From assembly GCA_913778495.1 (NCBI GenBank), contig CAJYVD010000013.1:62001-126000 (forward strand): 64,000 bases of DNA, written 5' to 3'. A program made the translations under genes and the position numbers. The DNA comes from an uncultured Pantoea sp. GTDB lineage: Bacteria > Pseudomonadota > Gammaproteobacteria > Enterobacterales > Enterobacteriaceae. Of the stretch, positions 1-64,000 are shown piece after piece. Under the pieces are notes generated by a model. The model searched no databases and was not told where the DNA came from. It saw only the letters and a list, made by a program, of their open reading frames with translations. Position 1 is the stretch's first letter. Each line of letters opens with the position of its first letter.

Positions 1-771
1 CAGGCGGCTAAAGTAGCCCAGCTCAATGCCGTAAATGGCCGCAATGCGGTTGACCAGACGCAGATTGCGCCAGGCCATGAATGCCATGTCGACCAGCGCC
101 AGCGGACTCACGGCAATCATTAACGTGGATTCCGCCGCGTGGCGGCTGATTTCACGGTGTGCCTGACGATCCAACACGGGCTGCACAAATTGGGCATACA
201 GCGTCACGATCTCGCGGTCGTTTTGCGTGTCATGCAGCGCGGCGTGCCAGCGCTGCAGCGCCGGATGCCCCTGATCAAGCTGCGCCTGACGGGCCAGGTG
301 TTCGCAAAACGCGCGTCCTTTACCCACGCCGTGACTGCTGAGTAAGGTGCGCGCGGTATCGCGGGTTTCAGCGCGGGCGCGCAGCTTGTACAGACGGCGC
401 CACTCACCCACCAGCGCCCCCGTGCCCGCCGCCACGATCAGGCCACCCGCCACACCGCTGCCCAGCGCAAACCAGTCGCGCGTCAGCCAGGCATGGTGCA
501 GCCACTCAACACCCTGCGCCACCACGCTTACGGCAAACACCGCCAGGCCGGCGCCCACCATTTTGCCCCAAACGCTGCGCTTGGGCTGCAACGCCGCTTC
601 CACCACCTTTTCTCCCGCGCTCTCTTCCAGCGGTTCGGCGTCGCTGCTGGGCATAAACGCCTCTTCCGCCTGCGGTGAAAAAGTGTGGGCAGCGCGCAGC
701 GGCGTCACCGACTCCTGCTCCAGCGGGCGCGCAAAGTCGATGCGCGGTTTTAACGGCGTTTGATCGGTCAT
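1..771 (-). CDS. ycjF: YcjF family inner-membrane protein (partial, C-terminus outside window)
   Basis: The reading frame starts at an ATG overlapping the ycjX stop by 4 bp (ATGA) and stays open to the window edge, so only the first 257 codons are seen (E. coli YcjF is about 353 aa). Two hydrophobic segments lie around residues 70-95 and 100-125, as expected for this TIGR01620/DUF697 membrane family. The biochemical role is unknown. The gene is the last member of the psp-ycjX-ycjF run, and the overlap suggests translational coupling and sigma-54/PspF-driven expression together with the psp genes. Confidence 0.88.
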
Positions 772-2165
772 CGCAATTTATCTCCCAGTAGAAATTCCAG
801 CGCCGCATCCATACGAATGTGCGGCAGCGGGCGATCAACGTCCAACTGCCGGGGCCGGAACTGTTCAAATTGAAAACCTTGCTGCTGCCAAAAATGGTTG
901 CCCGGCAGGCGGGGGGGCACTTCCCCGGGATAGACGGTGAGGGGTTCGTTGTCGCTGAGTCGGTGACCGCGTAACGCCGGAATTTTCTCGCCGCGATGAT
1001 CCACCAAACCGCTCTCGGTGGCTTGCACCGCCGCCAGTCCCATGCAGTCCATACCAATGCCTTCAAACGCGGCGTTTTGCCAGGCGTCCTGCACCAACTG
1101 CTGCAGCAGCGACACCATATTGGCGTGCTGATCGGCGGTGATGTGATCGGCTTTCGTCGCCGCGAACAGCAGCTTATCAATGACCGGTGAGAAGAGACGG
1201 CGAAACAGCGTGCGCTGACCGTAGTGAAAGCTCTGCATCAGCTGGGTTAACGCGAGGCGCATATCATTAAACGCCTGCGGGCCGCTGTTGAGCGGTTGAA
1301 GACAATCCACCAACACAATCTGGCGGTCAAAGCGGAGAAAGTGATTTTTATAGAAGCCTTTCACAACGTGCTGACAATAATACGCGAAGCGCTGCTGCAA
1401 CACCGCGAAGTTGCTGCCCGCCGGTGCCTGCAACAGCGCGCTGGCGCGCGTTTCATCATCCTGCGGCCACGGGAAAAACTGCAGCGCCGGTGCACCCGCC
1501 ATTTCGCCCGGCAGCACAAAGCGACCAGGCTGAATAAAGTGTAATCCCTGGTCTTTGCACTGATGCAGATAAGTGGTCCAGGCGGCGGCGATATCGGCGA
1601 GGCGATTTTCATCCGCCGGGGCGAAAGGATCGAGATCCGCACAGCGTTGCTGCCATGCCGCCGCCCACTGCTGGCGCGGACCGACGAGCAAGCCGCGCAT
1701 TTGCCGCGACCAGCTGAGGTAATCTTGCCCCAGCATCGGCAAATCAAGCAGCCACTCGCCGGGGTAATCGACAATTTCAAGATACAGCGTGGCGGTATCT
1801 TTGACGTGGCGCAGCAGCGAACGGTCCGGCCGATAGCGCAGCGCGAGGCACATCTCACTGACGCCGCGCGTGGGCGTAGGCCAAACGGGCGGCGTGCTGT
1901 AGAGCTGCGCCAGTCCTTCATCGTAGGTGAAGCGAGGCGTACCCAGTTCACGCTGCGGTACGCGCTTGACGCCCAGCAGGCGCGCTTCGCGCACGGCAGA
2001 AAACAGCGGCAAACGTGCGCCGCTGTGTACATTTAAGAGCTGATTAACCAGCGAGGTGATAAACGCGGTTTTGCCGCTGCGGCTTAAGCCGGTCACCGCG
2101 AGGCGCAGGTGGCGGTCAACGCCGCGATTGACCCACGCCGCCAATTCATTTTGCAATCTTTTCAT
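768..2165 (-). CDS. ycjX: YcjX family P-loop NTPase
   Basis: 465 aa, the normal length of the DUF463/YcjX family. A Walker A motif (GLSRSGKT) is at residues 25-32, and the protein ends in the typical FLLGDKLR-type tail. YcjX is a stress-associated GTPase-like protein of poorly defined function that accompanies psp genes in many proteobacteria. Its start lies 20 bp inside the end of pspD and its stop overlaps the ycjF start, so all three genes should be translated from one psp transcript. Confidence 0.92.
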
Positions 2166-2400
2166 CGTTATCCCTGATGAAACGTGCCGCGAGGCGCTTG
2201 AGCGTCTTACTAAGCACAGGCTCCAGGGCTGCCGCCAGCAACAGCCGTAGCGGGCGGCGCGCCACCGATTTTACCGCCCAGCCTGCCAGTCCGCCGGGCG
2301 CGTAGGTTACGGCGTTGATGATGATAAATTTTCCAGCCGACTTCAATGCGGGCGTGGCGCGGCGACGTAACGCCGTAAAACGTTGTGAATGCATGTCCAC
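2146..2400 (-). CDS. pspD: Phage shock protein D
   Basis: 84 aa with the PspD core (AGW-VKSVARRPLR) and a following hydrophobic segment LLLAAALEPVL. PspD is a small peripheral inner-membrane protein of the Psp envelope-stress response with no firmly defined biochemical role. It lies 49 bp after pspC and overlaps ycjX by 20 bp. Two nearby ATGs (codons 1 and 3) could start it. No pspE follows, unlike in E. coli: the operon passes directly into ycjX. Confidence 0.88.
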   Translation of the reverse strand: MDMHSQRFTALRRRATPALKSAGKFIIINAVTYAPGGLAGWAVKSVARRPLRLLLAAALEPVLSKTLKRLAARFIRDNDEKIAK

Positions 2401-2449
2401 CTCTTAACGGCACAGGGCACGGACCCGCTGTCGGGCCCGTAAATAGCGA

Positions 2450-2797
2450 TCAGAGCTGGCGGAAACGACTGCGCACGCTGAACGTTTCTGAAGTGACGTA
2501 ACGTTCAATCTCACGCACGTTACGTTCGTCGCTGTTCAGGGTGCTTTCCAGCTCATCAAGCAGATCGCGGGCGCTGGGATTACGTTGTTCAGGCGCATCT
2601 TCAGGCTTTTCATCTAACACAAAGCCCAGAATAAAATATGCCACGATCGTGAACATAAACAGGCCAAAGAACAGCGATAACACCACAATAACGCGCAGCA
2701 GGCGCACAGGGATATCAAGGTATTCCGCTAATCCGGCGCAGACGCCGCGGAGTTTGCCCTGCTGCGGGATCCGCCACAGTTTGCGTCCCTTCATCAT
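2450..2797 (-). CDS. pspC: Phage shock protein C
   Basis: 115 aa. The N-terminal PspC domain (KLWRIPQQGK-RGVCAGLAEYLDIP) is followed by one strong transmembrane helix (about residues 35-62) and a charged C-terminal tail ending in the conserved RSRFRQL. With PspB it forms the inner-membrane sensor that recruits PspA under proton-motive-force stress, releasing PspF. It overlaps pspB by 4 bp. Two Met codons open the frame, and either could be used. Confidence 0.95.
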   Translation of the reverse strand: MMKGRKLWRIPQQGKLRGVCAGLAEYLDIPVRLLRVIVVLSLFFGLFMFTIVAYFILGFVLDEKPEDAPEQRNPSARDLLDELESTLNSDERNVREIERYVTSETFSVRSRFRQL

Positions 2798-3021
2798 GGC
2801 TGCCTCCAGTTGGGATGCTCGGCATCTAAAATCGCCTCCAGCGCCTCAACGCGCTCACGCATGCGGCGCGCCTCCAGCGTCAGCTGCTGTAAACGCTGCA
2901 GCTCGCTGGAAGAGAGCTCCGCGCCGCCCCCGCGCTTGTTGCTGTAATGCAGCCATAGCCAGATCGGCGCGACGAATAGCACGAAAATCGTCAGCGGTAT
3001 GGCCAGAAATAGTGCGCTCAT
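2794..3021 (-). CDS. pspB: Phage shock protein B
   Basis: 75 aa, the usual size. One N-terminal transmembrane segment (residues 4-26) is followed by a Leu-rich amphipathic helix ending near EHPNWR, as in known PspB. It acts with PspC at the inner membrane to sense envelope stress. It lies 56 bp downstream of pspA and overlaps pspC by 4 bp. Confidence 0.95.
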   Translation of the reverse strand: MSALFLAIPLTIFVLFVAPIWLWLHYSNKRGGGAELSSSELQRLQQLTLEARRMRERVEALEAILDAEHPNWRQP

Positions 3022-3077
3022 TGACTCTCCTTAATGAGTAAACCGTCACGGCATGTCCGTGAAGCAGACACGCGTCC

Positions 3078-3746
3078 TCACTCGCTACGCTGGGTCATTT
3101 TGGCTTTCAGCGCCGCCAGCTGCTGGCTGATTTCGTCGTCTGCTTTCAGGTCTGCAAACTCCTGATCCAGCGTTTTTGCTTTGCCGAAACGCTGGCTTTC
3201 CGCCTCGGCTTCCATGTGGTCAATGCGGCGCTCAAAGGACTCAAAGCGCGCCATGGCTTCGTCAATTTTGCCGCTGTCCAGCTGACGGCGTACATCGCGT
3301 GACGACGAGGCGGCCTGATGGCGCAGCGTCAAGGCTTGCTGACGCGCACGCGTTTCGCTGAGTTTTTTCTCAAGCTCGGCGATTTCCCCTTTCATGCGCT
3401 CAAGCGTCTCGTCGACCTGTACCGCTTCCTGCTGCAGCGCGGTAATCAAATCGGTCAGTTTCTGTTTTTCAATCAAGGCCGCGCGCGCCAAATCTTCCTT
3501 TTCTCTACTGATAGCCAGTTCAGCTTTCTGCTGCCATTCCGCCTGCTGCGTTTCAGCTTGGTCAATACGACGCTGCAGCTGCTTTTTTTCCGCCAAGGCG
3601 CGAGCGGAGGTCGAACGCACTTCTACCAGCGTATCTTCCATCTCTTGAATCATCAGGCGCACCAGCTTCTGTGGATCTTCAGCGCGCTCAAGCAGCGAAT
3701 TAATGTTGGCGTTTACGATATCGGCAAAGCGAGAAAAGATACCCAT
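3078..3746 (-). CDS. pspA: Phage shock protein A
   Basis: 222 aa starting at MGIFSRF, the invariant PspA N-terminus. The frame is open 48 codons further upstream, but that extension crosses the sigma-54 promoter and is rejected. Nearly the whole protein is charged coiled coil (PspA/IM30/ESCRT-III-like family). PspA binds and inhibits PspF when idle, and polymerises on damaged inner membrane when stressed. It is the first gene of the minus-strand psp operon. Confidence 0.97.
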
Positions 3747-3794
3747 CTTTATATTCCTCAGTGTGTACGGTAATCGGTTGTCTTGTTTGCTTGA

Positions 3795-3810
3795 TACAAT
3801 TTGCGTGCCA
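3795..3810 (-). promoter_or_regulatory. Sigma-54 promoter of pspA
   Basis: On the minus strand TGGCAC-N5-TTGTA fits the -24/-12 sigma-54 consensus and matches the E. coli pspA promoter core. It lies about 50 bp before the pspA start. PspF binding sites are expected further upstream, toward pspF, but were not resolved. Confidence 0.92.
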
Positions 3811-3908
3811 ATCCTATAACATATTGATTGTAAATGTTTTTGCATTTTCAACGCTTCACGACCATGATTGAAGTTAGTGAAATTAATCAAGCTGTGGCGA
3901 AATTCATT

Positions 3909-4928
3909 ATGATTGAGAACAAAGAGACCCTGCTCGGTGAATCAAACAACTTTTTAGAAGTGTTGGAGCACGTTTCTCGTCTGGCACCGCTGGAAAAACC
4001 CGTACTGGTAGTAGGTGAGCGTGGTACGGGGAAGGAGCTGATCGCCAGCCGTCTGCACTATCTTTCCGAACGCTGGCAAGGGCCCTTTATCTCGCTCAAC
4101 TGTGCGGCACTGAACGAAAATCTGCTGGATTCTGAACTGTTCGGCCACGAGGCTGGCGCCTTTACCGGTGCGCAAAAACGCCATTTAGGGCGCTTTGAAC
4201 GGGCCGACGGCGGTACGCTTTTTCTGGATGAGCTGGCCACCGCTCCCATGCTGGTACAGGAGAAGTTACTGCGGGTCATTGAATACGGGCAGTTGGAACG
4301 CGTGGGCGGCAATCATGCCCTGCAGGTTAACGTGCGGTTGGTGTGTGCCACCAATGAGGATTTGCCCGCGCTGGCCGCCGCAGGAAAATTCCGTGCGGAT
4401 TTACTGGATCGCCTCGCGTTTGATGTGGTGCAACTGCCGCCGCTGCGCGCGCGACGCAGTGACATTCTGGTGATGGCGGAGCATTTTGCCATCCAGATGT
4501 GTCGTGAGCTGGGCATGCCGCTGTTTCCCGGCTTCACCGAGCATGCTCAGCAGGTGCTGTTGACCCACCGCTGGCCAGGAAATGTGCGCGAACTAAAAAA
4601 TGTGGTAGAGCGTTCAGTCTATCGTCATCACAACAGCGACCAACCGCTGGATAACATCATTATTAATCCCTTCGCGCCGCCCGCTTACGATCTTCCCGTG
4701 CAACCTGACGCCGAGCAGACGGGTTTGCCTACCCTGCCGCTGGATTTACGTGAATGGCAAAACCAGCAGGAACGGGCGCTGGTGGAAGCCAGTTTGCAGC
4801 AGGCGCGATACAACCAACGCCGTGCGGCCGCATTGCTGCAGATCACGTATCACCAACTGCGCGCGATGATGAAAAAACATGACATTAAAATTGATGCTCC
4901 CCCCTCGGATGTCATAAATGACAATTAA
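3909..4928 (+). CDS. pspF: PspF, sigma-54-dependent activator of the psp operon
   Basis: 339 aa from the ATG that aligns with the family start; a longer in-frame start 75 bp upstream would add unrelated residues. It is an AAA+ bacterial enhancer-binding protein with Walker A GERGTGKE, the sigma-54-contacting GAFTGA loop, Walker B GGTLFLDE and a C-terminal Fis-type helix-turn-helix ([17 protein letters not shown]). It has no N-terminal receiver domain, as expected for PspF, which is controlled by PspA binding. It is divergent from pspA and shares its regulatory interval. Confidence 0.96.
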
Positions 4929-5281
4929 TAAGCGAATGCCTGATGACTCGCACTAAATACGTTTATTGCCAAATTAAATTTATCTGATTGCTGCTTTTAC
5001 TGGGACCAAGGTTAATAGAGTGGGCTCTCGCTTCAACTAAATGGTTAATGGAGCTGCACTGAATAACTACCCGACAAAATATACGCTATGCGAATTGCCG
5101 CTGCAGGTTTGACAGCCCTTCGCACCTGAGGCAGGCGTTAAAGTGTAAGCGCATTTTAAAACTTATCAGGATCAATCCTTTCTGGCTTATCCCATTTTTT
5201 TGCAGGTATAAATATCGTCATCCCGCTGCGCTATATTCATTATTCCATTGGATAACGCCCACCTGAAAATAAGGAATGCGC
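4929..5281. other. Intergenic stretch without a recognised gene
   Basis: About 350 bp between pspF and the proline-rich protein gene. It is AT-rich after pspF. No convincing ORF, terminator hairpin or RNA was seen. The last 10 bp hold the AAGGA ribosome-binding site of the next gene. Confidence 0.6.
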
Positions 5282-5965
5282 ATGACAATGACGCGTGAAG
5301 AGTTCGATGCCGGTCTGGCAGAGATACGAGCGGAGATAAGCCAAAAATTTGCTGATGTAGAGCAGGTACTCCGTGAACAATACACCGACCATGACGCCCA
5401 GCTGGTGCAGCGCATTGCCGCGCTCGATACGCTGACGCGTAGCCTTGAGGAAAAATTGCAGTCCATGGAGGCTGCGCAGCAGCAGCGGGACCGTCAGTTT
5501 ACTCAGTGGCAGGAGAAAGTAGACGCTTTATCAACCGAAGGCAGCCGATCTGTTGCCGGGCTTCACGCCGGTCTGTTCAGCACCCTTATCGTCTTTGGCA
5601 TTATTCTCGCGGTAATTACCGGGCTGATCGTTTTTGGCGCTGCCTTTATGATGCGTTCTTCAGAAACGCCGGCCTCGCCTCAGCCGGTCGTGGTTGTGGT
5701 GCCGGGATCGTCTGTACCTGCCCCAGGCGCCGTTCCACCGCCACCGCCTGCCCCAGGCGCCGTTCCACCACCACCGCCTGCCCCGGGCGCCGTTCCACCG
5801 CCACCGCCTGCCCCGGGTGCCGTTCCACCGCCACTGCCTGCCCCGGGTGCCGTTCCGCCGCCACCGCCTGCGCCGGGTGCCGTTCCACCGCCGCCGCCTG
5901 CCCCGGGTGCCGTTCCGCCGCCACCGCCTGCCCCGGGTGCCGTTCCGCCGCCACCGCCGCGTTGA
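5282..5965 (+). CDS. Membrane protein with coiled-coil N-terminus and proline-rich repeat tail
   Basis: 227 aa; function not recognised. Residues 1-90 are charged and helical (coiled-coil-like), one transmembrane helix lies near residues 100-125, and the C-terminus is eight tandem copies of the 10-residue unit APGAVPPPPP (one with a Leu) ending in Arg. The start at 5282 sits 6 bp after AAGGA; ATGs at 5276 and 5288 are alternatives. The layout suggests a cytoplasmic coil and a periplasm-spanning polyproline tail, but topology is inferred. Its 3' end faces the ryhB terminator. Confidence 0.8.
   Translation: MTMTREEFDAGLAEIRAEISQKFADVEQVLREQYTDHDAQLVQRIAALDTLTRSLEEKLQSMEAAQQQRDRQFTQWQEKVDALSTEGSRSVAGLHAGLFSTLIVFGIILAVITGLIVFGAAFMMRSSETPASPQPVVVVVPGSSVPAPGAVPPPPPAPGAVPPPPPAPGAVPPPPPAPGAVPPPLPAPGAVPPPPPAPGAVPPPPPAPGAVPPPPPAPGAVPPPPPR
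5720..5959 (+). repeat. Eight tandem 30-bp repeats encoding APGAVPPPPP
   Basis: Eight head-to-tail 30-bp units inside the preceding gene. They differ only by a few third-position changes plus one P-to-L change. Such near-identity implies recent expansion, and copy number probably varies between strains. Confidence 0.95.
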
Positions 5966-5988
5966 GACTCAGCGGGATGATTTAAGTC

Positions 5989-6080
5989 AAAAAAAAGCCC
6001 GCACGTAAGGCGGGCAACGTCATACTGGAAGCAATGTGAGCAATGTCGTGCACGTTGCGGTGGAGACACCGCCGGAGTGC
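5989..6080 (-). ncRNA. ryhB: RyhB iron-responsive small RNA
   Basis: The minus strand carries the 30-nt conserved RyhB core (6022-6051, including CACGACATTGCTCACATTG and CTTCCAGTAT) that base-pairs with iron-protein mRNAs. It is followed by a terminator stem (5997-6015) and an 8-U tract. A Fur box lies over the promoter (-35 TTTACA at 6111-6116, -10 TATTAT near 6087-6092). RyhB is an Hfq-dependent repressor of iron-using proteins, made when Fur is inactive. The 5' end is estimated from promoter spacing. The 5' third differs from E. coli RyhB, as is usual between genera. Confidence 0.93.
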
Positions 6081-6082
6081 GC

Positions 6083-6101
6083 GATAATAATAATCATTCT
6101 T
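6083..6101. promoter_or_regulatory. Fur box at the ryhB promoter
   Basis: GATAATAATAATCATTCTT matches the 19-bp Fur consensus GATAATGATAATCATTATC at 16 of 19 positions and continues into further Fur-like hexamers to 6107. It overlaps the ryhB -10 region, so iron-loaded Fur should repress ryhB. It also lies about 110 bp upstream of the sapA promoter. Confidence 0.88.
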
Positions 6102-6193
6102 ATTATCATCTGTAAAGAGACAAATGCGAATTTTTCGCATTGTCTGGCGCTTGAGGTTGTGGACCGGCAACCCGTGCTGTGGTCGTTGAGCAT

Positions 6194-6222
6194 TTGGGAT
6201 GTTCTTCGCTTTACGATACACT
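6194..6222 (+). promoter_or_regulatory. Candidate sigma-70 promoter of sapA
   Basis: TTGGGA and TACACT separated by 17 bp, about 30 bp before the sapA start. Inferred from hexamer fit only. Confidence 0.45.
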
Positions 6223-6252
6223 CACGCCACTGCCCGAAATTCGTTGAGTTCT

Positions 6253-7875
6253 ATGTCAAAACTACGTTTTATGCTGCTGCTGAGCCTCAGCGCCCTTGTG
6301 CTGCCTGCGCTTGCCGCACCGGCGGAATCGATCCGTAATAGTGGCTTTGTCTACTGTGTAAACGGCACCGTCAATACCTTTAATCCGCAAATGGTAAGCA
6401 GCGGACTGGTCGTGGATACGCTGGCGGCGCAGCTTTACGATCGCCTGGTCGATGTGGATCCTTACACTTATCGATTAATCCCAGACCTGGCGCAAAGCTG
6501 GGAAGTGCGCGACAACGGTGCCACTTACCGCTTCCATCTGCGTAAAAATGTCCCGTTCCAGCACACCAATCAGTTTACTCCCTCACGTAATATGAATGCC
6601 GACGATGTGGTGTTCAGCTTTGCCCGCATGTTTGACAGGCAGCATCCATGGCACAACGTTAACGGCGGCAGTTACCCCTATTTTGATAGCCTGCAGTTCG
6701 CCGACTCGGTACAGAGCGTCAAGAAACTGGACAACAGCACGGTTGAAATCCGCCTTAACAGCCCGGATGCCTCTTTTCTCTGGCACATCGCGACCCATTA
6801 TGCGCCGATCCTGTCACAAGAGTATGCCACCCAGCTTACCGCTAAAGGCCAGCAAGAGCGTTTGGATCGTGAACCCGTCGGCACCGGCCCTTATCAGCTC
6901 AGCGAGTACCGTACCGGGCAATATTTACGTCTGGCGCGCAATCCGCACTACTGGCGCGGCGTACCGCGATTGCAGCAAGTGGTGATCGACCTGGGCGTCG
7001 GCGGCACAGGCCGCCTGTCCAAATTACTTACCGGTGAATGTGACGTCCTTGCCTATCCCGCCGCCAGTCAGCTTTCGATTTTGCGCGACGATCCCCGTCT
7101 GCGTATGACCTTGCGCCCCGGTATGAACATTGCCTATCTCGCCTTTAATACCCGTAAGCCGCCGCTGGATCGGCCCGAGGTACGCCATGCGCTGGCGCTG
7201 GCCATCAATAATGAACGGCTTATGGAGTCGATCTACTACGGCACGGCAGAAACGGCGGCGTCAATTTTGCCGCGTGCGTCATGGGCGTATGACAACAGCG
7301 CGCGCGTCACGGAATATAATCCGGCTAAAGCGCGTGAAGCGCTGCGCGCGCTCGGCATTGAGAATTTGCATCTTCGTCTGGTGGTGCCGACCACCTCGCA
7401 GTCATGGAATCCCAGCCCGCTCAAAACGGCTGAGCTGCTGCAGGCTGACTTAGCCCAGGTCGGCGTTGAGGTGACGATTGCACCGGTCGAGGGGCGTTTT
7501 CAGGAAGCGCAGCTGATGGCGATGAATCACGATCTCACGCTCACCGGGTGGTCAACCGACAGTAACGACCCCGACAGTTTCTTTCGGCCGCTGTTAAGCT
7601 GCGCCGCCATTCGTTCGCAAACCAATTATGCGCACTGGTGTTCGCCCGAGTTTGACGCCTCGCTGCAGCGTGCCCTGCTCTCCCAGCAGCTTTCGGCGCG
7701 CATCGATAACTACAGTCACGCGCAGCAGCTGCTGGCGCAGGCGCTACCCGTGCTGCCGCTGGCCTCGTCGTTGCGCCTGCAGGCCTATCGACACGATATC
7801 AAAGGCCTGGTGCTCAGCCCCTTTGGCAACGCCTCGTTTGCCGGGGTTTACCGCGACAGTAGCCAGGAAGAATAA
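6253..7875 (+). CDS. sapA: SapA periplasmic peptide-binding protein
   Basis: 540 aa from the ATG that opens a standard Sec signal peptide (MSKLRF then a Leu-rich core ending LPALA); the longer frame from 6199 would bury that signal. It is a family 5 solute-binding protein closely resembling enterobacterial SapA throughout (for example [32 protein letters not shown]). SapA is the periplasmic binding protein of the SapABCDF ABC importer, linked to antimicrobial-peptide resistance and, in E. coli, to putrescine export and K+ uptake phenotypes. It is followed 2 bp later by sapB. Confidence 0.97.
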
Positions 7876-7877
7876 CC

Positions 7878-8843
7878 ATGATCATCTATCTCATACGCCG
7901 TTTGCTGCTGCTGCTGATCACGCTGTTTTTGCTCTCGCTGGTGAGCTTTAGTTTGAGCTATTTCACGCCCAACGCGCCGCTTGAGGGGGCCTCGCTGTTG
8001 GATGCCTGGTGGTTTTGGTTTCAGGGCCTGCTGCAGTTTGATTTTGGCGTCTCCAGCACCAACGGCCAGTTAATTGGCCTGCAGCTGCGTGAGGTTTTCC
8101 CCGCCACGCTGGAGCTGTGCGTGTTGGCGTTTGTGCTGGCGTTGCTGACGGGGATCCCGCTGGGCATTTGCGCGGGCGTAATGCGCAAGAAGTGGCAGGA
8201 CAAATTGATTAGCGCGCTGGCGCTGCTGGGCTTTTCGCTACCGGTGTTCTGGCTGGCGCTGCTGTTTACGCTGTTCTTCTCGCTAACGCTGGGCTGGCTA
8301 CCGGTATCTGGGCGCTTCGACCTGCTCTATCCGGTGCAAAAGGTCACCGGGTTTGCGTTGATAGATGCCTGGCTGAGTCCGTCACGCTGGCGTCATGAAA
8401 TGCTGATTAGCGCGCTCACCCACATGATCCTGCCGGTGATCGTGCTGGCCGTCGCGCCCACGACTGAAGTGATTCGTTTGCTGCGCAGCAGTACCCGCGA
8501 AGTGATGGAAAAAAACTACGTGAAGGCCGCAGCGACGCGCGGTCTGTCGCGCTTTACGGTTATTCGCCGTCACGTCTTACACAATGCGTTACCGCCGGTC
8601 ATCCCTCGCTTGGGGCTGCAGTTTTCAACCATGCTTACGCTGGCGATGATCACTGAAGTGGTCTTTAACTGGCCGGGCATCGGACGCTGGCTGATTAATG
8701 CGATTCGCCAACAAGATTATGCCGCGATTTCAGCGGGCGTAATGGTAATTGGCGGATTGGTCATGGTGGTAAGCGTACTGTCTGATATTGTCGGTGCCGC
8801 GTTAAATCCGCTCAAACACAAAGAGTGGTATGCGCTGCGTTAA
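7878..8843 (+). CDS. sapB: SapB inner-membrane permease subunit
   Basis: 321 aa; a binding-protein-dependent transport permease of the DppB type. Several hydrophobic helices are visible. The EAA loop ([25 protein letters not shown]) sits in the C-terminal half and contacts the SapD/SapF ATPases. It ends in the SapB-typical [12 protein letters not shown]. In E. coli sapC follows at once; here the next 1.3 kb holds minus-strand genes and sapC resumes at 10134. Confidence 0.96.
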
Positions 8844-8877
8844 TCAGCATACCGCCTGACACCCTGACAGCAGCAAT

Positions 8878-8901
8878 AAAAAAGGCCACCGACAGGTGGC
8901 C
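8878..8901 (-). terminator. Intrinsic terminator of the minus-strand csp unit
   Basis: Minus-strand stem GGCCACC-TGTC-GGTGGCC followed by six U. It lies 3 bp beyond the stop of the 39-aa ORF and faces sapB. It has no U-tract in the plus direction, so it should not stop sap transcription efficiently. Confidence 0.8.
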
Positions 8902-8903
8902 TC

Positions 8904-9023
8904 TTACTCTGCTTTTTCATCGTCCGACGGCGTTCTCGACGTCATTGGACGCGGATCGCGCTCGCTCAGGCCGCCATGGGCACTGCGGTGTTGCGCGTCA
9001 TTGCCGCTTAACAAAAAATGCAT
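8904..9023 (-). CDS. Possible 39-aa protein
   Basis: ATG to TAA frame of 39 codons, reading MHFLLSGNDAQHRS then a hydrophilic tail rich in S, R, D and E. It ends just before a strong terminator of the same strand and lies 100 bp downstream of csp, which supports a real transcript. The ribosome site is weak (GGG about 7 nt upstream). No family was recognised; it could instead be csp 3' UTR. Confidence 0.35.
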   Translation of the reverse strand: MHFLLSGNDAQHRSAHGGLSERDPRPMTSRTPSDDEKAE

Positions 9024-9123
9024 TTTGCACCCATCGGATTTTTGCTGCTGATATCAAAAATCGATTGGCGATATTGCGAACCCTGACAAGCCGGGCAACG
9101 CATACTGATAATGATGTTAATCG

Positions 9124-9336
9124 TTATACACCTGTTACGTTGGCCGCTGACGGGCCTTTTGGACCGTCCTGCACGGAGAATTCCACTTTCTGGCCTTCTT
9201 CGAGAGTGCGGAACGCATCGCCCTGAATCGCAGAGTAGTGAACGAACACATCTTTGCTGCCGTTTTCAGGAGAAATGAAGCCGAAGCCTTTTTCAGAGTT
9301 GAACCATTTTACGGTGCCGAGAATTTTATTAGACAT
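9124..9336 (-). CDS. CspA-family cold-shock protein
   Basis: 70 aa, a complete cold-shock domain: RNP1 KGFGFI and RNP2 VFVHY are both intact. These proteins are small OB-fold RNA chaperones that melt mRNA structure. The start [12 protein letters not shown] is preceded by AAGG at the usual distance, and about 200 bp of leader lies upstream. It most resembles the CspC/CspE/CspD-like housekeeping types; the paralogue cannot be settled from sequence alone. Its placement inside the sap operon, on the opposite strand, is unusual. Confidence 0.95.
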
Positions 9337-9552
9337 AATTTTACCTTAACTTTGAGCCATATGGCGTTGATGGGCTGAACGCAGAGACACATCAGAACTG
9401 GAGATAACACTCAAAGGAAAAGGCTTGAGAACGGCACTTAAACGGATGAGGGATAAAATAGGAACCAACTATGAGACTGTCTGCTTATCAGACCGGAAAG
9501 CTATTTACGCACACCTGTATTAGGAATGCAAACATAAATGTGATTTATCTTT

Positions 9553-9583
9553 TGCGCTCGCTACAGCATAGCCTGCGAGCGCA
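9553..9583. repeat. Perfect 9-bp inverted repeat between csp and the Cys-rich gene
   Basis: TGCGCTCGC and GCGAGCGCA are separated by 13 nt. No U-tract follows on either strand, so it is not a standard intrinsic terminator. It could be a factor-dependent stop for the Cys-rich gene or part of the csp leader. Confidence 0.5.
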
Positions 9584-9598
9584 CAACGCGTGAGCCCT

Positions 9599-9859
9599 TT
9601 ATTCGGCGACGGACGCATGTTTCTGTTCAACCAGAATCAACGGACATTTTCGCACCTTGCAGGCTTGCGAATAGGCCAGATGGCAGACTTCGCACAAATC
9701 CCTCACCTCTGACTCATATTCATACTCCGTGTAGTAACGGAATTTCCCGTCACTGGTGGATTTGCGCCAGAATCGTTGCGGCTCCAGCAGCTCGTCTAAT
9801 TGCCTGAAGGTCAGGCCGTTTGGGTTATGAAACCCAATTCTTACGCGATATATAGTCAT
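9599..9859 (-). CDS. Uncharacterised 86-aa Cys-rich protein
   Basis: Not recognised. It starts MTIYRVRIGFHNPNG, has an aromatic middle (RYYTEYEYESEV) and then four cysteines arranged C-x2-C-x7-C-x4-C near residues 56-72, compatible with a small zinc site. It is soluble and without signal peptide. It is carried with csp between sapB and sapC on the minus strand, the unit that interrupts the sap operon. It may be a lineage-specific enterobacterial gene. Confidence 0.7.
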   Translation of the reverse strand: MTIYRVRIGFHNPNGLTFRQLDELLEPQRFWRKSTSDGKFRYYTEYEYESEVRDLCEVCHLAYSQACKVRKCPLILVEQKHASVAE

Positions 9860-9987
9860 GAAAAGATAGTGACGCAGCGTCGGCGCGCGAGCCAGTTGAT
9901 CTTATTTCTCGCTGAGATAGGAAAAACCTACGCTGTACGTTCGCTGACCAATTATTTTAGTTTCCTGAAATTGACCACGGTGCTGGC

Positions 9988-10017
9988 TTGCCTGGAAGCG
10001 GAAGATAGACGGATAAT
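9988..10017 (+). promoter_or_regulatory. Candidate promoter for sapCDF
   Basis: TTGCCT and GATAAT separated by 18 bp, about 115 bp before sapC. A separate promoter would be needed if transcription from sapA does not cross the csp region. Based on hexamer fit only. Confidence 0.35.
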
Positions 10018-10133
10018 CCCTTTATTAAGCTGCACCGCGCTGTGGTGCTGGCAGAAAGTATGCGTGCTATCTCAACGATGAATGGTGTATTAACGCCGCC
10101 CGCGCGCCCTTAACCCACGACAAGCGACTTACT

Positions 10134-11024
10134 ATGCCCTTTGATACCGTCTACGCAGAAAAAAAACTGCCCTCGCCTTTTCGCCTGTTTTGGCACCGCT
10201 TTTATCGCGATACCAGCGGGATGATTGGCCTTTATAGCTTTGGGCTGTTGCTGTTTCTCTGCCTGTTTGGGCGCTTACTGGCGCCATACGGTATCGACCA
10301 GCAGTTTCTTGGCTACCAGCTGTTACCGCCGTCCTGGTCGCGCTATGGCGATGTTTCGTTCTTCCTCGGCACTGACGATCTGGGCCGCGATGTATTAAGC
10401 CGCCTGCTGAATGGCGTGGCCCCTACCGTGGGGTCGGCGCTGCTGGTGACGCTGCTTGCCGCACTGTGCGCCCTGATTCTGGGCGTGCTGGCCGGCATTA
10501 CGCAGGGGATACGCTCTGCGGTGATGAATCATATCCTCGATACGCTGCTCTCTCTCCCTTCTCTGCTGCTGGCCATTATCGTGGTGGCGTTTTTGGGACC
10601 GCGTCTTGAGCATGCCATGTTGGCGGTATTTTTGGCCCTCATCCCGCGCCTGGTGCGTGAGATTTACACCGCCGTGCATGATGAGATGGAAAAAGAGTAC
10701 GTGGTCGCGCTGCGCCTGGATGGCGCGCGCAACTTCAACATTCTGTGGAACGCGGTGTTGCCCAACGTGCTGCCGCTGCTGGTCAGTGAACTCACGCGTT
10801 CGCTTTCGATGGCCATCCTCGATATTGCTGCGCTGGGCTTTCTCGACTTGGGCGCACAGCTCCCTTCGCCGGAATGGGGCGCGATGTTGGGAGACGCGCT
10901 GGAGCTGATTTACGTCGCCCCCTGGACCGTTATGCTGCCGGGCGCCGCGCTGATGGTCAGCGTGCTGGTGGTCAATTTACTCGGTGACGGTGTCCGCCGC
11001 GCAGTTGAAGCGGGGATTGAATAA
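10134..11024 (+). CDS. sapC: SapC inner-membrane permease subunit
   Basis: 296 aa; a DppC-type permease with the family N-terminal region ([20 protein letters not shown]) and an EAA loop near residues 190-215 ([20 protein letters not shown]). It pairs with SapB to form the transport channel. Start [11 protein letters not shown] aligns with E. coli MPYDSVYSEK, so the protein is complete despite the separation from sapB. It shares its last base with the sapD ATG. Confidence 0.96.
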
Positions 11025-12019
11025 TGCCGCTGCTTGATATCCGCAATCTAACCATTGAATTCATGACCAGCGACGGGCCGGTCAAGGCCGTTGACCGCAT
11101 CAACCTGACGCTAAGCGAAGGCGAAGTGCGCGGTTTGGTGGGCGAATCCGGTTCGGGTAAGAGCTTGGTGGCCAAAGCGATTTGTGGCGTCACTAAAGAC
11201 AACTGGCGCATCACCGCCGATCGCATGGTGTTCGACGATATTGATTTGCTCCGCCTCTCGCCGCGCGAACGCCGCCGCATCATCGGCCACAACGTCTCGA
11301 TGATCTTTCAGGAGCCACAATCCTGCCTGGATCCCTCCGAGCGCGTGGGCCGTCAGCTGATGCAAGCGATCCCAGGGTGGACCTTTAAGGGACGCTGGTA
11401 TCAGCGTTTTTGGTTCTGGCGCAAAGCGCGGGCGATCGAGTTGCTGCATCGGGTTGGCATCAAGGATCACAAAGATATTATGCGCAGCTTTCCCTACGAG
11501 CTCACCGAGGGCGAGTGTCAAAAAGTGATGATTGCCATTGCGCTGGCTAATCAGCCACGGCTGTTGATCGCCGATGAACCCACTAACGCCATGGAGCCGA
11601 CTACCCAGGCGCAGATTTTCCGCTTGCTCAGCCGTCTTAATCAAAACAACAACACCACGATTTTATTGATCAGCCACGACCTGCGCACCATGAGTCGCTG
11701 GGCGAACCGCATTAACGTCATGTATTGCGGACAAACGGTGGAGAGCGCCAACAGCGAGGTGTTGATGGAACAGCCGCACCACCCTTACACCCAGGCGCTG
11801 ATCAGGGCGATGCCGGATTTCGGTAGCGCGCTGCCGCACAAAAGTCGCCTCAACACGCTTTCCGGCGCCATTCCCACGCTGGAGCACCTGCCTATTGGCT
11901 GTCGACTTGGCCCGCGCTGTCCTTACGCGCAGCGTAAATGCGTGGAAACGCCCCGCCTTAGCGGCAGTAAATCTCATCTGTTCGCCTGCCATTTCCCGCT
12001 TAATATGGAGGAACAGTAA
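11024..12019 (+). CDS. sapD: SapD ATP-binding subunit
   Basis: 331 aa; an oligopeptide-type ABC ATPase. Walker A is GESGSGKS, the signature is the SapD-type degenerate LTEGECQK instead of LSGGQ, Walker B is [13 protein letters not shown], and the C-terminal oligopeptide-transporter extension has a Cys cluster ([15 protein letters not shown]). It energises SapBC; in E. coli SapD is also required for Trk potassium uptake. It overlaps sapC by one base and is 2 bp before sapF. Confidence 0.96.
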
Positions 12020-12021
12020 CC

Positions 12022-12825
12022 GTGGAAACGCTGCTCGAAGTGCGCAATTTGAGTAAAACCTATCGCTACCGCACCGGCCTGTTCCGTCGCCAGCATGTGG
12101 AAGCGGTGAAGCACGTCAGCTTTACCCTGCGCGAGCGGCAAACGCTGGCGATTATTGGCGAAAACGGCTCGGGTAAATCCACGCTGGCCAAAATGCTCAG
12201 CGGCATGGTCGCGCCCAGCGAGGGCGAAATCGTGATCGATGATCATCCTCTCGCCTACGGGGATTATGGCTATCGCAGCCAGCGCATTCGCATGATTTTT
12301 CAGGATCCTTCCACCTCGCTTAATCCGCGCCAGCGCGTCAGTCAGATTCTGGATTTCCCGCTGCGCCTGAATACTGAGCTTGATGACGACGCGCGGGAAA
12401 AACGCATTATCGCGACGTTGCGTCAGGTGGGCCTTCTGCGCGATCACGCCGGTTACTATCCGCACATGCTGGCGCCAGGACAAAAGCAGCGCCTGGCGCT
12501 GGCGCGTGCCCTGATTTTACAACCTAAAGTGATCGTCGCCGATGAAGCGCTGGCGTCGTTGGATATGACCATGCGATCGCAGCTAGTTAACTTGATGCTG
12601 GAACTGCAAGAGAAGCACGGCATTGCCTATATTTACGTGACGCAGCATCTTGGCATCATGAAGCACATTAGCGATCAGGTGCTGGTGATGCATCAGGGCG
12701 AAGTGGTCGAACGCGGCGGCACCGCCGACGTGCTGGCCTCACCGCTGCATGACCTCACCCGCCGCCTGATCGCCAGCCATTTTGGTGAAGCCCTGACCGC
12801 AGAAGCCTGGCGAAAGTCGCTTTAA
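12022..12825 (+). CDS. sapF: SapF ATP-binding subunit
   Basis: 267 aa; the second ABC ATPase of the Sap importer. The GTG start after GGAGGAACAGTAACC aligns with other SapF proteins. Walker A is GENGSGKST, the signature is degenerate (LAPGQKQRL), Walker B is VIVADEAL, and the protein ends FGEALTAEAWRKSL. It closes the sap operon, with fabI 117 bp downstream. E. coli has ycjD between sapF and fabI; it is absent here. Confidence 0.96.
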   Translation: METLLEVRNLSKTYRYRTGLFRRQHVEAVKHVSFTLRERQTLAIIGENGSGKSTLAKMLSGMVAPSEGEIVIDDHPLAYGDYGYRSQRIRMIFQDPSTSLNPRQRVSQILDFPLRLNTELDDDAREKRIIATLRQVGLLRDHAGYYPHMLAPGQKQRLALARALILQPKVIVADEALASLDMTMRSQLVNLMLELQEKHGIAYIYVTQHLGIMKHISDQVLVMHQGEVVERGGTADVLASPLHDLTRRLIASHFGEALTAEAWRKSL

Positions 12826-12942
12826 CGCGGCGGTTTACCGTATTTGTCTTAGACGTGCTAGAATCCGCACGTCGATTAACGTCGGTCGCCTACTTTTTAA
12901 TCATCGCGACCGCCAACAACAATGACCATAAGGATTACAGCT

Positions 12943-13731
12943 ATGGGTTTTCTTTCCGGTAAGCGCATTCTGATTACTGGCGTTGCCAGTAAACTCTCCA
13001 TTGCCTACGGTATTGCACAGGCAATGCACAAACAGGGCGCAGAACTGGCTTTCACCTACCAAAACGACAAACTGAAAGGTCGTGTGGAAGAGTTTGCTAA
13101 AGAATTGGGTTCAGACATTGTTCTGCCGTGCGACGTTGCGGAAGACGAGAGCATTACTGCGCTGTTCACCGAGCTGGCAAAAACCTGGCCAAAATTTGAC
13201 GGTTTCGTTCACTCGATTGGTTTCGCGCCTGGCGATCAGCTGGACGGCGATTACGTGAACGCCGTGACCCGTGAAGGGTTCAAAATTGCCCACGACATCA
13301 GCGCATACAGCTTCGTTGCAATGGCCAAAGCGTGCCGTGCGATGCTGAACCCTAACGCCGCGCTGCTGACCCTCTCTTATTTGGGCGCGGAACGTGCGAT
13401 CCCGAACTACAACGTTATGGGTCTGGCGAAAGCTTCACTGGAAGCCAACGTGCGCTATATGGCGAATGCCATGGGCCCGGAAGGCGTGCGCGTTAACGCC
13501 GTGTCTGCAGGTCCAATCCGTACTCTGGCGGCCTCCGGCATCAAAGATTTCCGTAAAATGCTGGCGCATTGCGAAGCGGTAACGCCAATTCGTCGCACCG
13601 TCACCATCGAAGACGTCGGTAACTCGGCTGCCTTCCTGTGCTCCGACCTGGCTGGTGGTATCACCGGTGAAGTGGTTCACGTTGATGGCGGCTTCAGCAT
13701 CGCCGCAATGAACGAGCTGGAACTGAAGTAA
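12943..13731 (+). CDS. fabI: Enoyl-[acyl-carrier-protein] reductase FabI
   Basis: 262 aa, full length. It performs the NADH-dependent reduction of trans-2-enoyl-ACP, the last step of each fatty-acid elongation cycle in the cytoplasm. The short-chain dehydrogenase fold shows [13 protein letters not shown] near the N-terminus and the FabI Y-x6-K pair ([11 protein letters not shown]; Tyr about 156, Lys 163). Gly93 lies in the HSIGFA loop, the usual triclosan-sensitive form. Start [13 protein letters not shown] follows AAGGA. An extended -10 (TGCTAGAAT) lies about 80 bp upstream. Confidence 0.98.
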
Positions 13732-13739
13732 GTTGAAAA

Positions 13740-13764
13740 GGCGAGCCACGTGCTCGCCTTTTTT
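13740..13764 (+). terminator. fabI intrinsic terminator
   Basis: GGCGAG-CCACGTG-CTCGCC stem followed by six T, 8 bp after the fabI stop. Confidence 0.9.
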
Positions 13765-13919
13765 CTCATTCGCCTTATATCCTCACGCTATTAATTATTC
13801 CCCTTCATTCTTTTGCCCTGGCTCAGGGTTCAGCGACGATAAGTCAGCCCTCGCCTGGTAAGGTCTTTTTCAGCGTTTTCCGCCGCTTGCCAGGTCCGTT
13901 TATTGTGCAAGGAATGACC

Positions 13920-15035
13920 ATGGAACCACGCCGTTCTGTCGGCCACGATCACTGGTTTTATGAAAGCCAGACTCGCCCGGACACTCTCGCCTGTGCGCCA
14001 CTGGTGCCTGAAGCTGCCCACATTGACGACCGTTTTTTATTGGGTTTACAGCAGGAAGCTGGCACATTGGCCTCGCTTTTTAGCGCGTCTGAACCGGCCC
14101 TGCATGCCGCCCGCACCCTGAGTCATATTCTGTTTCCCGATACGCTCAACGCCTCACTGACCCACACGCTAACGCTTTACGATCGCTTAAGTACTGCGCT
14201 GACGGTGGCGCAGGTGGCAGGCGTACAGCGTTTATGCAATCACTATTCGGCGCGGCTTAACCCGCTACCCGGACCGGACTCGTCGCGCGAAAGCAACAAT
14301 CGCCTGACGCAAATTACCCAGTATGCCCGCCAGCTTGCTATGCAGCCGGCGTTGATCACCGGCCAAAGCGTCGCCGCGCTGGATGCCGTAGGATTAACTG
14401 AACCGGATATCGTGACCCTGAATCATGTGGTGGGATTTATCAGCTATCAGGCGCGGGTCGTTGCCGCTCTGCAGGCGATGATCGCGCTGCCGGTGCGCTG
14501 GATCCCTGGCGTGACGCCAGCGCCCGATGCCCAGCCTGACCGCTTTGAAGAGGCCCCCCGGGTACACGCCGTTATCAAGGCGGTGGAACCCCGCTATGCC
14601 AGCAGCGCACAGCAAGCTGCTGCCGCATTGTGTGTTAACAATTCAGATGTTGCGCCTGCGCTGGGAGTTTTGTTGCACGACGCCACGGTGCTAAGCCCAT
14701 GGGTCGCGCTGATGGAGCACACGTGCAAAGAAGAAGAAACTGTTCTGGCTCAGGCCGTGAGCGCCCGCATCTTGGGTTGCCACGGTAACTTTACCCGTCG
14801 GGCCCGTGCGTGGCGTGAGGCGCTGCTGGCCGACATAGACCTGGCAGCGCAGACCCAGCCGGTCATTGCGGTCAGTGCGCAGCTCACGCGTCTGCCTGAG
14901 CGATTCAGCGCCGCGCATCTCCAGCCGCTGCATAATGCAGGCTGGGAGAATGCGCGCCTCTTTCGTTTACTGCATGCGGTCGCGCTGGCGAACTGGCAAG
15001 ATCGCCTCTTGATGGCGCTGATGGAAGCCCCCTAA
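13920..15035 (+). CDS. yciW: YciW, carboxymuconolactone-decarboxylase/AhpD-like protein
   Basis: 371 aa. Start MEPRRSVGHDHWFYES follows AAGGA and aligns with E. coli YciW; longer frames are unlikely. The family is peroxidase/AhpD-like (CMD fold) of unknown reaction, linked in E. coli to cysteine metabolism. A duplicated helical core carries TVAQVAGVQRLCNHYSARL and VGFISYQARVVAALQA. The position next to fabI is the same as in E. coli. Its stop codon overlaps that of the convergent lysR gene. Confidence 0.87.
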   Translation: MEPRRSVGHDHWFYESQTRPDTLACAPLVPEAAHIDDRFLLGLQQEAGTLASLFSASEPALHAARTLSHILFPDTLNASLTHTLTLYDRLSTALTVAQVAGVQRLCNHYSARLNPLPGPDSSRESNNRLTQITQYARQLAMQPALITGQSVAALDAVGLTEPDIVTLNHVVGFISYQARVVAALQAMIALPVRWIPGVTPAPDAQPDRFEEAPRVHAVIKAVEPRYASSAQQAAAALCVNNSDVAPALGVLLHDATVLSPWVALMEHTCKEEETVLAQAVSARILGCHGNFTRRARAWREALLADIDLAAQTQPVIAVSAQLTRLPERFSAAHLQPLHNAGWENARLFRLLHAVALANWQDRLLMALMEAP

Positions 15036-15940
15036 TCCGGCAGGTGCGCGCGCGCCTCGTCAAAGAAATGCTGCGCCAGCGGTGACGCACGGCCTGGCTC
15101 GGCGATCACCAGCGCGGCCTGCCGTCCCATGGGCGCCATCTCAAGGGGACGGCGCACCAGGTGCTGCAGCATTTCCGGCAGCAGATGGCCGCAGGGTGAA
15201 ATCATGACGCCTAGCCCCACGTGCGCACTTTGCAGCAGCTGGGTAATCGAGGCACTTTCCACAATAATGCGCGGTGTCGTGCCCGTTTCGCGCAGTTGGC
15301 TATCAAGATAGCGGCGAAAATAGCGCGTCTGCTCGGCGAGACAGAGCGGATGTGAAGCCAGCGCGGTAAGCGTGAGTACAGGCTGTGCGGCGAGCGCCGG
15401 GAAAAAGTCAGGATGAAAAATGGCCTCAACGCCGCGGTCCTTGAGCAATGCGGTCTGAAAATGCAGCTCTCGCAGCGAAGTAAGTTCAAAGAAGCCGATC
15501 CCGCCATCCACCGTATGGCTGTTTAAGGCCTCAAGCAGCCGATCGGCGCTCATGGCGGTGATGCGGTAATCCAGTTGCGGATAGCGCGCCTCCACGGCTT
15601 TTAACAGCGCAGGCAGCGCGACGCTGCACTGCGGCATTACGCCCAATCTCAACGTTCCATTGACGCCGTGCTTCAGCGACTCCACCTCCAGCTTTAACCC
15701 CTGATACACTGAAACAATTTCGCGCGCCCACGTCAGCACGCGTTCGCCCTCGGGGGTAAAACCATCGAAGTTATTACTGCGGTTGATCAGCGAAAGACCC
15801 AGCTCACGCTCAAGGTTTTTAAGGCGCATTGAGAGGGTTGGTTGACTGACAAAACTGGCCTCTGCCGCGCGGCCAAAATGGCGTTCACGCTCTAAATTGC
15901 AGAGGTAAATTAATTGTTTGATGTCTATTTTTATTACCAA
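15032..15940 (-). CDS. LysR-type transcriptional regulator (OxyR-like class)
   Basis: 302 aa. An N-terminal winged helix-turn-helix (HFGRAAEASFVSQPTLSMRLKNLERELG) precedes a substrate-binding domain (about residues 90-295) with two cysteines near residues 193 and 244. Target and ligand are unknown. The start is TTG, directly preceded by an in-frame TGA, with no clear ribosome site. The prophage attL repeat is only 38 bp upstream, so the promoter region of this regulator has been replaced or separated by the phage insertion. It is convergent with yciW. Confidence 0.85.
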   Translation of the reverse strand: MVIKIDIKQLIYLCNLERERHFGRAAEASFVSQPTLSMRLKNLERELGLSLINRSNNFDGFTPEGERVLTWAREIVSVYQGLKLEVESLKHGVNGTLRLGVMPQCSVALPALLKAVEARYPQLDYRITAMSADRLLEALNSHTVDGGIGFFELTSLRELHFQTALLKDRGVEAIFHPDFFPALAAQPVLTLTALASHPLCLAEQTRYFRRYLDSQLRETGTTPRIIVESASITQLLQSAHVGLGVMISPCGHLLPEMLQHLVRRPLEMAPMGRQAALVIAEPGRASPLAQHFFDEARAHLPD

Positions 15941-15977
15941 TCAGTAGTTTAGGTTGATTTCTTATGTGTGTTAATTT

Positions 15978-15989
15978 TTTTATGTACTA
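15978..15989. repeat. attL core repeat
   Basis: TTTTATGTACTA, repeated exactly at 60244-60255. In both copies a second ATGTAC follows after six further bases (TAGCCG here, TACGGC at the right end). It is the inferred left phage-host junction. Confidence 0.75.
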
Positions 15990-16064
15990 GCCGATGTACT
16001 AAATAAAATTTTGCCTGCTTTTTATCGGCCTCTGGCATCATACTATGCCCGATATGAGAGAGCT

Positions 16065-16388
16065 TCAAATTGTGGGCCTGTTTTCACTGTATACGTGCAC
16101 GACTTCGCAAATAACCTTGCCCAGCACTATCACCTCCGAAAGCGCCTCTCCCTCCAGTGCCTCTCCATCCTCAGTGATGAGACTCTTGCCGTAAAACTTC
16201 CCCAGCATCGGATAGCCGTTCCACTGCACCGCCACGATATCACCTAGCTCGACGGGTACTGCTGAGTCAACCAGCACGAAGCCGGTGGCTGTATCAACGC
16301 GAAACGTATTAGCAGGGTGTGGCATGAAAATCTTATTCAGGTTGAGGCGCGGCTCAATGTAGTCCTGCGCCGGTGACTGGAAGCCCAT
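16065..16388 (-). CDS. UmuD-like S24-family protein lacking the catalytic serine
   Basis: 107 aa. The opening GFQSPAQDYIEPRLNLNKIFM-HP strongly resembles UmuD (GFPSPAADYVEQRIDLNQLLI-HP), and LVDSAVPVELGDIVAV matches its next block. The UmuD segment with the self-cleavage Ser (GDSM) is missing: the sequence passes from FRVDTATG directly to FVLVDSA. A Lys in the MLGKFYGKS region may be a remnant of the dyad. It is thus probably not autocleaved, and may mimic processed UmuD' or act in dominant fashion. It is translationally coupled to the upstream 80-aa gene (TGATG overlap) and shares its LexA-controlled promoter. Confidence 0.8.
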   Translation of the reverse strand: MGFQSPAQDYIEPRLNLNKIFMPHPANTFRVDTATGFVLVDSAVPVELGDIVAVQWNGYPMLGKFYGKSLITEDGEALEGEALSEVIVLGKVICEVVHVYSENRPTI

Positions 16389-16630
16389 CAGACACCTCCA
16401 TTTGGATTGAACTGGCGGTAGAGGCGTGACTGGCTGTTGTCTGGCGTGATATCGCGGAACGTGGTGGTATGCGCCTTAATCCACTCGTTAGCCTGCTTCA
16501 TCGAAAAGTGCCAGTTGTACCCCTCCAGCAACCTGACGAAATCAGCAGTGCTAACTGTGCGCACTCCGGTGTTGGTATCGAGCCTAATGGCGTCTGTGAA
16601 TGCAGTCAAAATGTCGGACTCGCGTGGCAT
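16388..16630 (-). CDS. SOS-controlled 80-aa phage protein
   Basis: Function not recognised. 80 aa, soluble, beginning MPRESDILTAFTDAIRLDTN and ending FNPNGGV, with aromatic and polar segments and no motif I can name. A strong ribosome site (GAGGGGGG) precedes it, and a near-perfect LexA box lies 25 bp upstream, so it should be made on DNA damage and at prophage induction. The downstream UmuD-like gene overlaps its stop codon. Confidence 0.8.
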   Translation of the reverse strand: MPRESDILTAFTDAIRLDTNTGVRTVSTADFVRLLEGYNWHFSMKQANEWIKAHTTTFRDITPDNSQSRLYRQFNPNGGV

Positions 16631-16654
16631 GATAATCCCCCCCTCTTATTATTA

Positions 16655-16670
16655 CTGTATATAAATACAG
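16655..16670. promoter_or_regulatory. LexA (SOS) box
   Basis: CTGTATATAAATACAG agrees with the E. coli LexA consensus CTGTATATATATACAG at 15 of 16 positions, inside a perfect inverted repeat TACTGTAT-N4-ATACAGTA. It lies just upstream of the minus-strand pair at 16065-16630. Confidence 0.93.
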
Positions 16671-16868
16671 TAATATCGATCGGTAAAAACGATCAAGTCG
16701 TCTCGTTTGGGGAATTTGTAAAGTTCATGAATTTACGAGGTTTTTAACTTTTTGGGCGACGTACCGGAAAATTAGATCCACCCAAATTGCGTAACCGTTT
16801 CCCTGGGCTATTCTTTCCTGGCAACACACAGATCTGCGTTGCGTACGAGATTGAACTTTGACTTTTTT

Positions 16869-16891
16869 GCCCGCACTTGCGGGCTTTTTTT
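16869..16891 (+). terminator. Intrinsic terminator in the left-end intergenic region
   Basis: GCCCGC-ACTT-GCGGGC followed by seven T on the plus strand. No plus-strand gene precedes it within the prophage, so it ends an unidentified plus-strand transcript. Nothing else was recognised in 16671-16868. Confidence 0.8.
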
Positions 16892-16933
16892 GAGATTTAT
16901 AAAAATATTTGAGTTAGTCTCACTCTGTCTCTT

Positions 16934-17007
16934 ACCGAGGCGGCTCCAACACCAGGGATGTTTGGCTCGGTATTGATGCCGCCCGAATATCCGTTCGGGC
17001 TTTTTTT
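16934..17007 (+). ncRNA. Candidate structured small RNA with terminator
   Basis: A closing stem ACCGAG/CTCGGT (16934-16939 with 16966-16971) encloses a shorter CCAA/TTGG stem. Twelve bases later follows a 7-bp terminator stem GCCCGAA/TTCGGGC (16981-17000) and seven T. It lies in a gene-free interval and directly follows another terminator. No protein or known RNA family was recognised, and no promoter is certain. Confidence 0.4.
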
Positions 17008-17067
17008 CGCCATGCTTCTGCCGCCTGACTACACTTTACAATTCAACTAATCATCGAGATGGCGCTT

Positions 17068-17160
17068 ATGAACCTCTCTCCAAGGTCAGTGACAATTCTC
17101 AACCTCGTAGTAATCATACTGCTGATTGTGGGCCTTGCGTGGTACAAGCACTGGATCTAA
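17068..17160 (+). CDS. Possible 30-aa single-span membrane peptide
   Basis: ATG to TAA frame reading MNLSPRSVTIL followed by a hydrophobic run of about 16 residues and ending WYKHWI. GAG lies about 9 nt upstream of the ATG. A terminator follows 43 bp after the stop. Size and layout fit small phage membrane peptides, but no family was recognised. Confidence 0.45.
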   Translation: MNLSPRSVTILNLVVIILLIVGLAWYKHWI

Positions 17161-17203
17161 GAACCCACCCCGCAGCCTGCTCAGAGAGGCGCGGTATACC
17201 TCT

Positions 17204-17225
17204 GCCCCGTCGCCGGGGCTTTTTT
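17204..17225 (+). terminator. Terminator facing the end of the tail operon
   Basis: GCCCCG-TCGC-CGGGGC followed by six T on the plus strand. Its U-tract reaches into the stop codon of the convergent tail-fibre gene. Confidence 0.8.
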
Positions 17226-18288
17226 ATGCATCAAGCCCATCAACTGCTTTCAGCCTATTTTGAAGTTCAAGAATGACCACATCTTGTTTTTCAATTTTCG
17301 CCATAAGCGCGAGAATCGCCTCGTGGTGCAGGCCTGCTGAAACCCCGTATACGTCTGGCGCGAGCGCTCTTTCCACTTTTGTTCCATCCGGCAGAGTCAC
17401 ATCCCCTGTTTCGCTTACTGAATCCGGGAAAACCTTCTGCACATCCTGGGCGGTGAAACCAATGCCAAATGCCTTAGTATCTTTCCTGTTCCACGTCTGA
17501 CCCCGAATAAGTCGCATTTTTTCGAGAGGTTCTTCAATTGGACCGTGCATGTCTTTAAGTCGCTCATCAGATGAAGGCACCCAGCTTACACCATTAGCCG
17601 AACCATCCTGGTTGAAACTCCAGTAAGTGTTGGCACCATAAGAGAGCTGCAATATTCCTTTTGTTCCAGAGCCCTGAATGCATTGCACATAGCTTGAAAA
17701 TAATACTCCATTGTAGATTCCACTCGTAAAACGTGACGAGATTCCGCTGCCATTAGTTGTCGTTCCAGTAGGCGGGGTTGCACTGGGTGAGGCAGCCCCA
17801 GCGTTAACACCTCCTGAAACCGTGCCACCCGTTTTATTGTTGATGGTATCAAAGCGAGGATCGGAGCTGGATGCCCTGGATGATATGAGAGTAGTCATAT
17901 ACCCCCAGCTAGGTCCCGTGAATGAGCTTCCATCAGGCAAATTTACAGTTATGTTGCCAGCGGCGCTAAATACCTGCTGCCAGTTCACCTTGTCCTGGTT
18001 GAGTCCGCGAATAGCTTTGGCTACGTCTGCTGCCACCTGCGCTGTGATACCAACCAGTGCTGCATTAGGCACCGCGGTCCATGCTGCGCCTGATATGGCT
18101 GGCCCGCCGTAAGCTGAAACCAGGGTTACACTTGTAGCCGAATTGACTGACAGTACTCCCAGCGTATAAGTGACGCCACCAACTACCACGACAATGAAAT
18201 CATTCGCTTTGAGCTCGGTATTGAAGGTTGTTCCTGATCCGGTAACGGCGGTCGAGTTGTTGGTTAAAGCAATAGTGCCTGCAGGCAT
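17224..18288 (-). CDS. Tail fibre protein with S74 self-cleaving chaperone domain
   Basis: 354 aa. The N-terminal half is repetitive and Gly/Ser/Thr-rich (fibre-like). The C-terminal third is an intramolecular chaperone of the peptidase S74 type, beginning at SSDERLKDMHGPI, where Ser is the expected autocleavage nucleophile, with GFTAQDVQKVFPDSV following and a short coiled coil at the end. The domain trimerises the fibre and then cuts itself off. It is the last gene of the late operon. Confidence 0.85.
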   Translation of the reverse strand: MPAGTIALTNNSTAVTGSGTTFNTELKANDFIVVVVGGVTYTLGVLSVNSATSVTLVSAYGGPAISGAAWTAVPNAALVGITAQVAADVAKAIRGLNQDKVNWQQVFSAAGNITVNLPDGSSFTGPSWGYMTTLISSRASSSDPRFDTINNKTGGTVSGGVNAGAASPSATPPTGTTTNGSGISSRFTSGIYNGVLFSSYVQCIQGSGTKGILQLSYGANTYWSFNQDGSANGVSWVPSSDERLKDMHGPIEEPLEKMRLIRGQTWNRKDTKAFGIGFTAQDVQKVFPDSVSETGDVTLPDGTKVERALAPDVYGVSAGLHHEAILALMAKIEKQDVVILELQNRLKAVDGLDA

Positions 18289-18305
18289 AATTTTCTCCGG
18301 GCAAT

Positions 18306-18330
18306 AAAAACCCGGCTAGATGGCCGGGTT
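18306..18330 (-). terminator. Terminator-like hairpin between two tail genes
   Basis: Minus-strand AACCCGGC-N6-GCCGGGTT followed by a U-rich run, between the two last tail genes. Q-modified polymerase would be expected to read through it. Confidence 0.65.
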
Positions 18331-18347
18331 CGTTAGATAGGGTTTGT

Positions 18348-19424
18348 TCAGAAGTAATCAGCTGCGTCAAGACAGGGCAATGAAAGTCCGGCCTGCCCTC
18401 TAGATGGGTATGTCTGATAATAAACAGTCATACCTGCTGGCTTGGCCCTGTAGGTGCTTACGCTGTTTCCTGTCATCAGGAGGCCTGAGTAAAGCATTGG
18501 TTTGGAGGGGTATGTTCCGCCGTAGTCGTAGTCTCCGCATTGATACCCGTAATTCCCAAGCGGCACCATTGGGAGAGCGACATTTCCTGTTGCGGACCGC
18601 CAGTCAATTTTAGGTGACCCGCTACTTGAGTTCTCCATGTAGAAAGGCAACGTAAAAACACCTCCACGCCATATGACGGGAGGCAATGCGCTGCTAAAGG
18701 TGATTTGGTTCTGTGCATTGCGAATAACGATCCCGTATCCGCTGCTGGGTAGTTGCGGTGAGAAGCCACCGCTGACGATGACAATCTGGACATTGTTCAC
18801 GACACCCACCATCTGCGCTCCATCGCCGGCCGCAAAGTTCGTGAATGCTTTAATCGACATCGAATCCCTGTCGAAAAATAGCGGAACAGACTGATTTTCC
18901 CATCGGGCGAACACAACGCAGTTATCCCTGTTAGGAACGTTTGGGATAGACCATTCTCTGTTGATGTTTACCGTGCCTATCCAGGTTACACAGCCAAGGC
19001 GAGAAGAGTCAGAAATTGTTGTGAAGTTAACGGCATCCTGAAGAGCTATGCCATAGGTTTGAGTCTGCGCTGGCGGTATTTCAAAAACACTGATATCAAA
19101 TACCGGCGCGCGCTCGTTGATCCGCCTTCCTATACGGGCTGCAAGATTAAGCGTGTTACCACTGGCAGATGCGCCGCGAATGCAGGAAATGAGGTTAGCG
19201 GATGGCGACTCGGGATTGAATGTTATATCTGCCGCCTTGCTTGGTATCACCATCAAGGCGCCGCCGCCATATCCAGCAGGCAATGCTAATGGGATATTCA
19301 CATCTCCAAGAGTATTACTCCCAAGCACGCTTATTCTTCCGAGAGGGCTGAGCAGCCGGCAGCTGGTCGTAATATCTAGATTGCGATTCCATCCGTCCGG
19401 CCTGATGATGATTCCATGTGCCAT
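18348..19424 (-). CDS. Tail protein of DUF6453 type
   Basis: 358 aa, beginning MAHGIIIRPDGWNRNLDI. It resembles proteins commonly encoded directly after J-like tip proteins in lambdoid phages of enterobacteria (the DUF6453 assignment is from memory). No catalytic motif is visible, and a receptor-binding or tip accessory role is inferred. It shares one base with the J-like gene. Confidence 0.65.
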   Translation of the reverse strand: MAHGIIIRPDGWNRNLDITTSCRLLSPLGRISVLGSNTLGDVNIPLALPAGYGGGALMVIPSKAADITFNPESPSANLISCIRGASASGNTLNLAARIGRRINERAPVFDISVFEIPPAQTQTYGIALQDAVNFTTISDSSRLGCVTWIGTVNINREWSIPNVPNRDNCVVFARWENQSVPLFFDRDSMSIKAFTNFAAGDGAQMVGVVNNVQIVIVSGGFSPQLPSSGYGIVIRNAQNQITFSSALPPVIWRGGVFTLPFYMENSSSGSPKIDWRSATGNVALPMVPLGNYGYQCGDYDYGGTYPSKPMLYSGLLMTGNSVSTYRAKPAGMTVYYQTYPSRGQAGLSLPCLDAADYF

Positions 19425-22093
19425 CAGATGCGCCCCACCTTAACGCGAACCACGCCATTCCCGTCCAGGACAGACAATCCCTCATTGTTCATAAATACCC
19501 TCCCTGCACCGTCACTCGAACCGTTAAGCTCAAAAGAGCCATCCGATCGCATAATCGTTCCGGACTGACCTGGAACATAATTTGCCGAGTACCAAGACCC
19601 GATTTTTGCCAGTGTGATACCGGCGTAGTTGATCAGGGCATCATTAATGAACACCTGCCCGTTTATGGCCGTGAACGCCAGCTGATAGCTCTGGTTTTGG
19701 GTGTTGTAGATTGCGAAAGTGTCTGCACTGAACAATGCAAATGACTGGGTTGAGCCGCCGTTACCTTCGACTCCCAGCTGCATACCGGCAACATACTTCG
19801 TGCCGTTCCTGTCTATCTGGACTTTAACGCCCCACTGAGCCGAAAGCTTGCCGCTGAGGTCTGCGTAAGCGCTGGACACCTGCTGGACTGACGCGGTATT
19901 TGAATCAGACTGCGCCTGCAGTTGCTCAAACTTTTGAGCATATGCACTGTCATTGTTGGCGATGGTCTGCCGGACAGTGATGATGTCTGCCCTGTTTCTT
20001 CCATAGGCCTCAAACTGGTGATCTACAGACGCGTCAAGATTGAGGGCGTTCTGCAGGATGGCGTCCACATTGGTATCGATAGCCGAGCTCAGGCGGTCAA
20101 ATGCCTCTGATTTGCGAATCTGAGTGTCGATGTAGTCAATCAGTTCGCCGGTGTCTGTGTTGCAAACCACCGGAACCTCGACAAATGCAGATGTGCCAAA
20201 GGCATTTATGGTCCGCACATACCAGTAGTAGGTGGGGCCGATCTTGAGCTCATGCGCTGTCCAGTTACTGCCAATACCTGCGCGGGTGGCATTTCCCTCG
20301 ACAGTCGACTGGCTTGTATTTGGCAGTCTGGTTAACTCAGAGGTCCAGAAGTCAAACTGAGTCGAAACGTTGGTAATTTCGTTGATGTGAGGAATCAGGG
20401 TGACGGCAAAATAGCCCTGCTTTTGCTCAACGCGCGACGGCGGCGGCGGTGCTTCGATGCTGAACTCAAGGTATGCCTCCGGAGACTGAGCGCCCATCTG
20501 GTTAACCGCAATAACGTGCGCGGTGTAGGTGTCACGCAGCAAGCCGGTGAGACGGGTAAAAGAGCCCGGCACCTGAACTGACAAAACCAACTGGCCATCT
20601 TTGCGGATCAGCACCTGGTTGTAGACGTACTGCCCCACGTTTTGCCATGACAGCACGCCCTGAACGACCTGACCTATTTCCTCTACGGTATACTTGAGGT
20701 TCTGCGGCTGTGCGACGCCACCGGTCGGTAACTGAGTGAATGGCGGTCTTTCGATGGGCTTGCCAATAGCATCCCCCCATACCTCTGCCGTTTCCTGCTT
20801 CAGCGTGAGCTGAACGCCGTTCTGAACGCCAAACTTCCAGTCTGTGACGCGCATTTCCACATCGATAATTCCCAGCGACGGGAAGTTAACTTTCACATAC
20901 ATGCCCGGGCGATACCGGTAGCCGCTCAGATTGAGGGTGACATTGAGTGTGCGGGAGATTCGCGTGCGCTTGAGCTTGATGTCAGCCAGCCGCTGGCCCT
21001 GATATTCAGAGGTGACAAAACGAAGCTTAAGGTCCTGTGATATCTCAACGCCATCCTCGGCCACCCATTCAGGTACGGACACCGCGGGAAAATCGACTTC
21101 AGCAAAGCGCTGCTTCGGATCGACAAACGTCCCTTTGATAGTGTTAACGCGCTCTGCCTGAGAGACCTCGGGCATGATTTCGATATCACCTGCGAGCTGG
21201 CTTTCCGTTATCACCTCTGTTGCCGGCCCATAATAGGCGCCAACCAGAATGCCATGTTTGCCGGCGATGTAGGTTGCCTCCCCTGAGCAGGCTGACAGCA
21301 TTTCCTCAAGGATGCTGGCCTTGTTTTCACTCAGATCGAACTCACCGTTCAGCGTGTAGCGCGCTTCTGGCAGGTTCTCTGCATTTGTCACTCTCTCATC
21401 AGAGATGTTTGCCGCCTCCTTGAATTGGTCCCAGTTGATGTCTGAATCGGGCACCTTCAGGTAGTTGCGGTAATAGTCCAGAATGCAGAGCGCGGCATTG
21501 TTGCTGTAAACCGTCTGGCCTGTGCGCGGGTCGTAAACCTTACGCCCGAACTTTTCAACGGTGATATTGGGAATGCCTGAAGGAAATTTTTCGGCATTGA
21601 ATTTCAGCGTAACCCGGAGCCAGCTGATGCCCTTGCCGATCATGTCTGGTTTCCATGACGGCGCATTCGCCAGCATGTATGGGTCAGCAGTCTGGCGGTC
21701 AATGTGCACTTCGTACGATGCGTTATCGCTGTACGTTGAAATGTCATCATCGCCGAGATATACGGTGCCGATGTTGCTGATTGGATGGCCGGCCAAAGTG
21801 ATTGCCAGGTGAAGAAGCTCGCCGTCATCCTGCTCGCCTGCCTGCTCTTCAGAGAAGAAAAGCGTACCCGCCGAAAGTGTCTGTCCATAAACGACAGTCT
21901 TGGGGCTGGCAGCAGCGCGCAGGACCTGCTTACGCTCCTGAGCATCCCTGTAGCCGCCAAGGCTGGGTTTCTTCGTCAGGGCAGTTGAGGCCAGTTGAGC
22001 TGCAACGGTAATAACCAGCGCGATAGCATAGGCGCCATTGGCAACAGCTACAGCACCGGCAACAGCAGCAACGACCGGAATAGCAGCAGGCAT
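19424..22093 (-). CDS. J-like central tail tip (host specificity) protein
   Basis: 889 aa. The N-terminal two thirds form the tip base (about residues 60-440), followed by fibronectin-type III-like repeats (about 440-640) and a C-terminal DUF1983-like region ending SVLDGNGVVRVKVGRI. In lambda gpJ the C-terminus binds the receptor; this protein is shorter than lambda J (about 1132 aa), so receptor recognition may be shared with the two genes downstream. The position after the three small tail-tip genes is as in lambda (L-K-I-J). Confidence 0.88.
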   Translation of the reverse strand: MPAAIPVVAAVAGAVAVANGAYAIALVITVAAQLASTALTKKPSLGGYRDAQERKQVLRAAASPKTVVYGQTLSAGTLFFSEEQAGEQDDGELLHLAITLAGHPISNIGTVYLGDDDISTYSDNASYEVHIDRQTADPYMLANAPSWKPDMIGKGISWLRVTLKFNAEKFPSGIPNITVEKFGRKVYDPRTGQTVYSNNAALCILDYYRNYLKVPDSDINWDQFKEAANISDERVTNAENLPEARYTLNGEFDLSENKASILEEMLSACSGEATYIAGKHGILVGAYYGPATEVITESQLAGDIEIMPEVSQAERVNTIKGTFVDPKQRFAEVDFPAVSVPEWVAEDGVEISQDLKLRFVTSEYQGQRLADIKLKRTRISRTLNVTLNLSGYRYRPGMYVKVNFPSLGIIDVEMRVTDWKFGVQNGVQLTLKQETAEVWGDAIGKPIERPPFTQLPTGGVAQPQNLKYTVEEIGQVVQGVLSWQNVGQYVYNQVLIRKDGQLVLSVQVPGSFTRLTGLLRDTYTAHVIAVNQMGAQSPEAYLEFSIEAPPPPSRVEQKQGYFAVTLIPHINEITNVSTQFDFWTSELTRLPNTSQSTVEGNATRAGIGSNWTAHELKIGPTYYWYVRTINAFGTSAFVEVPVVCNTDTGELIDYIDTQIRKSEAFDRLSSAIDTNVDAILQNALNLDASVDHQFEAYGRNRADIITVRQTIANNDSAYAQKFEQLQAQSDSNTASVQQVSSAYADLSGKLSAQWGVKVQIDRNGTKYVAGMQLGVEGNGGSTQSFALFSADTFAIYNTQNQSYQLAFTAINGQVFINDALINYAGITLAKIGSWYSANYVPGQSGTIMRSDGSFELNGSSDGAGRVFMNNEGLSVLDGNGVVRVKVGRI

Positions 22094-22491
22094 TATTTAA
22101 CCCTCCATGCACTCATTATTTTCCCGCGCAGCCCGACAAGGCCATCGACACCCGGCACCCATACACAGCCACCATAAAAAACACCGGCACACCTGCGGCC
22201 GGCATTCACCACGACAGCAATATCGCCACGCTGAATCAGCTGCGGACTGACCTCATCAAGAAATCTTGCAAGCACGCGCTCAAGTGAGCCGCCGCCCCGC
22301 AATATGGCTTTCTTGGCGCCGGTTTCGCTGCTGTACTTGCCACGGAACTCAACGCCAAAGTCTTCGCCACACATCGCCTTTACGCAGTCGGCCGCAAACA
22401 GGCAGCAATCATTTTTACCCCATGAAAAAGGCCGCTTCTCAGCGGCCTTAATTGTGGTTACCAGTCTTTTCTGCCAGTCAGGGTGTTTCAT
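22093..22491 (-). CDS. Tail-tip protein, NlpC/P60-like (DUF6950 type)
   Basis: 132 aa, starting MKHPDWQKRLVTTIKAAEKRPFSWG. A conserved WGKNDCCLFAADC segment (Cys about residues 28-34) resembles the nucleophile region of papain-like peptidases. In this position lambda encodes gpK, a hydrolase needed for tail-tip assembly or peptidoglycan passage. Assignment to the DUF6950 group is by recollection of the N-terminal motif. Confidence 0.7.
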   Translation of the reverse strand: MKHPDWQKRLVTTIKAAEKRPFSWGKNDCCLFAADCVKAMCGEDFGVEFRGKYSSETGAKKAILRGGGSLERVLARFLDEVSPQLIQRGDIAVVVNAGRRCAGVFYGGCVWVPGVDGLVGLRGKIMSAWRVK

Positions 22492-22497
22492 AAAACC

Positions 22498-23082
22498 TCA
22501 CGAATAGGTAAAGCCCGGCGCGTCCTTTTTGCTGCCCCAAAATATAGAGCGGTCGGCCATCTGTGCGACGTAACGGAAAATGCGATCGTCTGGCTGGGCG
22601 GCGCGGTGTGACTCATCGGTGTAGCGGTCAGGGAAAGGACGCTGCCAGTCGTCGAAAATATTGCTGACGGTGTACTGCAGTGCGTTTGTTTCCCCCGCGG
22701 TGGCGCCGGTACTGGAAACCTTACCCTGAAAAATCAGGTCAGCAACCTGCACTTTCCCGTTGTCGTCTATGGCAACCAGGAAGATTTCCGCCGCCCTGCC
22801 CACACACTTCTCATTCAGCGTCTTGGCAAACAGCGACATATCCAGTCCGGACAGCGTCATCTTTAGCTGTGTAGGGCTGGTCGTGTTGGTTTCGTTGACG
22901 TCATCGATTGAGCCCATACGGCCCATGCCGTAGTAGACAAAGCCGTCAATAACGATAGTTCCGGTGCCGGAGTGCACATAAGCGGTGCCTGACTCAAACT
23001 GGATGTTTGCAGCAACCACGACCGTCACCCGATCGCGAGACAGCCAGTCAACCATCGAGTCTGAAAAAGGTGAGTACATCAT
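22498..23082 (-). CDS. Minor tail protein (L-like position)
   Basis: 194 aa, beginning MMYSPFSDSMVDWLSRDRV. It has beta-rich composition and no signal peptide. It lies between the M-like and K-like genes of the tail-tip module and overlaps the upstream gene by one base, which points to a tip-complex component. Lambda gpL binds an iron-sulfur cluster, but the cysteines needed are not evident here. Confidence 0.7.
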   Translation of the reverse strand: MMYSPFSDSMVDWLSRDRVTVVVAANIQFESGTAYVHSGTGTIVIDGFVYYGMGRMGSIDDVNETNTTSPTQLKMTLSGLDMSLFAKTLNEKCVGRAAEIFLVAIDDNGKVQVADLIFQGKVSSTGATAGETNALQYTVSNIFDDWQRPFPDRYTDESHRAAQPDDRIFRYVAQMADRSIFWGSKKDAPGFTYS

Positions 23083-23675
23083 TAAAAGGCCTCCTCAAAC
23101 TCGATTGTGGTAGCGGAGACTAACCCCGGTGAGCGGCGTATCTCGCCCTGCGAGTTATCCTTCAGCTTGAAAATCCCCCACGGGTTTTGCACCTCAAGGG
23201 CGGCATTGGCAGGAGGAGACGACCGTAACATCGGGGCGAACTGAATGACTGCCGCGCCGGATGCGTTGCTCGTTACGTCTGCCGTCACTTTCTTTAGCTC
23301 TGAGTTAACGGTGAAGTAGTCCCCCGCGCGAAGAACCAGCGTGTTTGCTGCCCACCCCTTCGTGGAAAGGGCTACGCCGGTTTGCTCTGGATCCGTCACG
23401 ATGGGTGTGCCGGCAGGCGCCCTGCCCGCCCGGCCCCAGTCCCTGATTCTCACCCTGCCGTATTCACCATCAAGTGCGGCAATTACCGCCTCTATCTTTC
23501 TCGCCTGAGCCTCTTCCAGCACGGCATACTCAACGGTGCACTTCCAGCGAGATCCGGGGAAGCGAACCGTCTGTGATGCACCGTTAAAGGGAGAGCGGAA
23601 GGTTTTGGTGTTTGACTCAAGGTGCCAGCTGAGCGAGGAAGGATTGGGGCCTGGCCATTCCAGTACATCTGCCAT
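23082..23675 (-). CDS. Minor tail protein (M-like position)
   Basis: 197 aa, soluble, starting MADVLEWPGPNPSSLSWHLES. It lies directly after the tape measure gene, the position of lambda M, whose product connects the tape measure complex to the tip. Composition is beta-rich. No enzymatic motif was seen. Confidence 0.7.
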   Translation of the reverse strand: MADVLEWPGPNPSSLSWHLESNTKTFRSPFNGASQTVRFPGSRWKCTVEYAVLEEAQARKIEAVIAALDGEYGRVRIRDWGRAGRAPAGTPIVTDPEQTGVALSTKGWAANTLVLRAGDYFTVNSELKKVTADVTSNASGAAVIQFAPMLRSSPPANAALEVQNPWGIFKLKDNSQGEIRRSPGLVSATTIEFEEAF

Positions 23676-23689
23676 TTTTTACTCCTGTG

Positions 23690-26506
23690 TTATACACCCA
23701 GCAGGCGGCGCCCCTGCCCTCTGTTCTGGAAATCCTGCAGCATGTCCTGACGGGCCTGTTTAGCACCGTCATTAGCGCCTTTACGCGCTGCCTCCTCCAT
23801 AGCCCGCTGTAGCGCTGCGTCGCCATTACCACTTACCTGTATGGTCTGATTGATTATAACGTCACCTGACCTGACTGAGCCCGCCGGCTCCCCGCCAACC
23901 ATCCTGACGCCCAGTGAACCATCGGAAGAACGCGTTAGCGGCATAATGGCCTCTGGCCCGGCCTCCCCAAATACGCCTGCGCCCTTTGCAAAGGCGAAGA
24001 GCTGAGGTGAGTCATAAACTCCGTCGCTGTATGCACTCAGAGAGGGCGAATCGTACACTCCGCCTTTGGCGTTCATGTTAGGCGGCCGGTATGAAGGAAC
24101 AGCAAAGGACTGCCCTGCAGTCGATGCCGCTGCAGTCGTGCCTCCGAACAATCCGCCAAAGCTGCCAGATAAGCTGCTGCCAATTCCAATCAGTGACTGA
24201 CGGATAGCAATGCGGGCAATGTCAGAGAGTACCGAGTTGGCGAAGTCAGAGAATGATGCCTTGCCCGTGGTGGCGAACTTAACGAGCGCGTCTTCCATGT
24301 TGCCGAAAGCATTAGTGAATAGGCGTTCAGACATGGCAGAAACGTTCGCAGCGCTGTCACTGTACTCCTGCCATGCCCGTGAGGCTCCGGCAGTGAATGA
24401 GCCGCGCAGCTCGTTCATTCTGGCAATGTGGCTGTCGTAGTTACTGAGATCTGTTTGCAGCGCCTGCTGCTGGAGCTGAATTTCCTGGTCAATCTCTTCG
24501 CGCGCAATATCACTGGTAGCCTGCGCCCTGCTCTGGCGAAGCTGTGTGATTTTGTCGTTATAGGATTGCTCAAGTGACAAGCGCTGAGTGTACTGCTGCT
24601 GCTCGTATCGGCTCAGGCCGCCACCCGCAAAGAGTTCGTCAGTGGCATACTGGCTTTCCCGGTTAGCGATGGTTCGCATGATGTCCGCCCGCGCCTTATC
24701 CAGCGCCAGGAGCTTTTCACGGGTTTCAATCTGGCGTTCGAGTGCGGCGTTCTGCTGCAACTGAGAAGTGATGAGGTCAGCGCTGGTTAGTAGCGATTTC
24801 TGATCCGCCGTAAGCGTCTGCTTGCTCTTGATGTCTGCAAGCTGCTGCTCCCATTTGATCAGCGCCTGTTGTTGTGTGCCAATCTTGGCGCCTGTATCAG
24901 ACTGGCTCAACAGCACCTGCTGTTGCTGGCGTAGCTGATCAAGCAGTCGGGTTCCGGCATCCTCCGTGTATGCTTTCTCTCTTGGCTGCTTTGGATCCTT
25001 AAACATATCGTTAATGCGAGTAAGGTTGTTCGCATACTGTTCTTGAGTAATCGCACCGGCTTTTAGGAAATCATTCTGTTGCTGGATAGCTTTATTACGG
25101 CGCTGGGCGTTTGAAAGATACTGTTGGTTGACACGATCCGCTTCCTGCTGCGTTTTTATTGCTTTGTCCTGAGCTATCTGGCCTGACTTCACAGCACTAT
25201 TTAGGTCACCTTGAAGATCAATTACGCCCCGTAAAATGCTTGCCTCGCCAGCCGCGCCTGAACCTGATGAATTATTAACGCCGTAAGCATTCCACAGCCC
25301 GTTACTCAATCCATTAGCCTGCTGTTGAGCTGCTTTTTTGGCTGCATCAAGCCTTTCCTGAAGAGTCGTCTCACGCCCTACATTCAGCATTTGATCCCAT
25401 GCTGATTTAGCCGCTGAACCTAAAGAGTTCCAGGCGGTTTCGATGGAGCCCAGATTGTCGTGAATATCTTTAGCGCGGCGATTTATGGTTGCCGCATAAG
25501 TTTCTGTCGCAAGGCGAGCGGCTTCTTGCTGGTTACCTTCATCCTGAAGGGCTTTTATTTGGTTATAAACGGCCAGCGAGAGGAAATGGTATTGGTCGTT
25601 TAGCTTTGCCATGGAATCAAGCGGGCTGCCAGCTATTTTGTCAAAATCAGACACAAGCTGATCTACTGACTGCCCGGTGGCTTTACTCATATTTATGACG
25701 GCTGTAGAAACGACCTCCAGTGATTCTCCTGCGACTTTGCCGCTAGAAACAACCTGGTTTAACACTGAAGCAGCCATGCCACGAGTTGTTCCCGTGCTCC
25801 GAGCTATCTGATTGGCCATGTCCATCAGCTGGCCGGATGTTTTCCCTGCGGCATTACCTGTTAATACGAGTGTTTCATAGAATTTTTCCTGCTCTTCGCT
25901 TCCCTGATAATAAGCAAATGCCAGCGCCCCTGCTGCGGCTGCGGCAACCGTCAAGGGATTAACTAGACCTCCAACATAAGTGCCAACCGCCCTTGCTGCT
26001 GGCCCAATGCCGCCAAACATGTCCTTTAACTGCCCCCCTTGCTGTAGAAGGACCATGAAAGGACTTTGCCCGCCCGCTAAACTGACGGCAATATCTGTCA
26101 TTTGGGCCGGAATCATGCGCATTTGATAAGCGGCCTGTTTGGCAGATATTCCGGCCTTACCTGCACTGTCCGCAAACCGCGTCAGATTTCCTCGCGCATC
26201 TTCAATTTTTTTGGAGTAATCAGAGAACGTATCTGAGTCTATGAAACCCTTAGCTTGAAACTTAGCCAATTGTCGCTGCTGGTCGTCCAAACGATTCAGC
26301 GCGGCGTTAACCGGGTCAATCCGGTCTAGCAGGTCTGAGAGAGATTTCGCTTCTTGTTCAGTAGCCTTCGCTGTCTTGCCAGCACTATCTGCAGCTCTTT
26401 GCCCGGCCTGAGTCATCTTTGCCAGCGCGCCTGCCAGACCTTCTGCATTACGTTGCGCTCCAGTACTGTCGATGACTATCGCAAGTCGTGATTGTTGTTC
26501 AGCCAT
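23690..26506 (-). CDS. Tape measure protein
   Basis: 938 aa from MAEQQSRLAIVID, chosen because GGAG lies at good distance; an upstream Met five codons earlier is less likely. The long helical N-terminal coil contains AYQMRMIPAQMTDIAVSLAGGQSPFMVLLQQGGQL, typical of lambda-group tape measure proteins. Hydrophobic stretches occur around residues 175-205 and a low-complexity Gly/Ala-rich part near 800. It sets tail length and is ejected into the host envelope. A terminator sits just upstream. Confidence 0.92.
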   Translation of the reverse strand: MAEQQSRLAIVIDSTGAQRNAEGLAGALAKMTQAGQRAADSAGKTAKATEQEAKSLSDLLDRIDPVNAALNRLDDQQRQLAKFQAKGFIDSDTFSDYSKKIEDARGNLTRFADSAGKAGISAKQAAYQMRMIPAQMTDIAVSLAGGQSPFMVLLQQGGQLKDMFGGIGPAARAVGTYVGGLVNPLTVAAAAAGALAFAYYQGSEEQEKFYETLVLTGNAAGKTSGQLMDMANQIARSTGTTRGMAASVLNQVVSSGKVAGESLEVVSTAVINMSKATGQSVDQLVSDFDKIAGSPLDSMAKLNDQYHFLSLAVYNQIKALQDEGNQQEAARLATETYAATINRRAKDIHDNLGSIETAWNSLGSAAKSAWDQMLNVGRETTLQERLDAAKKAAQQQANGLSNGLWNAYGVNNSSGSGAAGEASILRGVIDLQGDLNSAVKSGQIAQDKAIKTQQEADRVNQQYLSNAQRRNKAIQQQNDFLKAGAITQEQYANNLTRINDMFKDPKQPREKAYTEDAGTRLLDQLRQQQQVLLSQSDTGAKIGTQQQALIKWEQQLADIKSKQTLTADQKSLLTSADLITSQLQQNAALERQIETREKLLALDKARADIMRTIANRESQYATDELFAGGGLSRYEQQQYTQRLSLEQSYNDKITQLRQSRAQATSDIAREEIDQEIQLQQQALQTDLSNYDSHIARMNELRGSFTAGASRAWQEYSDSAANVSAMSERLFTNAFGNMEDALVKFATTGKASFSDFANSVLSDIARIAIRQSLIGIGSSLSGSFGGLFGGTTAAASTAGQSFAVPSYRPPNMNAKGGVYDSPSLSAYSDGVYDSPQLFAFAKGAGVFGEAGPEAIMPLTRSSDGSLGVRMVGGEPAGSVRSGDVIINQTIQVSGNGDAALQRAMEEAARKGANDGAKQARQDMLQDFQNRGQGRRLLGV

Positions 26507-26521
26507 GTTTTCTCCGGGCAT

Positions 26522-26544
26522 AAAAAAACCCCGCCGAAGCGAGG
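26522..26544 (-). terminator. Terminator of the lipoprotein moron
   Basis: Minus-strand CCTCGC-TTCG-GCGGGG with a UUCG tetraloop and seven U, 20 bp after the lipoprotein gene and directly before the tape measure start. Confidence 0.85.
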
Positions 26545-26563
26545 TTGCGTATGTTGCTTTATG

Positions 26564-26995
26564 TTATCGGCTAGAAATGAGCATTAGCTTGCCAGCTGAA
26601 TTCCAAGCCCTCACCCTTAGCGAGGTTGAGGAGTTTGAGCTTTCAAGATCTACCTCAGCTCTGCTTTTTTTTGCACTCATCAATTCGAAAGTGACGACGC
26701 GGCTGCCATCGATGAATGCGCTACTAACATCTGTTTTAACAAATAGCTCACCATCAATGTTTAGTGAGGCGTCGCTGCCTGAAATGTTGAGCTTTGCATG
26801 TCGCCACTTTCCACTTCCTAGCTGATCGCCTGCCTGAATTTCACATTCAATTGATACATTTCCATTAATACAGTTAAATTTTGCAGATTCTTGCTTAGGC
26901 TTAGCTTCATCAATCTTTTCCACTTGCGACGTTGATGAATTATCACAACCAGACAGAATAAGTGCGACAGCCGCTAGAATAATTGCCTTTTTCAA
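26564..26995 (-). CDS. Moron-encoded lipoprotein, TTG start
   Basis: 143 aa if started at TTG 26995, where a lipoprotein signal begins: MKKAIILAAVALILSGC, lipobox LSGC. Asp follows the lipidated Cys, the classical inner-membrane retention signal. The frame is open 66 codons further upstream, but that part crosses a terminator and is rejected. The mature part is polar and beta-rich (SLNIDGELFVKTDV), without a recognised domain. The leader shares a 13-bp identical sequence with two other exported-protein genes of this prophage. It has its own terminator. Confidence 0.8.
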   Translation of the reverse strand: MKKAIILAAVALILSGCDNSSTSQVEKIDEAKPKQESAKFNCINGNVSIECEIQAGDQLGSGKWRHAKLNISGSDASLNIDGELFVKTDVSSAFIDGSRVVTFELMSAKKSRAEVDLESSNSSTSLRVRAWNSAGKLMLISSR

Positions 26996-26996
26996 A

Positions 26997-27009
26997 TCCC
27001 TATCCCCAT
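26997..27009 (-). promoter_or_regulatory. Shared 13-bp leader element, copy 1
   Basis: ATGGGGATAGGGA on the minus strand, one base before the TTG start at 26995. It contains the presumed Shine-Dalgarno GGGGA. Upstream CTTTAGGATTTAT is also shared with copy 3 (51181-51193). Confidence 0.85.
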
Positions 27010-27057
27010 GAGGTTTTATGGGATAAATCCTAAAGCCTATCTTATGCAATGGGAAGC

Positions 27058-27079
27058 AAAAAACCCGCCGAAGCGGGTT
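27058..27079 (-). terminator. Terminator of the secreted-protein moron
   Basis: Minus-strand AACCCGC-TTCG-GCGGGTT with UUCG loop and U-tract. The stop codon of the gene lies at the base of the stem. Confidence 0.85.
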
Positions 27080-27425
27080 AAGAGTTCTTGCGCGATTCTG
27101 TGATAAAGCTGACGATCTGTGAGGACAAACTCTCGCGAACTTTAGAGGTTGTCTGGTCCCTAATTTTTGAAATAGCTTCTTGTTGTTGTGCACTTAAACC
27201 AGACCATTGCGCTTTATCAGGGCCAATAGAGTCATGGTACTCAGAAAGCTCAGCGCTACATTTGTCAAAAGCTTCATCAGAAATGGTGCCAGCTGATTTC
27301 GTGGTTTTGATTTGGCTGTCAGCATATTGTGTCACGCAGTCGCTTAGGTTTTTTGCAGCACTTTCCGTATCAGCATGTGCCACGCAGCACACCAGCAATC
27401 CCATCACAGCTAAAGCTAATTTCAT
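27078..27425 (-). CDS. Moron-encoded secreted protein
   Basis: 115 aa from ATG 27425: a Sec signal peptide (MKLALAVMGLLVCCVAHA, cleavage expected after AHA), then a mature helical domain of about 97 residues with two cysteines (about 29 and 56). Function is not recognised. The upstream 13 codons of the open frame are rejected because the start at 27425 has the shared 13-bp leader one base before it. It has its own terminator, the hallmark of a moron expressed from the prophage. Confidence 0.8.
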   Translation of the reverse strand: MKLALAVMGLLVCCVAHADTESAAKNLSDCVTQYADSQIKTTKSAGTISDEAFDKCSAELSEYHDSIGPDKAQWSGLSAQQQEAISKIRDQTTSKVRESLSSQIVSFITESRKNS

Positions 27426-27426
27426 G

Positions 27427-27439
27427 TCCCTATCCCCAT
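27427..27439 (-). promoter_or_regulatory. Shared 13-bp leader element, copy 2
   Basis: ATGGGGATAGGGA on the minus strand, one base before the ATG at 27425, identical to copies at 26997-27009 and 51181-51193. TACGAT about 25 bp upstream is a possible -10. Confidence 0.85.
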
Positions 27440-27497
27440 AAATACAGTAGGCAAATCGTAGCATGGAGTGAGTGCAAGATGGTGCAAAGGTAAGTGT

Positions 27498-27785
27498 TCA
27501 AAATGTCAGAAATTTTCTGATTGATAGGTACCAATCATTGATAGTTGGGTTCAACTGCATAATCCAGAAGCCAAGAGCTATCATCGCCAAACCCGCGCAA
27601 GTGTGAAGCAGCATGTATAGCCAGTACACCTCGCACCTGTCACTTCTGTGCACGTATTCTCGCCGGGATGTACCTTTGAATCGTAATGTGTAGACGCCTC
27701 GACGCAGAAAGAATACGGCTTCAGTGAGAGTAATTATGCCGCAGGCAAAAATGATAATGACAAGTATCCAGTCTTTAACGTCCAT
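27498..27785 (-). CDS. Small membrane protein (moron)
   Basis: 95 aa from ATG 27785 (CAGG ribosome site 8-11 bp upstream; a longer frame to 27848 is less likely). Two transmembrane helices (about residues 5-27 and 55-78) flank a basic loop with RRGVYTLRFKGTSRREYV. No family was recognised. It is the outermost of the minus-strand accessory genes and diverges from rexA, with about 215 bp between the starts. Confidence 0.6.
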   Translation of the reverse strand: MDVKDWILVIIIFACGIITLTEAVFFLRRGVYTLRFKGTSRREYVHRSDRCEVYWLYMLLHTCAGLAMIALGFWIMQLNPTINDWYLSIRKFLTF

Positions 27786-28001
27786 AATTATACCTGCAGG
27801 TCTGGTTTGCCGAGATTTTACGCCAATTGTATGCAAAACCATAAGCACTGATCATCTATCAGGATGGGCGAGGAAGCAAAGCCAGGTTAGGATGATTCCT
27901 AGAACGCTTGGTCATTATACGCTTCATCACCTCATCCTATGCCATTCAAACCACACGCATCATGGCAGGGATCGACCACAACGCTAATTTATGGATTCAC
28001 A

Positions 28002-28847
28002 ATGAAATTAAGCTTCAACGCTATTTACGCACTTGATAAAAAATCTGGGGAAAAGGCCCCCTTAGACTTCTTACGGCTTTTATCTGAGCAGGTCATAGAT
28101 GCAAATAATCATTCTCAACAGATAGAGGACTATTACGTTTTCGCTCACCATATTTCAGGTGATTCTTTTCTCATTACAAAAACTTTCGACTCAGATCTAG
28201 TAAAAAGGATTAATCGTAAAACATTTTCAGTAGATGAGATTAGAAGCTCTCTAAGTTCAGATGAATCGCTCGGTTTTCCTTCATTCCTTTACATCAGCGG
28301 AAACGTTATTGGATTCGCAAGGACACTTTATGGACCAACCATCAGAGAGCTAACAGCATACATAAACGCACGCTGCAAAATCCCAGATGGCCATAAGCTA
28401 TCTATTGAACCACTTATGCGTGACATCACAAAGGATGATGCGATGAACATGCAGTTTATCGGCAGAACCACCATCAGAGTCGAATCAGCTTCGAAGTTTC
28501 TTGGCCCTCTGCTTCGAACACTTGGAGCTCAATCGATTGACGAAGAACTCCTTGAAGGTATAGAAATCACTATCAAACCTAAACGTATGCGCAACATAAA
28601 GGGGTTTGCTAAGGAAATCATTGATAACATTGACGAACAATATGAAAGCATTTTGCTCAAAGGTAAGGAGCAAGCTGCCGATTTGTTAACGGAGTTTTAC
28701 TTGTCTGACAAAGGGCAGATAAGCACCAATCTTTATCGTTCCACTAACGAAGATTTAGCGTTAGAAATGGCAACTTGTTACATCAGAATGAAGCCGGTTA
28801 TTGTAGAATGTTTTACAAACATGTTCGGAGACGAATTATCAATCTAA
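28002..28847 (+). CDS. rexA: RexA-like superinfection exclusion protein
   Basis: 281 aa (lambda RexA 279 aa). The start at 28002 aligns with lambda RexA; the longer frame from 27939 is rejected. Similarity is strong throughout, with shared blocks DDESLGFPSFL, GFARTLYGPT, IEPLMRDITKDD and FIGRTTIRVES. In lambda, RexA is the cytoplasmic DNA-binding sensor that triggers the RexB channel on phage attack. Here the gene is not near cI but in the tail region, antisense to the late operon, so it needs its own promoter; none was firmly identified in the 215 bp upstream. Confidence 0.94.
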   Translation: MKLSFNAIYALDKKSGEKAPLDFLRLLSEQVIDANNHSQQIEDYYVFAHHISGDSFLITKTFDSDLVKRINRKTFSVDEIRSSLSSDESLGFPSFLYISGNVIGFARTLYGPTIRELTAYINARCKIPDGHKLSIEPLMRDITKDDAMNMQFIGRTTIRVESASKFLGPLLRTLGAQSIDEELLEGIEITIKPKRMRNIKGFAKEIIDNIDEQYESILLKGKEQAADLLTEFYLSDKGQISTNLYRSTNEDLALEMATCYIRMKPVIVECFTNMFGDELSI

Positions 28848-28869
28848 ACGCTTAAGGAGAGGGGCTAGA

Positions 28870-29307
28870 GTGCGCATAAAAATCACCCCTGCGATCATAC
28901 TTTTTACAATACCTTACGCGTTTGTAGTAGCTGCTTACTACATCGTTCGACGGCTTGCAGAAGGTGTGTCCTTTTCTGAGCACAGAGACGCCTTAGGGGC
29001 AGCTATGGCATCGTACTCAGGTACGACTATAGCCATACTCATAGCTGCTCTAACTTTTATGATGGGGCTTGGCGGACGCAATATGTACAAGCTGAAAGCA
29101 TATGGTTATATGTCTTCTATTGTAATTTTGTACGCGTTGACATTTGTTGAGCTTGGTATTGTTTTCTTCGTTGGCATTTTCTTGATGGCCACAAGTAAAA
29201 CTCCTATCCCGATGCTACCTAGTATCTGCATTGGCATGTCTGCGGCTTCTCTGGTGCACATTAGCTTGCTTTTGGTACAAATATTCAATTTTTCAAAGGC
29301 TAGGTAA
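28870..29307 (+). CDS. rexB: RexB-like membrane ion channel of the exclusion system
   Basis: 145 aa (lambda RexB 144 aa), GTG start after AAGGAGAGGGG, 22 bp downstream of rexA. It has four transmembrane helices. Blocks shared with lambda RexB include GVSFSEHRDALGA, SSYAGT-like SYSGTTIAILIAALTF and YALTFVELG. In lambda RexB forms the depolarising channel and also stabilises some addiction antitoxins. The 3' end overlaps the convergent 51-aa tail gene by 8 bp. Confidence 0.94.
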   Translation: MRIKITPAIILFTIPYAFVVAAYYIVRRLAEGVSFSEHRDALGAAMASYSGTTIAILIAALTFMMGLGGRNMYKLKAYGYMSSIVILYALTFVELGIVFFVGIFLMATSKTPIPMLPSICIGMSAASLVHISLLLVQIFNFSKAR

Positions 29308-29455
29308 CTTCGAACTGCGGGGGGTTAATTCCTCTTATCGCTAGTTTCTTGGCCTTCCGAGCCAGAAAATCTTCAGCCACAGCATCATACTCTTCTCTAG
29401 TAAATCCCTTCTGCTCGGGAAATCTCGCTGTCAGCAACATCTGAAGCTCAGTCAT
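29300..29455 (-). CDS. 51-aa protein after the tail chaperone gene
   Basis: 51 aa: MTELQMLLTARFPEQKGF then a basic helix RKAKKLAIRGI. Its ATG is 2 bp after the G-T stop, showing tight coupling to the tail chaperone gene. Position between chaperone and tape measure suggests a tail-assembly role, inferred from place only. Its end overlaps the convergent rexB stop, so rexAB was inserted exactly at the end of this gene. Confidence 0.7.
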   Translation of the reverse strand: MTELQMLLTARFPEQKGFTREEYDAVAEDFLARKAKKLAIRGINPPQFEVT

Positions 29456-29457
29456 CG

Positions 29458-30215
29458 TCAGCTTTTCTGCTTCTTATCCCACTCCGCCCGGTCGGCATCG
29501 TCCAGAGCAAAGATCGCTGCCTCAAACTCATCGCGATCAATCTGCAGCGGTTTGCAGGCAAGATAGGCATTGATATCTTCCAGACTGATTGGCAGCGGCG
29601 TAGCAGCCATGCCAGCGTATCGTCTGCTTCTGGTAATGACTGCATAAGCGGCCAGAATCTCACTGCATACCCCGTCCGTTTCAGGCTCAGGGATAGGTGG
29701 TAGCTTTAAACGCTCTCGCTTCCAGCGGTTCTTTTCTCCCTGCTCTCCGCCGAACTCCCTGAGCCAGCTTTGGCATTCGAGGACTTTCCCACGGTTTCCC
29801 TGGTCTGCGCCTCTTTCCCGTCAGCGATATCTGATGCCGTGCTTAGCACAGCCCAGTACAGCTCTGGATGCTGAAGCATCAGCGCTTTGCCTTTCTCCGC
29901 AGAATATTCGATGGCAGTCTCTTTCCCTGCTTCGTCAGCCACGCCAACCCCCTCCCAGTTCAGCAGCAGATGCTTTGCCACTGAGTCAATGAGCAGGTCG
30001 TCAGAAATATCGCTTACGTCGATATCCGCTGGGTTGAACTCCGATGTGCCGACCTTAAAGCGATCATCAAGCTTGCTGATGTGCCGGCGCACCATTGCGT
30101 TATGTGAACGGAAGGCCGGATTGCTGATAGAGCCAACTTTCAGCCTCAGCCCGTCCATAGGCTCAATCCAGCGCTCGGCATTGGCATCGAATTTAGGTGT
30201 TTTCAGAATGAGCAT
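29458..30215 (-). CDS. Tail assembly chaperone G-T fusion (-1 frameshift product)
   Basis: Ribosomes slipping -1 at GGGAAAG (29784-29790) leave the G frame and read 108 further codons to a TGA at 29460-29458, giving about 252 aa. The extension contains PPIPEPETDGV and TPLPISLEDINAYLA, and ends EWDKKQKS. In lambda the G and G-T products chaperone the tape measure during tail assembly in a fixed ratio. The extension frame has no convincing ribosome site of its own, supporting frameshifting. Confidence 0.85.
29706..30215 (-). CDS. Tail assembly chaperone, G-like short form
   Basis: 169 aa, zero-frame product. It starts MLILKTPKFDANAERWIEPMDG and has an acidic helical middle and a low-complexity Ser/Ala/Lys tail (SSNAKAGSGSSAES) after the slippery site. 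It lies between the major tail protein and the tape measure, as lambda G. About 97% of ribosomes use this frame in lambda; the ratio here is unknown. Confidence 0.85.
   Translation of the reverse strand: MLILKTPKFDANAERWIEPMDGLRLKVGSISNPAFRSHNAMVRRHISKLDDRFKVGTSEFNPADIDVSDISDDLLIDSVAKHLLLNWEGVGVADEAGKETAIEYSAEKGKALMLQHPELYWAVLSTASDIADGKEAQTRETVGKSSNAKAGSGSSAESREKRTAGSESV
29784..29790 (-). promoter_or_regulatory. Programmed -1 frameshift site GGGAAAG
   Basis: On the minus strand the heptamer is in phase (G GGA AAG) within the G frame and is the same slippery sequence used in lambda G/G-T. A second GGGAAAG nearby at 29813-29819 is out of phase. Confidence 0.85.
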
Positions 30216-30259
30216 GTTCTTCTCTGTAAGCAGCCCGCCGCTATGGACGGGCGATTAGA

Positions 30260-31432
30260 TTAAGACGCAGTGACGGTGATCGCAGTGGTGGCCTTGTACG
30301 AGCGAGCCTTGGCAGTGATGGTTGCCGAACCTTCTTTCACTCGCGTGACCTGCGCTGTTTTCTGGCCGGTGGATGCGACGGTGGCTACTGAAGGGTCTGA
30401 AGACTCCCACACAACAGTGTCCGTTGAACCAGCTGGTGTCAGCGTTGCCGTCAGGGTGACGTTAGATCCGACAGCGCCGGTAGACGTCGCCGGCGCGACA
30501 CTCAGCGCTGTTGCAGCAACTACCGCAGAGCGGGTAATCGTCGGCGGCGTGTCGGCTGCAGTGATGTTGAGCTGAACCTGCACAATGTCAGTGTTGCCAC
30601 CATCCGGCCAGTCGCCGTCAACCTGCACAGCTGGGAAGTTGAAGTCGTATTTGCCTTCGTCGTTCTCCAGCGTGAAACCGAACTGCATGGTTTCGCCAGA
30701 CAGCGTTTTCTTCCAGGCGTTGTAGGCGTCTTTCGACCACGACAGCGTGATGCTGCCAGACGGGGTAAACGTTGTCGGGATATTGGCCCCGGCGAACGGG
30801 TTGCCACTGCCGATACAGCGCTGCGTCTGCAGATTGTTGTCGAACTGGATGTTGAAGGTATCGACACAGAACCCATCGCCACCCGCAACGCCGTTGAGCG
30901 AAATTGCTGTAACCTGCTTGAAGGTGTAGCGAAGGTCACCAGCTCCATCAACGGGGCTGGAGAAGTAACTGGTATCGTCGGCTTTGGTATCGAATCCAAG
31001 TCCCGCAAAGGTCACGGTCGCTGTGATATCGCCGTCATTAGGGATCGACAGCTGGAATGTGCCTACCTGACAGCCGCGGGCAATCGACGCTACGCCAATA
31101 TCCTCTGCATAAGAGGCGACAGAGAACGCGATACGGTCGTTGCCCATTGTCAGCACATTGTTAACCCAATCCGTGCCAAAGCACGAAGCAAGGAAGTCAT
31201 CGTGCTGTCCCCAGCGGAACTTGGCGCCGACATCGCCGCCCACATCTACCGTGCCGGTAGAGCGCCCCTGGGCCATACGAGAGCCGCCGATTTCATCGTT
31301 GTCGATCATGTTCTGCGACGGACCCACACCGAAGCTGCTGCGCTTCAGCAGATTCCATGTGCCGGTCGCGGGAGTGGTGCCGGGCGTGGTTTCGCGGATG
31401 TACGCGGTAACGACCTTAGCGCCTGAGCTCAT
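30260..31432 (-). CDS. Major tail tube protein with C-terminal Ig-like domain
   Basis: 390 aa. The N-terminal tube domain (about 1-290) starts SSGAKVVTAYIRETTPGTTPATGTWN-like. The C-terminal 85 residues form a bacterial Ig-like domain of Big_2 type (SDTVVWESSDPSVATVAS; GSATITAKA), displayed on the tail surface as in lambda gpV. It lies between tail terminator and chaperone genes. Confidence 0.88.
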   Translation of the reverse strand: MSSGAKVVTAYIRETTPGTTPATGTWNLLKRSSFGVGPSQNMIDNDEIGGSRMAQGRSTGTVDVGGDVGAKFRWGQHDDFLASCFGTDWVNNVLTMGNDRIAFSVASYAEDIGVASIARGCQVGTFQLSIPNDGDITATVTFAGLGFDTKADDTSYFSSPVDGAGDLRYTFKQVTAISLNGVAGGDGFCVDTFNIQFDNNLQTQRCIGSGNPFAGANIPTTFTPSGSITLSWSKDAYNAWKKTLSGETMQFGFTLENDEGKYDFNFPAVQVDGDWPDGGNTDIVQVQLNITAADTPPTITRSAVVAATALSVAPATSTGAVGSNVTLTATLTPAGSTDTVVWESSDPSVATVASTGQKTAQVTRVKEGSATITAKARSYKATTAITVTAS

Positions 31433-31457
31433 AATAATTTCTCCGGGGTTATGCGCC

Positions 31458-31850
31458 TCATACGGCGCGATAAGGTATTTGAATGTTCATCTGCGCCCAG
31501 CCATCCGTTTCACCGGCATCGATCGCTGAGACCGCAAAGTAGTCCAGTCTGCCGTCCGTCTCGAACTCGAACAGCTCGCGCAGCTTGTCGGCCGTCTGCG
31601 TGATGAGCAGTGAACCAGAACCGGCTGGCACAAAAATTTGAATGATGGCGATACCTGTGCGCTGCACAACGGGGCCAGCACCGATTTCGTTTGCCGCTGC
31701 CATGCCGGGGATATTGGTCAGCCTCGCCCAAATGGATTTACCTGACGGGTCGTAAGTCGGCCCGTTCGGGTAGCTAACATCCTCTGAAGCAATAGCGGTC
31801 TGCGCCGTCATCCGGGAGATGATGGCGTTCCTGATTTCAGTGAGCGTCAT
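31458..31850 (-). CDS. Tail terminator protein (DUF4128-like)
   Basis: 130 aa, starting MTLTEIRNAIISRMTAQT. The position between the HK97 gp10-like gene and the tail tube gene, together with size, fit a tail terminator (lambda U position), which caps the tail tube and joins it to the head. It overlaps the upstream gene by 4 bp. The DUF4128 assignment is from memory. Confidence 0.7.
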   Translation of the reverse strand: MTLTEIRNAIISRMTAQTAIASEDVSYPNGPTYDPSGKSIWARLTNIPGMAAANEIGAGPVVQRTGIAIIQIFVPAGSGSLLITQTADKLRELFEFETDGRLDYFAVSAIDAGETDGWAQMNIQIPYRAV

Positions 31851-32269
31851 TTGTAGGCCTGAGTTACACCGTGGAATGCGTTAGCGTAAACACCCGTGGG
31901 TGCCTGTTTAGAGTGCCCATTTTCCAGCCTTTCGCTGTAAGGGAGGTTCGACTGGATATAAATCACTGAGTAAGGCTTGCCCTGGGCAATTACAGCTGAG
32001 CCCTGCTGAATGGTCTTCGTGCCAACTTTGTCCGGCGCGGCCGGTTCAGAGTAGTCCGGTGAACCAATGCTGACGATGTGAGAGGCTCGAAATGAGCCGC
32101 CTGTATACCCTTTGGGTGCTGGGCTCATCCAGAGGTCGGGGTTACCTACTGGAGAGCGCTGGACAATCTCCGTAAGCAGCGCCATTGAGATGATGCGAAG
32201 CTTCTTTCCCACCTCTTCCTCAATCAGACCAGCAAAAATTGTCGGGTCGTTATCCCACCCCTTAGCCAT
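31847..32269 (-). CDS. HK97 gp10-like head-tail connector/tail completion protein
   Basis: 140 aa, beginning MAKGWDNDPTIFAGLIEEEVGK. It has the charged helical start and the later SLPY-like region LPYSERLENGHSKQAPTGVY that is characteristic of the gp10 family. It completes the head-tail interface. It overlaps the next gene by 4 bp and the preceding one by 1 bp. Confidence 0.75.
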   Translation of the reverse strand: MAKGWDNDPTIFAGLIEEEVGKKLRIISMALLTEIVQRSPVGNPDLWMSPAPKGYTGGSFRASHIVSIGSPDYSEPAAPDKVGTKTIQQGSAVIAQGKPYSVIYIQSNLPYSERLENGHSKQAPTGVYANAFHGVTQAYK

Positions 32270-32652
32270 TACTTTCTCCTTAACTGGATGCGGTAGGTTG
32301 CAACAGCCGGATCGGGCGATAGCGTCACGATGCGGTAGATTTGAGGTAAGCCTGTCGCGAGGTCAGGCGCAGTGATGGTGTGACTCTGACTGGGGATATC
32401 CGTTACTTCGTTAGCAAGCGCAGTAAGGCGAAGGTCTCCGTGCAGGATGTTCACGCCATCGATGCGGCTCAGCTCATAACGTGACAGCACACCTCGCCCG
32501 GAATAGCTCCGAGTTGTCTCGCCACCTGTCTCCGTTACCGGATCCCACCCTGCCTGCACCGTATAGCTGCCTGTGAAGTCATGCACCGCATCAGCAAGGT
32601 CAGTATCGAATGCCTCAGCAATCTCAGCCTGTAGCTCGTCACGAATGCCCAT
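32269..32652 (-). CDS. Head-tail joining protein
   Basis: 127 aa from MGIRDELQAEIAEAFDTDLADAV; the open frame extends 13 codons into the upstream gene, but the Met at 32652 overlaps the upstream stop in the usual way. Similar phage proteins are often mislabelled glutamate 5-kinase; no kinase motif is present. A head-tail joining role is inferred from gene order. Confidence 0.7.
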   Translation of the reverse strand: MGIRDELQAEIAEAFDTDLADAVHDFTGSYTVQAGWDPVTETGGETTRSYSGRGVLSRYELSRIDGVNILHGDLRLTALANEVTDIPSQSHTITAPDLATGLPQIYRIVTLSPDPAVATYRIQLRRK

Positions 32653-33047
32653 TATCGATACACCCTGAAAGCGAGAGGATTGCTGCGCCACGGCTTGAGC
32701 AGCGCGAGAGCTAACTGAACATCCTCCGGCAGCGATGAGCTGCTAACAGACTGCGATGATGCATAGCTCTTCGTCACCCTCACCCCGTCCGCATCGACCG
32801 TTTTACTGGTCAGCGCGCCTGATTCAACCTGCTGCTTGTACAGCACGCCAGCGGCAGCTGCTGAGGCGAGAAACGCCCCTGCCTGTTTCACATCATCAGG
32901 AGTGACATCAGGGAGGCCCTGCAGGTTAAGAGCGGTCAGGTAGGCGTTAGCCTGCAACACTGCTCTAGCCTTCTTCTCTGGCGCCGTCCAGTCAGTACCC
33001 AGCAACTCATCCACGTCAGCGACGGTCATGTACGTTGTCATGTTCAC
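32652..33047 (-). CDS. Head-tail connector protein (gp6-like position)
   Basis: 131 aa, starting MNMTTYMTVADVDELLGTDW. It is a helical protein with TVADVDELLG and a central Ala-rich helix (AGAFLASAAAAGVLY). The N-terminal style resembles the DnaT-like/connector group often found here. Its stop overlaps the next gene start. It should form part of the ring that joins portal and tail. Confidence 0.65.
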   Translation of the reverse strand: MNMTTYMTVADVDELLGTDWTAPEKKARAVLQANAYLTALNLQGLPDVTPDDVKQAGAFLASAAAAGVLYKQQVESGALTSKTVDADGVRVTKSYASSQSVSSSSLPEDVQLALALLKPWRSNPLAFRVYR

Positions 33048-33078
33048 TCCGTGCTAAATGGGGCCGAAGCCCCAAGGA

Positions 33079-33492
33079 TTACTGTTGTGGTTGCTGAGCG
33101 GCTTTGAGCTGCTCAAGCAGGGCGTCACGCGATGCATTGCCTTTGTACTCAACGCCAAGCTCATCAAGCTTTGTCTTGATGTCAGTGGCGCTGAGGCTGT
33201 CGAGCGGATCAGAGCTGTTGCCGCCACCCTCAGCAAGCTTTGCGTTGGCCGCGTCCAGTTGCTGCTGTAGATCGTCATTGCGCGCCTGAAGTGCAGCCAT
33301 GTCGGCAGCAGTGGGCTGGACACCAGACCCATTTCCGTGAGCGCCTTCGTCATCAACGGGCGCGCGGGCATGATCAACACCACCTGTTTCACCCACGGTC
33401 TGCGGACCAACAGTGATTTGTCCGTCTTTCTCAGCAAAACCCCAACGAGCCTTCTGCTCCGGGTCAATTACATTGTCTTTTACGATCGTCAT
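33079..33492 (-). CDS. Phage protein with C-terminal HeH/LEM-like domain
   Basis: 137 aa. Residues 1-55 are acidic and Gly-rich, a short coiled coil lies around 60-85 (AALQARNDDLQQQLDAANAKL), and the last 40 residues (SATDIKTKLDELGVEYKGNASRDALLEQLK) form a HeH/LEM-type helix-extended-loop-helix. Such proteins often follow the capsid gene; the exact role (head decoration or DNA contact) is not known. Confidence 0.65.
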   Translation of the reverse strand: MTIVKDNVIDPEQKARWGFAEKDGQITVGPQTVGETGGVDHARAPVDDEGAHGNGSGVQPTAADMAALQARNDDLQQQLDAANAKLAEGGGNSSDPLDSLSATDIKTKLDELGVEYKGNASRDALLEQLKAAQQPQQ

Positions 33493-33531
33493 CAGGAACT
33501 CCTGTAAAGCCCCGAGTTGGGGCTTATTTGA

Positions 33532-34563
33532 TTAAGCTGAAACTTTAGAGGTCACAAACGCCAGTGGGATTTGCTTACGGCTAAACTTGCGATCCCAGTT
33601 GGTCGCCAAGGCCAGGTCAGCCCAGTTAGCAGAGATTGGACGAGAAGTGCCTGGCGTGCCGGTGATGGTAGTGCTGTTGAAGGAGTAGCCCAGCGGATGA
33701 ATCACGAAGTTACGACGCGTCCAAAGTGTTTCTGCGCCACCACCGTTACCTCGGGCCGGTTCACGATCGTATTCCATATCGTCTTCATCCTGCTCTTCGG
33801 CATAACCAAGAGCGCCCGGACCAAAGATGATAGAGAGATACTTCGCATCGGCACCAGTTCCAACAACCGGCAGACCATCGTCCAGCACAACGACCATGTT
33901 CTGGTAGCGACCGAACTCTGGCACCTGATCCGCAATTGGGGTGAAATCAATCTGGTTAAGGATTGACAGTTCGGTGTACACGGCAGAATGCATCGCGATG
34001 ACGCTCAGCGCCGTGGTACCGGATGGCGTGATGATTTGCGGGCTGTAGTCGCCCATCGTCGCGCGTGCGCGGATGATTGCAGCGGCAGTAATAGGGCCGC
34101 CAGCGTCAACAACCATGTCACCGCTGCTGCCTGCAACGTTGTCGTTATAAACACCTACGACAGTGGCAATAGCCCGGCGCTGAGCAACTCGCTGCCAGTA
34201 GCTGGTCAGACGGCTTGCCACGAACTCCAGCGGATCCTGATTGGTGATATTTTTCACCAGGCTCATCGCGTTCCAGCCTTCGTTCAGGTATGCCGCGCGC
34301 GCCTGCATGCTTGCAGAAGTTACGGACAACGGAACCGCGATGTCGGTGTAAACGTCATTCGAGTAGTTGGACTCAACAGACGCATCCAGATCAACCCACC
34401 ACGGAATGGTGAAGGTGTTTGATGGCGACGCCAGCAGCGTGCTCATGTCGCGGTTGTTTGTCAGGATACCTGACTGGAAAAACGCGGTTTTCTCAGCAGT
34501 GTTTACCTGCATGTAGTCGCGCAGCTCGTCGCGGAACACTACATCAGAAAGAATGGTTGGCAT
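33532..34563 (-). CDS. Major capsid protein
   Basis: 343 aa, beginning MPTILSDVVFRDELRDYMQVNT. Gene order (portal, minor head, scaffold, capsid) and the IIFGPGALGYAEEQDEDDMEYDREPARG-containing region near the C-terminus fit HK97-fold capsid proteins of this terminase/portal group. It forms the icosahedral shell. A hairpin (GCCCC/GGGGC) lies between this gene and the next. Confidence 0.85.
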   Translation of the reverse strand: MPTILSDVVFRDELRDYMQVNTAEKTAFFQSGILTNNRDMSTLLASPSNTFTIPWWVDLDASVESNYSNDVYTDIAVPLSVTSASMQARAAYLNEGWNAMSLVKNITNQDPLEFVASRLTSYWQRVAQRRAIATVVGVYNDNVAGSSGDMVVDAGGPITAAAIIRARATMGDYSPQIITPSGTTALSVIAMHSAVYTELSILNQIDFTPIADQVPEFGRYQNMVVVLDDGLPVVGTGADAKYLSIIFGPGALGYAEEQDEDDMEYDREPARGNGGGAETLWTRRNFVIHPLGYSFNSTTITGTPGTSRPISANWADLALATNWDRKFSRKQIPLAFVTSKVSA

Positions 34564-34574
34564 TGCTTAAATCC

Positions 34575-35273
34575 TTATTTGGATGCCTCATGCACTGCTT
34601 TAAGTCGCGCATGTTCGGCGGGGTTAGTTCGGCGAAGCTCAACGCGCTCCATGCCGGATAATTGCTCCCATGTTTTGGTAACCCGGTCACCACTCTTAGG
34701 CGCGGCCCCGCCGCCACCTGCCTGACTGCCGCGTACGAGGGATGCGTAACGCGGAGAGGTTTCGAACTCTTTCTGCAGATCAGCGAGAGTGCTGACCGTG
34801 AGATTGCCTGACTCGTCAGTAATGCGTACCTGCCCTTCTGCCACCTTAAGGCGACGGGCGATGAACTCAGTGAGGATTTCGGCATTAGAGCCGTCTGCAA
34901 TCGCCGTGGCGACGCGAGTAGCTGCGAGGTTGATGTCGCGCTGCTCAATGGAGCGGCGAAGCTCTACGAGGCTGCTACGCTCGCGTTCAAGCTCTGCCTG
35001 AGAGCTTTGGAACAGCTGCTGATAGTTACCTTCTGCGGCGAGGCGCTCCTGCTCTTTGCGCTGAATTTCTTCTTCTGCCTGTCGGCGGCGCTCCTGCTCG
35101 GCTTTCTTCTCTGCCAGAAGCTCGTCACGTTGGCGCTTTAAGCCGCTTACGTCTTCCTGCGGGATGCCATCAACCTGCAGCAGATAGATCTCACCCTGCT
35201 GCACATACAGCGCCTGTTTGGCTTCTTCAAGCTGAGCGAATTCCTCAGCGGTAAGCTGATACTTCAGAGTCAT
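34575..35273 (-). CDS. Head scaffolding protein
   Basis: 232 aa. A highly charged coiled coil runs over about residues 45-125 (DELLAEKKAEQERRRQAEE), followed by an acidic-basic C-terminus. Composition and the position directly upstream of the capsid gene are typical of scaffolds, which guide capsid assembly and leave the mature head. Confidence 0.8.
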   Translation of the reverse strand: MTLKYQLTAEEFAQLEEAKQALYVQQGEIYLLQVDGIPQEDVSGLKRQRDELLAEKKAEQERRRQAEEEIQRKEQERLAAEGNYQQLFQSSQAELERERSSLVELRRSIEQRDINLAATRVATAIADGSNAEILTEFIARRLKVAEGQVRITDESGNLTVSTLADLQKEFETSPRYASLVRGSQAGGGGAAPKSGDRVTKTWEQLSGMERVELRRTNPAEHARLKAVHEASK

Positions 35274-35322
35274 ACATTCTCCTGAATGGATGTGTGCTGG
35301 CCCTGCCAGCGTTCAGATGTGA

Positions 35323-36369
35323 TTAATCAAGGCCTGCAAGCTCGAAGGCGTGCGGCTCTAAATCTTTGAGTTGGTCGAGGGTGTACTCTTTGCCGTTGTC
35401 ATCGACGAAGCGGTCGAGAGTGATCTCGCCTTTGCTGAACAGCTTGTAACGCGCCGGTCCCAGCACCTCTTTCTGGAATGCGGCAGGCTGTCTTGCCAGC
35501 CATTCACCGTAACTGGTGTTGCTGCTGACCTGCTCAACGCCATCTGGCCCTTTCGATGGTCGCGTGCTGCCGGGAATCTCTCGCTGATACTCAGGCTTGA
35601 GCACCGGCACTATTGACGACCGACACCCCCAGTGCGCGGGAGGCTTTGGCCCATCCAGCGGATAAACCTTTCTGTCACGCGCCCGACATACTGGCGTTGT
35701 TCTGCTGTCGAGCGTTGCTATCCAGCGATGACCTTGCAGGATGTCGTCGTTCTGCTTCAGCGTTTCTGCCCGGGCTGATGAGGCGACATGATTAGTCATC
35801 GTCCTGACCAGCGAGCCAACCTGCTCCTCATGCGACACACCCAGCGAGGTAAGGCGCCGGATGATTTGCTTCTGCGTCTCACCGAGAGATGAACCGATAG
35901 CGATTTCGCTGAGGATGTCCGCTGTCTTCTTGCTGCCGAACTGTGCCAGTGCGCCTGTGATGTCGATAACCTGCCTGCCACGCCCTACAGCAAGCTCTAA
36001 CGGGTCAGCCAGTACAGCTGCGGCTATCACTTCTGCCGATGGCTCAGCGAGGCGCACAGAAGCTTTAACGATTTGGCCGAGCAGCTTGCTGTTGAAGGTG
36101 AATTCGTATTGCGCGAACTCACCCAGGTCAAGCTTCTGCTGCTGTGACAGCTCGCCGTAGATGGCATTCAGGTCGCTCCTGAGCGTTTCCATCTGCCGGT
36201 TATAGCGAGCAGTGGCGTACTGGCTCAGCCCTTCGTTAACCGCCTCTTTAGCGCGCCTGATAGCCTTGCGGACAAACTTAGCCGCCTTACCAGCAAGACC
36301 CGAACCGAATCGCTGTACGTAAACCTGATGGCGCGTGGCGGCGTCTGTCGTGTAACCGTCTGCGCTCAT
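35323..36369 (-). CDS. Minor head protein, Mu F/SPP1 gp7 family
   Basis: 348 aa. Residues about 195-250 carry the family signature: RWIATLDSRTTPVCRARD then PPAHWGCRSSI. These proteins bind the portal inside the head and aid DNA packaging or ejection. It is encoded 2 bp after the portal gene. Confidence 0.87.
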   Translation of the reverse strand: MSADGYTTDAATRHQVYVQRFGSGLAGKAAKFVRKAIRRAKEAVNEGLSQYATARYNRQMETLRSDLNAIYGELSQQQKLDLGEFAQYEFTFNSKLLGQIVKASVRLAEPSAEVIAAAVLADPLELAVGRGRQVIDITGALAQFGSKKTADILSEIAIGSSLGETQKQIIRRLTSLGVSHEEQVGSLVRTMTNHVASSARAETLKQNDDILQGHRWIATLDSRTTPVCRARDRKVYPLDGPKPPAHWGCRSSIVPVLKPEYQREIPGSTRPSKGPDGVEQVSSNTSYGEWLARQPAAFQKEVLGPARYKLFSKGEITLDRFVDDNGKEYTLDQLKDLEPHAFELAGLD

Positions 36370-36371
36370 GG

Positions 36372-37832
36372 TTACTCCTCAGTGACTGGTTCAGTGGCAT
36401 CAGTAACAGTATCGCCATCAACAGGCGGCTCCTCGGCACGCTCAGCATCAATATCATCGTCGTTACGATCAGCCTCAAGCCAGCCGGTCTGCCTGAACTT
36501 GGTGCGAACGTCGCTCTTGGCGATGATGCCCTGCTGCCAACTCTGAATAAGCGCCAGAACGTCCTGCGATGTGAGCGATGCGTCGAAGAATTCCTGATTT
36601 AGCCAGAACACGGTGTTAGTCATGTCGGCTTTGCCACTCATGTAGAGCTGCGCATCCAGAATGGCGCGCTTAAGTGCCTCGCTGACATTACCGGCAATCG
36701 TACCCAGCACACTGTTATCGCTGCTGTAACGAATACGGGCTGCTTCTGCTGTCTCGTTCTGCCCTGACTGCTGCACAATGCGCGCACCAATCATCAGCAT
36801 CTGGTTCTCTTTTTCCTGCATCAGCTTGAGCGCGAGCTGGCTTTCACTGGCCTGCAGCATGATTGCATTGCCATCAGAGCCAAGGGAATAACCCCTTGTT
36901 GAACCAATCTGGATTCCGCCAGGGTTCCAGGCCTCGAAAGATTGCTGGTCGATATTGGTCGTGAAGAACAGCGTTGGCTGGCTGCTGATGAAGCCTGATT
37001 CCTCAACCGTAGCGCTGTTGCCGTAGTGAAGTACGTTCACTTCTGCGAGGTCTTCGAGGGGAGCCTTATCAATGCGAGCATCGTTGCTCTCAGCACCGAA
37101 GAAGTAGAACGGGATGTGATCGAACCGGTTGCCATTGAAGTCTGTCGGATACACGTCTAGCTGCGGCGTTTCGTAGGGGTCGCCCTCATGCCACATGCGG
37201 TGACGGTACGCGCCGTCTTCCAGTGTCAGTGCGCGGAACTGCTTTTTGACGTCAAAGGTGAATTCATCGTTTTCAGCCTTGTTGTAACACTCAGCGAAAA
37301 CAACCAGTGTCAGCTTGCGCACGCCATCAATTACGTCTTCGCGCCAGTTGATGATGCTCAGCGCTTCATAGAGGTGAATGTGAGCAAAGCGCCCTGCTGT
37401 CTGCGCCTTTGTCGGGCGCGTGCCTTCTGGTGAGTCACTTGTCGGATAGTCCACGAAGAAACCACCGCGACCGGTATCAAGGTCTTCACCTACAGCCTCT
37501 TTGGACAGCTGTTCAAGGCTGGTGCCGTCACCGCTGGCGTTTTCGATGAGGTATTTCACCGAATCCGGCAAATCAACCTCAGCAGTTTTACGGAACACTG
37601 CGCCAACCAGTCCCTGTCGCGTTCGACCAGTAATGTTGAGGAACATGGCGCGCTTAAGCAGTGCTTCGTAGCGTGCATTATTCTCGTCGCTGTTATTAGT
37701 TGGATCAGGCATAGGAAGGTAAATAATGCCCTTATCCTTCACAGCCCTGCTTCCGGCCACACAGTCTTTGACAAGCTGCCATGACTTTGCGGCATCGCTG
37801 TACTCTGCTCTTGCGTGTGAAAAGTTAGCCAT
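36372..37832 (-). CDS. Portal protein (DUF4055 family)
   Basis: 486 aa, beginning MANFSHARAEYSDAAKSWQL. The family pattern includes LKRAMFLNITGRTRQGLVGAVFRK and an acidic C-terminal tail. It forms the dodecameric channel for DNA entry and exit. It lies between the large terminase and the minor head gene, the expected position. Confidence 0.87.
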   Translation of the reverse strand: MANFSHARAEYSDAAKSWQLVKDCVAGSRAVKDKGIIYLPMPDPTNNSDENNARYEALLKRAMFLNITGRTRQGLVGAVFRKTAEVDLPDSVKYLIENASGDGTSLEQLSKEAVGEDLDTGRGGFFVDYPTSDSPEGTRPTKAQTAGRFAHIHLYEALSIINWREDVIDGVRKLTLVVFAECYNKAENDEFTFDVKKQFRALTLEDGAYRHRMWHEGDPYETPQLDVYPTDFNGNRFDHIPFYFFGAESNDARIDKAPLEDLAEVNVLHYGNSATVEESGFISSQPTLFFTTNIDQQSFEAWNPGGIQIGSTRGYSLGSDGNAIMLQASESQLALKLMQEKENQMLMIGARIVQQSGQNETAEAARIRYSSDNSVLGTIAGNVSEALKRAILDAQLYMSGKADMTNTVFWLNQEFFDASLTSQDVLALIQSWQQGIIAKSDVRTKFRQTGWLEADRNDDDIDAERAEEPPVDGDTVTDATEPVTEE

Positions 37833-37838
37833 AGTCGC

Positions 37839-39323
37839 TTATCGTCTGAAGGTAACAGGAGCCGCTTTAAGGACGCTGCGTTTCTTCTGCGTCACGGCGA
37901 AATAACGGAAGCTGTCAGCTCCGTGTGATGTATGGTCATGTAATGGCTTGTCTTTCCAGCAGCCGCATTTGTCGTCCCACTCTTTACGGTAGCCTTCAAG
38001 AGCTATGATGCCGTCAGCACACTTGTGCTCGTCAAAAACGCACTTCGGCAGGATTTCACGCACCTGCTCAATACCGTCATCAACCCCGATCTTAGGTACC
38101 ACCTGAAAGGTGATCGTGTATTTCACACCGTCAATCTCGTAACCCTCGCGGGCCAGCTCACGGCGCGATTTCGCATCTGAGCCGAACTCGCGGTTATCGA
38201 TATCGTGCGGCCCCCAGTGAGCGGCGTACTCGTATCCCTTATCCTTCAGCACCTTCATGTAGTGCCGGAGTCCTTCACCGCTGTTCTCGTAGTAGTCGAT
38301 GACGTGATATTCCTCGCCAACAATACGCACGAACCAGATGGCCGTGGAGTCGCCAACGCCAATATCCCAAAACGTGTGAACAGGCAGGTGAGAGTTATCA
38401 GGCAGCGCGCCAATGCGTTTCTGCTCGTAGAGTTTGCGGAACTGCTTAGCGTAATAAGCACCCTCGACTGACTGCTGAAATGCCTCTGCCGGTATCGACG
38501 GATATTCGCGCTTCATGTCATCGCCGAGCGTTTTCTCCTTGGCGTAATACCAGGCTCTCTGGCGCTCGTTAGTCACCACACCATGCTTTGCCTCGATATC
38601 AGCGAAATATTCGCTCAGGCGCTGCGGGATTGGCTCTACGGGATCGATTGAATACAGTGGATTCTTCCACCACGAGAAAAAGAAGAATTTCCAGTCTAAC
38701 TGTGAGAGCTGCTTGCCCTGAATGAGCGCCTTTTCTGCCGACTGGCAGTAATCGAAGAAGTAACCAGCCCGGCCTTCTGCAGTGCTTTCAATCGTCGTGA
38801 AACAATCGCCTGATACTGCCTCAAAGGCACCGGTAACAATCTCGCGCGCCTTATCCGGGAACTTGGCGCATATCTTGCCGAACTCTGAAACGTGTAGATA
38901 ACGAAGGGTGCCACCACGGAAAGACGTGCTGATATAGAGCGACCCACCTTTGCTGAATACCAGCTCACCCGCTGCATCATTGCTCGCAGGGTTGGCAGCT
39001 TTAATCTCATCAGGAAGGCGGTCATATGCATATTTGATTTTCTCTCGGAAAAGTCGCTTGGCGTCATTCAGTGTATGGGCGATCAGGGCGCACTTGGCTG
39101 CTTCGAACAAAGCCGCATCCAGCTGAATGATGCAGACCTCTGTGGTGAAACCTAGCTGACGAGCTTTCAGGATGATGTTGCGGGTATGCATGCCTTCGAA
39201 GTATTCGAGCTGCTCAGGCGTCATTTTAAAGCGTACTGGTTTTCCCTCTTTGTCGGTTATCCAGTAGAGGTGATTCAGGCGCCAGAGTTTGTCTCGCAGA
39301 AGCTTGAGATGTTCTGGCTTCAT
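37839..39323 (-). CDS. Terminase large subunit
   Basis: 494 aa. An N-terminal packaging ATPase has a deviant Walker A KARQLGFTT at residues 53-61. The C-terminal RNase H-like nuclease region includes DIGVGDSTAIWFV and a late Asp-rich segment. It cuts concatemers and pumps DNA through the portal. It follows the small subunit by 2 bp. Confidence 0.92.
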   Translation of the reverse strand: MKPEHLKLLRDKLWRLNHLYWITDKEGKPVRFKMTPEQLEYFEGMHTRNIILKARQLGFTTEVCIIQLDAALFEAAKCALIAHTLNDAKRLFREKIKYAYDRLPDEIKAANPASNDAAGELVFSKGGSLYISTSFRGGTLRYLHVSEFGKICAKFPDKAREIVTGAFEAVSGDCFTTIESTAEGRAGYFFDYCQSAEKALIQGKQLSQLDWKFFFFSWWKNPLYSIDPVEPIPQRLSEYFADIEAKHGVVTNERQRAWYYAKEKTLGDDMKREYPSIPAEAFQQSVEGAYYAKQFRKLYEQKRIGALPDNSHLPVHTFWDIGVGDSTAIWFVRIVGEEYHVIDYYENSGEGLRHYMKVLKDKGYEYAAHWGPHDIDNREFGSDAKSRRELAREGYEIDGVKYTITFQVVPKIGVDDGIEQVREILPKCVFDEHKCADGIIALEGYRKEWDDKCGCWKDKPLHDHTSHGADSFRYFAVTQKKRSVLKAAPVTFRR

Positions 39324-39325
39324 GC

Positions 39326-39925
39326 TTACCCCTTAGCGAGATCGTCCATCAGGTCAGAAAGTTTCTTAGATGCGTCTTCACCGACTGGTCCGTCAATGTC
39401 GTATGCCTGTCGCTCCAGGCCAATGAGTGTCTTTAGTGTGTCGGAGAGGTCTTTCATCGACTTAACTCGCCCCGGCATGCTGATGACCTTGTGATAGATT
39501 TCGTTGAGCTTGTCATATCCCTTATCATCAGGCTCAAACATCAAATCGCCCAACTGATTCAATGCAGCGACGTCTGCGCATTCGGCTTCTAGCTCATCGA
39601 ATAGGGAGTTGGCGATGTTGCGGGCGCGGCGAATGTCTCCGCGATGCTCCATGCGGACAGTAGCGATAACCTCAGCGTTAGCCTCAATGAGTATCCGTTC
39701 GCTGGTAGCCGTTTCAGTGGATACTTGGCTGGATACCTCGCGTTTGGATACCAGCGCGTCAGCTTTTGCTTTTATCTTCGCCTTTAAATCTCGCTCCCAT
39801 CCATCACGCTTAGCTCGCTTGTTGATAGCGCCGTGCGTAATGCCGTGCTGGGATGCGATTTCACGGATGGACAACAAGCCAGCCCGGTAAGCCGACTCGA
39901 TGGCCTCCCAATCAGGTGTTGCCAT
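39326..39925 (-). CDS. Terminase small subunit
   Basis: 199 aa from MATPDWEAIESAYRAG (GGGAAG before it); the frame extends upstream but the extension is hydrophobic and implausible. The N-terminal helix-turn-helix IREIASQHGITHGAINKRAKRDGW recognises the packaging site. The central charged region and KSMKDLSDTLKTLIGLERQAY are typical of this family. It is divergent from the secreted-protein gene at 39993. Confidence 0.9.
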   Translation of the reverse strand: MATPDWEAIESAYRAGLLSIREIASQHGITHGAINKRAKRDGWERDLKAKIKAKADALVSKREVSSQVSTETATSERILIEANAEVIATVRMEHRGDIRRARNIANSLFDELEAECADVAALNQLGDLMFEPDDKGYDKLNEIYHKVISMPGRVKSMKDLSDTLKTLIGLERQAYDIDGPVGEDASKKLSDLMDDLAKG

Positions 39926-39992
39926 ATTAACTTCCCTCAAATACTTAAAAATGATAAAAAACTCTAACCAATCACAACCAAAGAGATGCCAT

Positions 39993-40307
39993 ATGAAAAT
40001 CACCCACTTAGGCTTTTTAATACTTCTTGCTTCATCTCAATCGTTTGCAAGCGGCTTTAACAAAGCCGCAGATACTGCTCTAAAAGCGAACGATCTCAAG
40101 ACTTACTTCCATGAACTCGCCGAGTACGGTGGCTCTAAAAAGCAATGCACTGAAATGCTAGATAAATGGAATCAAGCGTTAGTTAACGGTGCCAATAACA
40201 ATGCAAACCAACCTGACCAAAGTGATTTCGATAAAGCAAAAAGCAAATGTACTGAAACAAAACACATTGCAGGAGCAGGCAAAGCAGCAGCAGGCGTTGC
40301 CTACTAA
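39993..40307 (+). CDS. Small secreted protein (moron)
   Basis: 104 aa from ATG 39993, starting a Sec signal peptide (MKITHLGFLILLASSQSFAS). The mature part of about 84 residues is polar with two Cys and an Ala/Gly-rich end. Function is not recognised. It lies on the strand opposite the late operon, between lysis and terminase genes, so it is probably an accessory gene expressed from the prophage. The open frame upstream overlaps terminase and is not used. Confidence 0.65.
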   Translation: MKITHLGFLILLASSQSFASGFNKAADTALKANDLKTYFHELAEYGGSKKQCTEMLDKWNQALVNGANNNANQPDQSDFDKAKSKCTETKHIAGAGKAAAGVAY

Positions 40308-40446
40308 CTTGCTTAGAAGCAACTAATGACTCGCTAAACAGGATTGGCGCTGTGCTGATCCTTTTAAATCGATGAAGTACTCGCGACAGAACATTTCTTG
40401 TTTGTCAGTGAGTGCCATTAGTAAAATCTCTAGGAAAATAATTTCA

Positions 40447-40794
40447 ATGGAAAACTATAGATCTCAAATTTTGGTTTTTACTGCACACTGCTCTACTGAA
40501 CGAGATATTTATGCTCTATTCAGCGAACTAAGTTCTTCAGGAAAAATTGCTAATTGGGCTTTTTCCATAGACCCACTCCCTTACGATTCGCGTCCATATT
40601 TTTTTAATGGTTCGGAGACCATCGTGGTAACCAAGTCATCGATAGCAGAAAATTGCGCGCACTCATCGAATGTTTTCCCCCACGATAACAATCATGATTA
40701 TGCATCTGCCAATTCCTGCATTAACGATTTGGCTAGCACGTTAAACAGCACTCAACTGATTAGCTGCTCAGTTCACAAACCCCATTTCATTTGA
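40447..40794 (+). CDS. Hypothetical accessory protein
   Basis: 115 aa if started at ATG 40447 (MENYRSQILVFTAHCSTE); the open frame begins at 40372 and either start is possible, since no strong ribosome site decides. It is soluble with several cysteines and His/Asn-rich stretches (HDNNHDYASANSC). No family was recognised. The gene is AT-rich and antisense to the late operon. Confidence 0.45.
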   Translation: MENYRSQILVFTAHCSTERDIYALFSELSSSGKIANWAFSIDPLPYDSRPYFFNGSETIVVTKSSIAENCAHSSNVFPHDNNHDYASANSCINDLASTLNSTQLISCSVHKPHFI

Positions 40795-40910
40795 TCTGAC
40801 CTGCAAACTAACCTGAAGCAGCGCCCTCTCCGGGCGCCGCTCTTTAAGCAAAAAGTGGCAACGGTTTATGCCTAAGACATCAATATAAACTCATTAACAC
40901 ATAGCAATAA

Positions 40911-40931
40911 AAAAACCGCCCGGAGGCGGCT
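40911..40931 (-). terminator. Intrinsic terminator after the 96-aa gene
   Basis: Minus-strand GCCGCC-TCCG-GGCGG followed by seven U, directly after the stop of the 40936-41226 gene. The interval 40795-40910 otherwise holds only a weak GC hairpin. Confidence 0.8.
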
Positions 40932-40935
40932 TGTC

Positions 40936-41226
40936 TCATTCATCTGATTCTTTGTAACTATCACGAACAGTACCGAGTTTCGTTGAACCGTGTGCTACCG
41001 TTCCGTCACCTAGAAGCACGTCACATTCATATCCAGGATAGATTTTCTTGAAATGCCCATCTTTCCACTCTCTGACAGTCATATCGTTTTTTGAAGCATT
41101 TTTCCGGGGGTACTGCGGCATGTCTTTTTTGTCGCCGCGAACATTTCCCCCATCTGGATACTTAAAATTCACATCAAAATCCTGAACATCCCATATCTTT
41201 TTTTCAACATTTTTCACTTGTGCCAT
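40936..41226 (-). CDS. Hypothetical 96-aa phage protein
   Basis: 96 aa, Lys/Asp-rich and soluble, starting MAQVKNVEKKIWDVQDFDVNF and containing NDMTVREWKDGHFKKIYPGY. No family was recognised. It has its own terminator immediately downstream and lies between the lysis and packaging modules, a common site for accessory genes. Confidence 0.65.
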   Translation of the reverse strand: MAQVKNVEKKIWDVQDFDVNFKYPDGGNVRGDKKDMPQYPRKNASKNDMTVREWKDGHFKKIYPGYECDVLLGDGTVAHGSTKLGTVRDSYKESDE

Positions 41227-41351
41227 TATTCATCCTTAATGTGAGTTGGCTTGGATTGCGAAACCCACTTATCGGATAAAATAAAAAATACTTTAGTTGC
41301 CACCATCATCAGGCGCACTCGCAAATGCGCCTTGTGATGAAGCTACTGCGG

Positions 41352-41576
41352 TTAGTCGGTTTTTTCGACTAACCAGTCTGCAGCAGATCGCATTTTTTTG
41401 ATTGCTTCGGTTCTAGCCAGCTTTTCTAAATCAGCTAAGGTTGCCTCTACCTCATAAGGTAATTTCATGTACAAAGACACGTTTTCACCACCCGAGTCAG
41501 GGTCGGTGTAAATCGTCACCTCCGCATAGACGAACTTACCTTCAACTCGGGTAAAGTTTCCAATCTCAATTTCCAT
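41352..41576 (-). CDS. Hypothetical 74-aa phage protein
   Basis: 74 aa, starting MEIEIGNFTRVEGKFVYAEV. It has beta-strand-like N-terminal half, then helix LADLEKLARTEAIKKMRSAADWLVEK. Acidic and soluble. No family was recognised. A GGCGCA/TGCGCC hairpin lies 15-40 bp beyond the stop, without a U-tract. Confidence 0.6.
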   Translation of the reverse strand: MEIEIGNFTRVEGKFVYAEVTIYTDPDSGGENVSLYMKLPYEVEATLADLEKLARTEAIKKMRSAADWLVEKTD

Positions 41577-41652
41577 GACTCACTCAGGTAAGAACCATTT
41601 ACCGAGGATTATGCATTACTGCCAATAGAGATCAAACTTGAAAAACGCCCGA

Positions 41653-42117
41653 TCACCTCAGGCACTGTTCTCTAATATACTGCTGCAACCCGGCTATTTG
41701 CTTTCCGGCGACTTCGATTCGACTTCTGAGGGTGAAATAATCCCGTTGAGCGGAGTCAGTAAGTCTGGGGCTGGCTGCATCATCCACGCTGGCGGCGCCG
41801 GAGGTAGATTGCTTCGTGCAGGTGGCGTTGAGCTGCAGCCGACGCTTGCCAGAAGCAACATCGCGCTGAAGCTGATCGATAGTCGCCTGAGCATCGGCTA
41901 ACTCCTTCGTATATTTCGCATCGAGAGCAGCAACGTCACGCTGGCGTTTCTGCATGTCGTTGATGGTGTCATTAGCAAGCTTAAGGTTACTGGTCGCCGT
42001 GTCCCGCTGAGCCTTATAGTCAATGGCGTTACCCCGGTAATAGATTGCTAGGCCTGCGGAAGTAAGAGCAGCTATTAGCAAACTCAGCATCAGCGCTGCA
42101 ATGGCTTTAGATGTCAT
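41653..42117 (-). CDS. Rz i-spanin
   Basis: 154 aa from MTSKAIAALMLSLL; an alternative Met five codons upstream overlaps the endolysin. One N-terminal transmembrane helix anchors it in the inner membrane, followed by a periplasmic coiled coil (residues about 30-95). It pairs with Rz1 to fuse inner and outer membranes in the last step of lysis. It overlaps the endolysin gene and contains Rz1 in another frame. Confidence 0.9.
   Translation of the reverse strand: MTSKAIAALMLSLLIAALTSAGLAIYYRGNAIDYKAQRDTATSNLKLANDTINDMQKRQRDVAALDAKYTKELADAQATIDQLQRDVASGKRRLQLNATCTKQSTSGAASVDDAASPRLTDSAQRDYFTLRSRIEVAGKQIAGLQQYIREQCLR
41694..41894 (-). CDS. Rz1 o-spanin lipoprotein, nested inside Rz
   Basis: 66 aa, wholly inside Rz in another frame, the standard lambda arrangement. 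Signal peptide MLRRLSISFSAMLLL with lipobox ASVGC (Cys20), then a short Pro/Ser-rich periplasmic part. It is the outer-membrane partner of Rz. Confidence 0.9.
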   Translation of the reverse strand: MLRRLSISFSAMLLLASVGCSSTPPARSNLPPAPPAWMMQPAPDLLTPLNGIISPSEVESKSPESK

Positions 42118-42610
42118 CAGGACCTTCCGCAAGACACATTGAACGCTCCATGTCGCGGCGGTTCATCAGGCCGCGAAACTTCATGCCACCAGCATAAACC
42201 CATCTGCGCAGTTCTTCGCAGGCTCCGTTCTGATCGCCCTTGTTCAGCTTCTTCAGCAAAGTGGATTTTGAAAATGAACCAGTGCCTACGTTGTAGGTGA
42301 AGCTGTAGAGCGCAGCGCGCTGGTATTCATTGAGCGGAACCTTAACCAGGCTATCAACTGTTTTCTTTACCGGTTGCAGATCTTTCCACAGCAGGCGATC
42401 ACATTCCCGGTCCGTGTATGTTTTGCCTTTAACGATATCGGCGCCCGTATGACCATCACAAACGGTCCACACGCCAGCCACGTCTTTGTAGGGTTCGTAT
42501 GCGCGCCCTTCTACTCCATCTTTCCCGCCGAGGAATACCGTAGCGATAAGCATGGCTCCGCCTCCTGCAGCGGCAACAAGCTTATTGCGCAGGCTGTTTG
42601 ATATTGCCAT
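42107..42610 (-). CDS. SAR endolysin (GH24 lysozyme)
   Basis: 167 aa. An N-terminal weakly hydrophobic signal-anchor-release segment (about residues 11-29, Gly/Ala-rich) is followed by a T4-type muramidase domain. The catalytic triad is Glu34, Asp43 and Thr49, with the exact 9/6 spacing of T4 lysozyme. It is exported by Sec, tethered, and released when the pinholin collapses the membrane potential. It lies 3 bp after the holin gene and overlaps Rz. Confidence 0.93.
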   Translation of the reverse strand: MAISNSLRNKLVAAAGGGAMLIATVFLGGKDGVEGRAYEPYKDVAGVWTVCDGHTGADIVKGKTYTDRECDRLLWKDLQPVKKTVDSLVKVPLNEYQRAALYSFTYNVGTGSFSKSTLLKKLNKGDQNGACEELRRWVYAGGMKFRGLMNRRDMERSMCLAEGPDDI

Positions 42611-42613
42611 AGG

Positions 42614-42856
42614 CTAATCCTCGTCGAGGGTGGGCGCGGTGGGCCAGCGTTGAAGGGCTTTGATCTGCGCCATTGTTGCCTTGCGCTTGTAATACCAGTT
42701 AATGCAGAGCGTAATCAGCGCGACCACAATACCGGCCAGTACGCCAACGGCACTCCATTCATCGGGACTTAGTTTGGTTAGCAAACCATTGGCTATTGTC
42801 CCGGCTGACGCGCCGTAAGCTGCGCCTGAAGCCAGTTTGCTCATATCAATACTCAT
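42614..42856 (-). CDS. S21-type pinholin
   Basis: 80 aa. Two transmembrane segments (about 8-26 and 34-56) and a basic C-terminus match the phage 21 S protein pattern (S-GAAYGASAG, then SPDEWSAVGVLAGIVVALI). Two Met codons (positions 1 and 5) give the dual-start holin/antiholin arrangement known from S21, with Asp4 as the extra charged residue here. Pinholins make tiny pores that depolarise the membrane and release the SAR endolysin next door. Confidence 0.88.
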   Translation of the reverse strand: MSIDMSKLASGAAYGASAGTIANGLLTKLSPDEWSAVGVLAGIVVALITLCINWYYKRKATMAQIKALQRWPTAPTLDED

Positions 42857-43046
42857 ATCACCTCCGATTATCGGGCGGTGCTGTCTGTAGTTACATAAAA
42901 GGCTGTTAATATTTTGCCAAGGGGATTGGGATACATCTTGATTGAAAGCGGCCTAGCTGATTGAAAGGAATAGATTAAAACCTCTGGTCGCACCTGCCAC
43001 TGCTTGTTAAAGTTAACCTTCCCTTACTATTTTTATTGGAGGAGAA

Positions 43047-43604
43047 ATGCAATTAGAAGGACTTCGTTCGCTACATGCGGATATGAATCGAAACAATGTC
43101 AAGCGTACTCAGTTCCAGTATCGCCATAATAACGTGGTTTTTGATGTAATTTTCTTTATTGATAGTGACCCTTTTCAATTGCTTTTTGGAGCAATAGGCC
43201 ATAAATGCAGCTTCATATTTGATGTGACTAAGGGGTACCAAGTTGCTCCCCTAATCAAACCTCGTTCTGCTTACTATGAATTATGTCGGATTTTAGGTCT
43301 CACATATGATCCTGATAATCCTTTCAGACCTCAAAATTTTCTAAGTCACTTTTCAGACCATATACCTTCGACAATAGCTTCTGTTAAAGAGCCTGTTGCC
43401 CTAGCCACACAATTTGCCGAAATTGTTGATGAAGGGGACAAAATTTACTTTAGCCATTGGAGAAATAACGGAGAGTCAAGCCACGTAAGTGAACAAAATC
43501 TTGAGAAAACCTATAAGGCCTTTGGCGAAACAATATCTGAATTCTGTCGCGTCAGAAATATCAGTAGTTGCTGGTCAGTAAAGGATAAAAAAAGTAAAAA
43601 GTAA
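43047..43604 (+). CDS. Accessory protein resembling DUF6037
   Basis: 185 aa after a strong ribosome site (GGAGGAG). It starts MQLEGLRSLHADMNRNNVKR and contains FDVIFFIDSDPFQLLFGAIG and LCRILGLTYDPDNPFRPQNFL, which I associate with the DUF6037 family (from memory, unverified). Function is unknown. It is AT-rich, opposite to late transcription, and set between tR' and the holin, with TTGTTA and TACTAT upstream as a possible promoter: an independent accessory unit. Confidence 0.65.
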   Translation: MQLEGLRSLHADMNRNNVKRTQFQYRHNNVVFDVIFFIDSDPFQLLFGAIGHKCSFIFDVTKGYQVAPLIKPRSAYYELCRILGLTYDPDNPFRPQNFLSHFSDHIPSTIASVKEPVALATQFAEIVDEGDKIYFSHWRNNGESSHVSEQNLEKTYKAFGETISEFCRVRNISSCWSVKDKKSKK

Positions 43605-43631
43605 AAAGCCCAAGGGGTTGACCTCGGGCTT
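43603..43631. terminator. Bidirectional terminator, tR' of the late promoter
   Basis: Stem GCCC-A-AGG / CCT-C-GGGC with a 6-nt loop. In the minus direction it is followed by UUUUU and then a second U run, about 35-60 nt after the pR' start, the position where lambda Q must act. In the plus direction it ends the 185-aa gene. Confidence 0.75.
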
Positions 43632-43670
43632 AAATTCTTAAACGAAGGCAGAAATCCCATCGTTGGAGCT

Positions 43671-43698
43671 AAATTACCACAGTTTCGGGAAAAGTAAA
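43671..43698 (-). promoter_or_regulatory. Candidate late promoter pR'
   Basis: Minus strand TTTACT-N16-TAATTT with an extended -10 (TGGTAATTT), just downstream of Q and reading toward the lysis genes through tR'. Placement is as in lambda; the Q-binding site was not resolved. Confidence 0.6.
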
Positions 43699-43726
43699 TA
43701 GCTCACTATAAATTTATGAGCTATTT
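43696..43726. repeat. Perfect 10-bp inverted repeat after Q
   Basis: AAATAGCTCA and TGAGCTATTT are separated by 11 nt. It lies 9 bp after the Q stop and overlaps the -35 of the candidate pR'. It may be the Q-utilisation (qut) site or a Q transcript end. Confidence 0.6.
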
Positions 43727-43735
43727 CCGATTGCG

Positions 43736-44503
43736 CTATCCAGTAACCCTATTGAGGGCAGTGTTTGCGCATGATTCCTCTATCTCAAGCTTGGTGATCA
43801 GCCCGTCATAGAATGCCTTTGCGCTCTTTTTCCAAGAGTCCAAGCTAATGGCATTCGTTATTGCACAGATAGCACTGTGCGCCTCGGTTGACGGTATGCG
43901 CTCATAACCTCGACCACAGCATCGCTTGCAATCGCCCATCACTGGTACGCCCTGCTTTTCCGTCTCTGCCTTCATAACTGCGCGACCACGACCATTGCAG
44001 TCGCGGCACGCAGTGGAGACAGCGCCTTTACCGCCACACTGCTTACAGAGCACGCGCACAGTGTCCTTGACGCTCCTGCTGTGTCCGCCGGACAGCGGCG
44101 ACTTCACTGAGAACACGTCAGCCTCGATAAAGCCCTTAGCTTCGCAGCAATCACATGGCTTCATGCTTGCGGCGCTGCGGCAATAGTCTAGGTAGGCATA
44201 AGTTGCGAGCGTTTGCAGGACCGCTGGCTTAACATCAGCATCAAGCTTGCGAAAGGCGGCAACCTTATCGCAGGACTGCATTGCAAATTCAGTTAATAGG
44301 GATACGGCGCGTGCGGCGTCGTTCTCGCTTACCCCAACCTTCCCCATGAAAGCGCTGTAGCCTAGCGGAGCGCGTGACATAGCCATTCCCATACTGGCAA
44401 TGTAATCCGTGCCAGTGAGCGTGTCTGGTGAAGTCTGAGGCGCCGTTCCGCTGAAGTTCTGCCCCTTAGGAAAATGGTACTTCACTGTAGCTTCTAAGCT
44501 CAT
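43736..44503 (-). CDS. Late antitermination protein Q (phage 82 type)
   Basis: 255 aa. The centre has paired Cys motifs (CDCCEAKG, CKQCGGKG, CRDCNGRGR, CKRCCGRGYE), the zinc-binding pattern of the Antiterm family that includes Q of phage 82, unlike lambda Q. The flanking helical regions fit too. It loads onto RNA polymerase paused near pR' and lets it ignore terminators through the late operon. It overlaps ninG by 4 bp. Confidence 0.9.
   Translation of the reverse strand: MSLEATVKYHFPKGQNFSGTAPQTSPDTLTGTDYIASMGMAMSRAPLGYSAFMGKVGVSENDAARAVSLLTEFAMQSCDKVAAFRKLDADVKPAVLQTLATYAYLDYCRSAASMKPCDCCEAKGFIEADVFSVKSPLSGGHSRSVKDTVRVLCKQCGGKGAVSTACRDCNGRGRAVMKAETEKQGVPVMGDCKRCCGRGYERIPSTEAHSAICAITNAISLDSWKKSAKAFYDGLITKLEIEESCANTALNRVTG
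44203..44216 (+). promoter_or_regulatory. Candidate CII site of paQ inside Q
   Basis: TTGC-N6-TTGC, the CII recognition pattern, on the plus strand inside Q and therefore antisense to it, as lambda paQ. A weak TTAACA follows 12 bp later at -10 distance. The motif could occur about once by chance in a prophage this size. Confidence 0.45.
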
Positions 44504-45084
44504 GCTGCCTCTCTTTGCTTAATCAGTTCACGCAGCAAAGCCCTGTAACGCGCCCTGATGGCGTCCAGTTCTTCTCTGGTGTATCGGTGAGGTTCGTTAT
44601 TAGATTCGAGCGCCAGAATGCGCTGAAGGCCTATTTTGGTGATGAGGTTGATGCGGTAAGGACCAATTGCGCCCGAGTGATGGACGTTGCAGGCTGCACA
44701 CTGGCTGTGCACATTGTCCTCGTTAAACCGAAGTTGTGATGCTGCCGCTGTCGTCCGGTAATGGCCCGCGTGGTAACTAACCGCCGTTGTGCTGCCGCAG
44801 CTTATGCAGAGATCCCCGTCCCGCGCCCTGATGTAGTCGTTAAACGCCCGCTGGGTCATGTTGATCCAGTGGCTTAACGGCTTCACATCTGCTTTGCGTT
44901 TATTCCATGCCGCGCGCAGCTCTTTCTCCAGGCGCTTTTGCTTGCGCTCGGATAGTTGGTTAGCGAATTGGATTGCACACTTGGGAGAGCAGACGGTTTG
45001 CAGGGTATTGCGGGGAGTGAATTTATCAGGGCAGATTTTGCATTTCTTCGGCTTCGGCGGCTTCGGCTTGATGCCTTTAGCCAT
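44500..45084 (-). CDS. ninG: NinG/Rap recombination protein
   Basis: 194 aa from MAKGIKPKPPKPKKC. It has N-terminal Cys pairs (CKICPDKF, CSPKCA) and the C-terminal HNH-like region CISCGSTT, HAGHYRT, SQCAACNVHHSG typical of NinG. Lambda Rap/NinG is a structure-specific nuclease acting on branched DNA in RecBCD-dependent recombination. It lies between the 91-aa gene and Q, as in the nin region of lambda. Confidence 0.92.
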   Translation of the reverse strand: MAKGIKPKPPKPKKCKICPDKFTPRNTLQTVCSPKCAIQFANQLSERKQKRLEKELRAAWNKRKADVKPLSHWINMTQRAFNDYIRARDGDLCISCGSTTAVSYHAGHYRTTAAASQLRFNEDNVHSQCAACNVHHSGAIGPYRINLITKIGLQRILALESNNEPHRYTREELDAIRARYRALLRELIKQREAA

Positions 45085-45359
45085 CATCTTCTCCTGTCAT
45101 GTCGTAAGCCGGATCGGCAAGCAACCAGAAGTCGAGACACCTGGTGCAGGCATACACTTCCGATGATTTGAGGCCAGTTCCACAGCCAGCGCACAGCAAA
45201 GCAGACTGCCCGCCAGCGCCAGTAGGCTGATTTGATTGGTTGATGTTGCTCATGTTCTTCCCACTCCATGTCGCATTCGCAGGATTCGCAACTTATGCCG
45301 TAGTGATGTTTGTCCTCGCTTGTGAGGATGGTGTGACAGCGAATGCAACGCTCATGCAT
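45084..45359 (-). CDS. Hypothetical 91-aa Cys-rich nin-region protein
   Basis: 91 aa. The N-terminus has three Cys clusters (CIRC, CESCEC) suggesting a zinc-binding domain, followed by a Trp-rich segment (SAYWRWRAVCFAVRWLWNW) and a basic tail. It overlaps the methylase gene by 8 bp and ninG by 1 bp, which supports translation. Family not recognised. Confidence 0.55.
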   Translation of the reverse strand: MHERCIRCHTILTSEDKHHYGISCESCECDMEWEEHEQHQPIKSAYWRWRAVCFAVRWLWNWPQIIGSVCLHQVSRLLVACRSGLRHDRRR

Positions 45360-45894
45360 GCGTGATCAACTTGCGGCCATGCGACATCAGGCTTTCACGT
45401 TCAACGTAAGTTGTGACTGGCGCAACAGATGCCACCGGCCTCCAGATGAGGAGCATTGAGCCTTTGTTATTACCGTTCACTGGCTGCTTCGTGTCTGCTC
45501 TCACAAAGGACAGGCGCCCGCCCGTTATGATGCGGATCTCACTGACGCTCTCCATTGCATCGCGAAACCAGCCAACCGACATATCAGCCGGCACCAGCAT
45601 TACCGTGCCAATGCAGCTGTATTTATTCTGGTCGGCAGCCTTCTTAACCCAGGGGGAGATGTCACTGTAAGGTGGATTGCACCAGCAATATCCGTCTAGG
45701 CCGGGGATCGCCCATGATTGCGTAAGCCCGTTATCACTCTCGGTGAAAAAATGCGGCAGCAGGTGATTGGTCTCACTGGCGGCCACGTCGAGGCAGAAAC
45801 CGAATTCTGCATGAAGCGCGGCGAATATTTCCGGTGGGGTTTGCCAGAGATTTCGAATGTCGATCGGAGTATTGCTTCCTGTGTAGTCGCTCAT
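45352..45894 (-). CDS. Phage N6-adenine DNA methyltransferase (Dam type)
   Basis: 180 aa from MSDYTGSNTPIDIRNLWQTP; the longer open frame upstream has no ribosome site. NPPY (73-76) is the catalytic motif of N6-adenine methylases, with LDVAAS near residue 35 as part of the cofactor site. It belongs to the phage Dam family (GATC methylation expected, not proven) that protects phage DNA from restriction or alters regulation. Confidence 0.9.
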   Translation of the reverse strand: MSDYTGSNTPIDIRNLWQTPPEIFAALHAEFGFCLDVAASETNHLLPHFFTESDNGLTQSWAIPGLDGYCWCNPPYSDISPWVKKAADQNKYSCIGTVMLVPADMSVGWFRDAMESVSEIRIITGGRLSFVRADTKQPVNGNNKGSMLLIWRPVASVAPVTTYVERESLMSHGRKLITHA

Positions 45895-45901
45895 GATGTC
45901 C

Positions 45902-46351
45902 TCAAAAATATGAGTAAAGCTGGTTGATGATGTTCTGGTCTTTTGTCCCGCCAAATACATGCTTCAGGGCAGCGTTGATGAGCGACGAATAGCAGCGCTC
46001 GAACTCTTCCTGCTCCATGTTTGCGTAGGACAAGCTCTTTGCCTCTGCCCTTACCTCGCCGTGAATATTCGTCACCATGTCGTAATGGCCCGCCAGAATG
46101 GTCAGATCTTTACGGAACCGGTTGAACTGCGTCGTTTCATCGGCATGCTCAAGCCCTGCCCGCTCAGCAGCCCAGTGCTGGAAGCAGAAGTTAAAGAATG
46201 CGAAAGCTTTACGATGAAAGGCGGGGTTGCGGGTCAGTTTGATTTCGGCAGTGTACTGCTCGCCGTTCTTGAATCGGGTAAGGCGGGGAATGTCCGACTC
46301 AAGCGCTGGGGTGAAAATCCCCCCGGCCGATTTGATCAGCTCGATTTGCAT
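45902..46351 (-). CDS. DUF1367 family phage protein
   Basis: 149 aa from MQIELIKSAGGIFTPALE; an alternative Met lies four codons earlier. The phrase KLTRNPAFHRKAFAFFNFCFQHW is characteristic of the DUF1367 group found in nin-like regions of many lambdoid prophages. A role like NinB in recombination has been assumed only from position. The start overlaps the preceding 66-aa gene by about 50 bp. Confidence 0.8.
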   Translation of the reverse strand: MQIELIKSAGGIFTPALESDIPRLTRFKNGEQYTAEIKLTRNPAFHRKAFAFFNFCFQHWAAERAGLEHADETTQFNRFRKDLTILAGHYDMVTNIHGEVRAEAKSLSYANMEQEEFERCYSSLINAALKHVFGGTKDQNIINQLYSYF

Positions 46352-46499
46352 GGCTGGCCTCAATCAATCTCTGCACCAATGCCAAAGCCTCATCTGCGAT
46401 GCGCTTCTGCTCTGGTGTTGGCTGGGTGTCGTGGATGCTGTCGATTAGTTCGTAGAGAGTGCGGAGTGGATCGGGTCGGATTGGGATTACGTTGCTCAC
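46299..46499 (-). CDS. Hypothetical 66-aa protein
   Basis: 66 aa, starting MSNVIPIRPDPLRTLYELID; helical and acidic. The start overlaps the preceding gene by 4 bp (ATGA) and the 3' end overlaps the DUF1367 gene. It is a nin-region small protein without assigned function. Confidence 0.65.
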   Translation of the reverse strand: MSNVIPIRPDPLRTLYELIDSIHDTQPTPEQKRIADEALALVQRLIEASHANRADQIGRGDFHPSA

Positions 46500-46687
46500 A
46501 GGCCAGCCCCGGCGTCGATGATTGTGTCGTGTGCTTCACGCGCCAGCATGTCGATCGCATGAAGACGCGCCCGATATTGATCTGGCGTCAGGTCGCGGTT
46601 TTTAGCCAGGTCGATGATTGCCAGCATCATGTTGCGCGCCTGCCGCAGGCTGGGTTGCTCAATTACGAGTTGAACTACCTGTGTCAT
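46496..46687 (-). CDS. Hypothetical 63-aa protein
   Basis: 63 aa, starting MTQVVQLVIEQPSLRQARN; helical. It overlaps P upstream and the 66-aa gene downstream by 4 bp each, which supports its translation in the O-P-nin series. Function not recognised. Confidence 0.65.
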   Translation of the reverse strand: MTQVVQLVIEQPSLRQARNMMLAIIDLAKNRDLTPDQYRARLHAIDMLAREAHDTIIDAGAGL

Positions 46688-47385
46688 GATCCGCTCCGTT
46701 TCGCCTTGAGTGTGGCGCGCAGCATCGCAACGCCTTCAAGCGCTTTTTCGCTGGTGGAAGGGATTGATAGCCTGAGCAGCTGCTTGCGCGGCTCCGGAAT
46801 ATGCTCGCCCGCCTCGATGCGCTGGGCCATCTTGCGCAGCTCAGTGCGACATTTAACGCGCAGTTCAGACTCACTGAGGTTATTAGCGCGCATCATGCTG
46901 TACAGGCCGGTGACCATCCAGTATTCGGGATTACTCCCCCAAGGGTAATCCTCTGCAGAAACGTAACCGCCACGTCTGGCGCAGTAGGTCATCACCAGAG
47001 AATAGAGCTCGTCCTCACCCGGTAAGCCTGCGGCGGAAAATCCAGCCTCTTTGCACCAGCTGATGAACTGACCAGGCGAGGGAAGGAACGGCGAGCCGCT
47101 GGCGCGAGCCAGCTTCATGCCTGCTGACAGCTGCTGTCTGTTGTGAATGCCGTTCTCGGCAAAAGCGGCAATCCACTGTCGTTTCGCTGCTGCTTCGTCG
47201 TTCGGATTACGCCATGCCGTGCTGACCGACGCCGGAAACACCTGCTTCAGGTTCGCAAACAGAGCATCGACAAGGCGCTCAACGTCTTCGTGTACTCCAC
47301 GCTCAACCGGGCGCGGTCCGTCTCCAGCCATGCGCGCCAGAGCGCCAGCATCGCGGTTCTGAATTGCTGATACGAGATTTCTCAT
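46684..47385 (-). CDS. Replication protein P (helicase loader)
   Basis: 233 aa, the same length as lambda P. It resembles the lambda P family by WRNPNDEAAAKRQWIAAF, and FLPSPGQFISWCKEA followed by a Leu/Ser-rich C-terminus. It recruits host DnaB to the O-bound origin. It overlaps O by 4 bp. Confidence 0.9.
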   Translation of the reverse strand: MRNLVSAIQNRDAGALARMAGDGPRPVERGVHEDVERLVDALFANLKQVFPASVSTAWRNPNDEAAAKRQWIAAFAENGIHNRQQLSAGMKLARASGSPFLPSPGQFISWCKEAGFSAAGLPGEDELYSLVMTYCARRGGYVSAEDYPWGSNPEYWMVTGLYSMMRANNLSESELRVKCRTELRKMAQRIEAGEHIPEPRKQLLRLSIPSTSEKALEGVAMLRATLKAKRSGS

Positions 47386-48242
47386 AGGAATTCATTCTCC
47401 CAGGCTTCGATGCTGTTCCAGTGCTGCGTCGGCTGTTGCTGAACTGGTAGCTGCTTGCGGATAGGAAACTTCGGTTTGAACAGGCCTTGGTAGCCGTTCG
47501 CTATGCTGGCGTTGATGACGTCGACCGGATCGTGCCCATTATCAAGGCAGTCTTTCAGCACTGCGAAAGCTTTGGTCACTGTGATCTCAGTTTTGATGGG
47601 CTTCTTAGAGTCCTGACGGTATTTAATCCACTCATGCCATACCGTCTGGTTAAGCCACTCAGGGACAGCTATCGAGTAAGGGTCAAACCCTTTCGATTCC
47701 CCCTTGGGGGATTTAGGGGGTTTTAATTGTTTATTTGTATTTGGAAGAATGTCTTTGGTGTTCCCTGTTTTCGGGGATGGTGATCCCTGCTTCTGGGGAT
47801 GACTATCCCTGTTTTCGGGGATGGTTTTGGCATCCCTTTTTTTAGGGGTAGTTGCCGCCGTCACTGGCTTCTTATAGGCCCATTTTTCCAAGTCTGTATT
47901 GATGCCGATATAGCGTGTCTGCCCTATGCGTCTCATGGTCAGAATATGACGCTCTGCAAGGTTGTTCACTGCTTCCGATGAGTGCTTAACACTCAGATCT
48001 GTTGTGTCAGCAATGAGGCTGTTAGTTATCCTGTCCTCTTTTTTCGACCATCCATATGTCAGGCGGATAATTGAATTCAGGACGCGAAATTCACGCCCCG
48101 ACAATTCAACTTTGCAAAGTGCATCCTGAATCTGATTAGCCAGTCGCAGAAAGCCGTTATCAAGGTCGGCCACATGACCTCCTGGCTTGTCTGGTAGGAG
48201 TTTACGGTTGGCGAAATCTACTTTCTGAACATTACTGCCCAT
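47382..48242 (-). CDS. Replication initiator protein O
   Basis: 286 aa (lambda O 299). The N-terminal winged-helix DNA-binding domain (FLRLANQIQDALCKVELSGREFRVLNSIIRLTYGWSKKEDRI) binds iterons. A Pro/Lys-rich linker follows (about residues 125-185), whose DNA contains the iterons, then a C-terminal P-binding domain. It begins phage replication. It overlaps the upstream T5orf172 gene by 11 bp and P by 4 bp. Confidence 0.93.
   Translation of the reverse strand: MGSNVQKVDFANRKLLPDKPGGHVADLDNGFLRLANQIQDALCKVELSGREFRVLNSIIRLTYGWSKKEDRITNSLIADTTDLSVKHSSEAVNNLAERHILTMRRIGQTRYIGINTDLEKWAYKKPVTAATTPKKRDAKTIPENRDSHPQKQGSPSPKTGNTKDILPNTNKQLKPPKSPKGESKGFDPYSIAVPEWLNQTVWHEWIKYRQDSKKPIKTEITVTKAFAVLKDCLDNGHDPVDVINASIANGYQGLFKPKFPIRKQLPVQQQPTQHWNSIEAWENEFL
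47711..47849. other. Replication origin: four iterons plus AT-rich stretch inside O
   Basis: Four imperfect dyads of form ATCCCT-N6-GGGGAT lie at 47761-47778, 47783-47800, 47805-47822 and 47832-47849 (spacing 22, 22 and 27 bp). They resemble lambda iterons (ATCCCTCAAAACGAGGGAT). The AT-rich stretch at 47711-47755 lies on the P side, where unwinding starts in lambda. Confidence 0.88.
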
Positions 48243-48867
48243 GGCGTGATTCCTCCCATTGAGTTTCCAGGTTCTTTATCAGTGACACCTTTCCTTCGCC
48301 GTCAATGACGAAGACGGCCTGCTTGTGAGAAATGACGCTTTTCATGTAACTAATTCCAAGCCGGATAAGTAAATTGGTAGCCGACTTCTGCTCTCCAACA
48401 ATTCCGCCCAGACCGGCGTCCAGTAACTCTGCCTCAAGGTCCAGTGGGTCCTCCTTGTGAAAGGAGAGGAGAGAATCATACAAAGCAAGCTCAGCAACAT
48501 CTGCGTCGCGCTCCGGGCCAACAAGCGCCCTAAGTTCGTTAAGCAGGCTGTAAAGCGCATCCTCATCAAGCCGAAAAAATTCTCGCTTATCGCTGATGCG
48601 GAACCTAGAAAAGGCTTCGTGGATCATCTTCTCATCAGCCCTAGGGCTTCTAGAGTGATGGGCCGCAAGCACAGTGAATGGCGTTGGTACGCCCGTGGTT
48701 GAGGATATTTCTTTAGCCCTTAGGTCTGGGCAGTGGGTTGTCATGCCTATTTTGTAGACATCAGGCATGAATTCGTTTTTGAGTACGTAAACGAAGCCTT
48801 GCTGTTTGAATGAATCCGGCACTTTCATTGCTGTAAGCACCTGGTATTCGTCACCGGGTTCGTGCAT
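48232..48867 (-). CDS. T5orf172-domain (GIY-YIG-like) protein
   Basis: 211 aa. The N-terminal domain has GFVYVLKNE and YKIGMTTHCPDLRAKEISSTTGVPTPFTV, the pattern of T5orf172/MUG113 proteins, which are relatives of GIY-YIG nucleases. The remaining half is helical and not recognised. Nuclease activity is inferred, not shown. The gene sits between cII and O, a place where lambda has no gene, and overlaps O by 11 bp. It would be expressed from pR. Confidence 0.78.
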   Translation of the reverse strand: MHEPGDEYQVLTAMKVPDSFKQQGFVYVLKNEFMPDVYKIGMTTHCPDLRAKEISSTTGVPTPFTVLAAHHSRSPRADEKMIHEAFSRFRISDKREFFRLDEDALYSLLNELRALVGPERDADVAELALYDSLLSFHKEDPLDLEAELLDAGLGGIVGEQKSATNLLIRLGISYMKSVISHKQAVFVIDGEGKVSLIKNLETQWEESRHGQ

Positions 48868-48901
48868 AATTACTCCTGTGAATTGATCCAGTCATTTCGC
48901 A

Positions 48902-49171
48902 TCAGGCCTCTAGCGTTCCAGCGCTCGGGGCCTTTTCTTTTCCCATCGCAGCAGCAACCGCTTGCCGGGCTACTTCTGCAATCAGGCTTGTTTCCCATAC
49001 CTTTTCCAACAGCACGAAAACCGTCGCCATATCGCGCAGGTTTAACCGGCTTACCTTTGATTCATGCCATCCGGCCTCATCAGCCAGAACGCGCTGGCCT
49101 TTGTGGGTCAGGCGGCTGCGTAATTCTGTTTCTACTTCGTTGATCAACTTGCTGTTTCTTGCGTGTTCCAT
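48902..49171 (-). CDS. CII transcriptional activator
   Basis: 89 aa from MEHARNSKLINEVETELRSRL; an alternative Met lies five codons upstream. The helix-turn-helix (QRVLADEAGWHESKVSRL) and following helix (MATVFVLLEKVW) align with lambda CII, as does the C-terminal basic tail. CII activates pRE, pI and paQ and directs lysogeny. A CII-type site lies inside its own start region (49149-49162), as in lambda. CII sits downstream of cro and nutR. Confidence 0.88.
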   Translation of the reverse strand: MEHARNSKLINEVETELRSRLTHKGQRVLADEAGWHESKVSRLNLRDMATVFVLLEKVWETSLIAEVARQAVAAAMGKEKAPSAGTLEA

Positions 49172-49185
49172 TTCGTATATTTCCA
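49149..49185 (+). promoter_or_regulatory. CII-activated promoter pRE
   Basis: TTGC-TGTTTC-TTGC (49149-49162) on the plus strand inside the 5' end of cII, then GTATAT at -10 distance (12 bp later). Layout and the surrounding bases (TATTTCC) match lambda pRE. It would transcribe antisense across cro and into cI. Confidence 0.85.
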
Positions 49186-49253
49186 TGTAGTTAGGTTGAG
49201 ACGTGACAAAGCCTAAGCAGATGCCACGTTTGATGTGTTTGTTTAATTGGATT

Positions 49254-49298
49254 TCGCTTTTCAGCGACGTAGGACAGGACGTCCGTTGTTAGAGAGCG
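49254..49298 (-). promoter_or_regulatory. nutR antitermination site
   Basis: On the minus strand boxA-like CGCTCTCTAACA (49298-49287) is followed by boxB TCGCTGAAAAGCGA (49267-49254), a 5-bp stem with a GAAA loop. The linker ends CCTACG as in nutL. It lies directly after cro, as in lambda. Confidence 0.82.
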
Positions 49299-49305
49299 AT
49301 GTTGC

Positions 49306-49533
49306 TTAAGCTGCTGCCAGTTCAGGCCAAATCTTGAACCAGTCGTTTGGTCGTAAATCTTTTCGCGTTACAACGCGGTTTGTTGCGATCTCGATATCAA
49401 CGCAACGAGCCGGAGAGATTGCTGTTTTACCTGAAGCCATTTGCGACAGGTAAGAGCTGGAGACCTCTAGAACCTCAGCCAGCTCCTTAGCTTTCCCTCG
49501 CTCAAGGGTGTCGATGTATTTTCTTAGTTCCAT
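49306..49533 (-). CDS. Cro repressor
   Basis: 75 aa with helix-turn-helix AKELAEVLEVSSSYLSQMASGKTAIS, first gene of the pR operon and divergent from cI. The C-terminal part (TNRVVTRKDLRPNDWFKIWPEL) is typical of the YdaS/Cro type found in many lambdoid phages. It shuts down cI transcription and early promoters in lytic growth. Confidence 0.9.
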   Translation of the reverse strand: MELRKYIDTLERGKAKELAEVLEVSSSYLSQMASGKTAISPARCVDIEIATNRVVTRKDLRPNDWFKIWPELAAA

Positions 49534-49558
49534 AAATCACCTCGTATAGACACAGGTG

Positions 49559-49587
49559 AGTTTATTAAATACTAAACGCATCGTCAA
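49559..49587 (-). promoter_or_regulatory. Early rightward promoter pR with operators
   Basis: Minus strand TTGACG (49587-49582), 17-bp spacer, TAAACT (49564-49559). Operator-like GTTTAGTATT lies in the spacer and GTTTATTAAAT overlaps the -10. It is nearly identical in layout to pL. In the plus direction the cI promoter must lie at 49588-49626; no clear ribosome site precedes cI, so its mRNA may be leaderless, as lambda pRM mRNA is. Confidence 0.8.
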
Positions 49588-49626
49588 GTATTTGCTTATT
49601 TAGCTATTACTAATCAATATGCTGAA

Positions 49627-50259
49627 ATGAACATTAAAGAGATCAGGCGACAGCGCCTGCAGGATTGGTTTGCTGATAAACAGCTGCCTCCTAAGGATAA
49701 AAGCTACATATCCCAGATAATTACCGGGAAGAGCTCCCTTGGGGAGAAAGGCGCTAAACGACTGGAAGAAACCTATGGGATGCCTACAGGCTACTTGGTA
49801 AATCCTGCGGACAAGTCCTTGGATGCCAATGTCACCAATCCGGTTCCCTACTCTCGCGGCGTCAGATATCCCGTTCTTAGCAAAGTTCAGGCCGGTGCAT
49901 GGGCGGAAGCGTGCGAACCTTACACCCTGAAAGAGATCGACCTGTGGCTTGAGTCTGACGCGCATACGCAAGGTGATGCTTTCTGGCTTGAGGTTGAAGG
50001 CGATTCTATGACGGCACCAATGGGGTTGAGCATTCCAGAAGGAACTTTCGTCCTGTTCGATACCGGGCGTGAAGCAGTTAACGGAAACCTGGTGATCGCA
50101 AAGTTGGTTGATGACAACGAAGCTACGTTCAAGAAGCTAGTTATCGATGGCAGTCAGAAGTATTTGAAGGGATTGAATCCTCAGTGGCCTATGACACCAA
50201 TCAATGGCAATTGCAAAATTATTGGCGTGGCGATTGAGACGAAGATGCGGCTGGTGTAA
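49627..50259 (+). CDS. CI-type prophage repressor (LexA-like, RecA-cleavable)
   Basis: 210 aa. The N-terminal helix-turn-helix (about residues 10-50) binds the operators. The C-terminal S24 domain has the Ala89-Gly90 cleavage site (VQAGAW), nucleophile Ser127 (GDSM) and Lys169/170 (ATFKK). RecA-stimulated self-cleavage should induce the prophage. Divergent from cro; two further plus-strand genes follow and may share its transcript. Confidence 0.94.
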   Translation: MNIKEIRRQRLQDWFADKQLPPKDKSYISQIITGKSSLGEKGAKRLEETYGMPTGYLVNPADKSLDANVTNPVPYSRGVRYPVLSKVQAGAWAEACEPYTLKEIDLWLESDAHTQGDAFWLEVEGDSMTAPMGLSIPEGTFVLFDTGREAVNGNLVIAKLVDDNEATFKKLVIDGSQKYLKGLNPQWPMTPINGNCKIIGVAIETKMRLV

Positions 50260-50312
50260 GGCTCAGTGGCCGGAAGATACGTTTAAGTGAGACATTCTTA
50301 AGGTTAAATTTC

Positions 50313-50618
50313 ATGGAAAAGAAGTATTCTGGTTTGTCCGCCATCGCAAAAAAAGTAACAGTTGATGATTTAGGAAATTATCTTTTAGGTGTTAAAAACC
50401 TAAAAAATGGCATTTTCTGTTATATCTGCGGGTCTAATGAATGGGATTTGCATAGGAATCCAGAAGACAGAGAAAAGCCGGTCATAGTCACGCTACCTCT
50501 CCCTGATAAAGAAGGTTTGGGGGTTTGGGTTTTCTACATGATGTGCAAAAACTGTGGTGGTATGCATTTTATCAATGCAAACAAAATTGCATCCTGGCTG
50601 GAAAGCAAGAGTAAATGA
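50313..50618 (+). CDS. Hypothetical Cys-rich protein downstream of cI
   Basis: 101 aa, starting MEKKYSGLSAIAKKVTVDDLG. Two Cys pairs (CYICG about residue 36; CKNCG about residue 80) indicate a zinc ribbon-like fold. It is soluble. It follows cI by 53 bp and overlaps the next gene by 4 bp, so it is likely made in the lysogen. It occupies the place of rexA in lambda but is not related to it. Function unknown. Confidence 0.65.
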   Translation: MEKKYSGLSAIAKKVTVDDLGNYLLGVKNLKNGIFCYICGSNEWDLHRNPEDREKPVIVTLPLPDKEGLGVWVFYMMCKNCGGMHFINANKIASWLESKSK

Positions 50619-51040
50619 TAACTCCATGTTTTGATGACAATGTTTTCAACATCGAGACGCAGCCGAAAGTTCGGACCAGAAGCTCTATTGCTGGTATAAT
50701 TGAAAACCATGACGGCAGCACAATGTTCGTTGCTGAAACAGTAACTATTGATTTGGAGGAGGAAGCTATGAATTTAGAACCAAACAGCCCTCTGACATTC
50801 AAAGGCGCACTTAAGATAGCAGGTGGAGCATTGCTCATAATTGGGTCTGTGATGTGGGCGGCATACACTCAGATTCAAGGACAAATAACCGATCTTCGAG
50901 GTGAAATATCTACTCTACGTACATCTAACCATGATGACTTTAACCGCGTAGCAGACAAACTTGATGATATAGGTAAAACGCTGACAACTATCCAAGTCGA
51001 CCAGGCCACCCAAAAGGCCAAATCTGATAAATCAAACTAA
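50615..51040 (+). CDS. Hypothetical single-span membrane protein in the cI transcript
   Basis: 141 aa. The N-terminal 60 residues are polar (IAGIIENHDGSTMFVAETVTI), one transmembrane helix lies near residues 64-86, then a coiled coil follows (QIQGQITDLRGEISTL). An internal start at 50768 (GGAGGA upstream) could give a shorter form beginning MNLEPNSPLTFKG. Coupled to the preceding Cys-rich gene; a strong terminator follows. Confidence 0.65.
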   Translation: MITPCFDDNVFNIETQPKVRTRSSIAGIIENHDGSTMFVAETVTIDLEEEAMNLEPNSPLTFKGALKIAGGALLIIGSVMWAAYTQIQGQITDLRGEISTLRTSNHDDFNRVADKLDDIGKTLTTIQVDQATQKAKSDKSN

Positions 51041-51064
51041 CCCGGCCACCGCGCCGGGTTTTTC
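51041..51064 (+). terminator. Terminator of the cI transcript
   Basis: CCCGGC-N6-GCCGGG followed by five T, just after the stop at 51040. A second weaker hairpin (CCCGC/GCGGG) follows at about 51079-51096. Confidence 0.85.
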
Positions 51065-51180
51065 ATGCTTCCCTACCCTAGCCCGCCACCAAGCGGGCTT
51101 TCTTGTTCGTTTATCTTCTGCCCCCTTTTTTACTTTCATATGCGATCAGAACCCTTTAGGATTTATCTCATCAATTACAT

Positions 51181-51193
51181 ATGGGGATAGGGA
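51181..51193 (+). promoter_or_regulatory. Shared 13-bp leader element, copy 3
   Basis: ATGGGGATAGGGA one base before the ATG at 51195, identical to the elements at 26997-27009 and 27427-27439. CTTTAGGATTTAT, also found upstream of copy 1, lies about 20 bp further upstream. Confidence 0.85.
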
Positions 51194-51194
51194 T

Positions 51195-51599
51195 ATGAAG
51201 AAAATTATGGCGTCGGCAATTCTAGCTGCCTCTACATTAGCTCTAACCGGATGCGCGCCAAAACCTCCATCGCAAGTCGAAATTTCTACAGCTAACTATG
51301 GAAGTCTTCCTGGTGATTACCAGCAGCAGATAAAAAATTACATGAACTCTATCCTCAAAGATCCTGAATCTGCTCGCTATACATTTGAGAGGCCATTTAA
51401 GGCATATTCACAAGATGGCTCCCTATCATCAACAAATGGCGGGGTAAGGTATGGATACGTAGCCGGCGTGCAGGTTAACGCTAAAAACAGTTATGGCGGC
51501 TATACAGGCAACCAGCTGTATGTATTCATGTTCTCAAATGGTGTGATGTATGACACCTCGGCCAACTTTGCATTTGGGCGTGTCCATAGAGTCCCGTAA
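51195..51599 (+). CDS. Moron-encoded lipoprotein
   Basis: 134 aa. Signal MKKIMASAILAASTLALTGC with lipobox LTGC; Ala at +2 predicts outer-membrane sorting. The mature domain includes YMNSILKDPESARYTFERPF and a Gly/Tyr-rich end (NSYGGYTGNQLYVFMF), seen in other small bacterial lipoproteins of unknown role. It has its own leader and terminator and lies between the cI transcript and pL, so it is probably expressed from the prophage and changes the host surface. Confidence 0.82.
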   Translation: MKKIMASAILAASTLALTGCAPKPPSQVEISTANYGSLPGDYQQQIKNYMNSILKDPESARYTFERPFKAYSQDGSLSSTNGGVRYGYVAGVQVNAKNSYGGYTGNQLYVFMFSNGVMYDTSANFAFGRVHRVP

Positions 51600-51612
51600 A
51601 GTGTAAGAAATT

Positions 51613-51639
51613 AAAAGCCCGCCATTGAGCGGGCTTTTT
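51613..51639. terminator. Bidirectional terminator between convergent genes
   Basis: GCCCGC-CATTGA-GCGGGC with five T in the plus direction and four T in the minus direction, between the lipoprotein gene and the convergent 67-aa gene. Confidence 0.85.
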
Positions 51640-51644
51640 CGTGC

Positions 51645-51848
51645 TTAAACTTTGCCGTTCTTGATTACCGAAATGGCATCGCTGTAGAGAGCAGTCATAA
51701 ATTCATCGTTTGTTGCCAGCCTGTATGCCTCAAGCCTGCGTAGCAACTCTTCTTTTGTGATATCAGTCCTGGTGTCAGTCAGGTCGAGTACTGCTTTCAA
51801 AATGGCATTAGCTATCAGCTCCACTCTGTCATTGTCGTCATTTCCCAT
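51645..51848 (-). CDS. Hypothetical 67-aa protein
   Basis: 67 aa from MGNDDNDRVELIANAIL (GGGGGA ribosome site before it); an upstream Met nine codons earlier is less likely. Acidic and helical (KEELLRRLEAYRLAT). No family recognised. It is the only minus-strand gene between cI and pL and would need its own promoter within 51849-51960. Confidence 0.6.
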   Translation of the reverse strand: MGNDDNDRVELIANAILKAVLDLTDTRTDITKEELLRRLEAYRLATNDEFMTALYSDAISVIKNGKV

Positions 51849-52012
51849 AATCCCCCATGTGTAACTGCTGACCACCGTAACACTTAGCCGGGAAAATTGT
51901 CGGCTTTTCCTCCCGCACTTACGGATTGAGCTTTCCTACCCACACTTTTCATGTCACCGAACGGGCATTTTTTGTGCCTACAGAAAAATAAATAACTAAA
52001 CAAATCAATGTT

Positions 52013-52076
52013 GTTTAGTAAATCACGCATTTATGTTTAGTAAACACTTGACGATAAAGTTTATCGTTTATTAAAC
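52013..52076. promoter_or_regulatory. Left operator region, three palindromic repressor sites
   Basis: GTTTAGTAAAT (52013-52023), GTTTAGTAAAC (52035-52045) and GTTTATTAAAC (52066-52076): 11-bp palindromes of form GTTTA-N-TAAAC. Related sites occur at pR (49560-49578). They surround and overlap pL. An inverted ACTAAACA/TGTTTAGT pair also begins at about 51994. Confidence 0.8.
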
Positions 52077-52077
52077 T
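52048..52077 (+). promoter_or_regulatory. Early leftward promoter pL
   Basis: TTGACG (52048-52053) and TAAACT (52072-52077) with an 18-bp spacer; the same hexamers as pR. It drives N, cIII and the recombination genes on the plus strand. Confidence 0.82.
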
Positions 52078-52121
52078 ACACCCCATCAACAGGACGCTGG
52101 CAAACAACGAAACGGACAACA

Positions 52122-52168
52122 CGCTCTTTTAACAACGGTGACGGATCACCTACGTGGCTGAAAAGCCA
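52122..52168 (+). promoter_or_regulatory. nutL antitermination site
   Basis: boxA-like CGCTCTTTTAACA, then boxB TGGCTGAAAAGCCA (52155-52168), a 5-bp stem with a GAAA tetraloop, about 100 bp before N. The linker contains CCTACGT as in nutR. Both sites thus have the same architecture, with different stem bases in boxB. Confidence 0.82.
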
Positions 52169-52272
52169 GTTAGTACCAAAGCGTGAATTTTGGGATGGGG
52201 AATTGCAGCCCACCGAGGCAAGCCGAAGATAAGCACCGGCGCCCATCACCAAAATTCACTCAGGAGGTATCT

Positions 52273-52599
52273 ATGACACGCAGAACTCAATTCTCTGGTT
52301 CAGCTTCAGGTCGTCGTCGTGAACGCCGTGCTCACCTTCAGAGTGAAGCCAGCGTAAGCGCAGAAATGTTGCACCGCCCCACTCCAAGCCGCGTTGTGAT
52401 GCTGTGCAAGCGGCCGGCAGCGGACCGCGTAGTTAAAGCAGTTGATACCGAGACCGAGTATCACAAACAGATTCTGGCCGGTGCGTCGGCTTACGTAGAG
52501 CACCGAATCAGCAAGAAGTACCAGCGAGTCAGCAACGAGGCTGGCCGTCAGATTCATGCAGTTCAGAAGATGCGCGGAAGATCGATTCCGCTGATATAA
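52273..52599 (+). CDS. Early antitermination protein N
   Basis: 108 aa (lambda N 107) from ATG after AGGAGGT. An Arg-rich RNA-binding motif lies near the N-terminus (GRRRERRAHLQSEA; lambda TRRRERRAEKQAQW). The C-terminus QKMRGRSIPLI matches lambda QKIKGKSIPLI, and EYHKQILAG matches lambda EYHKQIES. It binds boxB of nutL and nutR and makes polymerase ignore early terminators. First gene of the pL operon. Confidence 0.93.
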   Translation: MTRRTQFSGSASGRRRERRAHLQSEASVSAEMLHRPTPSRVVMLCKRPAADRVVKAVDTETEYHKQILAGASAYVEHRISKKYQRVSNEAGRQIHAVQKMRGRSIPLI

Positions 52600-52628
52600 T
52601 CAATTCTTTAGATAAATGGAGCTTTATC

Positions 52629-53207
52629 GTGGGATTTGAAGATTTCATTTCAAAAGTATTAGTTGGCTCATTATCAGGTTTGATTATTGCTTATTTCACT
52701 GCTAGATATGCGCTTGATAGATTTTATCGAGAAAAGTGGTGGGATAAAAGAGCAAGCCTATATGTTCAATTGGTTGAGTCTATTTATGCAATAAAAAAGG
52801 CCTCTATACACTGGTATGAAGAGGAGATATCAAAAAAATCAGGATTCTCAGAGCGTTCTTTTGAATTTAATGCGGAACAAATAAAAGCACTTGAAGCAGA
52901 GCATGATAAGGCTGTCATAGATCTTATGAGGATATCTGACTTATCACCATTACTCCTGAATGAAAAATGTAAAGAACTCATTGAGAGTTATTTGGAGCAA
53001 CGGACAAACCTGCAAAGCCAGTTTGATTATGATGCAATCGCAATAGACGATGCAGTCAGTGAAAGCCTCGATAATATTGTTGCCCTGTTAGACTCCATAA
53101 TGATTGAAGCCAGAAAAGAACTACGCTCGGATCACAAATCATTTAAGGAGCAATTAAAGCCCGGCATTGAATATATTAGAGATAAAATTAAAGCTTTGAA
53201 AAAATAA
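52629..53207 (+). CDS. Membrane-anchored coiled-coil protein in the pL operon
   Basis: 192 aa, GTG start after GGAG. One transmembrane helix near residues 8-28, then a long helical cytoplasmic part (YVQLVESIYAIKKASIHWYEEE; EQIKALEAEHDKAV). AT-rich compared with its neighbours. It lies between N and cIII, where lambda and P22 carry ral/sieB superinfection-exclusion genes, but no clear SieB similarity was seen. A terminator follows. Confidence 0.7.
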   Translation: MGFEDFISKVLVGSLSGLIIAYFTARYALDRFYREKWWDKRASLYVQLVESIYAIKKASIHWYEEEISKKSGFSERSFEFNAEQIKALEAEHDKAVIDLMRISDLSPLLLNEKCKELIESYLEQRTNLQSQFDYDAIAIDDAVSESLDNIVALLDSIMIEARKELRSDHKSFKEQLKPGIEYIRDKIKALKK

Positions 53208-53227
53208 TCTGACAGAAGCCAAATCAA

Positions 53228-53249
53228 GCCCGCTAAGTGCGGGCTTTTT
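53228..53249 (+). terminator. Early terminator (tL-like)
   Basis: GCCCGC-TAAGT-GCGGGC followed by five T, 20 bp after the 192-aa gene. It would be overridden by N. Confidence 0.85.
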
Positions 53250-53295
53250 ATTGGGTATCGCAAATCAAAAGACATCGTAACGGCGAGGTGATCGC

Positions 53296-53535
53296 GTGAG
53301 CATATTTATAAAAAGGTACGACCGGAAAGAAGGCGAGACAACTTTCTCACTTTCATCGAATGGTCGCTTAGTGGGAAGGCTTGAGGTCAAGCTAAGCAGA
53401 GATGATTGGGAGCAAATCCACTCTCTGTTTGATAAAGCCTTTCAAAGTGGTTTCGCTGATGGATGCGCTTCGAAAGCTTCAGAGATTCGAAATGCTCTTG
53501 GAATAACAATTACGACGGGCATTAGCCATGTTTAA
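53296..53535 (+). CDS. Hypothetical 79-aa protein
   Basis: 79 aa, GTG start after GAGGTGAT. It begins MSIFIKRYDRKEGETTFSLS and has a short beta-rich N-terminus and a helical end (LFDKAFQSGFADGCASKASEIRNAL). No family recognised. It follows a terminator in the pL operon. Confidence 0.6.
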   Translation: MSIFIKRYDRKEGETTFSLSSNGRLVGRLEVKLSRDDWEQIHSLFDKAFQSGFADGCASKASEIRNALGITITTGISHV

Positions 53536-53684
53536 ACAGAAGATGCCAGTAATCACAAATGAAGACAAGTGAGGCTGCCTAACCCGCAGCCTTTTTCACA
53601 TCTGGAGGAGGACTGGCGCTGAAAGACGGCCTAATCCCTAACACCACCATCACCTACTAACCAACTCATACCAAGGAATCACCC

Positions 53685-53825
53685 ATGCAGGCATTCGCTA
53701 TCGCTGGGGCTACCCACATGGGTGGCTTCAGTTTTAACACGTCTCAACTTGACCGGATCGTCAGTCGCATTCGTTCCGGCTGGCGCGCATTTATCGACAC
53801 ATTGAAACAGCGGGGGCAGCCATGA
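53685..53825 (+). CDS. CIII regulatory protein
   Basis: 46 aa with AAGGA 9 bp upstream. MQAFAIAGATHMGG aligns with the start of lambda CIII (MQYAIAGWPVAG), and the amphipathic helix QLDRIVSRIRSGWRAFIDTL matches the lambda CIII helix LLERITRKLRDGWKRLIDIL. CIII inhibits the FtsH protease and protects CII, promoting lysogeny. Its stop overlaps the start of the next small gene (ATGA). Confidence 0.85.
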   Translation: MQAFAIAGATHMGGFSFNTSQLDRIVSRIRSGWRAFIDTLKQRGQP

Positions 53826-53935
53826 AATCACGCTACTTCCTGAAAGCTCAGGAGCTTTCCAGAGAAGCCCACCTTTTCGGCGATAGCACGAAATGGGCAA
53901 TGGCAATGCTGTTACTGCGGAGGGCTTGCCAGTGA
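53822..53935 (+). CDS. Kil-like small protein
   Basis: 37 aa, starting MKSRYFLKAQELSREAHLFG. It follows cIII with an ATGA overlap and precedes the next gene with a GTGA overlap, so it is surely translated in series. Weak resemblance to lambda Kil (F-x-GD-x3-F/W-x2-A pattern) and the same gene order suggest an FtsZ-directed division inhibitor; this is tentative. Confidence 0.55.
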   Translation: MKSRYFLKAQELSREAHLFGDSTKWAMAMLLLRRACQ

Positions 53936-54237
53936 GCCGAGTCACGTTAACTGCCAAAGATAAAGCCGAAGTGTTTCGTATCATTGAGGCGCTGCCGGTT
54001 GAAGAGCGCGAAGACATTGCTGCGGAAGTCGATGGATGGATGAACCGGCACCACGTTAACCCGCTGATGATGGCGGCGCAGATGATGCTGAGTCAGCACT
54101 GCTCGCAGGCGGCGATTTCAGTTCTCGACAGCAGCGATGACTGGCACATGAAATTCGACGACATGCTTCGCGAACTGCTTATTTACGTTGGCGAATGCGA
54201 TCGAAGCGTTAACGTACTGATAAACAGGGCGGCGTGA
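53932..54237 (+). CDS. Hypothetical 101-aa protein at the gam position
   Basis: 101 aa, GTG start after GGAGG. It begins SRVTLTAKDKAEVFRIIEAL and contains DGWMNRHHVNPLMMAAQMML. Helical and acidic. It lies between kil and recE, where lambda has gam; no sequence resemblance to Gam was seen, so a RecBCD-inhibiting role is only positional. It overlaps recE by 1-4 bp. Confidence 0.65.
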   Translation: MSRVTLTAKDKAEVFRIIEALPVEEREDIAAEVDGWMNRHHVNPLMMAAQMMLSQHCSQAAISVLDSSDDWHMKFDDMLRELLIYVGECDRSVNVLINRAA

Positions 54238-55055
54238 TGGAACCGGGAATTTATTACGACATCTCAAACGAGGCCTATCACCACGGCGCCGGCATCAGCA
54301 AATCTCAGCTGGATGACATCGCAATCAACCCGGCTATTTTCCAGTGGCGCAAAGACGCGCCAGAGGACGAAGAGAAGAAAGCCGCTCTCGACATGGGGAC
54401 TGCCCTGCACTGTCTGCTCCTTGAGCCGGATGAATTCGATAAGCGCTTCATCGTGGCGCCGGAGTTCAACCGCCGAACCAATGAGGGTAAGGCGAACGAA
54501 AAAGCTTTTCTGCAGGACTGCGAAGGCATGGGCATGACTGTTATGGATGCCGAACAGGGGCGCAAGCTCAAACTAATGCGCGCCAGCGCCCTCGCCCATC
54601 CTGCCGCGCGCTGGCTGCTGGAAGCGGAGGGGCATCAGGAGGCGTCAATTTACTGGAACGATGAGCAAACCGGCGAGCTTTGCCGCATCCGGCCAGACAA
54701 ATTCCTGTCCCAGCAACCGGTAATAGTGGACGTGAAGAAAGTGGCCGATATGAGCCGCTTTGCGCGTCACGTTGAAGAGTTCCGCTATCACGTTCAGGAC
54801 GCCTACTACCGCGAAGGGTTCAGCAAACAGTTCGGTGAATACCCGCTATTCGTTTTCATCGCCGTCAGCGAGTCGATCGACTGCGGCCGCTATCCGGTGC
54901 GCGTCTTCCAGCTCGGTGAGGATGACGTCGCCGTGGGCTATGACCTGTTTCGCCGCGACCTCACCGCCTACCACGAATGCATGCAGTCCGGTAACTGGGG
55001 CGGCATTGAAGAAATCACGCGCCCTGATTGGGCCAAGAGAAAGGATTACGCATGA
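54237..55055 (+). CDS. RecE-type 5'-3' exonuclease (exonuclease VIII domain)
   Basis: 272 aa from ATG 54237 (GTG 54234 possible). The family start (PGIYYDISNEAYHHGAGISKSQLDDI) and the PD-(D/E)xK core (IRPDKF-(x)8-VDVKK) are present. It corresponds to the C-terminal nuclease part of E. coli RecE. It resects double-stranded ends for RecT annealing in phage recombination. It overlaps recT by 4 bp. Confidence 0.92.
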   Translation: MEPGIYYDISNEAYHHGAGISKSQLDDIAINPAIFQWRKDAPEDEEKKAALDMGTALHCLLLEPDEFDKRFIVAPEFNRRTNEGKANEKAFLQDCEGMGMTVMDAEQGRKLKLMRASALAHPAARWLLEAEGHQEASIYWNDEQTGELCRIRPDKFLSQQPVIVDVKKVADMSRFARHVEEFRYHVQDAYYREGFSKQFGEYPLFVFIAVSESIDCGRYPVRVFQLGEDDVAVGYDLFRRDLTAYHECMQSGNWGGIEEITRPDWAKRKDYA

Positions 55056-55954
55056 GCAACGAAATTATTCAGTCGCCGGTCAACGAGGCCGACACCAAAG
55101 CAGCTATTTTCAGCCCGACGGGTCTGCAAAAACTGCAGGCATTTGCCGAGGTCATGGCACAGGGCAAAGCTACCGTTCCGCAGCATCTGGCAGGTAAGCC
55201 TGCTGACTGTCTGGCCATTGCGCTGCAGGCGGCCCAATGGGGAATGAACCCGTATGCAGTGGCGCAGAAAACTCACCTAGTAAACGGCACCCTGGGCTAT
55301 GAGGCGCAACTGGTAAATGCGGTGATCACCAGCTCAACAGCCGTACAGGGTCGCTTCAAATACGAATACGGCGGTGACTGGGACAAATTCAAACCAGGCG
55401 CGGCCAATGCATCTAATGAGCGAGGGCTTTGTGTGCGGGTCGGCGCCATGCTGCGCGGTGAAACGGAAATCACCTGGGGGGAGCCGCTCTACATGGAATA
55501 CGTTACCACGCGCAATTCCCCGCTGTGGAAAACGGCCCCCAAGCAGCAACTGGCCTATTTGGCCGTTAAATACTGGGCGCGCCTTTACTGCCCGGATGTG
55601 ATTCTCGGCGTTTATACGCCAGATGAATTCGAGCAGACACAGCGCGCGGAACGTGATGTAACCCCGGCGCGCAGCCGTGCTGACCTCAACAATCTGATTA
55701 ACAACAGGCCAGCTGATCAGCAGCAAACGGCAGAGAGAGAAATCAATCCAACCTCCACCAGCGACGTCCCACGAACGCCGGATCAGCTGCTGGCAGATTT
55801 CACTGAGGCATCTGCTAACGCCGACTCAGTGCAAAGCCTCGATCGCTACTACAAATACGCCGCGAAAGTGCTGGCTGAAAATGTAGAGCATCTCGAAAAG
55901 GCAACTGACGTTTACCTGATGCGGAAAGCAGAGCTTGATGAAGCAGGAGGCTGA
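55052..55954 (+). CDS. RecT single-strand annealing protein
   Basis: 300 aa from MSNEIIQSPVNEADTKAAIF. It contains the RecT core (LAIALQAAQWGMNPYAVAQKTHLVNGTLGYEAQL and YLAVKYWARLYCPDVILGVYTPDE). It anneals complementary strands after RecE resection. The C-terminal tail is polar and variable. Confidence 0.93.
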   Translation: MSNEIIQSPVNEADTKAAIFSPTGLQKLQAFAEVMAQGKATVPQHLAGKPADCLAIALQAAQWGMNPYAVAQKTHLVNGTLGYEAQLVNAVITSSTAVQGRFKYEYGGDWDKFKPGAANASNERGLCVRVGAMLRGETEITWGEPLYMEYVTTRNSPLWKTAPKQQLAYLAVKYWARLYCPDVILGVYTPDEFEQTQRAERDVTPARSRADLNNLINNRPADQQQTAEREINPTSTSDVPRTPDQLLADFTEASANADSVQSLDRYYKYAAKVLAENVEHLEKATDVYLMRKAELDEAGG

Positions 55955-55955
55955 A

Positions 55956-56354
55956 ATGCTTAAAGTCCTCAACTACCGCCGCAACTCCCACCCGAATTCG
56001 GGTTTCAAGGAAAAGGTGGTTTTCCAGTTAAGCAAGAAACCAATGACAGGGCGCGAATTAAGCGCCCTTTTTCATATGTCACTTGGGCAATTCAACAGCC
56101 TGATGCGCGGCTGCCTGCACGGGGAGACAGCGGTAATTACTGCTGCTGACCCGGTGCCGGTAGATGGCTGCACAGACTTCACCTACTCGCTGATCAGCAC
56201 AAGCCGAATCACTCCAGCCCGACCTCAAACCATGCTCATCAGTCGCCGGTCACTGGCAGAACGCGGCGAGGATAAGCGTCAGCAAAACATCATCGCAGCC
56301 GAAAAGCATGCACGCCTCATTAAGCGTGGCTGGTACCAAGGCTACCTGGGCTAA
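55956..56354 (+). CDS. Hypothetical phage protein after recT
   Basis: 132 aa from MLKVLNYRRNSHPNSGF (GGAGG upstream). KPMTGRELSALFHMSLGQFNSLMRG suggests a winged-helix-like DNA-binding segment, and the C-terminal half is basic. A terminator-like hairpin lies inside the coding region at 56049-56072. No family recognised. Confidence 0.6.
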   Translation: MLKVLNYRRNSHPNSGFKEKVVFQLSKKPMTGRELSALFHMSLGQFNSLMRGCLHGETAVITAADPVPVDGCTDFTYSLISTSRITPARPQTMLISRRSLAERGEDKRQQNIIAAEKHARLIKRGWYQGYLG

Positions 56355-56438
56355 CTATTTTCGCCGCGGCATTGAGCATGACAGCGGCATCAGGGGTAAG
56401 AGATGGAGCACTAAATTTCTTGGCCAAGTGGAATAAAG

Positions 56439-57215
56439 ATGATTATGATGTTGATAACCAGCACAGTCATGAAACAAAAAATGCTTAGTACAATTAAAGA
56501 GATATTTTTATCCATAAAAAAAACATCAACAGAAAGGATAAGCAATCCTTTTTATGGGGTATTTATACTTACTTGGATACCTTTTAATTGGGAGGCCTTA
56601 TCCATCTTAATATTTAGTGAAATAAAGATGGATGAAAGAGTAAGATTTATTAATTCAGCATACCCTTTTTGTTTCTTCTTACCTTTCTTTTTGGCAATAC
56701 TATTAACCTTAATCATACCGTTTTGCACCGAGAAACTGACATTTTGGCAATCCCGGCCTATTAGCAGAACTTCTACGATCATTGCCATGAGAAAAAAGAA
56801 AATATTCACATCGGACATTTCAGTTGAACGCTTCCGGGCCAAAAAAGATGTTGCCTATGACAGATATAAGGTTGGAGCTGAAAAGGAAATTCAAAGCATG
56901 AAAGAGGAAATTGCGAGATCAGTTATAAAAACCGGAGAGCTTAACAACTCACTAGCGGAGGCTCAAGATAAGATAATTGAACTTGAAAATAAGCTAAAAG
57001 ATGCCAAAAAAGCATTAGAGTCCTCACCATCATCTGAGCTCAACTTAAAAAACCTACAGGAAAAAATGAGTGAGATTCAGCATGAAAACTCTCTTAAATC
57101 AAAACGGCTAACAGCGGATAGCGCATTAATCTCAATGTTGCGGTCGAAAGTCATTTCTTTGGGAGGTGACCCTGATATGAATACAGTCAGTAAAAACCCA
57201 CAGGAACAAGACTAG
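56439..57215 (+). CDS. Two-span membrane protein with coiled-coil C-terminus
   Basis: 258 aa from 56439; a start at 56481 (MLSTIKEIFLSIKK) may be the true one. The ERISNPFYGVFILTWIPFNWEAL segment leads into the first membrane helix; a second lies near residues 75-97 and a charged coiled coil near 155-225. The ERI-NPF-G-FI-W pattern recurs in uncharacterised bacterial membrane proteins. The gene is much more AT-rich than its neighbours, implying separate acquisition. Function unknown. Confidence 0.65.
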   Translation: MIMMLITSTVMKQKMLSTIKEIFLSIKKTSTERISNPFYGVFILTWIPFNWEALSILIFSEIKMDERVRFINSAYPFCFFLPFFLAILLTLIIPFCTEKLTFWQSRPISRTSTIIAMRKKKIFTSDISVERFRAKKDVAYDRYKVGAEKEIQSMKEEIARSVIKTGELNNSLAEAQDKIIELENKLKDAKKALESSPSSELNLKNLQEKMSEIQHENSLKSKRLTADSALISMLRSKVISLGGDPDMNTVSKNPQEQD

Positions 57216-57308
57216 GGAATACTATCAAAACAATAATGTAACTATCAAAGTTTAGTGCTGCAGTTCCCATGCGGGAACTGACCCGGTTTATTTCAAAGAG
57301 GAAGCAAG

Positions 57309-57506
57309 ATGATATTTAACGTTCATTTTACAGAAAGCGGAATTACTAAAGAATTAGAGTTTGACGAGGCGCCATTACCTGATGACGTCCTGACTATTCG
57401 AGAAGGTGGTATAGAAAATAAGTTTTGGGTTGTATCGGTAAGTGGTTCCATTGACGCAGCTAAAAAGACGCAGCCCGGCCAAATAAGAGTAAAGCAATTA
57501 GATTAA
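57309..57506 (+). CDS. Hypothetical 65-aa protein
   Basis: 65 aa after GAGGAAGC; starts MIFNVHFTESGITKELEFDE. Beta-rich, acidic and soluble, without recognised motif. A terminator follows 32 bp after the stop. Confidence 0.6.
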   Translation: MIFNVHFTESGITKELEFDEAPLPDDVLTIREGGIENKFWVVSVSGSIDAAKKTQPGQIRVKQLD

Positions 57507-57537
57507 AGCCTTTAAATTCCCCCACGAAATCCCATGA

Positions 57538-57558
57538 CCTGCTACGGCAGGTTTTTTT
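57538..57558 (+). terminator. Intrinsic terminator in the pL operon
   Basis: CCTGC-TACG-GCAGG followed by seven T. Confidence 0.8.
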
Positions 57559-57582
57559 ACGTCCAAATTTCGGAGAATCATC

Positions 57583-57798
57583 ATGTGTGCAGATCCTATT
57601 GATAACGCATCAGAACTGGAATTACTCAACACGCAGATAGCGCTGGCTAACCGGCCAGTGCCGGAGCCCAGATCGCTAACTTGTCGCAACGGCGACTGCG
57701 GCGAACCATCACGCGACGGATGCAATTACTGTTCGCCGGAGTGCCGAGAGGATCATGAGCGGGAATTATGGGCAGCAAAAAACAGAAAGGTGGCATGA
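57583..57798 (+). CDS. Zinc-finger protein, TraR/DksA-like
   Basis: 71 aa, starting MCADPIDNASELELLNTQIAL. A late Cys cluster (CRNGDCGEPSRDGCNYCSPEC) resembles the zinc finger of phage TraR/DksA-type small proteins, but the preceding coiled coil is short, so the assignment is tentative. It overlaps the next gene by 4 bp. Confidence 0.55.
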   Translation: MCADPIDNASELELLNTQIALANRPVPEPRSLTCRNGDCGEPSRDGCNYCSPECREDHERELWAAKNRKVA

Positions 57799-58019
57799 CG
57801 CCACAGATTGAAAACGCGTTAAGGGCCGTAGCGCGCAAGTGCAGAAAGGATATCAGAACCGCCATTGAAGGCAGGCCCAAATCAGACCACGACCGCATTA
57901 TCACCGCCATTCTTGACCACCACGCCAAAACTATTGACTGCCTGCCCCCTGATACATTCCGGCCAAAATCATGGCTTGTGTATTACGTGCGCCAGATTGA
58001 AAAGGAGTTAAGAAAGTGA
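57795..58019 (+). CDS. Hypothetical 74-aa protein
   Basis: 74 aa from MTPQIENALRAVARKCRKD (AAAGGTGG upstream); an earlier Met at 57768 is possible. Basic and helical, ending YYVRQIEKELRK. It is coupled to neighbours on both sides by overlaps. Family not recognised. Confidence 0.6.
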   Translation: MTPQIENALRAVARKCRKDIRTAIEGRPKSDHDRIITAILDHHAKTIDCLPPDTFRPKSWLVYYVRQIEKELRK

Positions 58020-58294
58020 AGTTTTCATCATTAAAGCCAGGCATGGTTGTTTACGATGTGCAGCGACATCACATGGGGAATACAACCGTCATGACCCATT
58101 CAGTATACAAAGTTCACGTTTTAGAAGTGCACGATAACCACATCGTCGCCTCATGGAATGGCAACCCGCCGACTAAATATTTTGAGGGGGGAGTTTCAAG
58201 GCTTAAGAAGAATGAGCCCGTCATGATTCGCTCAGCCATGGGATATTCACGCCCAGCCACGCGAGCTGAGAAAGAAGCACTTAAATCTAATTAA
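58016..58294 (+). CDS. Hypothetical 92-aa protein
   Basis: 92 aa, GTG start overlapping the preceding stop. It begins MKFSSLKPGMVVYDVQRHHM, beta-rich, like small SH3-like barrels (KVHVLEVHDNHIVASWNG). Function unknown. Confidence 0.6.
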   Translation: MKFSSLKPGMVVYDVQRHHMGNTTVMTHSVYKVHVLEVHDNHIVASWNGNPPTKYFEGGVSRLKKNEPVMIRSAMGYSRPATRAEKEALKSN

Positions 58295-58341
58295 TCTTCC
58301 ACCCACCCTATTCACTATCGCGCTCTGCGTGAGGATTTGTT

Positions 58342-58677
58342 ATGTCTATTAAAGAGCTTCAGCAAAGAATTCATCAGCAGAACATCGAGGCTGGTTGGTG
58401 GGAGAATCCACGCGAGAAAGGTACGTTACTTTGCCTCATCCATTCAGAAATCAGCGAGGCCATGGAAGGAGAACGCAAGAACCTCATGGATGACCATTTG
58501 CCACACCGCAAGATGGCAGAGGTTGAGTTGGCTGACGCTGTTATACGAATCCTCGATTATGCGCATGCCTTTGGTTACGACATTGAAGGTGCGATTGCGG
58601 AGAAGCTCGATTACAACCGCCAGCGCGCCGACCATAAAAAAGAAAACCGCAGCCAGCCTAACGGCAAGCAGTTCTGA
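58342..58677 (+). CDS. MazG-like nucleotide pyrophosphohydrolase
   Basis: 111 aa. The all-alpha NTP pyrophosphatase pattern is present: SEISEAMEGER (first Glu pair) and EVELADAVIRILDYA (E-x2-D metal site). Phage members remove or alter non-canonical or regulatory nucleotides. It is followed by a coupled 32-aa gene. Confidence 0.8.
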   Translation: MSIKELQQRIHQQNIEAGWWENPREKGTLLCLIHSEISEAMEGERKNLMDDHLPHRKMAEVELADAVIRILDYAHAFGYDIEGAIAEKLDYNRQRADHKKENRSQPNGKQF

Positions 58678-58775
58678 TGAACACGCGAACCGACATATCC
58701 CCCGACGAGTTCAACCTGTGGCTCGCCGTTTTTATTTGCATCGTGCTGGCCTGGAACTGGCCGTATAAGGAGTAG
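58677..58775 (+). CDS. 32-aa single-span membrane peptide
   Basis: ATG overlaps the preceding TGA (TGATG). It begins MNTRTDISPDEFNLWL and then has a hydrophobic stretch of about 14 residues ending WNWPYKE. Its tight coupling to the MazG-like gene and the ribosome site of xis inside its end (AAGGAG) support translation. Function unknown. Confidence 0.55.
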   Translation: MNTRTDISPDEFNLWLAVFICIVLAWNWPYKE

Positions 58776-58777
58776 AT

Positions 58778-58972
58778 ATGGAATCCCCATACATGACATT
58801 TGAGGAAACGGCCGCTTTCTTCCGCCGTTCAGTTAAAACCATCCGTAACTGGAACAGCCGCGACAGGCGCACTGGTGAAAAGCGCATGTGCGGATTTCCT
58901 GACCCGGCTCATCACGGCCTGTTCTTGAAAAGCGATATCGAGAAGTTTGGTAAGTTACATTGTCACGATTGA
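58778..58972 (+). CDS. xis: Excisionase (Xis-like)
   Basis: 64 aa, AAGGAG upstream. A MerR/AlpA-like helix-turn-helix is visible (MTFEETAAFFRRSVKTIRNWNSRD) followed by a wing-like basic part. Location next to, and convergent with, the integrase supports an excisionase that turns the recombination toward excision. It overlaps int by 18 bp. Confidence 0.82.
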   Translation: MESPYMTFEETAAFFRRSVKTIRNWNSRDRRTGEKRMCGFPDPAHHGLFLKSDIEKFGKLHCHD

Positions 58973-60196
58973 ACGCACGTTCGACTCACCATTCACTATC
59001 TTCATCACCAGCGCCCACCATGCGGTATATGCCTTTCTCTGCTCGTCCAAATAGTTGTTATGATCATATACCGCCCATATTCCCGGCAGGGCATGGCCCA
59101 GCATCACCTCGCATACATGCGGTGGCGCAATAGATGCCCACCGCGTCCTCGCTGTACGCCTGAGATCATGCACTGACCAGTGTGGCATAATCTCATTTCT
59201 CGTTCTCTGATAGTAGGCCATCACTGTTTTTGGAAGCCCGAGGGCGGATGCGCTGTTCAATGCCCTCTCCCTGTCCTTCGGCAACGCGCTCTGGAAGATG
59301 AACTCCTTGTGGGAGCTGAGCGCCATAGCTTCCTCTATCATCTCTTTCGCCGCGGGTATGATAGGCCGCAAGATTGGTCGCCCGGAGCTGCCACCTTTAT
59401 GGTTCTCCGGCGGAACGGTCCAGACGCCGGATTCAAAATCGAAGTGCTCTCTTTTGCTCTGTATCATCTCACCTGAGCGGCAGCCAAAAAGCAGGATCAG
59501 CTGTAACAGCAACGCATTTTTACGGCGCATGCCTGTATTCTCAAACGCCTCATACAGCACCCTTATCTCGTCGTCACTGAGAACGCGGCGAGTCACATTC
59601 ACCTTCATGCCGAAATCGCGAGGCTTTAGGCCATCAACAGGTGTTGATTCGGTAAGCTTACGGCGCAGCGCCCATGAGTGAGCCTGTTTGGCGTTGGTAA
59701 GTATCCGTTTTGCTATTGCAGGGCGCGTCTTCTGCACGCCTTCTATCACCTCTATCCAGACATGCGTGCCGACAGAATTATGCGGAAGGTGGCCTATTCT
59801 CGGGAAAACGTGTATTTCGAACGTCCTGATGATGTCAGCGGAATTCTTTATGCTGACACTGGCGTAAACCCTTTCCCACTCCCTCATAACGCCTTCTACC
59901 GTAATGGCGCTAACATTCTTTTCATACCTGGCAGCCATATAAAGCTGCGGGTCTACCCCCTCCTCAAGCGCACGCCGGACCTTCATTGACTCGTCGCGGG
60001 CATCCTTCAGGCTAAAAGAGGGATATGTGCCGATGTCAACGCGCCTCTGCTTGCCTGTGAACATGTATCGCATCTGGAAAACTATCTTGCCCTTTTTTGA
60101 TACCCGAACAGAAAGCCCGTCCCTGTCGGTCTTTTCGAAAACCTTCTCATGCTCGCGCCCGTGGATTGAACGAAGATAGCTGTCAGTCAACGCCAT
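58955..60196 (-). CDS. int: Tyrosine integrase (DUF4102 arm-binding type)
   Basis: 413 aa. The N-terminal arm-binding domain of the DUF4102 type (DRDGLSVRVSKKGKIVFQMRY) leads into a catalytic domain with Arg240, Lys267, His343-x2-Arg346, His368 and nucleophile Tyr382. It catalyses integration and excision at the repeat found 48 bp upstream of its start. Intact, so the prophage should be able to move. Confidence 0.95.
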   Translation of the reverse strand: MALTDSYLRSIHGREHEKVFEKTDRDGLSVRVSKKGKIVFQMRYMFTGKQRRVDIGTYPSFSLKDARDESMKVRRALEEGVDPQLYMAARYEKNVSAITVEGVMREWERVYASVSIKNSADIIRTFEIHVFPRIGHLPHNSVGTHVWIEVIEGVQKTRPAIAKRILTNAKQAHSWALRRKLTESTPVDGLKPRDFGMKVNVTRRVLSDDEIRVLYEAFENTGMRRKNALLLQLILLFGCRSGEMIQSKREHFDFESGVWTVPPENHKGGSSGRPILRPIIPAAKEMIEEAMALSSHKEFIFQSALPKDRERALNSASALGLPKTVMAYYQRTRNEIMPHWSVHDLRRTARTRWASIAPPHVCEVMLGHALPGIWAVYDHNNYLDEQRKAYTAWWALVMKIVNGESNVRSIVTM

Positions 60197-60243
60197 GACG
60201 ACCTCATTAGTACATAAATTTGGGAGGATCGCAGATTACTCCA

Positions 60244-60255
60244 TTTTATGTACTA
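60244..60255. repeat. attR core repeat
   Basis: TTTTATGTACTA, exact copy of 15978-15989. Here the flanking bases form TATGTAC-N8-GTACATA, a perfect 7-bp inverted repeat that belongs at least in part to the original host attB. Additional GTACATAA sequences nearby (60212) may bind integrase. Confidence 0.75.
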
Positions 60256-60679
60256 CGGCATGTACATAATTTACAGGGATTGGTCGGGACGAATCGGGTA
60301 TGAAAGTGAATGTTAAGGATGAAAATGAGTTGTCAGGTATTGGTGTGTCGGGGTTTAAGGTGACAGGAAGGGATTGAGAGGGACATTAAGTTATCTAAGA
60401 AATGATTTCAGAGGTATATAAGCTGCTTAATGTCGATTTTTGCATCCACCGTGCCGTCTTGAACGCGCTATGTTAGCAAAGAGCGCGCTTGCGTGGACCT
60501 TTTTAAGGGCTTTGCCTGTCGCGATTAAGGTTGTATCGCGCGGCTATAAATAAGGTAACGCCCCACCCGGCGCTTATCTCCGGCACTCGCAATGGCTTAG
60601 CTCTTGAAGGGGCTATTTATATAATCGACCTCACCGCGCGCGATCTTAAATCCACCTTAAAAAAATGTGCGCCATGTCA
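60256..60679. other. Host intergenic region right of attR
   Basis: About 420 bp without a convincing gene. It includes GCGCG-rich hairpin sequence near 60455-60500 and a TTAGCT-N17-TATAAT promoter-like match on the plus strand (TATAAT at 60620-60625), reading into the end of the convergent PTS gene. Before the insertion it would have been upstream of lysR. Confidence 0.55.
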
Positions 60680-62269
60680 TTAAGCAACGCCCAGCGTCTG
60701 TTTTACCTCGCTGGCGATCTTTTCTACCTGCGGGCCGTAAATCACCTGAACATCGTGGTCACTTACGCGATTAACCCCCTGCGCGCCAGTGCTAAGCAAC
60801 GTCTGATCCACCACCTCCTTCATCTCTTTCACCCGTACGCGCAAGCGGGTAAAGCAGCAATCAACATCGTCTATATTGCCTGGGCCGCCTAGCCCGCTGA
60901 TGATCACGTGCGTGCGTTCATCGGCAGAAACCACCGCGGTTTGTGTAGGCTCCTCGGATTCGCGCCCCGGCGTTTCCACTTGCATCCGCGTGATAATGAA
61001 GCGAAAGCCAAAGTAGTACAGCGGGGCGTAAACCACGCCCAGCGCAATCGTCCACCACCAGTGGGTTTTACTGCCGCCGAGGATGCCAAACACCACCAGA
61101 TCGATAGCACCGCCCTGCACATTGCCAATCATCAGGTGCAGCATTGACATCAGCATAAACGACAGCCCGGTCAGCAACGCATGCAGCACATACAGAACCG
61201 GGGACACAAAGATGAAACAGAACTCAAGTGGCTCCGTGATCCCGGTCGTAAACGAGGTCAAGGCGCCTGCCAGCACGAGTGCTTTGACGCGCGCTTTATG
61301 CTCAGGCCGCGCGGTGTGATAGATGGCCATCGCCGCAGCGGGCAAGCCAAACATCATTACCGGAATTTTTCCCTGCGCCAGAAACTGCGTGGCGTTGCGC
61401 ACCGTGTCATCCGGAATCGCCCCGGGGTGCGTCAGCGATGTGTTGAAAATATTGAGTGCGCCGACGATGGTCTGCCCATCCACCGTGGCCATGCCGCCTA
61501 TGGGCGTGAAACGCACGGTCTCATTAAGAATATGGTGCAGGCCGGTAGGGATCAGCAGGCGTTCGCCGCTGCCGAGCAAGAAGGCGCCATACTGGCCGCT
61601 TTTGCCGATCATTTGTCCGACCCAGGCAATTCCCGCACCAATCGTGGGCCACACCAATGCCAGCAGTACGCCCACCAGCGGTAACACGACCACGGTGATG
61701 ATAGGCACAAAACGGCGACCGCCAAAAAAGCCGATCGCCGTGGGCAGCTGCTGGGTATAGAACCGATTATGTAACGCCACGGTGATCAGACCCGCAATAA
61801 CCCCACCGAGCACGCTCATGTTGTAGGTAAAGACGCCGAGCATATTAATGTATTCCGCGGACGTCATCATGGCGGTGGTCTGATCCATGCCGGCCTGCTG
61901 CAGCGCAGCGGGCGTGGTGGTGGCGGCGGTCAAACCTTTGGCCGCCAGCGTCGCGCTGATCCCGACGTTCATCGCCAGATAGCCAATCACGGCGGCAAAG
62001 GCCGCTGTCGGCTTTTCCGCCTTCGCCAGCCCGATGGCGCTGGCCACGGCAAAAAATAGCGGTAAGTTGGCAAACAGCGCGCCCGCGACCTTGCGGATAA
62101 ACCCGATAATCAGCTGCGGTATCTGCATGCTGGCGAAGGCATCCCCGGTGACGGCGGGATTCTGCATCGCCGCGGCAAGGCCGAGAAAAATACCGGCGGC
62201 GGCAATAACAGAAATGGGCATCATTAAGGCTTTACCGAAGGCGTGGACCTGGCTGGCAAGTTGCTTCAT
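60680..62269 (-). CDS. PTS sugar permease, fused EIIC-EIIB (MalX/glucose group)
   Basis: 529 aa. The EIIC membrane domain (residues about 1-410) has the GERLLIPTGLHHILNETVRFTPIGG and GITEPLEFCFIFVSPVLY motifs. The EIIB domain (about 445-529) has the phosphorylation site DVDCCFTRLRV. It imports and phosphorylates a sugar using EIIA from elsewhere. Similarity is greatest to MalX/PtsG-type permeases, but the substrate cannot be told. Divergent from ydeP. Confidence 0.87.
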   Translation of the reverse strand: MKQLASQVHAFGKALMMPISVIAAAGIFLGLAAAMQNPAVTGDAFASMQIPQLIIGFIRKVAGALFANLPLFFAVASAIGLAKAEKPTAAFAAVIGYLAMNVGISATLAAKGLTAATTTPAALQQAGMDQTTAMMTSAEYINMLGVFTYNMSVLGGVIAGLITVALHNRFYTQQLPTAIGFFGGRRFVPIITVVVLPLVGVLLALVWPTIGAGIAWVGQMIGKSGQYGAFLLGSGERLLIPTGLHHILNETVRFTPIGGMATVDGQTIVGALNIFNTSLTHPGAIPDDTVRNATQFLAQGKIPVMMFGLPAAAMAIYHTARPEHKARVKALVLAGALTSFTTGITEPLEFCFIFVSPVLYVLHALLTGLSFMLMSMLHLMIGNVQGGAIDLVVFGILGGSKTHWWWTIALGVVYAPLYYFGFRFIITRMQVETPGRESEEPTQTAVVSADERTHVIISGLGGPGNIDDVDCCFTRLRVRVKEMKEVVDQTLLSTGAQGVNRVSDHDVQVIYGPQVEKIASEVKQTLGVA

Positions 62270-62512
62270 GCGGCGCTCCTTTCTGGGGCTGAAAGAGCAA
62301 TTATTAGCCAGTTATCGCCGCAGCATATCAAGGTGCGCCGCGATGTACCGAAAACTAAGAGGTATGTCACGCTTTAGCGGCGCGCGCGATAAACGCCAGC
62401 TATCGCACCATTAAGTCAATCAATTAGACAACGTTTGCACGCAGTCGCACACTTCATACCCATTAGCGTCATACTCTGATAACAATTCATAAACAATAAG
62501 CCTGCACTCACT

Positions 62513-64000
62513 ATGAAATTTAAACGTAAGATTCAACCTTATCGCGCCGCCGCTGGCGGTTGGGGCTCGCTGGAAGCGACGACCCGTTTCGTGTTTGACA
62601 GCAAAGCCGCCCTGAAAAATATGCGCAACCTGATGCGTATGAACAAAGCGCGAGGGTTCGACTGCCCGGGTTGTGCCTGGGGCGATGACAACAAAAGCAC
62701 CTTTAGCTTTTGTGAAAACGGCGCCAAAGCAGTGACGTGGGAAGCCACCCGCCGCGTGGTGGAGCCCGAATTTTTTGCTAAACACAGCGTCAGTACGCTG
62801 TATCAGCAGAGCGATTACTTCCTCGAATATCAGGGCCGTCTGACGCATCCGATGCGCTACAACAGCGAAACCGATCACTACGAGCCCATCAGCTGGGACG
62901 ATGCGTTTGCGCTGATTGCCCAACACCTGAACGCCATGACCCACCCGGATCAGCTGGAGCTTTACACGTCCGGCCGTGCCAGTAACGAAGCGTCATGGCT
63001 CTATCAGCTGTTTGGTCGCGTGATGGGCACCAATAACTTCCCCGACTGTTCAAATATGTGCCACGAAGCGAGCGGCGCAGGGCTCAAGCGCAGCATTGGC
63101 GTTGGGAAAGGCACCATTCGCCTGGACGATTTTGACCACGCCGATGCGATTTTCGTGTTGGGGCAGAATCCCGGCACTAACCATCCGCGCATGCTGCACA
63201 GCCTGCGTCATGCTGCCGATCACGGCGCTAAAATTGTCACGTTTAATACGCTGCGCGAGCGTGGACTGGAGCGTTTCGCCGATCCGCAGAAGCCGCTGGA
63301 AGTGGTGACGTCCAAAGCGGGTACCATCAGCTCTGCCTATTACCAACCCAACTTAGGTGGCGATATGGCGGCGGTGCGCGGCATGGTCAAAGCGCTGCTG
63401 GAGATCCAACGTGCGCGCCTTGCTGCAGGTGAAGCGGGCATTTTTGATCAGGCCTTCATTGATGCCAACACGCAAGGCGTTGACGCCTACCTGACGGCGG
63501 TGGACAACACCTCGTGGGCACATATCGTTCAGCAATCTGGCTTAAGCGAAGCGCAGATCCGCGAAGCAGCCACGATTTATCAACATTCAGAGCGCGTGAT
63601 TGTGACGTGGGCGATGGGTATTACCCAGCACAAGCACTCGGTGGATACGGTCCGCGAAATTGTTAACCTGCAGCTGCTGTTTGGCCAGCTGGGCAAAAAA
63701 GGCGCAGGCCTGTGTCCGGTGCGCGGTCACAGTAACGTTCAGGGCAACCGCACCATGGGCATTGATGAAAAGCCGAGCAAGCCTTTCCTGGATGCGTTGG
63801 GTGCGCGCTTTAACTTCGAGCCGCCACGTAACGTGGGTCATAATACCGTTGAAGCGCTGGGCGCCATGCTGCGTGACGAGGTGAAAGTGCTGATTGCGCT
63901 GGGCGGCAACCTCGCCGCGGCGGCGCCGGACTCCCCGATTACCGAAGCGGCGCTCCAGCATTGCGGCTTAACCGTGCACATCAGCACCAAGCTGAACCGT
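62513..64000 (+). CDS. FdhF/YdeP family molybdopterin oxidoreductase (partial)
   Basis: The open frame starts at ATG 62513 and runs to the window edge (496 codons; the family is about 760 aa). MKFKRKIQPYRAAAGGWGSLE and GFDCPGCAWGD are typical of YdeP; the CxxC pair is the reduced remnant of the usual Fe-S site. TSGRASNEASWLYQLFGR, DCSNMCHEASG and GHNPGTNHPRML-like GQNPGTNHPRML match as well. E. coli YdeP is associated with acid resistance. Divergent promoters lie in 62270-62512. Confidence 0.92.
   Translation, partial: MKFKRKIQPYRAAAGGWGSLEATTRFVFDSKAALKNMRNLMRMNKARGFDCPGCAWGDDNKSTFSFCENGAKAVTWEATRRVVEPEFFAKHSVSTLYQQSDYFLEYQGRLTHPMRYNSETDHYEPISWDDAFALIAQHLNAMTHPDQLELYTSGRASNEASWLYQLFGRVMGTNNFPDCSNMCHEASGAGLKRSIGVGKGTIRLDDFDHADAIFVLGQNPGTNHPRMLHSLRHAADHGAKIVTFNTLRERGLERFADPQKPLEVVTSKAGTISSAYYQPNLGGDMAAVRGMVKALLEIQRARLAAGEAGIFDQAFIDANTQGVDAYLTAVDNTSWAHIVQQSGLSEAQIREAATIYQHSERVIVTWAMGITQHKHSVDTVREIVNLQLLFGQLGKKGAGLCPVRGHSNVQGNRTMGIDEKPSKPFLDALGARFNFEPPRNVGHNTVEALGAMLRDEVKVLIALGGNLAAAAPDSPITEAALQHCGLTVHISTKLNR

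Follow-up and report, generated by a model that had tools for sequence, protein, structure and literature searches.

A lambda-type rexAB pair in the tail gene block of a Pantoea prophage: a probable moron cassette with a candidate promoter head

The phage exclusion genes rexA and rexB are found, in the prophage described here, within the tail gene block and away from the repressor. The most probable reading (roughly 0.78) is that this lambda-type RexAB exclusion pair is a moron cassette that occupies an exchangeable slot, carries a promoter head of its own and works by the mechanism of its family. Few phage exclusion systems have been known for longer than RexAB, which in the accounts consulted is placed beside the repressor. 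The system itself is known; its placement and control are new. A literature search, with subscription papers mostly outside its scope, returned no recognised description of a rexAB pair in a tail block or of the element found upstream of it. The DNA analysed is a stretch of 64,000 nucleotides from an uncultured Pantoea sp., referred to here as the window.

The RexA and RexB homologues

The rexA homologue (28002-28847, plus strand, ATG start) encodes a putative DNA-binding sensor of 281 aa. Directly downstream, after a gap of 22 bp, the rexB homologue (28870-29307, plus strand, GTG start behind AAGGAGAGG) encodes a putative membrane effector of 145 aa. RexA is matched by Pfam RexA (E 2.7e-57, 1-233 of 235), by PADLOC RexA (8.5e-108) and by the PHROG family ‘RexA-like exclusion protein’ (1.3e-117), and RexB by Pfam RexB (1.6e-39) and PADLOC (1.6e-52); an NCBIfam search gave no match for either protein. 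Identity to the lambda proteins is 46.6% for RexA, with 98% of the query covered, and 47.6% for RexB, with 100% covered. Both proteins can be aligned end to end with those of lambda, Hafnia yong1, Klebsiella phi6.1 and Salmonella MS2 LVA, and the RexB of the window has four hydrophobic segments, like lambda RexB. When the RexA family profile was compared with the PDB, the sole match was the lambda RexA structure 8TWQ. The dN/dS of the window against two related loci, L024 and L026, is 0.037 and 0.043 for rexA and 0.054 and 0.085 for rexB, which indicates that both genes are under purifying selection. The initial annotation had called the two proteins clear full-length homologues and had proposed a similarity search against lambda RexA and RexB; the significant profile matches and full-length alignments bear it out. 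On these comparisons both proteins are confirmed as full-length, constrained RexA and RexB homologues, and the pair as lambda-type RexAB.

A longer open reading frame for RexA, starting at 27939, was ruled out because in an alignment the extra codons contain a stop in L024. No strong ribosome-binding site is seen ahead of rexA. The rexB start codon at 28870, GTG in the window, is ATG at the same place in L024-L026. Lambda has a promoter inside rexA, and a promoter-like site before rexB (28812-28839) was considered as a parallel; it was rejected since its hexamers are not conserved in L024-L026.

Position of the pair within the prophage

The window holds a prophage with an integrase (58955-60196), a cI-type repressor, O/P-like replication genes, Q, holin and lysin, and with structural genes for TerL, portal, head, tail tube, chaperone, tape measure, J and fibre. 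The genes from TerL through the tape measure in this series lie on the minus strand and rexAB lies on the plus strand, so that late transcription would run against rexAB. The repressor gene, with an S24 peptidase domain recognised by Pfam (49627-50259, plus strand), starts 20,320 bases past the end of rexB. The pair is bracketed by the gene for the tape measure protein, which forms the left flank of the slot (23690-26521, minus strand), and that for the tail assembly chaperone of PHROG 313 (29706-30215, minus strand). The initial annotation had described rexAB as more than 20 kb from cI, between the chaperone and tape measure genes and against the late strand, and both the distance and the strands agree with that description.

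To the right, rexB is adjoined by a 51-aa open reading frame (29300-29455, minus strand) that represents the 3' end of a tail gene (DUF6246/PHROG 791) and matches the DUF6246 family at its C-terminal end only. It is followed by a PHROG 1189-like tail open reading frame (29458-29610, minus strand), which is homologous to L123, G039 and G025 from 29467. No plus-strand terminator-like site is reported just past rexB, the nearest one on that strand being at 29716. To the left, rexA is not directly beside the tape measure gene, as three small minus-strand open reading frames intervene: a small lipoprotein-like frame with a TTG start within the slot (about 26564-26995), an exported-type frame of 128 aa with homologues in L024, L025, L050 and other slot-bearing contigs (27078-27464), and the gene for a DUF2542 protein (27498-27848). 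Two stretches, 26987-27033 and 27421-27488, are repeated heads of small minus-strand lipoprotein-like genes and are conserved even where the phages compared differ in cargo; just ahead of the first is a stem resembling a terminator, AACCCGCTTCGGCGGGTT in minus-strand reading.

A shared cassette in an exchangeable slot

Four IMG/VR loci (L024-L027) share with the window a cassette at 27836-29475 (plus strand), comprising a 166-bp head, rexA, rexB and the 3' end of the DUF6246 tail gene, at ~87% DNA identity. Its left edge is sharp, 166 bp upstream of rexA, and its right end falls inside the 3' end of the DUF6246 gene. Just beyond these limits the identity is not continued in one block; L024 and L025 additionally match the neighbouring small minus-strand gene at 80-85%. 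The genus genomes G039 and G025 have chaperone and tube genes 81-84% identical to those of the window as far as 29467 and no match past it. In eight other genus genomes the match in this region is confined to the 3' end of DUF6246, with a second short tube-region match in G041. Since the flanking matches split at 29467, the tail block of the window is a mosaic, and these matches suggest that rexAB brought along the final 150 bp of a tail gene that belonged to a different tail type.

L123 is closely related to the window in its tail genes (tube 96% and chaperone 91% identical), and its slot contains three other plus-strand open reading frames. The two share 23000-26550 and 29467-37831 at 71-84%, as does G039. 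Within the slot they share two islets alone, one of 47 bp at the head of a minus-strand small gene (26987-27033, 94% to L123) and one on the plus strand in which 36 of 36 bases are identical (27831-27866). As a phage of the same tail type has other genes there, the slot can be considered exchangeable cargo space. The rexAB genes are extra genes between conserved phage genes and are absent from the relatives L123 and G039, as is characteristic of morons. The suggestion that the pair forms a self-contained moron is therefore sustained, by the block common to four contigs and by L123, which has the flanks without the cargo. The same slot holds Arc-like and antirepressor genes in the isolated Erwinia phage Midgardsormr38 (L007).

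Locations of rexAB in other genomes

Annotated rexA comes after cI in lambda, yong1 and phi6.1. Across a survey of 33 loci, a repressor lies directly upstream of rexA in 25 (22 called by tblastn, and L030, L033 and L045 by reading of the open reading frame). The eight without one are L021, L022 and its duplicate L046, L024-L027, and L032, for which just 407 bp upstream are available. The L022 match covers RexA 68-271 only, and L147 and L148 were not placed. Eleven genome_contigs loci that resemble lambda DNA (L009-L019) were left out of the survey and of the tree; in each of them cI is just upstream of rexA. They come from unrelated assemblies (Shewanella, Streptomyces, Bradyrhizobium and others), have the same scores as lambda and in several cases measure ~48.5 kb, so they are probably lambda DNA left in the assemblies. 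A near relative of the immunity region of the window, L044 (IMG/VR 3300031419_000362), has cII 98% and cI 69% identical and keeps rexA at home, with a different rexA (43%) directly after cI. RexA is rare: among the genus genomes 1 of 61 has it, and among those of the order 3 of 394.

A survey of related prophages for rexAB at this place, as proposed at the outset, found it in the slot of the window in four of the 24 rexA-bearing IMG/VR loci (L024-L027), beside a DUF6246 tail gene and with rexA 93-94% identical. In L021 (Cedecea) the pair is beside a serine recombinase at the end of a tail-gene prophage, near the host gene folD, and in L032 it is past tail fibre genes at the contig end. On a RexA tree of 20 chosen rows with an arbitrary root, the five tail-slot proteins, of which those of L026 and L027 are identical, form a single clade with support 100/100, and the immunity-located L028 is its next relative (68% RexA identity); RexA of L021 and L032 falls elsewhere. 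At least three placement changes are required on this arbitrarily rooted tree, which implies that rexAB relocated more than once. That rexAB travels independently of the immunity region, as had been claimed, is thus seen in the L024-L027 block and in L021 and L032, both outside that region.

The upstream element

The head of the cassette contains a core, CTGATCATCTATCAGG (27848-27863, plus strand), with the inverted repeat CTGAT-N5-ATCAG at 27848-27862. The sequence TAGGAT (27888-27893, plus strand), 24 nt past the core, is a candidate -10 hexamer, in which case 27894-28001 (plus strand) would be the leader of the rexAB transcript. The core precedes unrelated plus-strand genes in many prophages. 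A 26-base version of the element occurs in 8 IMG/VR stretches, some of them without rexAB, and the 17-base core occurs in 55 stretches, some of which are likely chance matches. The 16-base core is present in 9 of 61 genus genomes and a reversed control pattern in 0. A search of 50,697 isolated-phage records for the element yielded nothing more than scattered partial hits, and the 1500 bp before rexA of L028 contain no copy. The inverted repeat was also sought in the window's own cI region, but the window has no second exact copy of it; one-mismatch matches at 12682 and 57599 are roughly at chance level. To our knowledge, no known transcription factor fits CTGAT-N5-ATCAG well.

Collapsing copies >85% identical reduced 57 distinct copies to 37 representatives, 26 of which have GCA upstream of the core. 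Most of the 11 without GCA are probably chance matches, but L112 has both slot flanks and L097 has one. Both slot flanks accompany 13 of the 26 GCA copies and one flank accompanies 8, giving at least one flank in 21; of the five flankless copies, L077 and L094 are near Q and lysis genes. In 19 of 26 GCA copies (22 of 37 representatives) the pattern TANNNT follows the core at a distance of exactly 24 nt. At other offsets between 10 and 44 it is found in at most 7 copies, the next best offset among the GCA copies having 6, and in 2000 shuffles of the flanks its maximum was 5 at any offset. Where the hexamer lies at 23-25, a plus-strand open reading frame (at least 60 aa, start within 350 bp) follows in 19 of 20 copies, and without a hexamer in 1 of 5 (Fisher p 0.0019; L082 was too short to judge), counts that are not independent trials as the 26 copies share ancestry. 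The association is weaker for a hexamer at exactly 24 (17/18 vs 3/7, p 0.012). L058 has a gene without a hexamer and L127 a hexamer without a gene, whereas the other four of the five hexamer-less copies (L080, L083, L098 and L115) have a minus-strand gene in place. We infer from this pattern that the element may be a shared moron promoter, in which a bound factor would replace the -35 hexamer. A scan with the sigma-70 consensus found no promoter before rexA, and the number of sites was no higher than in shuffles. On the upstream-facing (minus) side, ANNNTA occurs at 37-39 nt in 14 of 26 copies (6, 5, 3), a weaker pattern than on the plus side. In L109 a minus-strand head directly adjoins the plus-strand head; in the window the DUF2542 gene stands between the plus-strand head and a remnant of the minus-strand head, and the upstream-facing side of the element is broken by it.

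Other cargo behind the element

A variant of the element with 79% identity occurs in 42 of 5426 E. coli genomes. In the two that were inspected it precedes a second two-gene pair (318 + 145 aa), next to which phage injection genes lie on the opposite strand; this arrangement is seen in L134 and L135. The layout of this pair has the shape of RexAB, a soluble protein followed by a 145-aa membrane protein with four or three segments. Neither Pfam nor PADLOC gave a Rex match for it, and its alignments to the Rex profiles fall in matching places, weakly (hhalign probability 23% for the membrane protein and 8% for its soluble partner). An AlphaFold model of a second-pair protein, built from four near-identical sequences, has a mean pLDDT of 39, and comparison with PDB sequences gave a single chance-level match (E 1.1). 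The second pair is Rex-like in shape and perhaps has a remote kinship with RexAB.

IMG/VR loci with the second pair bear on a different view of the conserved block, in which it is a recombination anchor for the swapping of cargo rather than a promoter and rexAB is transcribed by some other route. Homology does start sharply at the block between unrelated cargoes, and a second islet of like kind is present at 26987-27033. An anchor leaves unexplained, however, the TANNNT fixed at 24 nt in 19 of 26 copies and the loss of the hexamer beside minus-strand slot genes. In addition, 11 of 11 second-pair loci have the element with TAGGAT at 24 nt, the core varying yet the spacing and TAGGAT being kept. 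An anchor in place of a promoter is therefore unlikely; anchor and promoter roles could also be combined in one block, and a promoter role is retained in what follows.

PADLOC was also applied to 20 further cargo proteins, of which three gave strong matches and the others none that was convincing. The three are a HipA-like kinase (L084), a Ser/Thr kinase of PD-T4-6 type (L094) and PDC-S42 (L128), the last sitting after an element copy without the GCA flank. These defence matches, 3 of 20, weigh against the idea that rexAB serves chiefly the phage's own lysis-lysogeny switch and that exclusion is a by-product. Lambda RexA binds DNA and biases toward lytic growth without RexB (PMC11077077), which would suit such a role; the pair of the window, though, is distant from the repressor and in a slot of varied cargo, and a switch function as its main purpose appears quite improbable. 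Exclusion as the function of a moron cassette remains the preferred reading.

Comparison with known systems

The pair resembles lambda rexA-rexB in gene order, in the full length of both proteins and in the identities given above. It differs in that lambda has rexAB directly after cI, whereas the pair of the window lies in the tail block, 20.3 kb away from cI and behind a different upstream element. The lambda arrangement, beside the repressor and co-transcribed with it, is not found in the window, and the family models do not require it. Outside the tail-slot group, L028 and its near twin L029 are the most closely related to the window, but they are immunity-located, with the repressor directly upstream. 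The title of Cumby et al. 2012 reportedly calls HK97 gp15 a superinfection exclusion protein. Like the pair described here, gp15 is a moron, lying in the gap that separates the tape measure gene from that for the tail chaperone (record NC_002167), a placement that identifies this gap as a place for morons; it differs in being one gene, on the late-gene strand, for an unrelated protein.

RexABpp of Pseudomonas putida prophage 1 likewise combines a sensor with a membrane effector, and its defence activity has been shown, but it is far more diverged (it was found by HHpred) and lies downstream of a CI-like repressor with two genes between (PMC12894663). Defence genes against the late strand that are expressed from the prophage are known in phi80 Tai and JBD26 Tab; these are in other slots, encode other proteins and target tail assembly (PMC11364771, PMC10884400). 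RexAB as recognised by DefenseFinder is mostly on prophages (PMC9090908).

Proposed mechanism

The conserved head at 27831-27893 would act as a promoter read from the prophage, with some factor binding CTGAT-N5-ATCAG in place of a -35 hexamer and TAGGAT serving as the -10. With such a promoter, the lysogen would produce RexAB without relying on the repressor operon. When certain phages infect, RexA would, by analogy with its family, detect a phage replication or recombination intermediate or a phage protein and activate RexB, the channel of which would collapse the membrane potential so that the infection is aborted. This scheme, in which RexA senses and RexB opens, has been put forward for lambda, and for P. 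putida part of it has been demonstrated (PMC12894663). Regarding late transcription across the pair, the level of phi80 tai, an anti-late defence gene, was unchanged after mitomycin induction and fell only under Q overexpression (PMC11364771). Because this precedent is mixed, antisense silencing is possible and should not be assumed. The notion that rexAB is a silent passenger retained by hitch-hiking fits the failure of the consensus scan to yield a promoter but is very improbable, as both dN/dS values are far under 1, the frames are intact and the head is conserved in five loci.

Beyond the moron cassette itself, a more general reading stands at about even odds: that one portable element, ATAAGCA-CTGATCATCTRTCAGG-N24-TANNNT, recognised by a host factor, drives any anti-late tail-slot cargo in enterobacterial prophages. 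Its cargo would comprise lambda-type RexAB, the second, probably Rex-like pair, HipA-like and Ser/Thr kinases, and many unknown genes. With a TANNNT-like hexamer also facing the opposite way in roughly half of the copies, the element would on this reading be a hub working in both directions.

Implications

Carriage of rexAB as cargo with a head of its own allows its role in defence to be tested separately from the switch. Should the element prove to be a promoter, looking downstream of its copies would offer a way to locate prophage defence genes, and the factor that binds it, if identified, would tell when prophages switch on such cargo. If the portable element is real, RexAB would be one cartridge of a general, repressor-free prophage defence socket.
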